A model generated the notes under the pieces. That model saw only the letters and a list, made by a program, of their open reading frames with translations. It did no database searches and was not told the DNA's origin. Made by a program: the position numbers and the translations under genes. A DNA stretch of 46,072 nt, taken from positions 1-46,072 of IMG/VR virus record IMGVR_UViG_3300026097_000038; one strand, given 5' to 3'. Positions within the stretch are counted from its first letter, which is position 1, and each line of letters opens with the position of its first letter. Shown here piece by piece: positions 1-46,072 of this stretch. Origin of the DNA: a virus.

Positions 1-54
1 TGTTCGCCAGTCTCCGTCATCTGCCCTTAGTATCTTCACCAGATCGTCACTCAT
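1..54 (-). CDS. partial small hypothetical protein, cut by the window edge
   Basis: The visible start encodes MSDDLVKILRADDGDWRT and stays open to the window edge. The ATG at 54 is preferred over the one at 60 because a GGAG lies seven bases upstream of it. Its start overlaps the thyX stop, as expected in a packed phage operon. Short phage proteins beginning MSDDLVK-L are common and usually of unknown function. If the window ends were joined, the frame would run without a stop into the gene at 45770-46048. Confidence 0.5.
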   Translation of the reverse strand, partial: MSDDLVKILRADDGDWRT

Positions 55-715
55 CGTCATTCTCCGTCAGTGCATCCCAGCTTACCGGGAATAGCTCAAT
101 CATCTTACGATCAATCTGCTGTGCTACCAAGCGAGACTCATACTGTGTGTCTTCCTTAAGACGTAGACGACACATATCCGCAAAGGCATCTAACGACCCT
201 GACCAGTACCATTCCGTCAGCATATTCTGCGGTAGGATCGACCGTGCTTGTTCAGGTGCGACACCTTCCTTAATCATACGATCATAGGTGGTCAGTGCAT
301 TACGACAGGTAGCATGGAATAGCATCTCACTATCAAGACTAATTTCCATCGGCCCCCCTGATCCTTGCTTCTTGTCAGCACTACGGCTCCGCCACTCAGG
401 TTCATAAAGCACAGGTTCATCGTCTACGTACCGACGACTAATCTCATTCCACCGTAGGAACTTATGCTTGACCAACTGACGTGCAACAAACACTGGCGCT
501 TTCACATGGAATGATGCAAAGGCATGACCAAAGGGACTGATGTGCTTGTGACGTGCAAGATACTTAATCAGCTTGATGTCTTTGGTCTTTAGCTTAGGTG
601 GCCCCCACGGGTCATACTCCATCTCAGATTTCTTACCAAAGGACACTCGTGCTGCATTAACGACAGACAGGTCATTGCCCATGTGGTCTACATATGTAGC
701 AATAATGTTTACCAT
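47..715 (-). CDS. thyX: flavin-dependent thymidylate synthase ThyX
   Basis: ThyX makes dTMP from dUMP using methylene-tetrahydrofolate, FAD and NADPH. The 222-residue product has the H-x-S-P-F-x-H stretch near residues 58-64, the signature core N90-E91-x-S93-x-R95-Y96, and a C-terminal stretch ending in LRL-x4-Q-x-E-x-R. The usual R-H-R of the signature is K83-H84-K85 here, and the following Ser of RHR-x2-S is Arg. The ATG at 715 is chosen because it overlaps the upstream stop (ATGGTAA); a TTG 30 bases upstream is less likely. With RNR, MazG and glutaredoxin in region 6, it fits a dNTP supply role. Confidence 0.93.
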   Translation of the reverse strand: MVNIIATYVDHMGNDLSVVNAARVSFGKKSEMEYDPWGPPKLKTKDIKLIKYLARHKHISPFGHAFASFHVKAPVFVARQLVKHKFLRWNEISRRYVDDEPVLYEPEWRSRSADKKQGSGGPMEISLDSEMLFHATCRNALTTYDRMIKEGVAPEQARSILPQNMLTEWYWSGSLDAFADMCRLRLKEDTQYESRLVAQQIDRKMIELFPVSWDALTENDDE

Positions 716-936
716 CTCTTTCTCACTTTCCAGTATGCCCAACAATATAAGCAGTGGTTCTTACCCAAGATCAGGTCTATCAACCACACAATGTTAGGCT
801 TGTTGCATTTCTTCCAGTGCCAATTCCTAGCACTAAAGGTTTGGTTGTTGTCACCACCAAGTATTACATTAAGCAATACCGACAGTGCTGTCAATACTCT
901 AGTAAGGTACTTCACCGTTTTCATCACGGGGGTCAT
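709..936 (-). CDS. small conserved phage protein with N-terminal hydrophobic helix
   Basis: 75 residues. A hydrophobic stretch (about residues 10-26) is followed by NQTFSARNW and a Trp-rich tail with NIVWLIDLILG and HCLYCWAYWKVRK. I recall similar small proteins in other phages with the same TFSAR and W-L-I-D-L blocks; their function is unknown. The ATG at 936 has AAAGGA seven bases upstream. It overlaps the upstream gene by 38 bases and its stop overlaps the thyX start, so the genes are probably translationally coupled. Confidence 0.7.
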   Translation of the reverse strand: MTPVMKTVKYLTRVLTALSVLLNVILGGDNNQTFSARNWHWKKCNKPNIVWLIDLILGKNHCLYCWAYWKVRKRW

Positions 937-1054
937 TGTAGTATCCTTTAGCTAGGTACTTGTTACGATAGTCTGCTACAGCCTCCATTTCCGTTAGGGG
1001 GGTCGCTGGTATCACGCCCATCTCAATCAGTTGTCGTTCAAGTGCTGGTGACAT
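899..1054 (-). CDS. small hypothetical protein
   Basis: 51 residues, MSPALERQLIEMG at the start and a tyrosine-rich C terminus. The ATG at 1054 is chosen because GAGG lies eight bases upstream; in-frame ATG codons at 1084 and 1120 have no Shine-Dalgarno sequence and would run into the hydrolase gene. No recognised domain. Confidence 0.6.
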   Translation of the reverse strand: MSPALERQLIEMGVIPATPLTEMEAVADYRNKYLAKGYYNDPRDENGEVPY

Positions 1055-1064
1055 TGGTTCATCC

Positions 1065-1442
1065 TCATTTGTGTGGTGTGTCATTTGTATAGAATATGTG
1101 ATTACCGATACGTCCGTCAAGTCGATAGTGTTTATTCCAGTAAGGCGACACAGAGACTGTATGGTAGTGTGTAGACGTGATCCCTAAGCCATCCCCACGA
1201 AGTGTAGACTTGGCTATCTGTAGGGCCTTAGAACGGCTCTCAGGGTGCTTCATCTGGTCACTCTTTCCATCGTGGGTGAACGAGAAGGCTTTAGATGCCC
1301 ACACGACATCGCATATGGTATCAGGGTATCTGTCATCCACCATACGGTTGACGACCACCTGTGCTACAGCCATCTGCCCCATAGTTGATTCCCCACGGGC
1401 CTCAAAGTAGATAGCTGTAGCTAGACATAGTAATGGTGTCAT
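1065..1442 (-). CDS. SleB-like cell wall hydrolase
   Basis: 125 residues matching the core of the Hydrolase_2/SleB family. AIYFEARGE at residues 10-18 carries the likely catalytic Glu14, followed by QMAVAQVVVNR, YPDTICDVV and AFSF, which are the family's conserved blocks. SleB-type enzymes cut the glycan strand of peptidoglycan. The N terminus is short and mildly hydrophobic, without a clear signal peptide. The ATG overlaps the upstream stop as ATGA. It lies in the leftward operon with thyX, not with the lysis cassette at 29776-31442, so its role may be in entry or as a second endolysin. Confidence 0.85.
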   Translation of the reverse strand: MTPLLCLATAIYFEARGESTMGQMAVAQVVVNRMVDDRYPDTICDVVWASKAFSFTHDGKSDQMKHPESRSKALQIAKSTLRGDGLGITSTHYHTVSVSPYWNKHYRLDGRIGNHIFYTNDTPHK

Positions 1443-1741
1443 GATTCTACCGTTTCATCTGCTAACTCAGAGTTACGAACAGATTTTATAACATTCTGTA
1501 TTTCTTCCTTTCTTTTCTTTTGTTTTTCCTCCTCAACCTCTTCGTGGTACCTCAAGACTCTATCTACTATAGTTTTCTTTACATCCTCTGGTAAAGCAAG
1601 GGTAAATTTAATCTCCGGTTCTGCTCTATAATTTATCTGGAAATGCGCAATGATTTCGTTAGAGCTGCCATTCCATATATAGAGCGTATTATCGAAACAA
1701 TCTCCATACTTCCAGTCTTTTGGTAGGGGGGTAGGCATCAT
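1439..1741 (-). CDS. hypothetical protein with charged C-terminal coiled coil
   Basis: 100 residues. The N-terminal half is mixed beta-like sequence (YIWNGSSNEIIAHFQINY); residues 65-90 are a Lys/Glu-rich helix (EEVEEEKQKKRKEEIQ). AAAGGA precedes the two adjacent ATG codons at 1741 and 1738. No family recognised. Base usage is more AT-rich than in the neighbouring genes. Confidence 0.6.
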   Translation of the reverse strand: MMPTPLPKDWKYGDCFDNTLYIWNGSSNEIIAHFQINYRAEPEIKFTLALPEDVKKTIVDRVLRYHEEVEEEKQKKRKEEIQNVIKSVRNSELADETVES

Positions 1742-1761
1742 CTAATTCCTTTCTATTTGTT

Positions 1762-1833
1762 CTAGTAATGGGAGACCAGCTTAGGTTCTCTTCCAAACCA
1801 GTGGCTTACATCGTCGTGTGGATCATCAGTCAA
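1762..1833 (-). CDS. possible 23-residue mini-gene
   Basis: A TTG-initiated frame overlaps the end of the upstream gene and encodes MTDDPHDDVSHWFGREPK plus five residues before a stop. It fills a gap that would otherwise be empty in an operon with almost no spacing. The Shine-Dalgarno match (GGTGG) is weak. The composition looks protein-like, but the length makes this uncertain. Confidence 0.25.
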   Translation of the reverse strand: MTDDPHDDVSHWFGREPKLVSHY

Positions 1834-2131
1834 TTTCACCACCCATAGCATAAATGTGACGACCACCAGCCTTGATAGCAATCACACGGTCCAAGCAGAA
1901 GCTCTTGTACTTAGGCTTGTCACCATCAGCACCGACAAACATAGGGATCAGGTTGTGCTTCTTGAGTACTTCTGCTGCCTTACGTCCACGTTCACCACCA
2001 GCAAGATACTTCTTGACGTTAAGGCGTCCGTTGTATGTCCGTTGCTCACCAGCTTTAGTCAAGAATTTGACAGTCATAAACTCGTTGGCGTTCTCTGCGA
2101 GTACCATGCTTACCATGCGTGTGTCTAACAT
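1826..2131 (-). CDS. SH3-like barrel protein, WYL_2-like
   Basis: 101 residues from the ATG at 2131. The stretch FMTVKFLTKAGEQRTYNG followed by YKSFCLDRVIAIKAG resembles small phage proteins annotated as WYL_2/Sm-like SH3 barrels, where a K-x-G-x-x-R hairpin and a terminal F-x-L-D-R-I strand are typical. Such proteins may bind nucleic acid; no role is known here. GGAG lies ten bases before the chosen ATG. A longer TTG-started reading to 2194 has no Shine-Dalgarno support. Confidence 0.6.
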   Translation of the reverse strand: MLDTRMVSMVLAENANEFMTVKFLTKAGEQRTYNGRLNVKKYLAGGERGRKAAEVLKKHNLIPMFVGADGDKPKYKSFCLDRVIAIKAGGRHIYAMGGEID

Positions 2132-2194
2132 TTTTTGTGTTCTCCATGTGTTAGGTTGTGTGTACTGTGTATGTGATTCGTCAGTGCCAGTCAA

Positions 2195-2410
2195 CTAGAT
2201 AATACGAAAGGGTGGCTCCATCGTTTCATCCATAAGATTGTAAACGACAAACATAGTGAAGCCTAGTATCTTACGCTCTGCATCACATTCCTCTAGTAGC
2301 CTCTTACGGGCTACCTCAGCTTCTTCGAGGGTGTAACGTACACCACGATCTAGTTTAACGACACCATGGGTCTTGTGTAGTCCTGCGAGGATGTATGTAC
2401 TATTTTCCAT
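2195..2410 (-). CDS. small hypothetical protein
   Basis: 71 residues from ATG 2410 (MENSTYILAGLHKTHGVVKL). AAAGGA is ten bases upstream, and the start overlaps the end of the preceding gene by 11 bases. The stretch TLEEAEVARKRLLEECDAE looks like one amphipathic helix. No known domain. Confidence 0.6.
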   Translation of the reverse strand: MENSTYILAGLHKTHGVVKLDRGVRYTLEEAEVARKRLLEECDAERKILGFTMFVVYNLMDETMEPPFRII

Positions 2411-2582
2411 TGTAGGGGTATCCTTTGAAGTAGGGGAGACGGGAGATTTCGTAGGTGTATTTGACGGTGCGATGCAGAGGTTCACACGCTCTCTGGTAAC
2501 TCAAGGCACTTTCCTCTGTGTCGAACAAACCTAAGTTGTGAACAAGGTCTATTCCCTTGAGGCTGCGTGTTAGAAGGTACAT
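2400..2582 (-). CDS. small hypothetical protein
   Basis: 60 residues from ATG 2582, which has an AGGAG six bases upstream; a GTG at 2600 is the weaker alternative. It contains FDTEESALSYQRACEPLHR, a pattern shared by many short phage proteins in which a beta hairpin is followed by a helix. Function unknown. Confidence 0.6.
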   Translation of the reverse strand: MYLLTRSLKGIDLVHNLGLFDTEESALSYQRACEPLHRTVKYTYEISRLPYFKGYPYNGK

Positions 2583-2596
2583 GTCAGGCTCCTGTT

Positions 2597-2848
2597 TCAC
2601 TGCGTAGCTGTGCTACTATTATTTCCATTGGGGGCTACCTTAGCCTTAAACTCTTCATAGAAGATTCGGGATACTGCGTCAATGCTTTCGTCAAGCTCAT
2701 CAAACTCACCTTTGAGGTCGAGCATGTAGTATGCCGCAAGACCATTCATAAAGTCTGACTTATCGTCGATGTTATGGCCTTTCTCTGCCAGTGCGACGGC
2801 ATAGATGTTACCAAGCTCTTTGAGCATTTGTAGTTGATCGTTTGTCAT
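2597..2848 (-). CDS. small acidic hypothetical protein
   Basis: 83 residues, largely helical, acidic in the middle (LKGEFDELDESIDA). The start overlaps the upstream stop as TAATG with GAGG in front. No recognised family. Confidence 0.6.
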   Translation of the reverse strand: MTNDQLQMLKELGNIYAVALAEKGHNIDDKSDFMNGLAAYYMLDLKGEFDELDESIDAVSRIFYEEFKAKVAPNGNNSSTATQ

Positions 2849-3054
2849 TATCCCTCTTCCCTCGTGTGTATCTCAACAATCTTCATCGTCATACCTATGT
2901 GGCTGCGAGCGAGTTTTTCTGCCATACGTGCTGCGCCCGTGTGCGTAGGATACACGCAAGAGATTGTCTCATACGTTTGCCACATAGCCTTGCGCCTGTT
3001 CCATGTTACAGGGGGGCGGAAGTCATGCTCTTTCGTTGTGATAATGTAACGCAT
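2848..3054 (-). CDS. small hypothetical protein
   Basis: 68 residues from ATG 3054 (MRYIITTKEHDFRPPVTWNR). AAGGAG lies nine bases upstream across a run of C residues. Basic N-terminal half; C-terminal strand GMTMKIVEIHTREEG. Function unknown. Confidence 0.6.
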   Translation of the reverse strand: MRYIITTKEHDFRPPVTWNRRKAMWQTYETISCVYPTHTGAARMAEKLARSHIGMTMKIVEIHTREEG

Positions 3055-3067
3055 CAGGGGGGTCTCC

Positions 3068-3253
3068 TTAAAACTTAGGTTGGTCAATGTAGGCTTTAGC
3101 AGCCTCGACAGTGTTGAAGGTCTCACGGTAGATGTGACCAAGGTATACGTCATAAACTGTACGAGTGTCAAACTCAATGCTGCGGATTTTGTATCCGTTG
3201 TAGGTAAAATTCTGTGGGTTAATCAAGAAGCCCATTTCATCTCGTGCTGACAT
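3068..3253 (-). CDS. small hypothetical protein, first gene of the leftward operon
   Basis: 61 residues from ATG 3253, which has AAGGAG seven bases upstream; the ATG at 3259 sits too close to that site. FNTVEAAKAYID near the end is a helix motif seen in several small phage proteins. As the promoter-proximal gene beside the repeat hub it is probably expressed early (inference). Confidence 0.6.
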   Translation of the reverse strand: MSARDEMGFLINPQNFTYNGYKIRSIEFDTRTVYDVYLGHIYRETFNTVEAAKAYIDQPKF

Positions 3254-3290
3254 TGTCATTCTCCTTATTTCGAGGTCAAATCTTGACCGA

Positions 3291-3417
3291 TTTTCCACTG
3301 CGGGGTTAATTTAGAATCACCCTACTAATTTCCACTGCGGGGGTCAATCTCTAATTTCCACTGCGGGGGGTCTTAATTTCCACTGGGGGGTGTTCCTTAT
3401 TTCCACTGGGGGGGTCA
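3291..3417 (+). repeat. five direct repeats of TTTCCACTG followed by a G run
   Basis: Copies begin near 3291, 3327, 3353, 3375 and 3399. The consensus is ATTTCCACTG(C)GGGGG(G)TC. The last four are 22-26 bases apart. The G run varies from four to seven. On the other strand, the direction of leftward transcription, they read GACCCCC-GCAGTGGAAAT. Confidence 0.85.
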
Positions 3418-3428
3418 ACCGATGTGTT

Positions 3429-3440
3429 ATGTTATAACAT
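3429..3440. promoter_or_regulatory. 12-bp perfect palindrome ATGTTATAACAT
   Basis: A perfect dyad lies between the G-run repeats and the TATCTTTCGATA array. It could be an operator for a dimeric regulator; no partner is identified. Confidence 0.4.
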
Positions 3441-3471
3441 CACAATGTTCCCGATTCGTTCCGCTTTTGCG

Positions 3472-3710
3472 TCAAAAGATAGTGTCAATAGTATCTTTCG
3501 ATACGAATCGGTATCTTTCGATAGCGTGAGGTATCTTTCGATAGGTCAATAGTATCTTTCGATAAATTGAGTGTCTTTCGATTTTACGCAACGTAACGCT
3601 TGACGAATCGTTCAGAATATTGCAGACGAATCGCTAAAATCAAAAGATAGCGTCAAGTGTGCAAAAGATAGAATCTTGTATCTTTCGATAGCGACAAATA
3701 TCTTTCGATA
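3472..3710. repeat. phased iteron-like array of TATCTTTCGATA
   Basis: Direct copies of (G)TATCTTTCGATA start at 3491, 3511, 3531, 3552 and 3571 (the last degenerate), then at 3678 and 3698. Steps are 20, 20, 21, 19 and 20 bases, close to two helical turns, so all copies face the same side of the DNA. Three inverted copies of the core (CAAAAGATAG) lie at 3473, 3641 and 3662. Each unit has a TATC/GATA dyad. This fits an iteron-type binding array for a phage or host protein. Confidence 0.85.
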
Positions 3711-3833
3711 GTCATGGTTGACTCCCTTGTGAATCTATTGCAGCGCCGACCGATTCGGCTTTGCTTGTGATTCGACCCTACGAAAATCGAGTCTCTGTAC
3801 GTCAAGAGTAAAATTGCGTTTTAACGACAAATA

Positions 3834-3870
3834 GAACAAATTAGAACAAGACGGGAACAAGTGCGGAACC
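3834..3870 (+). repeat. GAACA repeats at 10-11 base steps
   Basis: GAACAA occurs at 3834, 3844 and 3855, and GAACC at 3866. The spacing of one helical turn is regular in an AT-rich stretch. It may be a protein-binding run; evidence is limited to the spacing. Confidence 0.4.
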
Positions 3871-4000
3871 TGATTTTTCATGACCTAAACCCTACCAAAA
3901 CAAGAGTCGGCCTTGTACGGGCCGTTTTGAGGGGTCTACGGCGATTTAAGGTTTTTTGCGTTTTGTGCTTGTGTGGATTCCCTATTATTGATATTGATTC

Positions 4001-4032
4001 CCTATCGGCCCCGCTTGGGGCGCTAACATAGG
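4001..4032 (+). promoter_or_regulatory. hairpin that could cover the ribosome binding site of the 4043 gene
   Basis: CCTAT at 4001-4005 can pair with ATAGG at 4028-4032, enclosing a GCCCC (4008-4012) and GGGGC (4017-4021) stem with a GCTT loop. The AGG of the outer stem is part of the only Shine-Dalgarno-like stretch before ATG 4043. Folding would therefore reduce initiation. No T tract follows, so it is not a standard terminator. Confidence 0.4.
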
Positions 4033-4042
4033 AAAAGACAAA

Positions 4043-4255
4043 ATGACCAAATATAAATACGCCGCACCCGTTATAACGACAAAATCGGACGTAAAAGCAA
4101 TGGTTGCAGCATTGGAAAAAATGCCCAAGGCGGATGTAAATTGGTCCCAAACGGGTGTTGTAGTTAAAGCGCCAAACGGCAAAGAGGTTCTGCGAGCAAT
4201 GGTTGGCCGTGACGGTTCTTATCTTGTTCGCCATTTAGAGGATTTGTTCCAATGA
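4043..4255 (+). CDS. small hypothetical protein of the accessory module
   Basis: 70 residues (MTKYKYAAPVITTKSDVKAM). A helix with VKAMVAALEKMPKAD is followed by a beta-like segment VVVKAPNGKEVLRAMVGRDGSYLVRHLEDLF. First of four overlapping plus-strand genes whose codon choice (many ACG, GCG and CGG codons) differs from the structural genes, hinting at a separate origin. Function unknown. Confidence 0.65.
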   Translation: MTKYKYAAPVITTKSDVKAMVAALEKMPKADVNWSQTGVVVKAPNGKEVLRAMVGRDGSYLVRHLEDLFQ

Positions 4256-4410
4256 AAATCGGCCTATTCAGCAAAATCACACTGTTCGCATACTTCGGGA
4301 TTTTCTGCTTTTACGCTGGAAAATTCACGTATCTTGACGGTGACGGGTACGGGGTTTTTATCCCGCACGTTGGCGGATATCACGTCTCAACACTTAAGGA
4401 GTCAAACTAA
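4252..4410 (+). CDS. small single-pass membrane protein
   Basis: 52 residues starting MKIGLFSKITLFAYFGIFCF, with one membrane segment over about residues 5-22 and a polar Gly-rich tail. The start overlaps the upstream stop as ATGA and its TAA overlaps the next start as TAATG, so it is embedded in a coupled cluster. This supports it being real despite its size. Function unknown. Confidence 0.6.
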   Translation: MKIGLFSKITLFAYFGIFCFYAGKFTYLDGDGYGVFIPHVGGYHVSTLKESN

Positions 4411-5288
4411 TGCTTATCAAATCTCTTGCAAATATCGCTAACGATTCAAACGCCTTGCGTGATCACTACAATTCGCAATTCTGGAAAACCGTCCGCAAAC
4501 AAGCGGAGTCAAAACTTGCCAATGCGACCCGCACGGACGGGACTCTGATTTGGGATAAATTGCCAAATATTTTTAGCACGAGTCCCAAACTCGAAAAGAA
4601 TCCCGACGGCCAAGAATATTTAGCCAATGCTTTTTACGGTGCACCATCATTTGCGAGTCTTTTCAACACTTGCGCACGTGCAACGTTTGGTTGCGGCACT
4701 AATTGCCTAAACGAGTCGGGCCACGGGCAATTACATATGGTGAATAAAGGCGTCCATTCGGTGCACGTTGCACGCATGACTCGCACGTTAATTTGGTTTA
4801 AATACCGTGATCAATTCAAAGTAAAAGCTCAACGTGAAATTAGGGCGCTTAAACGTAAAGCGGATCGTATCGGCGTACCGTTGGCAATTCGTCCAAACGG
4901 AACAACGGATTTGCGGTTTGAGAAACTGTGGCCAGAATTATTTGCCGACAATGCGGACGTGCAATTTTGGGACTATACAAAAGATATGTCCCGCAACGTG
5001 GATACAATCCCGAATTATTCACTGTGCTACTCTGTGCACGAAAATACAACGGACGCCGATATCGAAAAGGCGTTTGCTAACGGTATGAATTGCGTGGTCG
5101 TTGGACGCCTTAAGCGGACGGACGCTAAGCCCGCAACGTACCTAGGTCGACCCGTTGTCGACGGTGATAAGCATGATTTGCGGTTCCTAGACCCAAAAGG
5201 CGCCTTTGTTATGCTATTTGCAAAAGGTAACGCCTACGGTGACACAACGGGATTTGTGCGTGATGTAGCAGAGCTGGAGTCGGTATGA
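4410..5288 (+). CDS. conserved phage protein with a Cys cluster, function unknown
   Basis: 292 residues. Conserved-looking blocks are C88-x6-C95-x3-C99 followed by LNESGHG, then HVARMTRTLIWF, AIRPNGTTDLRFEKL, DVQFWDYTK, PNYSLCYSVHEN and VVDGDKHDLRFLDPKG. I recall this pattern from a family spread through marine phages and actinobacteriophages; no activity is established. The three cysteines might bind a metal or an Fe-S cluster, and the order of strands and helices recalls a TIM-like barrel; both are inference. AAGGAG lies eight bases before the ATG. Confidence 0.7.
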   Translation: MLIKSLANIANDSNALRDHYNSQFWKTVRKQAESKLANATRTDGTLIWDKLPNIFSTSPKLEKNPDGQEYLANAFYGAPSFASLFNTCARATFGCGTNCLNESGHGQLHMVNKGVHSVHVARMTRTLIWFKYRDQFKVKAQREIRALKRKADRIGVPLAIRPNGTTDLRFEKLWPELFADNADVQFWDYTKDMSRNVDTIPNYSLCYSVHENTTDADIEKAFANGMNCVVVGRLKRTDAKPATYLGRPVVDGDKHDLRFLDPKGAFVMLFAKGNAYGDTTGFVRDVAELESV

Positions 5289-5470
5289 TGAATATGACGT
5301 TTGCGCAATTCTTAAGAATACAAACTGCAGCGGGTGGCGTGGGTGCAAGCCAAGTGCAATTCATTAGAGCGGCGCATGGCGTCTTAAGTAAGCTAGGCAA
5401 GAGTCCAGAGTATAGGACTCAACGTCACGCATGGCTAAGGCAAGGACTCTATTGGCACGAGCGATTCTAA
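5285..5470 (+). CDS. small basic hypothetical protein
   Basis: 61 residues, starts within the stop of the previous gene (ATGATGA). The C-terminal part (RTQRHAWLRQGLYWHERF) is basic and aromatic. Its 3' end lies in a duplicated segment: 5435-5456 recurs with few changes at 5477-5498. Function unknown. Confidence 0.55.
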   Translation: MMNMTFAQFLRIQTAAGGVGASQVQFIRAAHGVLSKLGKSPEYRTQRHAWLRQGLYWHERF

Positions 5471-5498
5471 GGCGCTCTAAGGCGGGGACTCTAGTGGC
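5435..5498 (+). repeat. imperfect 22-base direct repeat at the end of the accessory module
   Basis: CTAAGGC-x2-GGACTCTA-x-TGGC occurs at 5435-5456 and 5477-5498, 42 bases apart. The first copy is inside the 5285-5470 gene and the second is just past its stop. It may mark a duplication or recombination joint. Confidence 0.55.
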
Positions 5499-5565
5499 TA
5501 GGCTAGGGCAACCGCCTAAGTGTTCTAATGGGCTTGTAAGGCGCTTATATCGAGTGTGACGAAAG

Positions 5566-5603
5566 TAGTTTAACGGTTGAACCATAATAGTTTAACGGTT
5601 AAA
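5566..5603. promoter_or_regulatory. repeated TAGTTTAACGGTT operator-like sites
   Basis: TAGTTTAACGGTT lies at 5566-5578 and 5588-5600, 22 bases apart. The second forms TTTAAC-G-GTTAAA (5591-5603), an inverted repeat about one base. The spacing of two helical turns suggests a bound dimer pair; the protein is unknown. Confidence 0.45.
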
Positions 5604-5788
5604 TTATATTTGTTATGTCGTGGAATAGCGCCAGTTTAAGACAAGCGAATCAAGTGTGGTGGGCAGGCGCAGCTAGCTTCCTCGTCAAGAATTTTCTTTT
5701 GTTTTGCCTCAGTTTTATTACAAGTGTTGCACAAATGTCACATAATCTAACGGTTCGATCACGTTTTGTTACAGTTTGACATTAGCTA

Positions 5789-5816
5789 TTGACATTTGGG
5801 GCCCCCCAGATTATAC
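5789..5816 (+). promoter_or_regulatory. possible host sigma-70 promoter
   Basis: TTGACA at 5789-5794 is followed after 16 bases by TTATAC at 5811-5816. The spacer contains GGGGCCCC. It would transcribe towards the structural genes. Judged by consensus only. Confidence 0.3.
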
Positions 5817-6017
5817 GCAGGTGATTCGGTGTGGGTGGGTATCCACCTATGAATCCAAAACAAGAATTTACTTTCGCCCCACCATGTCAGAACGTGTCTT
5901 ACCCACCAATGTGTTGTACAAATGTCACACACGCTAGAAATAACGACAATCAGGACAAACTTTCTTTACTTAGTTTTCAATAGGTTGTACGATTCTTAGA
6001 AAAAAGTTGCATTTTCT

Positions 6018-6052
6018 CTGCATAAGATTCGGAAAAATGTTCCTATAGTATA
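6018..6052 (+). promoter_or_regulatory. P1: putative phage promoter for the structural operon
   Basis: 35 bases that match 34 of 35 positions with P2 (39304-39270, opposite strand) and share the core AAATGTTCCTATA with P3 (44550-44521). The upstream block is ATAAGATTCG and the downstream block CCTATAG, followed by TATAAT at 6049-6054. Each copy precedes a transcription unit and points into it. It may be read by the phage sigma-like factor at 44554-45135 (inference). Confidence 0.75.
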
Positions 6053-6065
6053 ATGAGAGAGGTTG

Positions 6066-6217
6066 CTACTTAAGTTTTAACTTACGTTATTTCCACTAAG
6101 TAGTATAACTAGTAGAGTATGAGACTTACGTTATAACTTAAGTTACACTCCTAGTTGTTGTATCTCTAAGTACTTCCTACAAGTAACCAAGACGTATGCT
6201 TCCAAACTTAAGTTAAG
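6066..6217 (+). promoter_or_regulatory. leader with repeated TAACTTAAGTTA palindromes
   Basis: The perfect 12-bp palindrome TAACTTAAGTTA is at 6134-6145. Related sites are TACTTAAGTT (about 6067-6076), TAACTTACGTTA (6078-6089), ACTTACGTTAT (6124-6134) and AACTTAAGTT (6206-6215). A similar site, AACTTAAGTAAC, lies in the P3 leader near 44500-44511. All are just downstream of a phage promoter element, so they may be operators or leader RNA structures. Confidence 0.55.
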
Positions 6218-6324
6218 GGTAAATGGTCTTGCTGAAAACTTGATGGGATAGAATCTGCGCTACCCACACAAGTATTATCCTTATTTGTCGTTATAAAGCC
6301 CGTAGGGCGAGGAACTGTCGTATC

Positions 6325-6726
6325 ATGGCTGACCCACTTCCATATTGCAAGCATGTAGAAAAGCACATCTTGACTTGTATCCAAGGTGGTATCTCCATTC
6401 GTCAGATGCTGTCGTCTATGCAGCACTTAGCTAATGCTCCCCGTTCTTTGTCCACCATGTATAAAATCTATGGGTCGTTCATGGAGATGGAACGAGCGAA
6501 GATCAATGGTGCTGTCGGTAAGAAGGTCATTGACCAAGCTCTAGAGGGAGACTTCAAATCCCAAGAGTTGTTCCTTCGTTCTAAAGGTGGTTGGTCGCCT
6601 ACACAGACTAACATTGAAGTTGAACAAGATACTGACCCTGACCTTGACGAGAGTGCAGCCGATACCCTACTAGGACTGCTAGGAATGAACCCGAATGACC
6701 CACCCGAAGAGAAAGATAACGGCTGA
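6325..6726 (+). CDS. terS: probable terminase small subunit
   Basis: 133 residues directly upstream of, and overlapping, the large terminase gene. Mostly helical, with a likely DNA-binding N terminus (GGISIRQMLSSMQ-x-LANAPRSLSTMYK) and the stretch ALEGDFKSQELFLRSKGGW, which resembles small terminases that have an N-terminal helix-turn-helix and a C-terminal portal- or TerL-contacting tail. The identification rests on position and general pattern. Its leader from P1 is about 270 bases. Confidence 0.7.
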   Translation: MADPLPYCKHVEKHILTCIQGGISIRQMLSSMQHLANAPRSLSTMYKIYGSFMEMERAKINGAVGKKVIDQALEGDFKSQELFLRSKGGWSPTQTNIEVEQDTDPDLDESAADTLLGLLGMNPNDPPEEKDNG

Positions 6727-8080
6727 CACCTTACGTGATCTGCCACCAGCTAAAGTAAAAGAACTGTTTGATGCTCTAGGACCACAGAAGGTAGAGGAGC
6801 TTAAGCATGACTGGAACTTCTGGGCTAGGGACAACCAGCTAGAGCCTGACTCTAAAGACTGGAACACATGGTTCATCAATGCTGGTCGTGGATTTGGTAA
6901 AACTAGGTCAGGTGTTGAGTGGGTACGAGAGAATGTCAAGCGTGGTGTCAAGCGTATTGCTGCTGTCGCTTCTACCAACTCAGATATTGAACGGGTTATG
7001 GTCAAGGGTGAATCTGGTTTCCTCTCTGTTTGCTGGAAGGGTGATAAGACTTACGCTGGTAAGAAGATGGGGTTCCCTGAGTGGTCGCCCACTAAACGTA
7101 CACTCACATGGGAGAATGGAGCGCAAGTACAGTTCTTCTCCGCTGAGGAACCTGAACGTCTCCGTGGTCCACAGTTTGAATTAGCTTGGTGTGATGAGAC
7201 TGCTGCATGGAACAAGGATGTAGACACTTGGGCTATGTTGCAGTTCTGTATGCGTCTGGGGAAGCACCCACGTATTATGGTTACGACCACACCTAAGCCT
7301 ACCAAGCTCATTCGTCAGATACTTAAAGACCCTAAGACTGTCGTAACGACAGGTACTACATTTGATAATGCTGCTAACCTTGCAGGTACATACCTTACTG
7401 CTGTTAAGGAACAATACGAAGGTACTAGACTAGGTAGGCAAGAACTTTATGCTGAGGTACTAGAGGAAGCGCAAGGCGCACTTTGGACTACAGCTATGTT
7501 GGATGAAGCCGCTGTTAAGCATGAGGCTGTCCCTGATCTTTCCCGTATTGTCGTTGCACTTGACCCTGCTGTTACCTCTAATGCTGAGAGTGACATGACA
7601 GGGATTGTTGTCGCTGGTATTGATGTGAACGGAGTAGCCTACGTCTTAGGTGATTACACTGACAGGTTGTCACCACAGGGTTGGGCATCTAAGGCTATTG
7701 AGCTTTACCACCAGTACCAAGCTGACCGTATTGTCGCTGAGGTAAACCAAGGTGGTGACATGGTTAAGACAACCATTCATGGTGAAGATGAGACAGTCCC
7801 CTATAAGGCTGTACGAGCTTCTCGTGGTAAGTTTGCTCGTGCTGAACCTATCTCAGCTTTATACGAACGTAACCTAGTTAAGCATGTGTCTAATCCCCCT
7901 GATGGGGCAACACTAAACGAATTAGAAACCCAAATGAGAACGTGGGAGCCACTAGGGTCGATTGGTTCCCCAGATAGACTTGATGCCCTTGTATGGGCTA
8001 TTACAGACCTCTCACTCAACGGATACAGTAAACCCAAACTGACCCTCGCTTACTCAAGTGCTAAGGGACTTTCACGCTAA
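6695..8080 (+). CDS. terL: terminase large subunit
   Basis: 461 residues, normal length. N-terminal ATPase: Walker A GRGFGKT at 64-70, Walker B FELAWCDE near 180, and a coupling TTTPKP motif. C-terminal RNase H-like nuclease: VVALDPAV, then VAEVNQGGD, then SPDRLDALVWA supply the acidic residues. It drives DNA into the prohead and cuts concatemers. The start overlaps the small subunit gene by 32 bases. Confidence 0.95.
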   Translation: MTHPKRKITADTLRDLPPAKVKELFDALGPQKVEELKHDWNFWARDNQLEPDSKDWNTWFINAGRGFGKTRSGVEWVRENVKRGVKRIAAVASTNSDIERVMVKGESGFLSVCWKGDKTYAGKKMGFPEWSPTKRTLTWENGAQVQFFSAEEPERLRGPQFELAWCDETAAWNKDVDTWAMLQFCMRLGKHPRIMVTTTPKPTKLIRQILKDPKTVVTTGTTFDNAANLAGTYLTAVKEQYEGTRLGRQELYAEVLEEAQGALWTTAMLDEAAVKHEAVPDLSRIVVALDPAVTSNAESDMTGIVVAGIDVNGVAYVLGDYTDRLSPQGWASKAIELYHQYQADRIVAEVNQGGDMVKTTIHGEDETVPYKAVRASRGKFARAEPISALYERNLVKHVSNPPDGATLNELETQMRTWEPLGSIGSPDRLDALVWAITDLSLNGYSKPKLTLAYSSAKGLSR

Positions 8081-8099
8081 TCATAGAAGCGATAAGACA

Positions 8100-9443
8100 A
8101 TGGCTAAGAAACTCTCAGAAGCACAAGCTAAGACTACACTAGGCGTAGCTGGTGATAACACATACAACGGTCAAATCCGTGCTGATGAGTTCCTGCCTGA
8201 GCTTCGTGGCAAGAAGGCCATTCGTAAGTATCGTGAGATGCGTGACAACGATAGTACCATTGGTGCTGTCATGTATGCTGTTGAGCAAATCCTTCGGGAT
8301 GTAACCTTGCACGTTAAGGAAGCTAACGATAGCCCTTCTGCTAAGGTAGAGAAAGAGTTTGTCGAGAGTATCTTCGATGATATGGAACATTCTCTTGATG
8401 ACCACATTGCTGAGGCTATCTCTAACTTGTCGTATGGCTTTAGCTGGAACGAGGTTATCTACAAGCGTCGTGTTGGCCCTACTGAACGATCCCCTAAGAA
8501 ACACTCTAAGTACACTGATGGTCGTATTGGTGTCCGTAAGATTGCTTCTCGTGCGCCTTGGACTATCAGCAAGTTTGATGTTGACCAGAAGACTGGTGAG
8601 GTCTTGGGTGTTGAGCAAGAAGTAGGCTTCATGGGTGGTAAGAACTACATCCCTACGAACAAGTCTTTGTACTACCGCACTACCAGCCTTAATGGTGACC
8701 CATCTGGTCGTTCTATCCTACGTAATGCTTATACGTCTTACGAATACCTGAACAACCTCCAATCTATTGAGGCTATCGCTGTTGAACGTGAACTCGCAGG
8801 TATTCCTGTTGCTCGTATTCCTGCTGAGTACCTATCCAACGATGCTTCCTCAGCACAAGCTGGGTTCGTTGCTAACTTGCAACAGATACTTCGTGACGTT
8901 AAGTTCAACGAACAAGGTTACATTGTCCTGCCTTCCGATACCTACCCCGATAAGGACGGAGCGCCTACCAACCAAAAGCTAGTTGACATTGAATTGATGT
9001 CGTCCAGCGGTAGTCGTAACATTAACATTGACCCTATTGTCCGTCGGTATCAACACGACATTGCTCGTTCTATGTTATCTGAGTTTCTTCTGCTTGGATC
9101 GCAGGGTGGTTCCTACGCCCTCTCTAAGTCGAAGACAGACCTGTTCCTCCGTGCGCTTGAGAGTTACATCCAAGCAATCGTGGACGTACTCAACAAACAA
9201 CTTGTTGAACGTCTCTGGCAGTTGAACGGTCTGAACTATGACGACATGCCAACCATTGTTGCTGGTGATGTAGCTCCACACGATCTTCGTGAGATTGCTT
9301 CGTTCCTGCGTAACCTTAATGGTGCGAACATTAACGTCAGTGACCACCCAGAGGTTATCCAAGACCTTATGGATATTGCTGAGTTAAACTACGACCCTGA
9401 CGTTGCTGTACAGACTACTACGGACAATGAGGAGCAAGAGTAA
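8100..9443 (+). CDS. portal protein, DUF935/Mu gp29-like
   Basis: 447 residues from ATG 8100, the start of MAKKLSEAQAKTTLGVAGDN. Diagnostic stretches include DSTIGAVMYAVEQILRDV near the N terminus and RYQHDIARSMLSEFLLLG followed by GGSYALSKSKTDLFLRALE, which match the clip/stem region of DUF935-type portals. The portal forms the dodecameric DNA channel at the capsid vertex and docks terminase. An in-frame start at 8058 would overlap terL and is unlikely. Confidence 0.88.
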   Translation: MAKKLSEAQAKTTLGVAGDNTYNGQIRADEFLPELRGKKAIRKYREMRDNDSTIGAVMYAVEQILRDVTLHVKEANDSPSAKVEKEFVESIFDDMEHSLDDHIAEAISNLSYGFSWNEVIYKRRVGPTERSPKKHSKYTDGRIGVRKIASRAPWTISKFDVDQKTGEVLGVEQEVGFMGGKNYIPTNKSLYYRTTSLNGDPSGRSILRNAYTSYEYLNNLQSIEAIAVERELAGIPVARIPAEYLSNDASSAQAGFVANLQQILRDVKFNEQGYIVLPSDTYPDKDGAPTNQKLVDIELMSSSGSRNINIDPIVRRYQHDIARSMLSEFLLLGSQGGSYALSKSKTDLFLRALESYIQAIVDVLNKQLVERLWQLNGLNYDDMPTIVAGDVAPHDLREIASFLRNLNGANINVSDHPEVIQDLMDIAELNYDPDVAVQTTTDNEEQE

Positions 9444-9808
9444 TGGCAACTCTATCCAATGCAGTCTTTGACGATGGTCTCTCAACACTGACGACGAATG
9501 GCACCCGCATTGACATCTGCTCTACGGAACCAACAACCTACGCTGAGGCAACCTCTACCTACACTTTGGGTAACGAGACGATTAGCGTAGGTTCCCCTGC
9601 GGACCGTACTGGTGGTGGTCGTGAGGTAACTGTAGGTGCTGTTTCTGATGCTACCGTCACAGGTTCTGGTACAGCTTCCTTCTACGCCATTACTAACGGA
9701 ACAGACACTCTTTACGTTACTGGTGATTTGACTACGGCCCAAGTTGTAGCAGCAGGTAACGCATTTTCACTGGGGTCATTTACTATTGGTATCCCCGACC
9801 CAGCATAA
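9443..9808 (+). CDS. probable virion structural protein
   Basis: 121 residues, Thr/Gly-rich and beta-like, with RIDICSTEPTTYAEATSTYTLG near the N terminus. I recall similar small proteins next to portal genes in marine siphoviruses. The start overlaps the portal stop as TAATG. It could be a head decoration or minor capsid protein. Confidence 0.6.
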   Translation: MATLSNAVFDDGLSTLTTNGTRIDICSTEPTTYAEATSTYTLGNETISVGSPADRTGGGREVTVGAVSDATVTGSGTASFYAITNGTDTLYVTGDLTTAQVVAAGNAFSLGSFTIGIPDPA

Positions 9809-9820
9809 GGGGTTAGGGCT

Positions 9821-11017
9821 ATGTCTAGCAGAATACTTCAACAAGACAGTAGCTTACTTCTAACACAAGCTAATGAACCACTCATCAATGACAACTTCAT
9901 TGCTACTGACAGTATTTCTACTGGTTCTCCTGCGGTAAGTTCTACCAGCCTAAGTCAAGACCATAGCTTACAGGCGGACAGCGTAAGCTCTGTAGCACCT
10001 CTTGTCCCTACCCTTACGTTAGTCGAGACTGAGAACTTTGCAGCTACCTCTGTAGAGACTGGTGTTCCAGAGGTAGATGACACTTCACTAGCGCAAGTCT
10101 ATAATCTTTCGCCAACAGGTGTTCTTGCACGTACTCCTGTCGTTGATAGTGCTAACGACCCCAATGCAATTATTGTAAAAGAGATTGAGGAAATACAAGA
10201 GATGTTTGGAGGTTGGCCCCGCAGAGCTTATGAAGTCCCTGATGGTAGACTTGTACAAGCTGAACGTGAGATAGAGAGAACCTTTGGTGACAAAGTATCT
10301 ATTGATAAAAAGGCCAAGTCCCTTATCAAGTTTGGTAAGTCTGCTGAGTTATCTACAAATGGTCTTGCTACAATTTGGACGGTAGGTGGTCACGAGACTT
10401 ATGTAGATGATAACTTAATTACTCACATCTCGTCCTCCTCTGCTGCTGATGTTTATGAAGTCATCCTTGAGTGTCACACAGTAGAAGGCACTGGAGTAGA
10501 TCAGAAGTTTACCTTCCTTACACAGACAGTCACCCTCCAAGGTCAAACTAAGGTTGCTCTACCAACTCCTGTAGCTAGGGTTTCTGAGGTCACTAACAAC
10601 AATAGTACCGAATTAGTTGGTCGTGTTGTAGTCTACGAGGATGTCGCTGTAACTAACGGTATCCCTAACGACGAGTCAAAGATACACATCGACATTGAAG
10701 CAGGTATGCAGAACTCGTTCAAGGCTGCTACAACCTTTAGTGACAGTGATTACTACGTTCTTACTGGTGGCTTTGGTTCTGTTAGCTCAAAGCAAACGGG
10801 TGCTGCCGATTTCTTTCTTGAGGTTAGGTCTGCTGGTAAGGTCTTTGTTCAACGTGCAGCCGTAAGTGCTTCGTCTGGTGGTCCGTGGAACATTGAACTC
10901 GACCCTGCTGTAATCATCCCTAAGAACTCAGATGTTCGCATTACCGTAGAGACCGACACTAATAACACTGTGGTCTTCGGTGTGTTCAAAGGATACTTAG
11001 CTGGGATCACTGGTTGA
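9821..11017 (+). CDS. putative virion protein with N-terminal repeats
   Basis: 398 residues. Residues 20-110 contain about four loose repeats of the form A-x-S-(I/V)-x-T-G-x-P-x-V, followed by a helical segment (IVKEIEEIQEMFGG) and a C-terminal region rich in beta strands ending FGVFKGYLAGITG. No enzyme motif. Located between portal and protease genes, it is probably a head-exterior or capsid-associated protein. Confidence 0.55.
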   Translation: MSSRILQQDSSLLLTQANEPLINDNFIATDSISTGSPAVSSTSLSQDHSLQADSVSSVAPLVPTLTLVETENFAATSVETGVPEVDDTSLAQVYNLSPTGVLARTPVVDSANDPNAIIVKEIEEIQEMFGGWPRRAYEVPDGRLVQAEREIERTFGDKVSIDKKAKSLIKFGKSAELSTNGLATIWTVGGHETYVDDNLITHISSSSAADVYEVILECHTVEGTGVDQKFTFLTQTVTLQGQTKVALPTPVARVSEVTNNNSTELVGRVVVYEDVAVTNGIPNDESKIHIDIEAGMQNSFKAATTFSDSDYYVLTGGFGSVSSKQTGAADFFLEVRSAGKVFVQRAAVSASSGGPWNIELDPAVIIPKNSDVRITVETDTNNTVVFGVFKGYLAGITG

Positions 11018-11051
11018 TGTTAGCTCTAAACAAAATTCAAGGTGATCTATA

Positions 11052-12236
11052 ATGTCAAAGACTGGCCTCAAGAATAAAATGGAAGCCCACAACAAGAAGT
11101 CTAAGCATAAGGTTACTATGCGGATGCTTCAAGCGGTATATGATCGTGGTGTTGGTGCTTACAAGACTAACCCACAGAGTGTTCGCCCTAACGTGAAGTC
11201 TCCTGAGCAATGGGCTATGGCTCGTGTCAACAGCTTCCTTAAGATCGTCACAGGGTCTAAGAAGGCTAACCACGACAAAGACCTGTTACCTGCGTCTCAC
11301 CCCTCGTCAACTAAGAAGTCTGTCGCCAAGGCCCGTTATGCCAACGACATCTTTACTACACACATGGAAGCAGTGTCCCGTAGTATGGACATGGGACTTG
11401 GTGGTGCTACTCACGTACACGAGTATGATGGTCAAGCGGTGTATATGCCCGGAGAGACCCATCAGGCGTACCTAGCGTCCTATGATGAGGGTGAGGCCAC
11501 TGAAGAGCAAGATGACCCCTCAGTGGACCGCATAGAGGCTCTCAGGGCTATTGTACAAGAGGTAATGAAGGAAGACTTCGCTAAAGCTGAATACCAAGGT
11601 GAGAAAGTCACTCTGAACAAGCCTCGTCGTATCCAAGGTGGCAACAAGAAGTTTGAAGTGTTTGTCATGGACGGTGACAAGGTTAAGCGAGTTACCTTTG
11701 GTGACCCTAACATGGAAATCCGTCGTGATGACCCAAAGGCTCGTGCTAACTTCCGCTCTCGTCATTCGTGCGACACTAAGAAAGATAAAACAACGGCTGG
11801 TTATTGGTCATGCCGTATGTGGGAAGCAGACACATCGGTGGGTGACATGACAAAAGATATTGAAGGTAAAATCCTCAAGACCGACGAAGAACAACGTATG
11901 GTCTATGGCTGGGCCTCAGTGGTAACCGAAAAGGGTGAAGCTGTAGTAGACCGCCAAGGGGATGTTATCGAAGCTGGCACTCTGGTGAAAGCTGTTAATG
12001 AATTTATGGAGCATGTGCGGGTCGGCAAGGCTATGCACGTAGGGGATCAAGTTGGTGTCGTTGTACACTCGCTCCCTGTCACTAAGGAAATTGGTGAAGC
12101 TCTTGGTATCCAGTCTGACCGTGAAGGATGGGTTGTCGCTTACAAAGTATTCGATGATGACATCTGGGCTATGGTGAAGTCTGGTGAACTTGCGGCCTTC
12201 TCTATTGGTGGTCGTGCTATGAAAGAGGAGATTTAA
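11052..12236 (+). CDS. prohead protease, XkdF/S78-like, with extra N-terminal domains
   Basis: 394 residues. About 275-394 match the prohead protease family: YGWASVV, VDRQGDVI, AVNEFMEHVRVGKAMH and AFSIGGRA, with His and Ser residues expected for an S78-like protease. Residues 17-65 (KVTMRMLQAVYDRGVGAYKT) resemble DUF5824, and residues 180-262 contain a distinct beta-rich domain with SRHSCDTKKDKTTAGYWSCR. The extra domains are also seen in some jumbo and marine phages. It matures the capsid by cleaving scaffold and possibly capsid N termini. Confidence 0.85.
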   Translation: MSKTGLKNKMEAHNKKSKHKVTMRMLQAVYDRGVGAYKTNPQSVRPNVKSPEQWAMARVNSFLKIVTGSKKANHDKDLLPASHPSSTKKSVAKARYANDIFTTHMEAVSRSMDMGLGGATHVHEYDGQAVYMPGETHQAYLASYDEGEATEEQDDPSVDRIEALRAIVQEVMKEDFAKAEYQGEKVTLNKPRRIQGGNKKFEVFVMDGDKVKRVTFGDPNMEIRRDDPKARANFRSRHSCDTKKDKTTAGYWSCRMWEADTSVGDMTKDIEGKILKTDEEQRMVYGWASVVTEKGEAVVDRQGDVIEAGTLVKAVNEFMEHVRVGKAMHVGDQVGVVVHSLPVTKEIGEALGIQSDREGWVVAYKVFDDDIWAMVKSGELAAFSIGGRAMKEEI

Positions 12237-12238
12237 CC

Positions 12239-13078
12239 TTGCCTAACCTCCTGAAAAACTTGCACCTTGAAGAACTGTCCCTAGTGGATCGTCCTGCCAA
12301 TGCACAGGCAATGGTAAGTCTCTTTAAGCGTGACACTTCCCAAGAGGAAATTACAAAAATGACTGATGAAATGGAAGCCAAAGTAAAGGCGTACATGGAA
12401 GAGAAAGCGTGTGGTCGTGAAGATGCTATGAAAGCTCTTGGCTACGACATGGAGAAAGCTGCTGACGAAGTGACAGAAGAAATTGTTGCTGACGAAGTAG
12501 ACAAAGCTGATGAAGCTACTGCTGAAGAGATCGACCTTGACACACTCAAGGCTGACATTGAGACACTGAAAGCTGAGAATGAAGTTCTCCGCAAGGGTCT
12601 TATCGACAACGGTTTCGTAATCAAAGCGGATGCTATCGAAAAGAAAGCTGAAGTTGAGATGCTGGAAGTCGAAGGCGAGATGGTCGCTAAGTCTGACATT
12701 CCTGCGCCAGTCCTTAAAGCTCTGGAAGCTGCTGCTGTAGAGAAAGCTGACGTTGAACTGACAAAACGTGCTGGTGAAGCTCTGCCACACTTTGATCTTA
12801 CTGTCGCTAAATCTTTGGTCGCAAAGTTCGCAGACGACGAAAAAACTATGGAAGCTCTGAAAGCCGCTGATGCAGCATTTGAAGCCTCTATGCAAGAATT
12901 TGGTAAGTCCGATGTAGACGGTGAGTTCGCTACCTCTGCCGACAAACTAGATGTTCTCGTGAAGTCCTACATGGACGACAACCAACTTAAAAAGAGTGAG
13001 TATGCCAAGGCTTATGCTGTTGTAGCTAAGACCGACGAAGGCAAAGCTCTTATCAACAAATCCTATAAAGGGGAATAA
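12239..13078 (+). CDS. capsid scaffold protein
   Basis: 279 residues, acidic and rich in Ala, Glu and Lys, with a long predicted coiled coil (about residues 95-125). The N-terminal LEELSLVDRPANAQA is typical of proteins next to prohead proteases. It begins with TTG, preceded by AGAGGAG with eight bases between; the next ATG would remove the conserved SLVDRPAN motif. It sits between protease and capsid genes, as scaffolds do. Confidence 0.8.
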   Translation: MPNLLKNLHLEELSLVDRPANAQAMVSLFKRDTSQEEITKMTDEMEAKVKAYMEEKACGREDAMKALGYDMEKAADEVTEEIVADEVDKADEATAEEIDLDTLKADIETLKAENEVLRKGLIDNGFVIKADAIEKKAEVEMLEVEGEMVAKSDIPAPVLKALEAAAVEKADVELTKRAGEALPHFDLTVAKSLVAKFADDEKTMEALKAADAAFEASMQEFGKSDVDGEFATSADKLDVLVKSYMDDNQLKKSEYAKAYAVVAKTDEGKALINKSYKGE

Positions 13079-13080
13079 TC

Positions 13081-13452
13081 ATGGCCGTCATGCAATCTCG
13101 TGATAACCGCACATTCATTGCTGGGGAAGACCTGTCCGCAGCACAATTCAAATTCGTAACTCTTGAGTCGGACGGTCAAGTTGACCTTGCAGACTCTGCT
13201 GGTGAAAACGCTATCGGTGTTTGCATCGTAGGTGGCGCTTCTGGTGCTGCTGTCACAGTGACAATCTCTGGTTCCGTTATGGTAGAAGCTGGTGGCACTA
13301 TTGCTGCTGGTGCTGCTGTACAGACTGGTGCTGATGGCACAGCTTTGGCTGCTGCTTCTGGTGATGTTGTAATGGGCTATGCCCGTGAAGCTGGTGTGGA
13401 CGGTCAGATCATTGAGATCGAACTGATCCAAGGCGGCAACGTAGTAGCCTAA
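13081..13452 (+). CDS. capsid decoration (cement) protein, DUF2190-like
   Basis: 123 residues, rich in Gly, Ala and Val. Blocks ENAIGVCIVGGASGAAVTV, GSVMVEAGGTIAAGAAVQT and VVMGYAREAG match DUF2190, a small beta fold that stabilises capsids. Placed directly before the major capsid gene. Confidence 0.8.
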   Translation: MAVMQSRDNRTFIAGEDLSAAQFKFVTLESDGQVDLADSAGENAIGVCIVGGASGAAVTVTISGSVMVEAGGTIAAGAAVQTGADGTALAAASGDVVMGYAREAGVDGQIIEIELIQGGNVVA

Positions 13453-13476
13453 CCTAGCATATAAAGGAATAATATA

Positions 13477-14490
13477 ATGCCTCTTTTGACTCCCTCCGCA
13501 GTGCATATTGACCAGCCGTTGTCTAACCTGACGCTGGCCTATGTACAAGAACAAACCAACTTCATCGCTGACAAAGTGTTCCCAACTGTGGGTGTACAGC
13601 GTCAGTCGGACAAGTACTACATCTACGACCGTGCGGACATGAACCGTGCTGGTGACGTTAAGAAACTTGCTCCACGCACCGAAGTAAACCGCATCGGTAT
13701 GGCTATCTCCAACGACAGCTACTTCGCTGACGTATTTGGCTTGGGCATGGACTTCGACGAGCAGACGCTTGCTAACGAAGATGCAATGCTGGAAATCCGT
13801 GCTGCTGGCGCACAGACCATCGTCAACCGTTTGATGATCCACCGTGAAGAACAGTTCGCTTCGACATTCTTCGCTGCTGACATCTGGGGTACAGATTACG
13901 ACGGTGTTGCAAACGCTGACAACAACTTGGCTTCGGAAGTTACACAGTGGTCGGACTACACAAACTCGACACCTTTGACTGACGTTACAACTGCACGTCG
14001 TACCATGCAACTCAAGTCGGGTGGCTTCAAGCCAAACACAATGGTTGTTGGTAAAGAAGTTCGTGACATCTTGGTCAACCACCCAGACGTGCTTGCACGC
14101 TTGAACGGTGGCGCAACTGTAACAAACACAGCTTTGATTACAGACGCTAAACTGGCTGAAATCTTTGAGGTAGAAAACTTCTACGTCATGGAAGCTGTCA
14201 AGAACGGTGCTGTCGAAGGTGCTGCGGAAGCTAACGAATTTATCGGTGGTAAGTTCGCTCTGCTGGTACACACGCCTCGTGCGGCTGGTCTGATGACCCC
14301 TGCTGCTGGTATGACATTCGCTTGGAACAACATTCCCGGCGTGAACAACTTGGGTGTTACTGTCGAGAGCTTCTCCGACGATGCACTCAAGCGTCAACAA
14401 GTTGCAGAACACATTCAGGTTAAAATGTCCTACGACATGAAGATCGTTGGTGCTGACTTGGGTGTCTTCTTTAACACCATTGTAGCCTAA
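13477..14490 (+). CDS. major capsid protein
   Basis: 337 residues, normal size for a phage coat protein. N-terminal HIDQPLSNLTLAYVQEQTNF and ADKVFPTVGVQRQSDKYYIY, central FKPNTMVVGKEVRDILVNHPDV, and C-terminal YDMKIVGADLGVFF are typical coat-protein blocks. Strong AAAGGA ribosome site and GC-optimised codons suggest high expression. A hairpin follows immediately. Confidence 0.92.
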   Translation: MPLLTPSAVHIDQPLSNLTLAYVQEQTNFIADKVFPTVGVQRQSDKYYIYDRADMNRAGDVKKLAPRTEVNRIGMAISNDSYFADVFGLGMDFDEQTLANEDAMLEIRAAGAQTIVNRLMIHREEQFASTFFAADIWGTDYDGVANADNNLASEVTQWSDYTNSTPLTDVTTARRTMQLKSGGFKPNTMVVGKEVRDILVNHPDVLARLNGGATVTNTALITDAKLAEIFEVENFYVMEAVKNGAVEGAAEANEFIGGKFALLVHTPRAAGLMTPAAGMTFAWNNIPGVNNLGVTVESFSDDALKRQQVAEHIQVKMSYDMKIVGADLGVFFNTIVA

Positions 14491-14509
14491 AGCTACCTTA
14501 TACTAACGG

Positions 14510-14537
14510 GGAACCCTGAGCTTAGTCTTGGGGTTCC
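14510..14537 (+). terminator. hairpin after the capsid gene
   Basis: GGAACCCTGAG (14510-14520) pairs with CTTGGGGTTCC (14527-14537), an 11-bp stem with two G-U pairs and a six-base loop. There is no strong T tract, so it may give partial termination or mRNA stability, lowering expression of the genes beyond. Confidence 0.55.
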
Positions 14538-14587
14538 ACCCAACTATAAAAGAACATAACAGTATTCATACATAATGGAGTAGTCCT

Positions 14588-15013
14588 ATGCACCCAACTT
14601 ACTTGGGATGGCAGGTCGATTGGCCTGTGTTTATTAAGATGCCCGTATCTGCAAACGGGAAGAATTGGAAACGTGGTGAACACTTTAACTGGTTAGAGCA
14701 AGGTATACCTCAAGATAAGGTAGCTATCCTTTACGCCTCTGGTTATCTACACCACAACTCAGAACTAGAAGTACAAGCCAAGGTCGGAGATCGGTTGTCA
14801 GAACTATCTGGTAAGCAACTTGACACACTTGTAAACCTTCTGAACACAGAGGTCAAAGCTAGGACTTCTAGTACGTCTGAGTATAATGTTAAGAAATGCA
14901 AGAAGTCCAAGATTGACGACAAACAACGTGGTCTTATTCGTCGGTTCCTAAACAACAGCCGCTGGATTACAGAAGACTTCTACCGCATACGAGATAATAT
15001 CTTAAACGAATAA
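14588..15013 (+). CDS. hypothetical head-neck region protein
   Basis: 141 residues. N terminus MHPTYLGWQVDWPVFIKMPV with RGEHFNWLEQG; C terminus basic and helical (KKCKKSKIDDKQRGLIRRFL). GGAG lies seven bases upstream. No family named; neighbours suggest a virion or assembly role. Confidence 0.6.
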   Translation: MHPTYLGWQVDWPVFIKMPVSANGKNWKRGEHFNWLEQGIPQDKVAILYASGYLHHNSELEVQAKVGDRLSELSGKQLDTLVNLLNTEVKARTSSTSEYNVKKCKKSKIDDKQRGLIRRFLNNSRWITEDFYRIRDNILNE

Positions 15014-15030
15014 TACAGTGAGGCGACCTT

Positions 15031-15486
15031 ATGGCTTGGTCCTACGATCCATCTGATTTAGATACAACCACGGCTTCTGGTCGTCTCAACACTGTTCGTC
15101 TGCTGGTTGGTGATACCGATACTCAAGACCAACAGGTGCAGAACGAAGAGATTACTTTTGGTCTGTCGCAGAACTCTGACGACATTTACTATGCTGCTGG
15201 GTGGATTGCACGTACCATTTCATCTCAGTATGCACGTAAGGTCAACACTTCCCTTGATGGCGCACTTAAGGCTGACTACTCTGACCTTATGAAGCACTAT
15301 TCGTCTCTGGCAGATAGCCTAGAGTACCAAGGTAAAACCACAGGTGCATCCGTAGGTGTCCTAGCTGGTGGCCTCACTAAGTCCCGTGTAGAGGCTGTAC
15401 GAGCCAACACTAACCGTATCGAAGGTTCCTTCCGTCGAGACCGCTTTAAGAACCCTCCTAGTTACCAAACACCTGAGTATGAATAA
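15031..15486 (+). CDS. head-tail adaptor
   Basis: 151 residues. RLLVGDTDTQDQQVQNEEI and YYAAGWIARTISSQYARKV are typical of gp6/gp15-type adaptors that bind below the portal ring: short helices with a conserved R-x-L-V-G-D-T-D. Followed by closure, gp10-like and terminator genes in the standard siphovirus order. Confidence 0.78.
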   Translation: MAWSYDPSDLDTTTASGRLNTVRLLVGDTDTQDQQVQNEEITFGLSQNSDDIYYAAGWIARTISSQYARKVNTSLDGALKADYSDLMKHYSSLADSLEYQGKTTGASVGVLAGGLTKSRVEAVRANTNRIEGSFRRDRFKNPPSYQTPEYE

Positions 15487-15496
15487 GGAGTAGATC

Positions 15497-15856
15497 ATGT
15501 CTTTTCGCTCCTTTGACCTACTTAACCTTGTGAGAGACTTTGGTGAGGAACTTACCCTACGCAAGACAACAACTGCGGGTTCTTACAACCCTGCTACGGG
15601 TGAAGTGGATGGTTCATCTACTACAGACTATGTTACCACAGGTTATTTCTATAACTACGACACTGGCATCTCAGGCAACTTTGATAGTATTGTTAGGGGT
15701 GTCCGTAAGTGTGTTATCCCTGCACTTGGCTTTGCGGTAGAGCCTGAGACTGACGATACGATCATCGGTAATGGCGATAACGTACAAGTCATTTCTGTCG
15801 TAACTATCTTCTCTAATGGAACCCCTGTCTGTTACCTATGTGACGTGAGGGAGTGA
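15497..15856 (+). CDS. head closure / head-tail joining protein
   Basis: 119 residues, beta-rich, with LTLRKTTTAGSYNPATGEVD near the N terminus, as in small head-closure proteins (gp16/FII type). Assigned mainly by length and position between adaptor and gp10-like genes. Confidence 0.65.
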   Translation: MSFRSFDLLNLVRDFGEELTLRKTTTAGSYNPATGEVDGSSTTDYVTTGYFYNYDTGISGNFDSIVRGVRKCVIPALGFAVEPETDDTIIGNGDNVQVISVVTIFSNGTPVCYLCDVRE

Positions 15857-15857
15857 C

Positions 15858-16253
15858 ATGAAGGCAACACTCAAGGTTAATGCTTCTTACAAGAACAAGA
15901 TGCAACAGATCGAACAGCTTGCAGAAGATGCAGTTAAAGACAGGCTTGTAGACATAGCACAGACTGCTGTAAGGCACTCCCCTGTTGACACTGGTGCTTA
16001 TGTAACATCCTTCTCTTATTCTGTCGGGGCTGGTCGTCCAAGAGGTAAGTCCTCAGCGAACAAGCCAAGGAACCAGAACCCTAACAGTAAACGGGACGAG
16101 GGTTTAGCTAACCTAATGTCAGACATTACAAAGTTAGGTGAGCTAAAGGGTACTACCAGAATTACCTTGAGAAATGCATCCCCTCATGCAGAGGCAGTAG
16201 AAACCAAGCACGGCTACAGTGTATTCGCAAAGTTAAGGAACCTCTATGGCTAG
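15858..16253 (+). CDS. HK97 gp10-like neck/tail-completion protein
   Basis: 131 residues. The helix DIAQTAVRHSPVDTGAYVTSF matches the conserved A-x3-S-P-V-D-T-G-x2 motif of the gp10 family, and the C-terminal PHAEAVETKHGYSVFAK fits the same fold. These proteins help to join head and tail. Confidence 0.8.
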   Translation: MKATLKVNASYKNKMQQIEQLAEDAVKDRLVDIAQTAVRHSPVDTGAYVTSFSYSVGAGRPRGKSSANKPRNQNPNSKRDEGLANLMSDITKLGELKGTTRITLRNASPHAEAVETKHGYSVFAKLRNLYG

Positions 16254-16668
16254 TATCTATAACGACATTAGGGCTGCACTTGAGAGCCACCTTGCCAGTG
16301 TGTCAGGTCTCCCCTCAGTAGCCTATGAGAACGTCTCATTTGACCCTACGACTGGCACTAGCTACTTGAAGGTTCTGTATATCCCTACTGAACGTAGACC
16401 TGCTGTACGGGGCTTAAATCCACAACAACGGTATCAGGGTGTGTTCTCTGTTATCTCTTACACACCAGAAGGCAAAGGCCCGAAGGAAGCTGATGACTAT
16501 GCTAACTTTATCATAGAGGCATTTGAAGCTACCACAGACATCTCCTTTACCAACTCTGATGCTGAAACTATTAACGTGTCCATTGACTATGCTGAACGTC
16601 AGCAAGGTTTCTTGGATAGTCCTTGGTACTACGTCCGTGTTGACATCGGCTGGTACATTTACAAATAA
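16246..16668 (+). CDS. tail terminator protein
   Basis: 140 residues, starts MASIYNDIRAALESHLASV, with GVFSVISYTPEGKGPKEADDY in the middle and a terminal WYYVRVDIGWYIYK strand. This matches DUF4128-type tail terminators that cap the tail tube. Overlaps the gp10-like gene by eight bases and precedes the tube gene. Confidence 0.75.
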   Translation: MASIYNDIRAALESHLASVSGLPSVAYENVSFDPTTGTSYLKVLYIPTERRPAVRGLNPQQRYQGVFSVISYTPEGKGPKEADDYANFIIEAFEATTDISFTNSDAETINVSIDYAERQQGFLDSPWYYVRVDIGWYIYK

Positions 16669-16688
16669 CTTCCCCTAGGAGAAACAAT

Positions 16689-17600
16689 ATGGCCAAAGCA
16701 CAAGGCTCACGCTCCAGCTTGTCGTTCATCGTAGAATCTACGTTCGGTACAACACCTGCTGGTAACTTTACTAACCTTCCTTTCAGCACACACTCTTTAA
16801 ACCTCACCAAAGAACGTGTTGCTGGTAACGACATCCAAGCTGACCGTATGCCTCGTGTAGACCGTCATGGTAACCGTCAAGCTGGTGGCGACATTGTAGT
16901 TGACCTACGTGATGCTGACTATGACGCTTTCCTTGAGTCGGCTATGCTGAACACTTGGGCAACTAATGTACTTAAGGTTGGTACTACACCTAAGTTCTTC
17001 TCTATCGAAGATTACGCTGCTGACATCGACCAAGCTCGTGTGTTCACAGGTATGTCAGTTTCCTCTATGGCTATCTCTCTTGCCCCTAACCAGATGGTAA
17101 CAACTACCTTTGGTATGGTCGGTAAAGATATGACTATCTCTGCCACAGAGAAGACACAAGATGCTGCTTCTGGTGCTGCACCATTCGACAGCTACTCAGG
17201 TGACATTGGTATCGGTAACGTGGGTGGTGCTTCTTCTGTCGCTATCGTGACAGGCTTGGACTTCACGCTGACTAACTCCTTTGCCCCTACATTCGTGATT
17301 GGTGACGACAGTGCGCCTTCCTTGGAGTATGGTCGTGCAGAAGTCGAAGGTACTCTGACAGCTTACTTTGAAGATGCAGCTTTGATTAACCGCTTCTTGA
17401 ATGAGACTGAGACTGAGATTGAAGTATCTGTAGACGATCCTACAGGTGCTAACGCTTACACATTCCTCTTCCCTAAAGTCAAGATTAACTCTGCTGACGT
17501 TGGTGTAGACGGCCCTAACAGCCGTATCATCAATATGTCTTTTGTCGCTCTCTATGATACGACAGAGGCTACTAACTTGAAGATTACACGCCCAGCATAA
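16689..17600 (+). CDS. major tail tube protein
   Basis: 303 residues. N terminus MAKAQGSRSSLSFIVESTFG with GTTPAG is typical of Phage_tube_2-like proteins, and the C terminus INMSFVALYDTTEATNLKI fits the same family. It polymerises around the tape measure to form the tube. Position after the tail terminator supports this. Confidence 0.82.
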   Translation: MAKAQGSRSSLSFIVESTFGTTPAGNFTNLPFSTHSLNLTKERVAGNDIQADRMPRVDRHGNRQAGGDIVVDLRDADYDAFLESAMLNTWATNVLKVGTTPKFFSIEDYAADIDQARVFTGMSVSSMAISLAPNQMVTTTFGMVGKDMTISATEKTQDAASGAAPFDSYSGDIGIGNVGGASSVAIVTGLDFTLTNSFAPTFVIGDDSAPSLEYGRAEVEGTLTAYFEDAALINRFLNETETEIEVSVDDPTGANAYTFLFPKVKINSADVGVDGPNSRIINMSFVALYDTTEATNLKITRPA

Positions 17601-17620
17601 CGTAATACCTAGCTAGGTAC

Positions 17621-17672
17621 GTGGGGTGGGCTTGACTTAATGAGTCGGGTCGTTATACTGAGTTCACCCCAC
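17621..17672 (+). promoter_or_regulatory. inverted repeat enclosing a possible promoter before the HNH gene
   Basis: GTGGGGTG (17621-17628) and CACCCCAC (17665-17672) are inverted copies. Between them TTGACT (17632-17637) and TATACT (17654-17659) are 16 bases apart, close to a sigma-70 promoter. The element may have come with the HNH gene, or the stem may end tube-gene transcripts. Confidence 0.4.
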
Positions 17673-17692
17673 ACTTAACAACGAGGCTTTAC

Positions 17693-18181
17693 ATGAAATA
17701 CTGCTCTGGCTGCGAAAGAACAAAACCCCCGACGGATTTTCACAAGAAGGGCGAAGGGTACCACACCCAATGTAAATTGTGCAGAAACTCAAAAAACCGA
17801 TCTTGGTACGAAAGCTCTAACTATAAGAGGGTAAAATGCCCTAATCCCAGAGAGGTTATCGGCAACAGGCGGTTTTGGAAAGCATCTTACAAAAAGAGCG
17901 TGAGGCAAGCTACCCCAGACTGGGTAAGGTCTCATTACAAGAGTGAGATGGAATACGTATACGCCTTAAGGGATGAAGCATCAATGTCAGGCGACGAGTA
18001 TCATGTTGACCATATTGTGCCTATCAGCCACCCTGAAATCTGCGGACTGCATGTACCTTGGAACCTCCAAGTTCTACCTGCGGATTTTAACATAGCGAAG
18101 AGTAACAAATGGAACCCTTCCGACACTATAACCCGAATACCCGACACTAACCCCGATAAAGGAACCCGACAATGGATTTGA
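17693..18181 (+). CDS. free-standing HNH endonuclease (1 of 4)
   Basis: 162 residues. Two CxxC pairs at the N terminus (CSGCERTKPPTDF, QCKLC) form a zinc finger. The HNH core is HVDHIVPISHPEICGLHVPW followed by NLQVL and NIAKSNKW, the usual H-x-D-H, Asn and His/Asn layout. Such genes behave as homing elements. It separates the tube gene from the tail chaperones and its end overlaps the ribosome site of the next gene. Confidence 0.88.
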   Translation: MKYCSGCERTKPPTDFHKKGEGYHTQCKLCRNSKNRSWYESSNYKRVKCPNPREVIGNRRFWKASYKKSVRQATPDWVRSHYKSEMEYVYALRDEASMSGDEYHVDHIVPISHPEICGLHVPWNLQVLPADFNIAKSNKWNPSDTITRIPDTNPDKGTRQWI

Positions 18182-18570
18182 TGAACCTCAAACCTACTAG
18201 CGACACAGTAGAAGTAACACTGAAACACCCTAACACTGGTGCTACACTAAAGAATGATGATAAGACGCCAATGACTATTACAGTCTACGCAAGTCATTCT
18301 AAAGAGCACAAAGAAGTGTTGCATGAGCAGACGAACAAACGTCTTAAGGCTATGCAGAGTGGTAAGAAGCAAGACTTTACAGCGCAAGACATCGAAGAAG
18401 CTACCCTTACGTTGCTATCTAAGATCACAGCCTCTTGGAATATTACTTATGGTGGTGAGAACCCCAAACTGTCTGTGGCTAAGGCTAGAGAGATTTACGA
18501 CGAAGTGTTTTGGATTAAGGCTCAGGTTGAGGAGGCTCTCGCTGAATCTCTGGATTTTACCAAAGCCTAA
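18172..18570 (+). CDS. tail assembly chaperone, G-like part
   Basis: 132 residues between the tube and tape measure genes, where the lambda G/T-type pair lies. MDLMNLKPTSDTVEVTLKHP begins a small beta domain, followed by helices (TAQDIEEATLTLLSKITASW). AAAGGA lies eight bases before ATG 18172. The gene ends in LDFTKA; TTTT at 18555-18558 within GAT-TTT could allow a -1 slip into the next frame. Confidence 0.72.
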   Translation: MDLMNLKPTSDTVEVTLKHPNTGATLKNDDKTPMTITVYASHSKEHKEVLHEQTNKRLKAMQSGKKQDFTAQDIEEATLTLLSKITASWNITYGGENPKLSVAKAREIYDEVFWIKAQVEEALAESLDFTKA

Positions 18571-18911
18571 CTTCTCAGTTGTGTGATTGGGCTGAACATC
18601 AGTTTAAGCTCAATAAACCTGACAAGGATGGCATTACAGAACGTGAACACTTAGAACAAGTAGAAAGGCAGATTGGACGTAGACCAGAAGCATTGGAACC
18701 CCCGACAGTATTTCCTCAGCTTATGTCTCATGTCTGGTCTGCCTTTATTACGTTGAGCAACAGTAGAACTCAAGGCTTTTCTGGCCCTAACCCGATAACT
18801 TATGAACAAATTAAATCATGGAAGGAACTGACTGAGACACCTATTGCTCCTTGGGAAGTGGAAGCAATTAAAAGTCTTGATACAGTTTATATGGGGATAG
18901 CGAATGGCTGA
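18546..18911 (+). CDS. tail assembly chaperone, T-like extension made by probable -1 frameshift
   Basis: This frame is open from 18546 and is the -1 frame relative to the G-like gene, which ends at 18570. It has no ATG near its start; a TTG at 18579 has no ribosome site. Translation after a slip would run through CDWAEHQFKLN and ERQIGRRPEALEPP to 18911. The arrangement copies lambda gpG-gpGT. Coordinates mark the open frame, not an independent start. Confidence 0.65.
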   Translation: MSGFYQSLTSQLCDWAEHQFKLNKPDKDGITEREHLEQVERQIGRRPEALEPPTVFPQLMSHVWSAFITLSNSRTQGFSGPNPITYEQIKSWKELTETPIAPWEVEAIKSLDTVYMGIANG

Positions 18912-20997
18912 CGACATTAAGTTTGTAATTGGGGTTGACGACCGTGATCTAATCAAGGCACAGAAGGAACAAGTCAAGTTCCAACGTAACCTTGTTACTA
19001 TTGAGAAAGCCTTTCGTAAGGGTGACATCACGGCAGGTCGTTACAACGCAGAGTTAGCCAAGCAGACTAAGCAACTACAAGCACTTGGCGGAAGCTACCG
19101 TAAGGCTAGTTCAGAAGTTCGTAGCTATGCCTATGCACTGCGACAAGCTGATGATGCGACATTAGCTCAGTCAGAAGCTATGGCTTTCGCTGGTAAGCGT
19201 GTAAACCGCTTGGGCGTAAACCTACAGCAAGCAGGTTATCAGATCGGTGACTTTGCGGTACAGGTACAAGGCGGTACTAACGTCATGGTTGCCCTTGGTC
19301 AACAGGGTGCGCAGCTTGCTGGTATCTTTGGTCCTGCGGGTGCTATCGCTGGTGCTGGTCTTGCCATTGCAACTGCTTTCCTTGCCCCACTGTTAAAGGC
19401 TAAAGATTCAGTTAAGGAGCTAGAAGACCAAACAATTAAGTCTATAGAGAATGTAGATAAAAAACTAAAGTCTTCTAGGTTGGGTGTTTCTGAGGAAGAA
19501 CTCTCTTTCATAGACAAGCTAACTGTGGCGCAAGACAAGTATACTGCTGCCTTAGAAAACTTTAATTCAGAGAGAGCTTTCTTAGCTGGCGGAGACTTTA
19601 GCGCAAAAGAAATAGAAGAGCTACTTCTGTCTGACCAACAAGCTATGGAACAAGCTAGGTTAGAAGCCTCTGCTGCATCTGCGGAGTATGAAAGATTTAA
19701 GGCTTCAAGGACTGCGCTTTTGGCGGGTGTAAGCCTGTCCGCTTTTGGGGACGAGGGTGATCCAGCTTATAGCCCAGAGGGTCTTGCAAGAGCAAAGGCT
19801 TTTCAAGAACTTGTAGAAAAGACTAGAGTTTCTATGGGCAAAGTATCTACCGAAGCTACGGTCCTGACGCAAGAGGTAATTGACACTACAACGAGCTTAG
19901 GGGGTTCTGTTGAAGAGGCGATTAAGCTACAAAAGGCATTGGACCAAGGTAAAATATCCGCCTCTCAACTAAAAGGGGTTGACCTTGAGAAGGGCATTAG
20001 CCCTGCTGTTAAAGCTGCCAAGGAACTTGCTAAACAACTGGGCATCTCTTTCAGACTTGCTGCGGCTATGTCGGGTGCTATTGTTAGAGGTGCTGATGCA
20101 GAAGCCTTAGACCCAAGGTCGGCTAGATATGATCCTGCTGTAGCTAGGGCCGCACGTATGAAAGAGTTGATGGACTCTGGTGACCTTTACAAAGACTTCC
20201 CTAAAGCTGAAACAAAAACTAAACCTAGTGGTGGTAGTAAGGCAGAAGACCTTGCAGCCAAAGCTAAACAAGCTTTCGATAGTCTAAGGGCATCTTACGA
20301 TGAAACTTACGCTACACAACTGAAAGTCGAACAAGCTCAAAAGACAGTTAATGAAGCTATATCACTTGGGGTCATCAGCGCCTCAGAAGGTAAGAACGTC
20401 TTTGAGGAGTATAAAGCATCCCTAGAAGCTTTAGAAAACCCTATGCTAGACCTAGCTAACACTATGAGTGGTGCTATGTCGGAGGCCTTCATGTCTATCG
20501 CAGATGGTACAGCTTCAGTTAAAGATGCCTTCTCAGATATGGTAAGGGTTGTTATCAAGAAAGCCTTTGAGATGGCTGTCATTAACCCAATCATCAACTC
20601 TATCTTTGGTGGGGTCAGTGGCTTCAATCCATTAGCAACATTCTCTTCTGGGGGAGCTTTCTCTAACGGTAGTGTAAAAGCCTATGCTGATGGTGGTGTA
20701 GTTGGTGGCCCAACAACCTTCCCTATGTCTGGTGGTAAAACTGGCCTCATGGGTGAAGCTGGGCCAGAGGCTATCATGCCACTCAAACGTGGTGCTAATG
20801 GTAAACTTGGTGTTCAGGTAGAAGGTAATTCTGGTGGTGATGTTAATATTGTGCAGAACTTCAGCTTCGCAGCTAACGGTGATGACAGTGTTAAGAAGTT
20901 GATTGCTCAGGCTGCACCACAGATTGCCAATATGACACAGAAACAGATCATGGATAGCCGTAGACGAGGTGGAGCCATGAAGTCAACCTTCGGTTAA
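18904..20997 (+). CDS. tape measure protein
   Basis: 697 residues. Long helical segments, a hydrophobic Gly/Ala stretch (IFGPAGAIAGAGLAIATAFL, about residues 139-158), an AFEMAVINPIINSIFGG segment and a conserved GLMGEAGPEAIMPLKRG near the C terminus, which is typical of tape measures. The product sets tail length and is ejected with DNA. At about 0.15 nm per residue the tail would be near 100 nm, a rule-of-thumb estimate. Confidence 0.93.
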   Translation: MADDIKFVIGVDDRDLIKAQKEQVKFQRNLVTIEKAFRKGDITAGRYNAELAKQTKQLQALGGSYRKASSEVRSYAYALRQADDATLAQSEAMAFAGKRVNRLGVNLQQAGYQIGDFAVQVQGGTNVMVALGQQGAQLAGIFGPAGAIAGAGLAIATAFLAPLLKAKDSVKELEDQTIKSIENVDKKLKSSRLGVSEEELSFIDKLTVAQDKYTAALENFNSERAFLAGGDFSAKEIEELLLSDQQAMEQARLEASAASAEYERFKASRTALLAGVSLSAFGDEGDPAYSPEGLARAKAFQELVEKTRVSMGKVSTEATVLTQEVIDTTTSLGGSVEEAIKLQKALDQGKISASQLKGVDLEKGISPAVKAAKELAKQLGISFRLAAAMSGAIVRGADAEALDPRSARYDPAVARAARMKELMDSGDLYKDFPKAETKTKPSGGSKAEDLAAKAKQAFDSLRASYDETYATQLKVEQAQKTVNEAISLGVISASEGKNVFEEYKASLEALENPMLDLANTMSGAMSEAFMSIADGTASVKDAFSDMVRVVIKKAFEMAVINPIINSIFGGVSGFNPLATFSSGGAFSNGSVKAYADGGVVGGPTTFPMSGGKTGLMGEAGPEAIMPLKRGANGKLGVQVEGNSGGDVNIVQNFSFAANGDDSVKKLIAQAAPQIANMTQKQIMDSRRRGGAMKSTFG

Positions 20998-21009
20998 TAA
21001 GAGGAAAGC

Positions 21010-21597
21010 ATGGCTTTATCATATCCACTAAATACACCAACTACTATCGGGATTGAGAGCATAGAGCTTCGGGCAGTTAATGCTGTAGCTGTCTCTCAGT
21101 CTCCCTTTACGTACAAACAGCAAGTCATTAGTCATGGTGGTCAGAAGTGGGAAGCCTCAGTTAGTATCCCCTCTGTTCGTCGTGATAAGGCTGCTGAGTG
21201 GAAGGCTATGTTAGTTGGTCTTAAGGGACAGACTGGTACATTCCTACTGGGTGACCCTGACTATGCTACACCACAGGGTACCGTGAGTTCTTGTACACTA
21301 TCGGGTAATGCTGGTGATGAAACTGTTACTGTCGTTATGACTGGTACACTTAAGGCTGGTGACTATATTCAGCTAGGGAGTGGCTCTAGTGCTAAACTGC
21401 ATCAAGTCCTAGCAGACCAAGATGGAGACGGTAGCTTAGAGATATGGCCTGCACTTAGGTCTGACTATAGTTCAGCTACAGTTACCTTTAATAACCCTAA
21501 AGGTGTCTTCCGTTTAAGTAACAATGTGACCTCATGGTCTATCAACAATGCCTCTATCTACGGTATCTCTTTTGAAGCTGTAGAAGCTCTAACATAA
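21010..21597 (+). CDS. distal tail / minor tail protein
   Basis: 195 residues following the tape measure. The pattern QQVISHGGQKWEASVSIPSV and GTFLLGDPDYATPQG recalls small distal-tail proteins of marine siphoviruses. No catalytic motif. It probably belongs to the tail-tip ring. Confidence 0.6.
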   Translation: MALSYPLNTPTTIGIESIELRAVNAVAVSQSPFTYKQQVISHGGQKWEASVSIPSVRRDKAAEWKAMLVGLKGQTGTFLLGDPDYATPQGTVSSCTLSGNAGDETVTVVMTGTLKAGDYIQLGSGSSAKLHQVLADQDGDGSLEIWPALRSDYSSATVTFNNPKGVFRLSNNVTSWSINNASIYGISFEAVEALT

Positions 21598-21607
21598 GGA
21601 TGTAGTC

Positions 21608-23659
21608 GTGACCGACCGTAAAATATCTGAACTAACTAATATCACAGGGGCTAACCTAGCAGACTCTGATGAGTTTCCTGTCGTTGACACTTCTGCTGAT
21701 GAGACTAAGGCTATTACCTTTGGTGAGCTAAAGAGCGCCTTTGATACTTCTACAGGTTTCGTCCGTATTACTGGCGATACTATGACAGGTGATCTTACGG
21801 TCCCTAATGTTGTTGTGTCTGGTAATGTAGATGGTCGTGATGTAGCTGCTGATGGCACTAAGCTGGATGGGATTGAAGCATCCGCAGACGTAACTGATAC
21901 GGTCAACGTAACTGCCGCTGGCGCACTGATGGACAGTGAGTTGACCAGTGAGGCATCCGTTAAGGCGTTAGACCAAGGCGTGGCAACCACTGACAGCCCA
22001 ACCTTTGCTGGTCTAACGACAACCGCAGACATTACATTCGGCGACAGCGACAAAGCCATCTTCGGCGTTGGGTCTGACCTACAGATTTTCCACAATGGCA
22101 GTCATAGCTATATACGAGACACTGGCGTAGGAAATCTGCGAATAACGGCACAGAATTTCACTGTAAGAAACGCCGCAGATAATGCTGCGCTGATTACCGC
22201 AATCGATGGGGGTTCAACCTACCTCTTTGATGCTGGCTCACAAAAACTCGCCACCACCAGCACAGGTGTAGACGTCACTGGTCAGCTACAAGCTGACTCA
22301 GGGCAATTTGACGGTAACGTCAACATTGACGGGACTATCACCAGCGATGGGCTGACTGTGGATGGGGAAATCAACTTATTAGCGTCTGGTGTAGATGGCC
22401 AGATCGTAATGGGCACGGCAGGTCGTATCAATTACCATGGCGACAAAAATAATGAGGCGGCATCTTCTGGACATACGTTCTGGGTTGATGGCTCGAAGAG
22501 AACTTTGCAGATAGACGCTGGCGGCGACATCAGCTTCTACGAGGACACAGGCACCACGCCAAAAATGGTGTGGAAGAGTGCTGATGAGCGGCTAGGGATT
22601 GGGACGAGTTCGCCTACAGACTATATCCACATTCATAATACGGCAGATAGCACTGCGCTTATTCATTTTACTAATGGAGCAACTGGTTCTGCAAGTGGAG
22701 ATGGGTTTAAAGCTGGCGTGACGGTAGGCGGCGATGCTTATTTAAGACAACGTGAAGCAGCCAACTTGTTGTTTTATACTAGCGACTCAGAACGTATGCG
22801 CATCGACAGCAACGGTAACTTGCTGGTGGGTGTTACAACCAACACTGTTCCTTCAGACGGTGCTGTAATCTCAGCTCCAAGTGGCCTAAGCCATTCATTT
22901 GGAAGAGATGGAAAAGCTGCTGTTATCTTTAATAGAGCAACCTCAGACGGTGACATTGCAGTGTTCCGCAAAGACGGCTCCACTTTGGGGACTATTGGGA
23001 CAGAGGTTACTGATACAACTTTACAGGCTGACCTTTACCTACATGCGAGAAGCACAGCGGACAGTTCTTTTCCAAACGAGTCTCGCCTCTGGTTGCTTGG
23101 TGGCGACAGTGGAATTGTTTTGGATGGGTATACTAACGCCATCCTGCCCACAGACGAAAACAGCTATGAAGATGCCCGTACAAGTATTGGCTCTGATGAC
23201 TACCGCTTCAAAGACCTCTACCTGTCTGGCGGTGTATACCTTGGCGGCACTGGGTCGGCTAATCTGCTGGATGACTATGAGGAGGGGACTTGGACGCCTG
23301 TTATTTCTAACGTAACAGGTGTTGGCGTCCAAACGGCGAGATACAAGAAAATTGGGAGTTTGGTTCAAATCGACTTAAGGATTACTTGGACAGGCTCTAC
23401 TGGCTCTTCGGGTGTAGAGATATCTCTTCCCTTTAATAGCGCAGCGGCTTCAGTATGGGGAAGTACAGGTAATACAGGGGCAGTTTTCTATTCAGGCACA
23501 CAATTATTTAGCGGGGCGCCTATTGTTTCACATATAGGCGGTAGTAGTGCCTCTATGGGTCTTTACAAAGGTGACGGTGGGGCGTTTCAGTCTATTACAG
23601 CCAACATTGTAAATGGGTCATACGACTTTTTAATTACAAGTAGCTATCACACCACTTAA
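21608..23659 (+). CDS. tail fibre protein
   Basis: 683 residues, GTG start with AAGGA seven bases upstream. The N-terminal TDRKISELTNITGANLADSD is a common virion-attachment motif. The middle has repeats (DGKVDG-like and TFAGLTTTADITFGDSDKA) and the C-terminal DDYEEGTWTPVISNV region resembles fibre tips. From about 21880 the third-position base choice becomes GC-richer than in the first 270 bases, suggesting a swapped receptor-binding part. Confidence 0.82.
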   Translation: MTDRKISELTNITGANLADSDEFPVVDTSADETKAITFGELKSAFDTSTGFVRITGDTMTGDLTVPNVVVSGNVDGRDVAADGTKLDGIEASADVTDTVNVTAAGALMDSELTSEASVKALDQGVATTDSPTFAGLTTTADITFGDSDKAIFGVGSDLQIFHNGSHSYIRDTGVGNLRITAQNFTVRNAADNAALITAIDGGSTYLFDAGSQKLATTSTGVDVTGQLQADSGQFDGNVNIDGTITSDGLTVDGEINLLASGVDGQIVMGTAGRINYHGDKNNEAASSGHTFWVDGSKRTLQIDAGGDISFYEDTGTTPKMVWKSADERLGIGTSSPTDYIHIHNTADSTALIHFTNGATGSASGDGFKAGVTVGGDAYLRQREAANLLFYTSDSERMRIDSNGNLLVGVTTNTVPSDGAVISAPSGLSHSFGRDGKAAVIFNRATSDGDIAVFRKDGSTLGTIGTEVTDTTLQADLYLHARSTADSSFPNESRLWLLGGDSGIVLDGYTNAILPTDENSYEDARTSIGSDDYRFKDLYLSGGVYLGGTGSANLLDDYEEGTWTPVISNVTGVGVQTARYKKIGSLVQIDLRITWTGSTGSSGVEISLPFNSAAASVWGSTGNTGAVFYSGTQLFSGAPIVSHIGGSSASMGLYKGDGGAFQSITANIVNGSYDFLITSSYHTT

Positions 23660-23663
23660 CCAC

Positions 23664-23681
23664 CCCTGTTGGATCACAGGG
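23664..23681 (+). terminator. weak hairpin after the fibre gene
   Basis: CCCTGT (23664-23669) and ACAGGG (23676-23681) form a six-bp stem with a TGGATC loop. No T tract follows, so its terminator role is uncertain. Confidence 0.3.
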
Positions 23682-23714
23682 TAGTCAGTCCAACCATCAC
23701 AGGAGATAAACACG

Positions 23715-24212
23715 ATGGAAACACGAAAGATAGACGAAGCATACGCAGTCACAGATGACGGGCGTGTGTGGAGTAACAAGACGAACAAATGGCTAAAGCC
23801 CGCTACCACGGGTCGTGGCTATCTGAGCGTTAGGCTTCACAGTAAGACACAGTCGCTGCACCGACTTGTTGCTTTGGCTTTTTGTGAAAACCCTGAGGGT
23901 AAGCCCTGCGTAAATCATATTGATGGCGACAAGGTCAACAATTGTGCATCGAACCTTGAGTGGTGTTCTTATTCTGAAAACCACAAACACGCCTTTGACA
24001 CGGGGCTGCGGCTTCCATCTGAAAAGCAGAAGGATGTTGTACGTGAGCAAGGCATTAAGAACCGCCGCTTTACCTATGCAGACGCAGAGCAAATGCGGAA
24101 GATGTATTCTGAGGGGTCAACCCAAACTCACATTGCCTCCATTTACGACACCACATCCGCTACAATAAGCAACATTGTTTTGAACAAGACGTACAAGAAG
24201 GAAGCTGCATAA
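23715..24212 (+). CDS. free-standing HNH endonuclease with C-terminal helix-turn-helix (2 of 4)
   Basis: 165 residues. An N-terminal NUMOD4-like stretch (AYAVTDDGRVWSNKTNKWL) leads into HRLVALAFCENPEGKPCVNHIDGDKVNNCASNLEW, an HNH core. The C-terminal TYADAEQMRKMYSEGSTQTH plus IASIYDTTSATISNIV is a DNA-binding helix-turn-helix, common in homing endonucleases. Inserted between the fibre gene and its small partners; its stop overlaps the next ATG. Confidence 0.88.
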   Translation: METRKIDEAYAVTDDGRVWSNKTNKWLKPATTGRGYLSVRLHSKTQSLHRLVALAFCENPEGKPCVNHIDGDKVNNCASNLEWCSYSENHKHAFDTGLRLPSEKQKDVVREQGIKNRRFTYADAEQMRKMYSEGSTQTHIASIYDTTSATISNIVLNKTYKKEAA

Positions 24213-24472
24213 TGGCTCTTACCGAGAAAACAGTACAAGACAAAATCGAGATCGTATCAGAACACAAAATGATACAGGTCAGAACCGCAGTCGTCATTGA
24301 ACGTGACGGTGTAGAGATCAGCCGATCCTTCAGCCGCCATGTCGTTGCACCTGATGCAGACATCACAGGCGAGAGTGCAGAGGTTCAAGCGATTGCTGCC
24401 GCAGTGCATACAGAGGAAGTCAAAGACGCATATGCTGCACACATCGCTGCACAATCAGAAGGAATGGCATAA
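24212..24472 (+). CDS. small hypothetical fibre-associated protein
   Basis: 86 residues (MALTEKTVQDKIEIVSEHKM). RTAVVIERDGVEISRSFSRH is a beta-hairpin stretch found in small proteins beside marine phage fibre genes. It may assist fibre folding; function not established. Confidence 0.6.
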   Translation: MALTEKTVQDKIEIVSEHKMIQVRTAVVIERDGVEISRSFSRHVVAPDADITGESAEVQAIAAAVHTEEVKDAYAAHIAAQSEGMA

Positions 24473-24474
24473 TC

Positions 24475-24780
24475 ATGGCTATCGAATACACATGGACAAT
24501 CCCCACCTGCGAACACGACATCGCAACAGGTGGTATTACTGTAGCTCACTGGCGGGCATCCGCAGTAGATGGTGACTACACAGCCTCATCATATGGCACT
24601 TGTGGCTTCACCCCTGACGCTACAGACCCTGACTTCAAGCCTTACGCTGATGTCACCGAAGCTGAAGTATTGGCATGGGTGTGGGAAAGTGTATCACAAG
24701 ATGATACAGAGGCAGCACTGGCCGCAAACATCGACGCCCAGAAAAACCCAACAGAAGCCAGCGGAACCCCGTGGGCATAA
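24475..24780 (+). CDS. small hypothetical protein of the fibre region
   Basis: 101 residues, MAIEYTWTIPTCEHDIATGG followed by ITVAHWRASAVDGDYTASSY. I recall this pattern from small proteins near fibre genes in cyanophages and other marine phages; function unknown. GC-richer codon choice matches the preceding HNH and fibre region. Confidence 0.62.
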   Translation: MAIEYTWTIPTCEHDIATGGITVAHWRASAVDGDYTASSYGTCGFTPDATDPDFKPYADVTEAEVLAWVWESVSQDDTEAALAANIDAQKNPTEASGTPWA

Positions 24781-24801
24781 CCCTCTAGAAAGGAGATCAA
24801 C

Positions 24802-25014
24802 ATGACTGCTGAAGATAAAAAGGCGATCATCACGATTGACGACGTGGAATACACAGAAGACCAACTTAGCGATGCACAGAAGACTATGATTAACCACATC
24901 AACTCTCTGCAACAGAAGATTAACTCTGCTGAGTTTAACTTAGATCAGCTAAAGGTAGGCAAAGACGCCTTTGTTAATATGCTGACGACAAGCCTTAAGT
25001 CTGATAAGGAGTAA
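24802..25014 (+). CDS. small coiled-coil protein, DUF6447-like
   Basis: 70 residues with IITIDDVEYTEDQLSDAQKT and a coiled coil (INSLQQKINSAEFNLDQLKV). Short proteins of this form occur next to tail-fibre genes in marine phages. A perfect AAAGGAG ribosome site precedes it. Confidence 0.6.
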   Translation: MTAEDKKAIITIDDVEYTEDQLSDAQKTMINHINSLQQKINSAEFNLDQLKVGKDAFVNMLTTSLKSDKE

Positions 25015-25020
25015 TAACCT

Positions 25021-25665
25021 ATGTCCCGTGACCTGTCTACACTCACAATAGATAACTTAGAAGATGGTGTCGTCTATCCATTCTTTGCTGTTGAACTTAA
25101 GTTCGATGGCGAAAATGTAGTACGAATGTGGACAGGTCAAGGTACTCTTACTCTTGAGGATGCTACCACATGGGTTGGCTTAGGTGACCTCTTAGGTATT
25201 TCAGCTATTGAAGAGACTGCTGAGATGGCTGTTAGAGGGGCAACTATCACTCTGAGTGGGGTAACTCAAGACTTACTATCCTTGGCCCTCAGTGAGCCTT
25301 ATCAGGGCCGTGTGTGCAACATATACTTTGGTACATTCTCTGCTGGTAAGATACTACAAGAGAGTGGTGCTTTCATCCTACTGCAAGATGGTTCTAAGAT
25401 ACTTCTTGAGGCTACATCTACAGGGTTCAACCAACTGTTCTCTGGTTACATGGACCAGATGAATATCTCAGATGGTGCTGAAACTACAACGATTGAGCTT
25501 ACTGTTGAGAACAGATTGATTGACCTTGAGAGGGCTAGGGTTGCTAGGTTTACCTCCGGTTATCAGAAGTCTGTCTATCCCAACGACAAAGGATTAGACT
25601 TCGTAGAAGACCTACAGGATAAAGACATCGTGTGGGGTCGTAAGATTGAAAGTGAAACTGCCTAA
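25021..25665 (+). CDS. tail hub/baseplate protein, DUF2163-like
   Basis: 214 residues. VYPFFAVELKFDGENVVRMW and the block EMAVRGATITLSGV match the N-terminal part of GTA/DUF2163-type tail proteins. It lies directly upstream of the tip protein and probably forms part of the tail-tip hub. Confidence 0.65.
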   Translation: MSRDLSTLTIDNLEDGVVYPFFAVELKFDGENVVRMWTGQGTLTLEDATTWVGLGDLLGISAIEETAEMAVRGATITLSGVTQDLLSLALSEPYQGRVCNIYFGTFSAGKILQESGAFILLQDGSKILLEATSTGFNQLFSGYMDQMNISDGAETTTIELTVENRLIDLERARVARFTSGYQKSVYPNDKGLDFVEDLQDKDIVWGRKIESETA

Positions 25666-25687
25666 CCCTGACTTAGGAATGTTCCGT

Positions 25688-26146
25688 ATGACAATAAAGT
25701 ACCAGCAAGAGTTTTTAGCTACTGTTAAAGATGAGATTGTACCCCTACTTAATTCCCACTGGGAGGAGATAGCTCTAAACAAGGATAAGATTAAGTTAAA
25801 CCCAGACTGGGATGCTTATGATAACCTAGAGCAAGTGGACAAGCTAAAGATATTTACAGCTAGAGACGACAACAAACTTGTAGGTTACTTTGTCGTTATA
25901 GTCGGTGTTAATATCCACTATAAAGACCACTTGTTTGCTAGTAACGACATCATCTATTTGTCGCCAGAACACCGTAAGGGTTTCACAGGTATTCGACTAA
26001 TTAAGTTTGCTGAGAAGTGCCTTAAGCAAGATGGTATATCTGTCCTAACTATCAACACTAAAGTTCACCAGCCTTTCGATAGACTGATGGACTTCCTCAA
26101 GTTCCGTAAGATTGAACGGGTATACTCTAAGTATCTAGGAGAATAA
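25688..26146 (+). CDS. GNAT-fold acetyltransferase-like protein
   Basis: 152 residues from ATG 25688, chosen for the AGGA nine bases upstream; frames from TTG 25646 or ATG 25679 are possible. KIFTARDDNKLVGYFVVIVG is the GNAT central beta strand; IYLSPEHRKGFTGIRLIKF matches the acetyl-CoA binding turn (V/L-x-P-x-x-R-x-x-G-x). Substrate unknown. Copies within tail-tip modules are known in other phages. Confidence 0.75.
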   Translation: MTIKYQQEFLATVKDEIVPLLNSHWEEIALNKDKIKLNPDWDAYDNLEQVDKLKIFTARDDNKLVGYFVVIVGVNIHYKDHLFASNDIIYLSPEHRKGFTGIRLIKFAEKCLKQDGISVLTINTKVHQPFDRLMDFLKFRKIERVYSKYLGE

Positions 26147-26147
26147 C

Positions 26148-29100
26148 ATGGCTGTATCAGCTATTGCGGCACTAGCATCCACTGTTAGTTACACAGCGGC
26201 GGCTGGTTTTGCCTTTGCAGGTTGGTCGGCATTTGCGGTTAATTTTGCACTTGGTGCAGCCCTAAATGCTCTTACACCTAAGCCCTCTCTTGGTGGTGCT
26301 AACCGTGGTTATCAAATCAATAGTAGAGGTTCAGCACTAGACCACCAGATTATCTACGGTAAGGTTCGTGTTGGTGGTGCTATCGTATATGATGAAGCTA
26401 CAGGTGACGACAACGAGTATCTACACCGTATCATTGCTGTCGCTGGACATGAGATAGAATCCTTTGACCGTATATACATCAATGATTCCTATGTAGACTA
26501 TGGCGACATTGATGAAGACGGTAATGTCTCTCAGGTAACAGATAGTGATGGTAGTACATCTAGTCGTTACGATGGTAAACTACGCATCAAGTTTAAGTTT
26601 GGTACTGCTAACCAGACTGCTGAGAGTACTCTTGTCAATGAATCTGATGGTCTCTGGACGACAGACTGTAGGCTCCGTGGTATTGCCTATATGTACATCC
26701 GCATGGAGTTTGATGCTGACGTATACCCTAATGGTGTACCTACCTTTACAGCCGAAGTAAAAGGTAAGAAGTTATACAACCCTGCCACTGACACAACAAC
26801 TTGGTCAGATAACCCTGCGTTGTGCATTAGGGACTACCTTACAAGCTCATATGGTCTAGCAGAAGAAGCTGTCAACATTGATGACACTCTAGTTGCTTCT
26901 GCTGTAGCTGTGTGTAACCAGACTAATACAGATGCAGGTACGACACGTTACACTTGTAATGGTGCTTTCACTACTAGCCTTACTCCTTATGATGCCCTGA
27001 ACAACCTCCTCACTTCTATGGGGGGTACTTTGTGGTATGCTCAGGGTAAGTGGCGTATGAAACCTGCTTACTGGACAACACCAGTTCTTAACCTTGATGA
27101 AGATGACTTACGTTCTGCTGTTAGTGTTGCTACACGACACTCTCGTAGAGATAACTTCAACACTGTCAAGGGTACCTTCCGTGGTGCTGAGAGTGACTGG
27201 CAAACTACAGACTACCCAGAAGTTAAAAGTGATGCTTCTATCACTGCTGATGGTGGTCAGGTATCTGTAGCTGATGTTGACCTACCGTTCACTGACAACT
27301 CTATTGAAGCTCGTCGTACAGCTAGGATTGCACTAGAGCGTAACCGACAACAGCTTACGATCTCAGCTTCCTTTGGTATTGGCTTACTTCAAGTGCAGGT
27401 AGGTGACAATATCCGTTTGTCTAACACACGCTTTGGTTGGGACAACAAAGAGTTTGAAGTGTTGTCGTGGAACTTTGGCCTTACTGATGACCTTGATCTA
27501 CAGACAGACCTGATCCTCAGAGAGACTGCTGAGAGTGTCTTCGATGAAATAGACGATGGTGCAGCATACGAGAGGGACAACACTAACCTACCCTCACCCT
27601 TTATGGTCGATGCACCTCAGAACCTTACTGTGTCTGATGGTGGTTTTGTTGCAGACGATGGTACATACGTCAATAGCTTTATTGTTGACTGGGATGCACC
27701 AGCCGATGCCTTTGTAGACTACTACGTACTAGAGTGGAAGACACAAGCTGGTTCTGTATACAAGGGTGCCAATCTTACGGCTACAGAGTATGAAATATCT
27801 CCTGTCCGTGAAGATGTAACTTACGACATACGTGTTAAGGCTGTTAATGTCTTTGGTGCTTCCGGTCCCTATGCTTCTACTACAGCACAAGTAGGTGGTG
27901 ACACTACAGCACCTTCTGTACCTACAAACTTAAGTGCAGATGGAGCTTTCCGCTACATTACTGTGTCGTGGACTAACCCACCAGAGGCTGACTTTAACTA
28001 TGTAGAAGTCTTTGAGAACAGCACTAACAATGTAGGTTCAGCAACAAAGGTTGGGCAAACATCTGGTGATAACTTTGTACGACCAAACTTGGGTATTAGT
28101 GATACTAAGTTTTACTTTGTACGTTCTGTAGACTATAGTGGCAATACCTCAGCCTTTAGCTCTGGTGTGTCTGCTACAACTACCTTCATTGACGACCCAG
28201 ACTTTGAGAATGGTGTCTATAGCTTGTTCACTGAGCAGGGTCTGTATGCTATTGAGGATGTGACTAGCTTACCACCGTCAGGTGCTTTCACTGGTGAGAA
28301 AGTATTCAACCGTACTGATGGTAAGCTGTATCAGTGGACAGGCTCTGCGTGGGAAGCTGTTGTAGGTGGTGCCGAAGACTTCTCCGATTTGGAGGGTAGT
28401 ATTGCTGGCGCTCAAATCCCAGACGGTCTTATTGATACACTTAAGTTGGCAGATGATGCCGTAAGTACAGCTAAGTTAGCCACTAGTGCAGTTACCGCTG
28501 ACATCCTTGCGGCTTCTGCTGTGACAGAAACTAAAATCTCTAGCAATGCAATCACTACACCTAAGATTGCTGCTGGTGCTGTTACAGCTTCTGAGATTGC
28601 AGCAGGTAGCATTACCTCAAGTGAGATTGCAGCTAATACGATTGCAGCAGGTAACATTGCTGCTGGGGCTGTTACAGCGGATGAGATAGCTGCTAACGCT
28701 ATTACATCTGCTAAGATTACTGCTGGTGCTGTTATCGGTGATAAGATTGCCGCTAATACTATTACAGGCGACAAGATTGGTGCAAACCAAATCACGGGTA
28801 ATAACATTGATGGTCAAACCATCACAGGTAACAATATTGTCGCCAATACTATTACTGGTGGCTTATTGGCTACATCTGGTATTATCACTAATTCAGCACA
28901 GATTAACAATGCTGTCGTGACTAATGCTAAGATTGAGAATGGTGCAATCACCACAGCCAAGATTGGTGACTTGCAGGTCGATACAATCAAGATTACAGAT
29001 CAGGCTGTTTCCAATACGGGTGTAGATGACCAGACTTCCTACGTCTCCATGATAAACACGGTAACTTGGGCAGACATCGCTTCCGTCACTTTGAGTGCTG

Positions 29101-29387
29101 ATGCCGGAGAGGTCATCCTTAATGCCAGCGGTAAGATTACTTTTGGAGGCATAGGCGAGGGCGACAGTTATGGGTTTGAGTGGAGATTCTTGATAGGCTC
29201 TACGGTTATCAATGGGGAGTCAACTGGAGCCGGAGACCCATTTGTAGACTTTCTCTTTCATGACACTAAAGTTGGCACCGCCCCAACAGGTAGCGTCACG
29301 ATTAAGCTGCAAGGAAGAAAAAGCGGGTCAGGTAATAACACCGTGCAGGCTAAAGGCATCTTGATCGCCACGGAGTTGAAAAAATGA
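26148..29387 (+). CDS. tail tip / host specificity protein (J-like)
   Basis: 1079 residues. The N terminus is hydrophobic (to about residue 45), followed by ALDHQIIYGKVRVGGAIVY, the typical TipJ start. Two fibronectin type III-like domains lie near residues 490-680 (YYVLEWKTQAG, YDIRVKAVN). About residues 765-915 consist of a 10-residue repeat (KIAANTITGD type). The last 120 residues form a distinct beta-rich tip with GC-richer codons. It likely contacts the host receptor. Confidence 0.85.
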   Translation: MAVSAIAALASTVSYTAAAGFAFAGWSAFAVNFALGAALNALTPKPSLGGANRGYQINSRGSALDHQIIYGKVRVGGAIVYDEATGDDNEYLHRIIAVAGHEIESFDRIYINDSYVDYGDIDEDGNVSQVTDSDGSTSSRYDGKLRIKFKFGTANQTAESTLVNESDGLWTTDCRLRGIAYMYIRMEFDADVYPNGVPTFTAEVKGKKLYNPATDTTTWSDNPALCIRDYLTSSYGLAEEAVNIDDTLVASAVAVCNQTNTDAGTTRYTCNGAFTTSLTPYDALNNLLTSMGGTLWYAQGKWRMKPAYWTTPVLNLDEDDLRSAVSVATRHSRRDNFNTVKGTFRGAESDWQTTDYPEVKSDASITADGGQVSVADVDLPFTDNSIEARRTARIALERNRQQLTISASFGIGLLQVQVGDNIRLSNTRFGWDNKEFEVLSWNFGLTDDLDLQTDLILRETAESVFDEIDDGAAYERDNTNLPSPFMVDAPQNLTVSDGGFVADDGTYVNSFIVDWDAPADAFVDYYVLEWKTQAGSVYKGANLTATEYEISPVREDVTYDIRVKAVNVFGASGPYASTTAQVGGDTTAPSVPTNLSADGAFRYITVSWTNPPEADFNYVEVFENSTNNVGSATKVGQTSGDNFVRPNLGISDTKFYFVRSVDYSGNTSAFSSGVSATTTFIDDPDFENGVYSLFTEQGLYAIEDVTSLPPSGAFTGEKVFNRTDGKLYQWTGSAWEAVVGGAEDFSDLEGSIAGAQIPDGLIDTLKLADDAVSTAKLATSAVTADILAASAVTETKISSNAITTPKIAAGAVTASEIAAGSITSSEIAANTIAAGNIAAGAVTADEIAANAITSAKITAGAVIGDKIAANTITGDKIGANQITGNNIDGQTITGNNIVANTITGGLLATSGIITNSAQINNAVVTNAKIENGAITTAKIGDLQVDTIKITDQAVSNTGVDDQTSYVSMINTVTWADIASVTLSADAGEVILNASGKITFGGIGEGDSYGFEWRFLIGSTVINGESTGAGDPFVDFLFHDTKVGTAPTGSVTIKLQGRKSGSGNNTVQAKGILIATELKK
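28441..28890 (+). repeat. 30-base coding repeat in the tip gene
   Basis: About 15 copies of a 30-base unit encode K/E-I-A-A-x-x-I-T-x-x. The period is kept almost without break, which fits a fibrous shaft and also offers sites for recombination between related phages. Confidence 0.8.
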
Positions 29388-29761
29388 TGTACAAATACTC
29401 ACGCTACAATCTAGCGACGGGTCGCTTCACTGGTCAGGGCAGCAACTCAAATCAGGCCAATGTTACTGCTAAAGATGGCGAGGGCTTAATTGAGGGCTAT
29501 TACGATCACGACACGCAGATGGTTGTTGATGGCGCTGTAGTGGACATCCCAGCAAGTACGATTGAACAGGAAGAGATCGACCGTGCTTGGATTGACTTGA
29601 GGGGTTCCCGTGATCGACGTTTACAATCAACCGACTGGACCCAAGTGCCGGACGCACCTGTAGACAGCCAAGCATGGGCAACCTACCGTCAAGCCTTACG
29701 AGACCTACCAGACAACACAGAAGACCCACGTAATCCAGTGTGGCCTACTAAACCTAACTAA
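29384..29761 (+). CDS. tail fibre assembly-like protein
   Basis: 125 residues. The C-terminal RGSRDRRLQSTDWTQVPDAP followed by WATYRQALRDLPDN matches the end of fibre assembly chaperones or XkdW-like proteins, in which R-D-x-x-L-x-x-T-D-W-x-Q is conserved. The ATG overlaps the tip gene stop, and its base usage matches the swapped tip end, so the two may move together. Confidence 0.72.
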   Translation: MMYKYSRYNLATGRFTGQGSNSNQANVTAKDGEGLIEGYYDHDTQMVVDGAVVDIPASTIEQEEIDRAWIDLRGSRDRRLQSTDWTQVPDAPVDSQAWATYRQALRDLPDNTEDPRNPVWPTKPN

Positions 29762-29775
29762 GAGGATATTCATAA

Positions 29776-30150
29776 GTGGCATACCAATTAGGGACACGTA
29801 GTAAACAGAACCTGTCAGGGGTACATCCTGACTTAGTATCTGTCGTTAAACGGGCTATTGAGATTAGTGACAAAGACTTCACTGTGATCGAAGGTATCCG
29901 TAATATCAACCGTCAACGAGAGCTTGTGAAGGCTGGTAAGTCTACCACAATGAACTCACGACATATTACAGGTCATGCTGTAGACATTGCACCTTGGCCT
30001 ATCTCATGGGAATGGGAAGAGTTCTATCCTATCGCTGATGCTATGAAGCAAGCTGCTGAGGAGCTAGAGATTGACCTAGAGTGGGGTGGCGACTGGAAGA
30101 ACTTCCCTGATGCGCCGCATTACCAACTATCACGAAAGACATACCCATGA
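29776..30150 (+). CDS. endolysin, M15 (L-Ala-D-Glu) peptidase
   Basis: 124 residues. SRHITGHAVDI contains metal ligands H63 and D70; PDAPHY supplies H115 and a nearby acidic residue. This is the VanY/T5-endolysin layout, cutting the peptide part of peptidoglycan. GTG start with AGAGGA nine bases before. No signal peptide, so it would need a holin for release. Confidence 0.9.
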   Translation: MAYQLGTRSKQNLSGVHPDLVSVVKRAIEISDKDFTVIEGIRNINRQRELVKAGKSTTMNSRHITGHAVDIAPWPISWEWEEFYPIADAMKQAAEELEIDLEWGGDWKNFPDAPHYQLSRKTYP

Positions 30151-30422
30151 GTAATGAACAAGAACCTTGGCACCTCTCCCGCAGTGTACCTGTAACCCTA
30201 ATCTTTGCCATTGTGTGTCAGACTGTAGCCCTCATCTGGTTTGTCGCTTCGTTGTCTAACGATGTTGATGCTAACAAGATGACTAACGCAAGGCAAGATG
30301 CTAAGATCGAAAGCCTTGAACGTATCGTCCAGAACCAAGCTGTTACTATGGCTCGCATGGATGAGAACATTAAGAGTATCCGTGATCTTCTAGAGAGTAT
30401 GGCTAAACAGTTCGCACGTTAA
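30147..30422 (+). CDS. single-pass membrane protein of the lysis cassette
   Basis: 91 residues. One membrane helix (VPVTLIFAIVCQTVALIWFV, residues 14-33) and a long periplasmic-type coiled coil (ARQDAKIESLERIVQNQAVT). It could be a holin partner or an inner spanin component. It overlaps the endolysin stop by four bases (ATGA). Confidence 0.65.
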   Translation: MSNEQEPWHLSRSVPVTLIFAIVCQTVALIWFVASLSNDVDANKMTNARQDAKIESLERIVQNQAVTMARMDENIKSIRDLLESMAKQFAR

Positions 30423-30440
30423 GGCTAAAGAGGTAGCATA

Positions 30441-30908
30441 ATGATTGATCCTATAACTGCATTATCTGTCGCTGCATCTGCTGTGACTAATGCTAAGAAA
30501 CTTATAGCGGCTGGTCAAGATGCTACCTCTGCTATCTCTAAGTTCGCTGGGGCTATAAGCGACATCAACTATGCTGCTGAGAAAGCTAAGAACCCTAGCG
30601 TGTGGAAGAGCCTAACAGGTTCACCAGAGGCTGAAGCCATAGAGATATTTGCCGCACAGAAGAAGGCAACTCAGCTTAAGAAAGACCTAGAGACAATTCT
30701 GATGTTTTCCTACGGGAAGAAGGGCTTGGATGAGTACAAGGAAGTACTCAGGAAGGTTCGTAAGCAGAGGCAAGAGACTGCATACCGTCAGGCTGAGATT
30801 AAGGAAGCTATCATTCTTTGGGTCGTTGGCATCTTGATAGCCTCTTCAGCAATCGCTACATTAGGCGTCTTGTTCTGGTGGTTGGGTAAAACACAGGGGA
30901 AATGGTGA
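30441..30908 (+). CDS. C-terminally anchored membrane protein of the lysis cassette
   Basis: 155 residues. A helical, Ala-rich cytosolic part ends in a membrane helix (AIILWVVGILIASSAIATLG, about residues 124-143) and a short GKTQGKW tail. I recall similar proteins near lysis genes of marine phages; function unknown. Confidence 0.6.
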   Translation: MIDPITALSVAASAVTNAKKLIAAGQDATSAISKFAGAISDINYAAEKAKNPSVWKSLTGSPEAEAIEIFAAQKKATQLKKDLETILMFSYGKKGLDEYKEVLRKVRKQRQETAYRQAEIKEAIILWVVGILIASSAIATLGVLFWWLGKTQGKW

Positions 30909-31156
30909 TGATTACACCAGAGTGGCTTGACAAGTGGCGTATTTGGCCTAGACTGATTATCAGCTTGTATGGCTTTGCCTTCTACAAGACAACAACATGG
31001 TTTATGGACCTACCAGACCCAACTAATGCACAAGCTGGTTTTGTGTCTGTTATCGTTGGTGCAGGGGCAGGTTTCTTTGGGATATACGTCAATGGCAAGA
31101 ATACGCACACTATCAACACTACTAGCAGCAACACTTCTAGTCACAACATTAAGTAG
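30908..31156 (+). CDS. probable holin
   Basis: 82 residues from ATG 30908, which has GGGGA seven bases upstream (the ATG at 30902 is too close). MITPEWLDKWRIWPRLI begins a protein with two membrane stretches (LIISLYGFAFYKTTTWF and AGFVSVIVGAGAGFFGIYV). The second resembles class II holins of related phages. Its end overlaps the spanin gene in another frame. Confidence 0.72.
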   Translation: MITPEWLDKWRIWPRLIISLYGFAFYKTTTWFMDLPDPTNAQAGFVSVIVGAGAGFFGIYVNGKNTHTINTTSSNTSSHNIK

Positions 31157-31442
31157 CTGTAGTCAGTTACCCTCTCTGCTGACAGGTGGTGGCCCTAACG
31201 TAGCTGCCAACGTACAAGCTGGTAAAGAGAACTACCAAGGTGTTACCACTACAATAGACACTGGTGTACGCCCTGTGCTTAGACCAGAGGGGCCTGTAGA
31301 GACCGTAGTGCAAGACAACAGCACAACAAAGAATACTGAATTAGACCCATTACTACTACTATTGTTAATCTTAGGTTGGCTTGCCCCCAGTCCTAATGAG
31401 ATTGGTCGTGGTTTCATAAAGTTATTTAGACGTAAACAATAG
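31092..31442 (+). CDS. unimolecular spanin-like lipoprotein
   Basis: 116 residues from ATG 31092. Residues 1-22 form a lipoprotein signal with lipobox L20-S-S-C23. Near the C terminus LDPLLLLLLILGWLA is a membrane helix followed by a basic tail. A lipoprotein that also has an inner-membrane anchor is the layout of u-spanins, which bridge both membranes and disrupt the outer membrane at lysis. The start lies 65 bases inside the holin-like gene, in another frame. Confidence 0.75.
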   Translation: MARIRTLSTLLAATLLVTTLSSCSQLPSLLTGGGPNVAANVQAGKENYQGVTTTIDTGVRPVLRPEGPVETVVQDNSTTKNTELDPLLLLLLILGWLAPSPNEIGRGFIKLFRRKQ

Positions 31443-31450
31443 GTGGTGCT

Positions 31451-31819
31451 ATGAAGTTGAGCCAAGAAGATAGACCTAAGTGTGTTACAGAGGGCTGTAA
31501 GGCGTCTGCTAAGAAGGGTGGTACAAGTAGTAAGGGGTTTCAGTTGTATAAAAAGCTGTGCAGCCTCTGTGAAGATAAAAAGTATAACATAAAGCGTAAG
31601 TCTAAGTGGAAGCCTGAGTATGGAGACAGAAAGTACAACGGCTATAAGAAAAACACTAAGTGTGAGTCTTGTGGCTTTGTGGCAAAGCACAGGTGTCAAC
31701 TTGATGTAGATCACATAGACGGAAACAGTTTTAACAACACTCTTGAGAACTTGCAGACCTTGTGCGCAAACTGCCACAGGTTAAAGACTTGGATTAATAA
31801 AGATTGGCAACAAAAATAA
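31451..31819 (+). CDS. free-standing HNH endonuclease (3 of 4)
   Basis: 122 residues. Zinc-binding pairs (C-x4-C and C-x2-C near the N terminus, KCESCGF, CANCH) surround DVDHIDGNSFNNTLENLQTL, an HNH core. It is the last gene before the terminator and is probably a mobile insertion. Confidence 0.88.
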   Translation: MKLSQEDRPKCVTEGCKASAKKGGTSSKGFQLYKKLCSLCEDKKYNIKRKSKWKPEYGDRKYNGYKKNTKCESCGFVAKHRCQLDVDHIDGNSFNNTLENLQTLCANCHRLKTWINKDWQQK

Positions 31820-31822
31820 TAT

Positions 31823-31862
31823 AGCCCCACCCTAGGTTTTAATCCTAAGGTGGGGCTTTTTG
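31823..31862 (+). terminator. strong intrinsic terminator between convergent operons
   Basis: AGCCCCACCCTAGG pairs with CCTAAGGTGGGGCT (one mismatch) around a TTTTAAT loop, followed by TTTTT. On the other strand a T-rich stretch (ATTATTTTTG) also follows the stem, so it may work both ways. It separates the rightward structural operon from the leftward operon. Confidence 0.9.
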
Positions 31863-31865
31863 ATT

Positions 31866-32018
31866 CTAGTGCCTAGTGCTATCATTATCCTGTTGCATCA
31901 TTAAAACAGCTAAACCTTGGTATAAATCCTCTATCTCTGACTTGATCTTACCAATACTGTAGAAGCAATACAGTAGCATCACGATATTGGCTATGAGTAC
32001 ACCCTCAAATAAATTCAC
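31866..32018 (-). CDS. small membrane protein, last gene of the leftward operon
   Basis: 50 residues with GTG start, MNLFEGVLIANIVMLLYCFY when read with Met. GGAG lies seven bases before the GTG, and the start overlaps the upstream stop as GTGA. One membrane helix (residues 6-22) is followed by a helix with KIKSEIEDLYQGL. The perfect ribosome site and overlap argue that it is real. Function unknown. Confidence 0.6.
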   Translation of the reverse strand: MNLFEGVLIANIVMLLYCFYSIGKIKSEIEDLYQGLAVLMMQQDNDSTRH

Positions 32019-32203
32019 GTAGCTTCTCCCCAGACAATACATCGAAAGTCAACGACAGTTAAAAGGTTAGCCTCAGCCCAAGCCTCAGCATTAAGTAGGT
32101 CTTCCTGACATATTTCCACTGTGGGGAACATCTTCTGACTAGATACACCCATACAGACATTTGGGTCTGCTATAGAACACATCAGGGCTATCGCTGAGAT
32201 CAT
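32015..32203 (-). CDS. small Cys-containing protein, possibly exported
   Basis: 62 residues with four cysteines (residues 9, 17, 32, 55) and a hydrophobic N terminus (MISAIALMCSIADPNVC) that could be a short signal peptide. AAGGAG is eight bases upstream and the ATG overlaps the upstream stop. Function unknown. Confidence 0.6.
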   Translation of the reverse strand: MISAIALMCSIADPNVCMGVSSQKMFPTVEICQEDLLNAEAWAEANLLTVVDFRCIVWGEAT

Positions 32204-32457
32204 TTGTGTATCTCCTTCATTGCTTCTCGCATCTTATTAAGGTACCATGCAGCCTTATCCATGTCTTCTGTGGGATTACCTTTGTATCGGTAACGATGCT
32301 GATACTTAATCATGTTGCCATGACAGTACGAAATGAAACCCTTGGTCCCTAGTACCTGCTTAATGTAGTCGATACACTCGACACCACCTTGGTTGTAGTG
32401 CGCAGGTTTCTCCACAGGGTCAAACTCATGCAGTTTACTCAGTTCCCATTTTGCCAT
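32200..32457 (-). CDS. DUF3310 protein
   Basis: 85 residues. KPAHYNQGGVECIDYI and GNMIKYQHRYRYKGN followed by EDMDKAAWYLNKM match DUF3310, a small phage family sometimes annotated as nucleotide kinase-like without proof. Found in many T7-like phages. Start overlaps the HNH stop as TAATG. Confidence 0.85.
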   Translation of the reverse strand: MAKWELSKLHEFDPVEKPAHYNQGGVECIDYIKQVLGTKGFISYCHGNMIKYQHRYRYKGNPTEDMDKAAWYLNKMREAMKEIHK

Positions 32458-32870
32458 TAGATACCTTCCTTCATAAATGTCTTTAGTATGCCGCTAACTC
32501 TAGGCTGACTTACACCGAAGTGGTCCGCTATCTCCCGCTGATAAAAGCCCTCTTCGTACAACCTAAGCATCTCCTTTCTGTCTGTAAGGCTAACCTTACC
32601 TGTAGCCCCTTTTAGTGTATTGTCTGATGGAGACAAAACCTGTAGGTTTACTAAATTGTTATTTAGCTTATTCCCATCTATGTGGTCAACAACAAGACCC
32701 TCTGGCACCCTACCTTTGTAGAACTCATACACGAACCTGTGGACGAAAGTGTTTAACCTTTTTTCCTCTGTATATTGATGGAACTGCTCATAACCAGCAT
32801 TATTCACCCATGGTTTAAGGAGGTAACCTTTCGGGCCTAAAACCTTACCGCACATAGTTGCCTTATACAT
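32457..32870 (-). CDS. free-standing HNH endonuclease with C-terminal helix-turn-helix (4 of 4)
   Basis: 137 residues. VHRFVYEFYKGRVPEGLVVD then HIDGNKLNNNLVNLQVL form the HNH core. The C terminus EEGFYQREIADHFGVSQPRV is a helix-turn-helix likely to add DNA specificity. It lies between phoH and the DUF3310 gene with almost no spacing. Confidence 0.88.
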   Translation of the reverse strand: MYKATMCGKVLGPKGYLLKPWVNNAGYEQFHQYTEEKRLNTFVHRFVYEFYKGRVPEGLVVDHIDGNKLNNNLVNLQVLSPSDNTLKGATGKVSLTDRKEMLRLYEEGFYQREIADHFGVSQPRVSGILKTFMKEGI

Positions 32871-33581
32871 TTATAAACCCTCTTCTAGGAAAACACGCAC
32901 CCATTGCGCACAAATGTCACTCCTGATAATGTCGTCTACACCAAACTCAATGATTGGCACAGGCAACAAGTGCTTCTTCGCTAAGTGGATAACCTTAGTC
33001 AAACCATCAGCTTCTTTGAGGTCGCTCTGTTGAACATCCCCATTAAGCACAATAGTAGTACCTTCACCTACCCGTGTCAATAGCATCTTAAGTTCATGTG
33101 TCGTAATGTTCTGTGTTTCATCGACAATGATAAAGGCATTATCGAAAGACCTACCACGCATGAGAGCAAGGGGAGCCATTTCGATATTACCATTCTTGAT
33201 GCCAGTTTCCACTGTACCTTTCCCTAAGTGCTTCTCTAGTACGTCTAGCACAGGTAAAGCCCACGGCATAGTCTTCTCCGTTAGGTCACCCTTGAGAAAC
33301 CCAAGCTCCTTACCTACGGCTACGTGAGGACGTGTGATAACGATCTTGTCGATCTCTTTGGTAGTGTACAGATCAGCAGCATAGGTAGCTGTAACATACG
33401 TCTTACCTGTACCAGCAGGACCAAGGATGAATATCTGTTGACTGTTCTGTAGAGCCTCGACTAACTCTTTCTGTCGTTCAGTCTTCGGAACCATCCCTGA
33501 TGTTTTCTTATTATCAGCACCCTTGTAGTTAGTCTTACGTCGAGTTCGGGTCTGTTTCTTTGGTGGTTCTGCGTCATTCAT
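32871..33581 (-). CDS. phoH: PhoH-like ATPase
   Basis: 236 residues. Walker A GPAGTGKT at 54-61, then KIVITRPHVAVG and KELGFLKGD, and Walker B IIVDETQN near 151-158 followed by LTRVGEGTTIVLNGD. This is the full PhoH domain, common in marine phages; its role there is unproven and may involve RNA. A basic N-terminal tail precedes the domain. Confidence 0.93.
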   Translation of the reverse strand: MNDAEPPKKQTRTRRKTNYKGADNKKTSGMVPKTERQKELVEALQNSQQIFILGPAGTGKTYVTATYAADLYTTKEIDKIVITRPHVAVGKELGFLKGDLTEKTMPWALPVLDVLEKHLGKGTVETGIKNGNIEMAPLALMRGRSFDNAFIIVDETQNITTHELKMLLTRVGEGTTIVLNGDVQQSDLKEADGLTKVIHLAKKHLLPVPIIEFGVDDIIRSDICAQWVRVFLEEGL

Positions 33582-34021
33582 AAAATAACCAACTCTGCTT
33601 CTGTGTAAGGAATGTGGAAGAACTGTTCACCCTTCTGGATGTATCGTCCCTTGGCTTCACGTAGGCTTTCTTTGGTCAACAGCGTGTCCTTGATACGCCA
33701 TGCCTTAGACATATCCTGTGACAAGATATAGAAGTTTAAGACACCATTGACACCCTCATGCTTGTCTAACAGACGTTGCTTACGTTCTGGAATACGTATC
33801 TCTTTCCAGTCTGTAGGCCAGTCAGCTTTCCATGCGGTCTTAACCTCAGCTTCATTGAAGTAGGTATAGCCACCCTTCTGGGTAACGACATCAACTCCGA
33901 AGTTCTCTTCGTTGCTAACTACAGTGTGTCCCTGAGCCTCTAGGAAGGCTACTAGTTTGTCACGGGCTGGTGTGTCGTAGGCTTCATACAAGGCTCTACT
34001 GAATTGCTTACGTACTGCCAT
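33578..34021 (-). CDS. putative PD-(D/E)XK-type nuclease
   Basis: 147 residues. FGVD44 and EAE59-V-K61 have the spacing of a PD-(D/E)XK core; the text TYFNEAEVKTAWKADWP resembles phage proteins of this type. Could be a resolvase or a recombination nuclease. The match is by motif only. It overlaps the glutaredoxin gene by 14 bases. Confidence 0.5.
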   Translation of the reverse strand: MAVRKQFSRALYEAYDTPARDKLVAFLEAQGHTVVSNEENFGVDVVTQKGGYTYFNEAEVKTAWKADWPTDWKEIRIPERKQRLLDKHEGVNGVLNFYILSQDMSKAWRIKDTLLTKESLREAKGRYIQKGEQFFHIPYTEAELVIL

Positions 34022-34241
34022 TTAGGTGTTCCTTTAGTTCTGTGTAGCCTCCAATGTGTTCACCTGATGGGTCGAACACTTGAGGGACAGTCTTTAGACC
34101 TGACATCACCATTAGCTTTAGTAACCAGCGGTTGTCTGCGTGTTGTACGTTGTACATATCATACGTCTCTCCCGCATCAATAAGTAAAGCCTTGGCACTA
34201 TCACAGAAGTTGCATTGGCTACGTGTCAGGATTGTGTACAT
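34008..34241 (-). CDS. glutaredoxin
   Basis: 77 residues with redox pair C10-N-F-C13, TVPQVF with cis-Pro53, and IGGYTELKEHL, all standard for glutaredoxins. It probably supplies electrons to the neighbouring ribonucleotide reductase. Start overlaps the upstream stop as TAATG. Confidence 0.92.
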   Translation of the reverse strand: MYTILTRSQCNFCDSAKALLIDAGETYDMYNVQHADNRWLLKLMVMSGLKTVPQVFDPSGEHIGGYTELKEHLNGST

Positions 34242-34441
34242 TACTTCCCTTTCCGCTTTAGGTATGCAGTTAAAGCTGAGGCAATGCCCCCCACGAGGGG
34301 GAACAAAGCAAAGATGATAAGGGCTGCATAATCGTAATACATATGCTTTGCCCAGAAGACGTACTCAATAAAGCCTACGCCCACTAACCCTAGTACAACA
34401 AAGTACAGGAATACGTTAAGAGGTGTTACATACTTCATCAT
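34241..34441 (-). CDS. small membrane protein
   Basis: 66 residues with two membrane helices (VFLYFVVLGLVGVGFIEYVF and YAALIIFALFPLVGGIASAL) and a basic C-terminal tail. It is sandwiched between the RNR and glutaredoxin genes with overlaps on both sides. Function unknown. Confidence 0.65.
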   Translation of the reverse strand: MMKYVTPLNVFLYFVVLGLVGVGFIEYVFWAKHMYYDYAALIIFALFPLVGGIASALTAYLKRKGK

Positions 34442-36342
34442 GTCAAATCCACAATCTCACAACTGTCACCAGAACACGCTAGTGTCTGACTACCTGCTGT
34501 GTTGTCCTCTTGCTCATAATCTGATAGTTTAGACCAGTCAATACTTGAGGGCATACACGACAGTAAGGTTTCATAGTCACTCTTGCCAACCTCTTGATAA
34601 GGAGCCTGTTGGTATGTGTGTTCGTTGTACGGTAGAAACGACACACCAGACATCTCATCAAAGTGCTTGTAGACAAAAGCACCTACCTCAAACCACTCGT
34701 CAGCCTTGACGTTAATAGTGACCGAAGGTTTATGCTCACACCATGACCGCTGATAAGCCAACCACATCTCTAGCTGTTCAATAGCTGACATATCAGATGT
34801 CGTCACAGCCCCCTCTGGTGCCTTCATAGGGAAGCTAAACACTGTCGTGCTATCAGGCTTCATTGCACAGGGTTCACTAGGGATACCTTGGTCGATCATA
34901 AACTGGGTCAACGGGTCTTTGTTGTCTCCCCGCACGGTTCTAATGTAGTAGTCACTGTGTCGGGCGTGGATTCCAGAGGCACTATCGACGAGTTGAGATA
35001 CGGTTCCAGAGGGTTTAACGCAGGTGATAGCAGCAGATACAGGAATACCAAGACGACCAGCCCACTCAACATTAGTCTTAACAGCCACTTCTTTAAGGTA
35101 CTCAAGTGTCTTCTCCAACCCTTTGTTCTTTGTCGTCATCAACGGGTTGTCCATGATCCCTGTCAGTGACACACCCAACAATCGTTCTTCCTCAGTGTTT
35201 CTTTGCCACACTTTCCGCAGATAGGGGAACTTGGTGTATGACGATTGGATCGTCCCAAGAATGGTTGCCAGTCGGACTTTTCGTTCAAGTGATTCCACAG
35301 TGTCAGTAGCACGAACAACAACCTCCGTTAAGTTGCAAAATTGATACGGTCGCAGGATAATTTCGCTGCACGGGTTAGTCCCGAAGTCAAAGTTAGGGTC
35401 ACGACGACCATTCTTCTTAGCTTGAGCAACAGAGGCTTGACGGTTGAAGATACCACGTTCACCACTACCGCTTTCTACCAAGCTCATCCACTCACGCATA
35501 AACGACACAGCATCAGGCTTCTCAGTGTAGGACACACTGTTGTTAGCCAATGCACGTTGTGGGTCGTTCTCCCACCATGAGCCTGACTTAGCATGACGCA
35601 TACGGTCATCACTCAGGTTGGACAAAGAGATCATAGCAGACCGACGAACACCACCGACTACAACTACCTCACCAATCTTACACATGATGTCGTGACACTC
35701 AACAGAGGACAGCTTACGACCCTTTGCATTAGTGAACACACGAGTGACAAAGTTGAACAAGTCAATCAAAGGCGCTGGGCCACTAGCACGACCACCAAAG
35801 GTCTTAAGTTTAGCACCAGCAGGACGAATCTTAGACGTGTCCCACTTAGGAATTTCACCACTGTACAGCAATGCAATCACCTGACGCAGAGCCTTAGCCC
35901 AACCCTCTTTACTGTCCTTGACCACAATCACTGTGTCGCTGTTGAACATAGTCTCAGGTACGTCTGGCAGCTTAGAGATAAACTGTCGCTCTACAGAGAA
36001 CCCTACACCTGTGCCACAAAGCAAAATGAACATTGCCTCATCGAAGGACTTAGGGTCATCTACGGGCAGATAAGAACAGTTGTAACCAGCTACGTTGTCA
36101 CGATCCAAGGCAGGACCAGCAGTCATCAAGGCTCGCATAGAGGGCATAACCTCTAGGTCTAGGATAGCTGTCTCAAGCGCATCTGCTGTTGAAATATCAA
36201 CCTTGTTACCGACCAAGTTATCCATGTAACGGTTGACTGTCTCTGACCAAGTTTCTCGTCGTCCTTCCTCATCTAGCCAACGTGCATAACGGCTTGTGTG
36301 AATGAAGGACTGATAGTCTGTGGGAAGGTAGTTGTTTTTCAT
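34438..36342 (-). CDS. nrdJ: adenosylcobalamin-dependent (class II) ribonucleotide reductase
   Basis: 634 residues, like monomeric class II enzymes. Active-site motif N323-P-C325-S-E327, the paired cysteines C89 and C336 (QFCNLTE), and CVKPSGTVSQL for the phosphate loop. The C-terminal ACSGDSCEIVDLT carries shuttle cysteines. It converts ribonucleoside triphosphates to deoxy forms and needs host B12. Overlaps the DUF1127 gene by four bases. Confidence 0.93.
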   Translation of the reverse strand: MKNNYLPTDYQSFIHTSRYARWLDEEGRRETWSETVNRYMDNLVGNKVDISTADALETAILDLEVMPSMRALMTAGPALDRDNVAGYNCSYLPVDDPKSFDEAMFILLCGTGVGFSVERQFISKLPDVPETMFNSDTVIVVKDSKEGWAKALRQVIALLYSGEIPKWDTSKIRPAGAKLKTFGGRASGPAPLIDLFNFVTRVFTNAKGRKLSSVECHDIMCKIGEVVVVGGVRRSAMISLSNLSDDRMRHAKSGSWWENDPQRALANNSVSYTEKPDAVSFMREWMSLVESGSGERGIFNRQASVAQAKKNGRRDPNFDFGTNPCSEIILRPYQFCNLTEVVVRATDTVESLERKVRLATILGTIQSSYTKFPYLRKVWQRNTEEERLLGVSLTGIMDNPLMTTKNKGLEKTLEYLKEVAVKTNVEWAGRLGIPVSAAITCVKPSGTVSQLVDSASGIHARHSDYYIRTVRGDNKDPLTQFMIDQGIPSEPCAMKPDSTTVFSFPMKAPEGAVTTSDMSAIEQLEMWLAYQRSWCEHKPSVTINVKADEWFEVGAFVYKHFDEMSGVSFLPYNEHTYQQAPYQEVGKSDYETLLSCMPSSIDWSKLSDYEQEDNTAGSQTLACSGDSCEIVDLT

Positions 36343-36521
36343 TTTGTTTCTTTTCCTCGTGCATCTTTATCTTCTTGTAGCCACACCAAGCGGTCAATAT
36401 CACCACGGTGTAAACCAATGTCTTTTAGTTCTTTGTCGGTCAAACGGTTTAGCTGTTTGATAGCCTCACGATGCTCCCGCCATGTAGCTAGGTAGTTCAT
36501 GTATCGCCAAAACCATGTCAT
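36339..36521 (-). CDS. DUF1127-like small protein
   Basis: 60 residues. WREHREAIKQLNRLTDKELK followed by DIGLHRGDIDRLVW matches the DUF1127 pattern L-x-x-L-(S/T)-D-x-x-L-x-D-I-G-x-x-R-x-x-I. Host versions in alphaproteobacteria are linked to RNA or phosphate-related regulation. A phage copy may modify host regulation. Overlaps neighbours by ATGA at both ends. Confidence 0.75.
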   Translation of the reverse strand: MTWFWRYMNYLATWREHREAIKQLNRLTDKELKDIGLHRGDIDRLVWLQEDKDARGKETK

Positions 36522-36865
36522 CGTTTGTCTCCACTTCCTTGTAATGTACCACGCTGTTGACGACCAGTTACTTTAGCTAAACTCCATCGGGCTACCGTGG
36601 CTAGGTCAACATTAAGGTCTCGTGCCAGTGCTGCGGCATACCAAAGAACATCCCCTAGTTCGTCTACAATGTCGTCACGATTGAACGTTCCATCACGAAT
36701 AATCTTCTTGACCTTACCCAGTACCTCACCAGCTTCATTAGCTAAACCCATAGCTGGGTAGATCACCTGCGCTGTACTAGGGTAAATAGCTGTCGTTACA
36801 GCCTGTCGCTGGTAACTGTCGAAGTCTAACTCTGACATTGCGTTGATGTCCTCTTGCGTAATCAA
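36518..36865 (-). CDS. MazG-like nucleotide pyrophosphohydrolase
   Basis: 115 residues. MGLANEAGEVLGKVKK supplies E44 and E47; DIVDELGDVLWYAAALA supplies E69 and D72, the metal-binding residues of the MazG all-alpha fold. May hydrolyse (d)NTPs or ppGpp. TTG start at 36865 is supported by GGAAGG seven bases before; ATG 36838 is the alternative. Confidence 0.87.
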   Translation of the reverse strand: MITQEDINAMSELDFDSYQRQAVTTAIYPSTAQVIYPAMGLANEAGEVLGKVKKIIRDGTFNRDDIVDELGDVLWYAAALARDLNVDLATVARWSLAKVTGRQQRGTLQGSGDKR

Positions 36866-37404
36866 TTCATCTTCCTTCCGTAAAACTCAGTTGGTCGCAT
36901 GTCAAAGGCATCAAAGAGATACCAGCAACAGTTGTCTTTCCCTGTACCCTTACTGTCCTCAATCCACTTGACCCTACCCACAGACACAACCTTGGTACAG
37001 TACGTCATGTACATAGCTGATTGCTTAGTGTGCATCCAGTCAGCATCAAACAGTAGCCACGTAGGTGCAATGTTAAGCCAATGCTCAATAAATGGGTGTA
37101 AGAACCTACGATCCCACGGTGGGTTAGTAATGCAGTAGTCAACGACACCATACTCACCAAAGGTCAGGGTTAGTGCATCCGCCTGATGTATGCCTTCCGC
37201 TTTAGGCTCAATGTCACAAGCAAAGATGCACTCCCCATGTCCGTCAGTTAGTTTGTCGATGTGTTTAATCAACCGCCCATCCCCAGCGCAAGGCTCTGCA
37301 AAGTCAAACGCATACGGTAGGTGGTCGATCAGAGGCTCTACAGCATCAATAGGCGTCGGGTAGTAGTCACGGGGTACCCTTGCGAAGTCACTTCGTTTTC
37401 CCAT
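36862..37404 (-). CDS. DNA methyltransferase, N6-adenine type
   Basis: 180 residues. Motif I FAEPCAGDGRL (35-45), motif II acidic D64/E66, and motif IV NPPW (94-97) are those of SAM-dependent amino-methyltransferases. No separate target recognition domain is visible, so it is small. No cognate restriction enzyme adjacent; it may protect phage DNA. Confidence 0.85.
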   Translation of the reverse strand: MGKRSDFARVPRDYYPTPIDAVEPLIDHLPYAFDFAEPCAGDGRLIKHIDKLTDGHGECIFACDIEPKAEGIHQADALTLTFGEYGVVDYCITNPPWDRRFLHPFIEHWLNIAPTWLLFDADWMHTKQSAMYMTYCTKVVSVGRVKWIEDSKGTGKDNCCWYLFDAFDMRPTEFYGRKMN

Positions 37405-37813
37405 CTTCTAGCCACTCCTCTGGGATAAGTTTGTCAGCATACAGGAAACCATGTTTGTCGCACCATTCCCCATATGTTGACTTAGCCCCCTTACTTAACT
37501 TTGCCCTAGAATTACTAAAGACAAACCTAATGTCAAGCTCAGGGTGTTGCTTCTTTACCAACAGATGCTTCTTTCTGTCGGCTGCTACGAACCGTCCCTT
37601 GCTCTCAATTATTATGCCGTTGGGGAGTTCAAAGTCAGGCGTGTAAGTTCTAGTCTCATGCACCTCATACTTGATCTTGAACTCCTCATACTTAAACGAC
37701 ACAGAAGCAGAAGTCAGTTGTTCAGATATTCGGTCCTCTAGTCCTGACCTGTATCCGTACTTCCTGCCTCTTTCGGCGGCTCCCATAGTTCTCCGTTGAA
37801 CCGCCTTAGCCAC
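37388..37813 (-). CDS. T7 gp3-like endonuclease I (Holliday junction resolvase)
   Basis: 141 residues from GTG 37813 (GGGAG six bases upstream); ATG 37786 is possible. YRSGLEDRISEQL carries E26; TYTPDFELPNGIIIESKGRF carries D60, E70 and K72, with spacing almost identical to T7 endonuclease I (E20, D55, E65, K67). FVFSNSRAKLSKG-x3-TYGEW and ADKLIPEEW also match. It resolves branched DNA before packaging and may degrade host DNA. Confidence 0.93.
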   Translation of the reverse strand: MAKAVQRRTMGAAERGRKYGYRSGLEDRISEQLTSASVSFKYEEFKIKYEVHETRTYTPDFELPNGIIIESKGRFVAADRKKHLLVKKQHPELDIRFVFSNSRAKLSKGAKSTYGEWCDKHGFLYADKLIPEEWLEDGKTK

Positions 37814-38469
37814 AACAGTCTCCCATTCTCAATGATCCGTTCTGTGTCGCCATCATATGCTTTGTAGATAGCGTTCCACAAGTCTTCCTCAGTCTCACAT
37901 TCACTCAAGATTTTCTCCGCCTTCTTTGGCCCAATACCATGCAGGCCAATGATGTTATCAGCACGGTCGCCTGTAAGAAGTTGGGTATAAAAGAAAAGTG
38001 TACCCTCGTAGGGGCTAACCTTCTCCCATGTACCTTTACCAAAGTTAAAATGCCAACAAGGTATCTGTAGCATATCCTTATCAATAGAGGCCACCACACA
38101 ATGATAGTCTAGTGCGGCAGCCCCCTTTGCGATAAGATCGTCAGCTTCTTCGTTGTCACTAACGATAGCGTCATACCGTTCTATCATGTGGTCACGACAA
38201 AGACCAAGGTGAATGGGCTTTTCTACCGAAGCCCTGTTCCCTTTGTATGGGTAAGACTTAGCGATGTCGAACCTAAAGTTGGTCTTTCCTGTGAGATAGA
38301 CTTGGTAATCATCCTTGGTTGGAAAGGGAAGGCTTATGGTTTGCTCTAAGATGTAACCTACAAGCTCCTCCACCTTCGCCTTTGCATCCTCTGGAAACAG
38401 GTCTTGAGTGGCAAAGGCTGCACGATAGGCGATGATGTCTCCATCAACTAACACTTTGCCTCTGTCCAT
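37738..38469 (-). CDS. 5'-3' exonuclease, PolA/FEN-like
   Basis: 243 residues. VDGDIIAYRAAF (first metal site), SDNEEADDLIA, VVASIDKDMLQI, and the H3TH motif GDRADNIIGLHGIGPKKAEK are the family blocks. In T7-like phages this enzyme (gp6) removes RNA primers and degrades host DNA. It overlaps endonuclease I by 76 bases. Confidence 0.88.
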   Translation of the reverse strand: MDRGKVLVDGDIIAYRAAFATQDLFPEDAKAKVEELVGYILEQTISLPFPTKDDYQVYLTGKTNFRFDIAKSYPYKGNRASVEKPIHLGLCRDHMIERYDAIVSDNEEADDLIAKGAAALDYHCVVASIDKDMLQIPCWHFNFGKGTWEKVSPYEGTLFFYTQLLTGDRADNIIGLHGIGPKKAEKILSECETEEDLWNAIYKAYDGDTERIIENGRLLWLRRFNGELWEPPKEAGSTDTGQD

Positions 38470-38669
38470 TAGATTTCGCCAAAGACGATGTTACCGTCAT
38501 CCTTCTCGAAGCCTACATCAACAACGTAAGTAAAACCTGCACCATTCATAGCGTCAGTAATAAACTGTGCCATAGTGTACAGGTCTTCTACGTTATCTCG
38601 ACTTGCACTTGAGTGACCTTCGTATCCGTCAAACTCTTTGTCGAATTGGAAGTCAATACTTACTCGCAT
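38469..38669 (-). CDS. small acidic hypothetical protein
   Basis: 66 residues, MRVSIDFQFDKEFDGYEGHS start and VVDVGFEKDDGNIVFGEI end. AGGA seven bases upstream of the ATG and overlap with the exonuclease start (TAATG). Function unknown; placed between SSB-like and exonuclease genes. Confidence 0.6.
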   Translation of the reverse strand: MRVSIDFQFDKEFDGYEGHSSASRDNVEDLYTMAQFITDAMNGAGFTYVVDVGFEKDDGNIVFGEI

Positions 38670-38673
38670 TACG

Positions 38674-39216
38674 TTATCCTACCATAAACAGTTCGTCATC
38701 TGCACTAGATGAGTTTTCTTCCCACGCCACATGGTCGGTTACACCAATGGCAATCAATCGGACACCAGCACCATTTGAGTACGTCTCAAACTGTACCTTA
38801 GCCTTAGTACCATTACCTAGTGTACCATCGTCCTCAAACGACCACCAAGCCTTGTTCTCAGCCCCGTTAGTCAGGTTGACAACCTTTGGTGCGCCACCGA
38901 AGTCTACCTCAGTCGGGTTACCTCGCTTGTCGGTGAAGGTCATAACGTGATCGTGCATACGGGTCAGCTTGATGTACTTACCAATGCCAAAGTCGCTACC
39001 TTGTTTAACACGGTCATTGCCCATTGGCTTAGGGTCCATGCCGCCTTCTAGCAACTCTGTGATTTGATCTTCGCTAGTGAAGTAAGCATTGACAACGTAT
39101 TGTCCGTTGTGTCGTGCTGCTTTCTTAGCTGCATTGTTTTGGTCGCCACCCATATCACGGTTCTCTTCAAATACCTTTGCGTACTCAAGAACCATATCCA
39201 TTGTGTGTTTAGCCAT
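38674..39216 (-). CDS. probable single-stranded DNA-binding protein
   Basis: 180 residues. A beta-rich core (YIKLTRMHDHVMTFTDKRGN, GNGTKAKVQFETYSNGAGVR) suggests an OB fold. The acidic end ADDELFMVG recalls the acidic tail that T7 gp2.5 uses to contact polymerase and helicase. Gene order (polymerase, SSB, exonuclease, endonuclease) supports this. Promoter P2 lies just upstream. Confidence 0.62.
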   Translation of the reverse strand: MAKHTMDMVLEYAKVFEENRDMGGDQNNAAKKAARHNGQYVVNAYFTSEDQITELLEGGMDPKPMGNDRVKQGSDFGIGKYIKLTRMHDHVMTFTDKRGNPTEVDFGGAPKVVNLTNGAENKAWWSFEDDGTLGNGTKAKVQFETYSNGAGVRLIAIGVTDHVAWEENSSSADDELFMVG

Positions 39217-39269
39217 AGTCGGGTCTTCCTCTTGTTTAAGCTGTAGGGTTTACAGCACAGTGTCGGTAA

Positions 39270-39304
39270 TATACTATAGGAACATTTTTTCGAATCTTAT
39301 GCAG
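39270..39304 (-). promoter_or_regulatory. P2: putative phage promoter for the nucleotide metabolism operon
   Basis: Read on the minus strand, it matches P1 at 34 of 35 positions, with AAATGTTCCTATAGTATA at its downstream end. It lies between the PolA stop and the SSB start, 54 bases upstream of that gene. No other promoter-like sequence was noticed in this gap. Confidence 0.75.
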
Positions 39305-39327
39305 TGATTCGGCAATTTATTTTACTA

Positions 39328-41172
39328 TTAGTGAATATCAGCATAAGTGTTGCCGAATTGCACATCTGTCCCTAGTGGTACGTTTAGGTTAATCTCATGG
39401 TTCACGTTGTTGATCCCCATAGACATAATGTTCTCTACCTTATCTTCGTCGCCCTCCTTTGTTAGAACAATGATCTCATCGTGGAATTGACCTATGGTCT
39501 CTAAGCCCATGCCACGACACTCCATAACCCACTTGTCAAAGCAGTAGACCCCTGTACTTTGATTAAGGGTACTAAAGCGGTCTTTCTCACTGCGTAGGCT
39601 ATGCCAGAAGCCTGACACGGGGTTCTGTAGCCACATGGAGCCAAAGAGTTCCCGTGTCTTTAACCTAGAGGCTACCTTCTCAATGGCCCAGTTACGTGAC
39701 CAGAAGGCATCCAGCAGGGTCTTAGCCTCACGTTGGTTCATGCCTGTCTCACGGGCTAGTTTAGCGGCTCCTACACCATACGTAGCACTGTAGTTGACCA
39801 CCTTGTAGTTCTTACGCAGAGCCTTGAGTGATCGTTCACCTGAATTGTGCTTGTCAATGTCATCCTGTGTGACGACACCAGCGTGTTTAGCCAAGTCCAA
39901 GTGTGGGTCAAACCCCTCCTTACTCATTTCCTCTACATAGTCAGGGTCTAACGGTTTCATGTAGTGACGCTTGGTTGTATCCTCTAGTGAGGTCATATCA
40001 GCACCAGCTAGAGTGTAACCATCAGGACACGTAAGGCACCCACGGATCACATCACCATAAGGTTTGTCTACAGATGGTAGATTGACCAGAGGCTTCATGT
40101 GCTTGAACCTGAACGTATTCGTAAGACCTGCTACAGTAGCCTGTAGATAACCGTCTACATGACTGTCTATAAAACTCCTGAGAATACCAGCACGATGAGT
40201 GAGGACGGTAAGGCCATCAAGAAGATCAACAGCAGGATCGCTGGCAGCAAGTTCACGAACACTCTCACACAATTCACTATCTTTCCTAACTTGTTCAAGT
40301 CGTCGTTCCTCTCCAGTTTTCTTGTCACGCAAGAACTTATATGTACGAGGCTTCCACCCCAATGAATACAACCAGTCTTTTACTTGGTCGTTACTGTTTG
40401 GGTTTCCCCGTTCTGTACCTGTCACCACGACCAAACTCTGCGTAGTCTCAGGCATCTTCTGCTCTTTACACAAGGCAACCCATCGTTCACCATGTGACGA
40501 CAGAGAGCCATCTTTCTTGTACATAACCTTCGGTTTGTGACGGGTAGCAGCAAGCACTCGCTTAGGCATAGCATCCGCTAGTTGCTCTACCTTCTCAGAC
40601 TTAAGTGCCATGATTTCGTCGTAGGCTGCTTGTGCTTTATCTACGTCTAGCTTCCACCGCAGGGTTTCTTGCTCCTTGGCGCAGTCCAACTTGAACGACA
40701 GATAGTCCACCAGCTTTGCCTTGTCAGCAGGGTCTTGGTACAATTTGTTCAACTTGATGTCCAAGTCACGCCATAGACGTGCGTTAATCTTAACGTCCTC
40801 ATCGCACCTGTGAGCGTATTCCTCTGGTGTCAGGCTGTCCCAGTCCTTAATGACAGGCTTAGGCACTCCATAGTCCTCTCCGTAGCCCTCAAGGCCATGC
40901 TTGGGTCGATCATGGTTGAGATACCAAGACAGAGCCAAGGTGTCTATCAGACGTGCCTCTACCTTGATACCTAGCACACGTTCCACTGCGGGTATGTCAA
41001 ACCGAATTATGTTGTGACCTACGAGTGTATCGGCCTCAGTGAAGAAGATACGCATAGCCTCATAGTCATACGTGTGGTGTACGTTTCCGTCTGTACCCAT
41101 CCACGACAAGACATGAATCTTGGTCAACTCATCTAATAGACCGTCAGTTTCAATGTCGAATACTGTTGTCAT
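39328..41172 (-). CDS. polA: family A DNA polymerase, T7-like
   Basis: 614 residues. 3'-5' exonuclease residues D6 and E8 (FDIETDG) and D126; polymerase motif A GADMTSLED (D392), motif B R453-x3-K457-x3-Y461-x3-YG, and motif C H564-D-E566. No 5' nuclease domain; that activity is in a separate gene. Tyr occupies the 762-equivalent position. Replicates the phage genome with the primase-helicase. Confidence 0.95.
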   Translation of the reverse strand: MTTVFDIETDGLLDELTKIHVLSWMGTDGNVHHTYDYEAMRIFFTEADTLVGHNIIRFDIPAVERVLGIKVEARLIDTLALSWYLNHDRPKHGLEGYGEDYGVPKPVIKDWDSLTPEEYAHRCDEDVKINARLWRDLDIKLNKLYQDPADKAKLVDYLSFKLDCAKEQETLRWKLDVDKAQAAYDEIMALKSEKVEQLADAMPKRVLAATRHKPKVMYKKDGSLSSHGERWVALCKEQKMPETTQSLVVVTGTERGNPNSNDQVKDWLYSLGWKPRTYKFLRDKKTGEERRLEQVRKDSELCESVRELAASDPAVDLLDGLTVLTHRAGILRSFIDSHVDGYLQATVAGLTNTFRFKHMKPLVNLPSVDKPYGDVIRGCLTCPDGYTLAGADMTSLEDTTKRHYMKPLDPDYVEEMSKEGFDPHLDLAKHAGVVTQDDIDKHNSGERSLKALRKNYKVVNYSATYGVGAAKLARETGMNQREAKTLLDAFWSRNWAIEKVASRLKTRELFGSMWLQNPVSGFWHSLRSEKDRFSTLNQSTGVYCFDKWVMECRGMGLETIGQFHDEIIVLTKEGDEDKVENIMSMGINNVNHEINLNVPLGTDVQFGNTYADIH

Positions 41173-41414
41173 TACCGATAACCCTTCCTGTACACTAAAC
41201 CAGAGTCTATAACTTTCATAAAGTCTAGATAATTACCCACTGGGACATACCAAGTTCTATGCCCTAGTGAGGCCCGACTGATTGCGCATGCAAAATTAAA
41301 GTTGACAAGGCTCCTAATTTTAACTGGGTCGTAGTCGTTAGGTAGGTCAATGTGAACAAACTCCCCTAGTTGAAACTCCCTGTCAAACCTGTCGTTTATG
41401 TTACCAAAAGACAT
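41172..41414 (-). CDS. small hypothetical protein
   Basis: 80 residues between primase-helicase and PolA, overlapping PolA by one base. FDREFQLGEFVHIDLPNDYD and a basic end VYRKGYR; no domain recognised. GAGG nine bases before the ATG. Possibly a replication accessory. Confidence 0.6.
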   Translation of the reverse strand: MSFGNINDRFDREFQLGEFVHIDLPNDYDPVKIRSLVNFNFACAISRASLGHRTWYVPVGNYLDFMKVIDSGLVYRKGYR

Positions 41415-41415
41415 A

Positions 41416-42978
41416 TTACATTACCTCGCTTAGTGTAAATGTTTCAGTGTTAAACCGCATCATACCTGCATTACCTTCCTCAGAGCATGGGCGGTTCTTC
41501 TCAATAGACAAGTAGGTAGTGTTACGTTCCTGTAGGTCATCAGCTTCCTTGTCACGCTTAAGGTCAATGATAACTGATGCACGTTGTCCAATCATACGAC
41601 AATACTTCATCTGACCATCATCATTAGTGTGGGCAATAGTAACAATACCTACGTTCAACTCAGCAGACAGCTTAGACAGACGAACTGACAGGTCAGCCAA
41701 CATCTGTTCTTTGCTTTCCTCTGACGACCCCACAAGAACATCTTGGATAGGTTCAAAGAACACAAACTTAACACCACAAGCCACAGCAAAGTAACGTATC
41801 TGGTCGATCAGATCGTCAGCACCTTGACCATCACTCAGGTAAAACTGATAGAAGTTCTCTTTCTCCGTCAGCTTACCAATGGCTTCTACCACTTGATCTT
41901 CAGCACCTTTCTCTTCGATCAGGTCACGTCTGGTCAGATTGTCGTTACACTCGTAAGACACAAGCCCTAGCAGAGACCGTAGCTTAGTTTCTTCCAAGTG
42001 CCATGCGGCGATAGGTACATCCTTCTGTAGCATGTTGTACTCTAAGAACCGCATGATCTCAGTCTTACCAATACCTGTCGGTGCCTTAATCACTGTGAAG
42101 TGACCTTGCATGAGACCTAAGATTTTGTCGTCTAGTGCTTCAATGCCAGTCTTAACATACTGATGCTCAGGCGTATCCTTGTACAACGACAAGAAGTCCT
42201 GTGTGCTGTTCATCACGTTCTCAGGTGTAAACTTACGTGCGTTCCACCATGCACTCTTGAAGTCAGCAGCTTTACCAGCCTGTAGGAACTCGTTAGCATC
42301 TTTGTATGGACGGTGGTCCACACGGTAGACTTTGTTAGGGAACAACTTAGCCACACGATCAGCAAGAGCATTACCAGCTTCGTCGTTATCTACTGACAGT
42401 ACGATCTTCTCAAAGCTATTGAGCCAGTCCGCACAGTTCTCCCAGAGCTTCTTAGAGGGCGTAGCAGACGGTAGAGACACGACTGGGTTAGTGTACCCAC
42501 TCTTGAGCATCTGTGCCACTGACAGGGCGTCTAGTTCACCCTCAGTGATTGTTACCATCTTAGAACTACCAGCAGTGAACAGGTTCATACCAAAGAGTTC
42601 GTCACCCTTGAACCCATTCTTGGCGTAAAAGCCTTTTTCTGACAGCTTACGTACCTTAATTCCACCGCTAGGGTACACGTACTCCTGACGGTCAGCGTAT
42701 GTATATACACCGAAGTCTTCCATCGTCTTGGTGTTGATGCCACGCATGTTGACATATTCACCATCTGATACATCTTCGATCAGCTTTGGTGTAAACGACA
42801 TATAATCGTCGCCTCCTTTTGTTGGGTATTTCTCCTTGGCCCAAGCGAATGTATTTCCACTGGACGGGTAGCCTTGGTTACAGGCGTGACACTTACCAAA
42901 GCCCTCAGTGTTGTAACTGAAGGCATCGGAAGAGCCACACGATTGATAAGGGCAGGGTTGGTGTGCGTGTTCAGCCAT
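41416..42978 (-). CDS. primase-helicase, T7 gp4-like
   Basis: 520 residues from ATG 42978, which overlaps the upstream stop as TAATG. Zinc finger C9-x4-C14...C30-x2-C33; Toprim acidic residues E146, D197 and D199; RecA-like helicase with Walker A APTGIGKT (299-306), Walker B FVFFEPIQD and IVTIAHT. It unwinds DNA and lays primers. The C-x4-C finger is wider than the C-x2-C of T7. Confidence 0.93.
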   Translation of the reverse strand: MAEHAHQPCPYQSCGSSDAFSYNTEGFGKCHACNQGYPSSGNTFAWAKEKYPTKGGDDYMSFTPKLIEDVSDGEYVNMRGINTKTMEDFGVYTYADRQEYVYPSGGIKVRKLSEKGFYAKNGFKGDELFGMNLFTAGSSKMVTITEGELDALSVAQMLKSGYTNPVVSLPSATPSKKLWENCADWLNSFEKIVLSVDNDEAGNALADRVAKLFPNKVYRVDHRPYKDANEFLQAGKAADFKSAWWNARKFTPENVMNSTQDFLSLYKDTPEHQYVKTGIEALDDKILGLMQGHFTVIKAPTGIGKTEIMRFLEYNMLQKDVPIAAWHLEETKLRSLLGLVSYECNDNLTRRDLIEEKGAEDQVVEAIGKLTEKENFYQFYLSDGQGADDLIDQIRYFAVACGVKFVFFEPIQDVLVGSSEESKEQMLADLSVRLSKLSAELNVGIVTIAHTNDDGQMKYCRMIGQRASVIIDLKRDKEADDLQERNTTYLSIEKNRPCSEEGNAGMMRFNTETFTLSEVM

Positions 42979-43637
42979 TAACCAAGACCTGCAATGACCA
43001 ACCAATTATTACGATAGGCAAACATATTACCGACCAACAACTTTGGGTTTGACTTAAACCTGTTCTTGATCTTCCAGAAGTCCGTTTTACTCGTGGGGGT
43101 AATGTAGTCGTATACCTCTTGGTTGAGATACTTGATCTTATGTTGACTGCTGCCCAGCTTAAACTTTAGCCTTGGTGTGTACTTAAACGTCTTGCTACCT
43201 GCCCTCTTCTTTACGATCTCCCTTGCCTTATTACGCTCTAGATAAAACTCTGGGCTGTCCTCTGGTTGCACGACAGCAAGAGACAACCTACGTGCGTTTG
43301 CTTCTTTGATGGACGAAACAACAGGTATCTGACCTACAAGACCACTCCAGTCATTCAACATCCGCTTTACCTCAAACCTAGAGTTGATGTTGTGATGTAC
43401 GTCAACACCACGATCACCAGCAATCTTCCAGCTTTCATGTCGGCTGTCCTTGTGGTTCCGCTCTAGCTTAACCTGAGACACAGAGAAATTGGGTGGGGCA
43501 TTTTCCACTGCGAGGGGGTAGATGCGAATTAGCTGTCGTAGCTCTGGTGACCACCCTGCACTGCATACAGTCATGCGTCCCTGACGATCCATCTCTGGGG
43601 CTGTCTTGCCCAACATTACGAAATCTTCCAAGATCAT
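42978..43637 (-). CDS. conserved phage protein of unknown function
   Basis: 219 residues. MTVCSAGWSPELRQLIRIYP, VKLERNHKDSRHESWKI and YTPRLKFKLG are strongly patterned and look conserved; I recall related unknown proteins in other phages and bacteria. No catalytic residues can be assigned. It sits between the DUF4326 and primase-helicase genes, suggesting a link to replication or DNA handling. Confidence 0.6.
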   Translation of the reverse strand: MILEDFVMLGKTAPEMDRQGRMTVCSAGWSPELRQLIRIYPLAVENAPPNFSVSQVKLERNHKDSRHESWKIAGDRGVDVHHNINSRFEVKRMLNDWSGLVGQIPVVSSIKEANARRLSLAVVQPEDSPEFYLERNKAREIVKKRAGSKTFKYTPRLKFKLGSSQHKIKYLNQEVYDYITPTSKTDFWKIKNRFKSNPKLLVGNMFAYRNNWLVIAGLG

Positions 43638-44428
43638 TTGTTTGCCTCCTTTGTCTTCTTCATCAAGATGTCACCATGACAACCGTCAGGACAACACCAA
43701 CATACAAGCAGCTTGCCAGATAGCTCACCAGACTTGAGGCGATGGATAAGACCGTCTTTCATCTCAAGGTACTTGCTGTACTTCTCAATGACAGTCTCAC
43801 GATCACCATCCTCACCGATAACGAAAGGGTTACCCCAGTCAGTACCACGGGTAATCTTCACATCAAGACCTTCAGCTTCCGCCCAGCACAACAAAGCGTT
43901 GTCAACGGGTAAACCATCGTCACCTTTGCTCAAGTTAGCTAATGCTACACCACCTTTTTCAATAGTGCGGCGGCGATCCATCTGGGTCTGTGTCCAACCT
44001 TGCGACAAGAAAGACCTAACTTCCTTGACACGCTGACGAAGGCGTTCTTTTGAATAGCTATGTTTCTCAACCTCATCCAGTAACTTTTCCTGTTCTTCCC
44101 TTGGTAAAGGCTGTACTTCCATGTGATGACCGAAACTCGATGTATGCCGCCGGCGGCACACTTCAAACTCTGTGCAGACAGACCCACGGCTCCTCAAGGT
44201 ACTAGCAGAAGGTCCATCCCAGTCAGGTGAGTTTACCTTGTCAGCACGCTCTCCGTATGCTTGACCACTATTCCACCAGTCTCCCCAGTCCCATGCGCTT
44301 TGACTATCACGCTTCTTTAACTCTTCGCCCTCCTCTACCCACTTGTCGTAATCCGTAGAGTTCTTTCTGCCGTCATCCAACACAACAGGTTGGCGACCAT
44401 CCAGATTAATGCGTTCTTCAAGACCCAT
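43634..44428 (-). CDS. DUF4326 protein with ParB-like helical N-terminal domain
   Basis: 264 residues. Residues 190-255 (RGTDWGNPFVIGEDGDRETV, ELSGKLLVCWCCPDGCHGDI) match DUF4326, an unassigned phage and bacterial family with a Cys/His cluster. Residues 45-138 contain WDWGDWWNSGQAYGER and FEVCRRRHTSSFGHHMEVQ with PLPREEQ-x2-LL, which resembles a helix-turn-helix segment of ParB-like or plasmid regulators. The combination is unusual. Promoter P3 lies upstream, and AAAGGA precedes the ATG. Confidence 0.7.
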   Translation of the reverse strand: MGLEERINLDGRQPVVLDDGRKNSTDYDKWVEEGEELKKRDSQSAWDWGDWWNSGQAYGERADKVNSPDWDGPSASTLRSRGSVCTEFEVCRRRHTSSFGHHMEVQPLPREEQEKLLDEVEKHSYSKERLRQRVKEVRSFLSQGWTQTQMDRRRTIEKGGVALANLSKGDDGLPVDNALLCWAEAEGLDVKITRGTDWGNPFVIGEDGDRETVIEKYSKYLEMKDGLIHRLKSGELSGKLLVCWCCPDGCHGDILMKKTKEANK

Positions 44429-44553
44429 AGTCTATCCTTTCGTTTAACTTATGTTTATTAACTATTAGTAGTGAACACGATAGTCAATACTATAGTTACA
44501 ACTTAAGTAACTCCTACACTTGCTTATAGGAACATTTATTCGGTTCTTATTCA
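44429..44553 (-). other. P3 leader between sigma-like and DUF4326 genes
   Basis: AT-rich leader of about 90 bases from P3 to the DUF4326 ATG. It contains AACTTAAGTAAC near 44500-44511, related to the palindromes behind P1, and TTGACT near 44483 that could be a weak host promoter. Confidence 0.45.
44521..44550 (-). promoter_or_regulatory. P3: putative phage promoter for the replication operon
   Basis: Minus-strand reading aligns with P1 and P2 without gaps: 22 of 30 positions match P1, and the core AAATGTTCCTATA is identical. It is four bases past the sigma-like gene's stop and directs transcription into DUF4326, primase-helicase and PolA. Confidence 0.7.
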
Positions 44554-45135
44554 TCACGAATTGTTACACAACTCAGTCTCCAGCTTATGCAAGGCAGACG
44601 TTTCTGTACGTGATACCCAAGTTTGGTGATACCCAAGCCTCTCCGCTACCTCATCTTGTGTCATGTCTTCGTAGTAACGTAAGTTGATTATGCTCAACTC
44701 TGTAGGAGATAGTGTCTCTAATACAACACCCTTGACGTAGGTATAGTACTCTTTGTCCTCATACGCTGCTACATGGTCAAAGTCAGACATACCAAAGTCT
44801 TCGTCGTAGGCTACATTAGATGACGACAAAACTGACTTGAGCCAATCATACCCTTGTTCAGACATATCACCTGAATTGTCGTCCTCAATGTTACGTGTAA
44901 GCCTACGTGATCGACTATGGTTAGGTATAGTCACAGGTTGTGTGTCTAGGTTAAGGTAGTCGTGCATACGCCTCTTAGCCTCACGAAAGAGCTTCGCTGG
45001 GTGGGCCTCTGGTTCCTCTGCTAGTATCTCATAGCAGGTCAGTATGCCCTCCATCTTAAGGTCTTCCTTGTGTGATACACTGTTGTATTTATACGCCAGT
45101 CTATCACACATAGTTATAATTTCGTCGTTAGTCAT
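44554..45135 (-). CDS. sigma-70-like transcription factor
   Basis: 193 residues. Residues 141-186 are a clear region 4: TLSPTELSIINLRYYEDMTQ, then DEVAERLGYHQTWVSRTE, a helix-turn-helix that reads promoter DNA. Residues 11-60 (LAYKYN...SHKEDLKMEGILTCYEIL) resemble region 2, and 55-80 (RRMHDYL, VTIPNHSRSRR) a short region 3. Shorter than host sigma-70 and about the size of alternative factors. GAGGAG precedes the ATG. It probably directs host RNA polymerase to phage promoters. Confidence 0.82.
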   Translation of the reverse strand: MTNDEIITMCDRLAYKYNSVSHKEDLKMEGILTCYEILAEEPEAHPAKLFREAKRRMHDYLNLDTQPVTIPNHSRSRRLTRNIEDDNSGDMSEQGYDWLKSVLSSSNVAYDEDFGMSDFDHVAAYEDKEYYTYVKGVVLETLSPTELSIINLRYYEDMTQDEVAERLGYHQTWVSRTETSALHKLETELCNNS

Positions 45136-45138
45136 AGG

Positions 45139-45420
45139 CTACTCCTCATTAAGACAAAACTCACAGAAGTCATTACTGCTAGGGTTACTACAACTAACGC
45201 ATGTCTTTAGGTCAGGCACAGGTGGTAGTATCCAATCGAATACATCCTGTAGGTCAGTCTGAGTGACACCACAGAAGAGGATCAGCTTTAGCCCAAGCTC
45301 TTGCATGTTGTCTGCTGCTTCGTCACTCATCTGGAACGTGTAGGTAGCACTACCGTCTTTGTTCTCAGTGACTTTCTCTACGCCAATATACATTGGAAAC
45401 TTATCATCATCATCAGTCAT
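45139..45420 (-). CDS. small protein with C-terminal zinc ribbon
   Basis: 93 residues. The C-terminal CVSCSNPSSNDFCEFC has two C-x2-C pairs, a zinc ribbon. The N-terminal half is acidic, with TYTFQMSDEAADNMQELGL. GGAG seven bases upstream; overlaps the previous gene by eight bases. It might bind nucleic acid or RNA polymerase; not shown. Confidence 0.62.
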   Translation of the reverse strand: MTDDDDKFPMYIGVEKVTENKDGSATYTFQMSDEAADNMQELGLKLILFCGVTQTDLQDVFDWILPPVPDLKTCVSCSNPSSNDFCEFCLNEE

Positions 45421-45655
45421 TGTCGTTCTCCTCTAAGTGGTACAGTTTAATCACACGGGTCAGTGCTTTCACATCCTTAGTCATTTCCTCGTAGTCTTCT
45501 GCCTCTGGCTTTGACCAAGTTGGTAGCTTGCGCAGGTGGTCTAGTTCATCTAGGTACATGTCTCGTGTATTCTTGAGACGCACAACCACGACAGCATCTG
45601 CGAAATCGTAGAAGGCATCGTGTCCATCAAGGTGTTTAAGTACATCAGTCAGCAT
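45413..45655 (-). CDS. small helical hypothetical protein
   Basis: 80 residues from ATG 45655, which has GGAG seven bases upstream (TTG 45658 is possible). Mostly helical and charged: RDMYLDELDHLRKLPTWSKP, YEEMTKDVKALTRVIKLYHL. Function unknown. Confidence 0.6.
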   Translation of the reverse strand: MLTDVLKHLDGHDAFYDFADAVVVVRLKNTRDMYLDELDHLRKLPTWSKPEAEDYEEMTKDVKALTRVIKLYHLEENDND

Positions 45656-45769
45656 CAATCATCTCCGTCTTTTGCGTGTTTGTAGTACGTGTAAGTCATA
45701 CTGTCTTAATATGAAGCACGAAGCTCACATTACCCTTTGCGGTAAATACGGGTGCTAATCTCCGCATTA

Positions 45770-46048
45770 TCACGGGGATTTATCCCTTAAGGTAATAACC
45801 CATTCTTTGAAGTCCTCTGGGGACATGTAGTCCAGCAAGATACACTCAATCGCCCACAGCAGGTCTTCATCTACGCCCATGTCCATGCCGCCCTCGTCCT
45901 TAACGGGTACTGAGCATAGCTTGTAGTACTTCATCAGGCTACGCACGACGATCTCTTCCTCAAAGTCATCCTCTAGGTCACGCAGCATACGGCTGAACTT
46001 GTCTGTGACCTTAGCGGCTGCGCTGCGGGTTGCATTGTAGTCACTCAT
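45770..46048 (-). CDS. small acidic hypothetical protein
   Basis: 92 residues. AAAGGA lies seven bases before ATG 46048. FSRMLRDLEDDFEEEIVVRS is strongly acidic and helical; MSPEDFKEWVITLRDKSP ends it. A gap of about 110 bases follows, with no gene I can support. Function unknown. Confidence 0.6.
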   Translation of the reverse strand: MSDYNATRSAAAKVTDKFSRMLRDLEDDFEEEIVVRSLMKYYKLCSVPVKDEGGMDMGVDEDLLWAIECILLDYMSPEDFKEWVITLRDKSP

Positions 46049-46072
46049 CGTCTTGTCCTTTTTAGTTCTGCG

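Follow-up and report, generated by a model that had tools for sequence, protein, structure and literature searches.

The window, i.e., the whole stretch of DNA analyzed here (46,072 bp), is an IMG/VR virus record whose nearest isolate is Roseobacter phage CRP-6. It carries three copies of a repeated element (P1, P2, and P3), which are listed with the genes around them in Table 1. P1 and P2 read CTGCATAAGATTCG[G/A]AAAAATGTTCCTATAGTATA and P3 (ATAAGAACCGAATAAATGTTCCTATAAGCA) has the same spacing, in agreement with the first-pass annotation, which had described a repeat with shared order and spacing and identity at 34 of 35 positions between P1 and P2. The 13-mer AAATGTTCCTATA occurs exactly three times on both strands of the 46,072 bp, and no other 13-mer is shared by at least three sites lying more than 2 kb apart; none of the 30 dinucleotide shuffles gave such a 13-mer. 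Distant sites of the window share exact repeats of up to 20 nt, the longest in 10 shuffles being 15-17 nt. No fourth copy was found in the window (the next best match to the 26-mer joint consensus has seven mismatches), and an Rfam search of the window gave no match. The earlier statement that each copy lies between genes and points into a unit also held at all three sites: P1 is oriented into the terminase/structural operon, P2 into the gene after polA, and P3 into the DUF4326/primase-helicase unit. With the sequences of relatives as a guide for its division into parts, the element reads as a putative bipartite promoter, composed of an 8-base -35-like block, about 17 nt of spacing, and a TATAGT-like -10 that is preceded by a conserved word, ATGTTCC. 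The upstream half of P3 begins only 2 bp past the stop codon of a sigma-like gene.

Table 1 The repeated element and neighboring genes in the window (promoter roles are predicted)
Feature	Position	Strand	Remarks
P1 (site C), putative late promoter	6018-6052 (promoter parts 6020..6049)	+	upstream of terminase/structural operon
P1 parts	6020-6027; 6037-6043; 6044-6049	+	-35-like GCATAAGA; -10-proximal ATGTTCC; -10-like TATAGT
Probable terminase small subunit	6325..6726	+	first gene after P1; position-based, small subunit itself without PHROG match
TerL	6695-8080	+	after small subunit; followed by portal, major head protein, and tail genes
First gene after P2 (180 aa)	38674..39216	-	kept after polA in relatives; without family match
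P2 (site B), putative promoter	39304-39270 (parts 39273..39302)	-	between polA and gene 38674-39216
P2 parts	39302-39295; 39278-39273	-	-35-like GCATAAGA; -10-like TATAGT
Family A DNA polymerase (polA)	39328..41172	-	upstream of P2; phrog_17, 3.5e-107
Primase/helicase	41416..43005	-	in unit downstream of P3; phrog_239, 1.8e-100
DUF4326 protein	43634..44428	-	first gene after P3; family match 4.6e-21
P3 (site A), putative promoter	44550-44521 (parts 44523..44552)	-	directly after sigma-like gene
P3 parts	44552-44545; 44528-44523	-	-35-like GAATAAGA; -10-like TATAAG
Sigma-70-family protein (193 aa)	44554..45135	-	sigma2-like N-terminus and sigma4 C-terminus; Pfam, PHROG, Foldseek
Recognition-helix segment, sigma region 4.2	44587..44631	-	residues 169-183, YHQTWVSRTETSALH; residues co-varying with -35 word

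Several other sequence features of the window were observed. Palindromes of the ACTTAAGTT type (42 matches with at most one mismatch in the window vs 17 expected) cluster in the leaders after P1 (6067-6214) and P3 (44446-44508), and similar words recur in the leaders of relatives; they may serve as operators or as processing sites. Upstream of the early operon, the intergenic control region contains seven copies of GTATCTTTCGAT (3484-3711, mostly about 20 bp apart), possibly an origin or a regulator array, and five copies of TTTCCACTGSGGGGG (3288-3418), one of which reads TTGACC-N17-TAGGGT on the minus strand. The latter repeats are candidate early promoters, and a comparable family of repeats lies close to the end of CRP-6. 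A scan of positions 1-7000 with the sigma-70 consensus gave no more matches than shuffled sequences, and no copy of the P1/P2/P3 element was found before the early operon in the window. Four small ORFs (17693-18181, 23715-24212, 31451-31819, and 32457-32870) show HNH-type motifs by eye (VDHI.., NHIDG.., and VDHIDGN..) and possibly encode homing endonucleases, no family search having been made. At the ends of the window (1 and 46072), the minus-strand operon seems to leave one end and resume at the other, which points to a map that is circular or circularly permuted, though the record is classed as linear; no terminal repeat was found at the window ends.

The gene adjoining P3, which was overlooked in the first-pass annotation, encodes the probable reader of the element, its binding to core RNA polymerase and its role in initiation being inferred in the absence of binding or transcription data. 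Its product matches Sigma70_r4 of Pfam (PF04545) at 2.8e-12, above the cut-off, as well as PHROG 351 (sigma factor), and Sigma70_r4 was found in all 13 family members examined. The match to Sigma70_r2 (PF04542) is weak, being detected in 10 of 13 diverse family members with a best value of 3.6e-4, and the one score given is below the Pfam curated cut-off; the N-terminal half thus looks like sigma region 2 only with this qualification. The AlphaFold model of the protein has a mean pLDDT of 73 and a pTM of 0.37, and statements are therefore restricted to the domain level. When the whole chain of this model was searched by Foldseek, the best PDB matches were sigma factors (SigB, sigma32, FliA, and the ECF sigma SigL). 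The variable helix residues align with SQMHVSR (GLSQMHVSR) in the region 4 helix-turn-helix of SigB (8x6g). BLASTP produced no alignment between the window region 4 and a fragment of Escherichia coli sigma-70 (an approximate sequence), and residues were therefore mapped on SigB rather than on sigma-70.

Relatives were collected by scanning IMG/VR with the window sigma protein, its CRP-6 homologue, and two family alignments. A total of about 110 distinct relative loci, plus CRP-6, have the sigma gene followed by the element. A plain 14-mer scan of IMG/VR was of no use (at least 120 matches, mostly by chance). No bacterial or archaeal member was detected in 84,980 species genomes at the sensitivity used, and the sigma family was found only in phages. 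Among cultured phages, only CRP-6 was found to align along the N-terminal half of the window sigma; the homologue is gp14 (family HMM, 3.9e-47, CRP-6 being among the sequences behind this HMM). The family HMM found no member in SIO1, P12053L, or CRP-4, and since these Cobavirus relatives have no RNA polymerase either, they must use something else.

Three sites were compared among the relatives. At site A, after the sigma gene, the element is present in nearly all of the about 110 relatives whose sequence reaches past the gene. At site B, between polA and the next gene (about 50 related records), and at site C, upstream of the terminase small subunit gene, it is usually present where the contig reaches. 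Orthologues of site C were found in CRP-6, G002, G003, G004, G011, G012, G015, L264, L151, L159, and L168. Absence of the element from the same gaps in close relatives would have refuted the promoter reading; it is present there, namely after the sigma gene in L126-L132, after polA in L127-L132, and before the terminase small subunit gene in G011, G012, and L264. Each lineage has its own element word, usually common to its sites. CRP-6 carries GTTGACT-N-GACGTCATA at sites A, B, and C, with GACGTCATA occurring exactly three times in 44.9 kb; G002 has a GTTACAA-N-TGTGGCCCTAT element (TGTGGCCCTAT[A/C], three copies within one mismatch in 37.6 kb); and G003 and G004 have CT[T/G]ATA-N-AGGTGCCTA, ending in [T/A], at the same three sites. 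It follows that the location of the element is conserved and its sequence is not. The proposal of a phage-specific promoter class is thus strongly supported by elements at orthologous gaps in close relatives; in more distant ones these gaps carry a different word, shared within each genome. Some records fit less well. G001 (L184/L185), a 32-kb fragment, has a sigma homologue of 69% identity, but only site A was found and site C was undetected, and homologues of the terminase, portal, and head proteins of the window were not found in it; module exchange or a fragmentary record are possible alternatives. In G014, L234, and L258-263, the -35 of site A agrees poorly with that of site B or C.

There is strong comparative evidence, as far as aligned sequences can tell, that the -35 word follows the recognition helix of the sigma across lineages. 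The helix [N/S]KMWVSR pairs with GTTACA; NQK/NQR/HQKWVSR and NQRLISR with GTCTAA; HQS/HQTWVSR with GCATAA; NQVWVYR with GTATAA; and NQTWVFR with GAATAA. In other lineages, SQPAIVLRE is found with CTTATA or CTGATA, SQQGIDQRE with TTGTTAAA, KSAISKRE-like helices with GGAAAC, RQAISL[R/K]E with CTTGCG, and KQAVAQF of CRP-6 with TTGACT.

Site A adjoins the sigma4 coding sequence, and a fair test of this relationship is therefore provided by site B, which lies 4-6 kb away, and site C, which lies in a divergent operon. Among 44 non-redundant genomes, the -35 identity between a genome's own site A and its own site B or C was 0.83 (49 comparisons) vs 0.53 between genomes, and the identity of the -10-proximal word was 0.985 vs 0.60. 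The -10 anchors were picked using words seen in the data, and the -35 never entered that choice. A partial Mantel analysis of site B (33 genomes), with the sigma N-domain and the neighboring protein as controls, gave r=0.37 (P=0.0005) between helix and -35; the N-domain did not explain the -35 (r=0.07, P=0.16). The N-domain was correlated with the -10-proximal word (r=0.34, P=0.002), and the helix segment correlates with this word too. These P values are inflated by relatedness, and kinship is not fully removed by the tests. With close relatives excluded, the genome with the nearest helix predicted the site B -35 at an identity of 0.67-0.71 vs an expected 0.51; the genome with the nearest N-domain or neighboring protein predicted it less well (0.55-0.60). 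On a background tree of the neighboring protein, the -35 class required 18 changes, the helix class 21, and the joint label also 21; since the joint label equals the helix class, no -35 change needs a separate event.

Two natural swaps were found between closely related genomes. G004 and G005 share 93-100% identity over most of 7 kb, and they diverge most in the region-4 coding sequence (62-74% identity) and at two -35 boxes, that of site A and, within a stretch of about 20 bp, that of site B, whose flanks are almost letter-identical. L159 and L151 show the same -35 difference within near-identical flanks at site C. In the one apparent counter-example, L147, the helix is of the beta type and site B of the alpha type. 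It is 99-100% identical to the beta phage L151 up to +1674 (past the sigma stop codon) and 98-100% identical to the alpha genome G003 beyond, and it is therefore considered chimeric or recombinant. An alignment gap of roughly 600 bp was seen at the junction.

These swaps bear on the view that agreement at site A merely reflects physical linkage and that agreement at sites B and C reflects whole-genome kinship. It is true that only tens of bp separate site A from the sigma4 coding sequence, and closely related contigs share everything; this would not account for sites as remote as B and C, for matched genomes that differ at the -35 within otherwise near-identical flanks, or for distant genomes with the same helix (L129, L212, G002, and G010) that share the -35, and we regard such an origin as very improbable. 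Chance similarity among ordinary host sigma-70 promoters is just as improbable. The 17-18 nt spacing and the TATAGT-type -10 are sigma-70-like, and the CRP-6 -35 is TTGACT, but the -35 of most lineages (GTTACA, GTCTAA, GCATAA, GGAAAC, TTGTTA, and CTTGCG) is unlike TTGACA, and a switch of the -35 together with the phage helix in near-identical genomes is not required by a host sigma.

It is somewhat easier to imagine, though still unlikely by a wide margin, that the phage protein binds the elements to activate or repress transcription and is not a sigma factor. A helix-turn-helix protein without core binding could also co-vary with its site, and the region-2 match of the N-terminus is weak. However, a -10 and the -35 of the site are separated by a fixed distance typical of promoters, a sigma2-like and a sigma4 domain are both present in the protein, its whole chain is aligned to sigma factors by Foldseek, and the -10-proximal word co-varies with the N-domain. 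The idea that the elements are promoters for a single-subunit RNA polymerase of the T7 kind, encoded by the phage, can be virtually dismissed. CCTATAG/CTATAG superficially resembles the T7 family, and CRP-7, another RCA phage, encodes such an enzyme (PMC6918029). Nevertheless, the elements vary in two blocks spaced like -35 and -10 that track the sigma domains, and no T7-type RNA polymerase gene was found in the window, whose long proteins are tape measure, fibre, RNR, polA, terminase, portal, and head proteins (the record is possibly incomplete). The earlier remark that no gene for a single-subunit enzyme was found thereby held for all proteins of sufficient length.

We therefore return to the sigma factor, and consider it very likely that P1, P2, and P3 form a small regulon of host core RNA polymerase and the phage sigma, for which no transcript-end, binding, or transcription data exist. 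The sequences by themselves show that the elements exist and are conserved at the same three sites, that the protein belongs to the sigma family, and that the helix co-varies with the -35 and the N-domain with the -10-proximal word. In the proposed scheme, a host sigma would transcribe the early minus-strand operon, of which the phage sigma gene is the last gene. The phage-sigma holoenzyme, whose core binding is inferred, would then open P3 (site A) for replication (primase/helicase and polA), P2 (site B) for recombination and nucleotide metabolism, and P1 (site C) for packaging and structure, a temporal order that is likewise inferred. Region 4 of the sigma would read the GCATAAGA-type -35 box, and the sigma2-like domain at the N-terminus would, probably together with the linker, read the -10 and the preceding ATGTTCC; transcription is inferred to start about 6-8 nt after the -10. 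A more tentative suggestion, about which we remain slightly more doubtful than convinced, is that specificity is a polymorphic lock-and-key trait, in which region 4 and all -35 boxes are inherited together and change as a set between near-identical phages that co-occur. Rival phages or anti-sigma defences of the host possibly exert a diversifying selection that drives such switching.

It is already known that some phages encode a sigma with promoters of its own. SPO1 gp28/gp34 and T4 gp55 resemble sigma factors and redirect the RNA polymerase of the host to middle and late genes; unlike the window phage, SPO1 and T4 are large myoviruses whose promoters are numerous. ECF and group 3 bacterial sigmas (SigB, SigF, FliA, and SigL) have sigma2 and sigma4 and read the -35 with the region 4.2 helix, as is inferred for the window protein with its sigma4 and weakly matched sigma2-like domain, and sigmas of these types are its best matches in both fold and sequence. 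Closer in function is the sigma of Salmonella phage 7-11 (SaPh711_gp47), whose late promoters are bipartite (GTAAtg-16-aCTA) (PMC8948821). Similar to the proposed system, it is a phage sigma with region 4 that redirects the host core to bipartite promoters before late genes, and divergent clusters are found in both; 7-11 differs in having eight promoters vs three in the window. When a phage collection was searched by tblastn with the window sigma (E<=0.1), none of the 47 records listed was named Salmonella 7-11 or phiEco32. The sigma of phiEco32 (gp36) also serves middle and late promoters, but it shows no homology to region 4, and its promoters have only one element, tAATGTAtA (PMC8948821), whereas the window family conserves both -35 and -10 blocks. 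Promoter positions match between 7-11 and phiEco32 and their sequences differ, only these two specificities having been compared (PMC8948821). A sigma regulon of the 7-11/phiEco32 type would be expected to have a shared element before middle and late operons and promoter sequences that track the phage sigma between related phages, and both are seen here; early transcription from host sigma-70 promoters, also expected of this type, is a prediction, the consensus scan having given no excess over shuffles. Comparative evidence that the window system is a putative dedicated phage sigma regulon is thus strong, without biochemical data. CRP-6 is alike in its gp14 sigma homologue and its three elements at the same sites, and differs in that gp14 is annotated as "hypothetical protein"; the words "sigma" and "promoter" do not occur in the text of the CRP-6 paper (PMC6918029). 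What appears to be new is the sigma family itself and its repeated concerted specificity switching, for which no description was found in the literature searched.

Phages of the CRP-6 type occur widely in the ocean (PMC6918029), and given the absence of a phage RNA polymerase from the window and the annotation of CRP-6, the timing of their genes had lacked an explanation; a phage sigma regulon offers a specific and testable answer. Moreover, the relatives form a natural series of many joint changes in specificity of one regulator and its complete set of targets, only three in number. In the matched genome pairs, little else differs near the sites, which makes rewiring with all targets changing at once directly testable. 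If the lock-and-key reading is true, the helix/-35 pairs would be a natural readable code between helix residues and -35 words. These pairs could help in the design of orthogonal sigma-promoter pairs.
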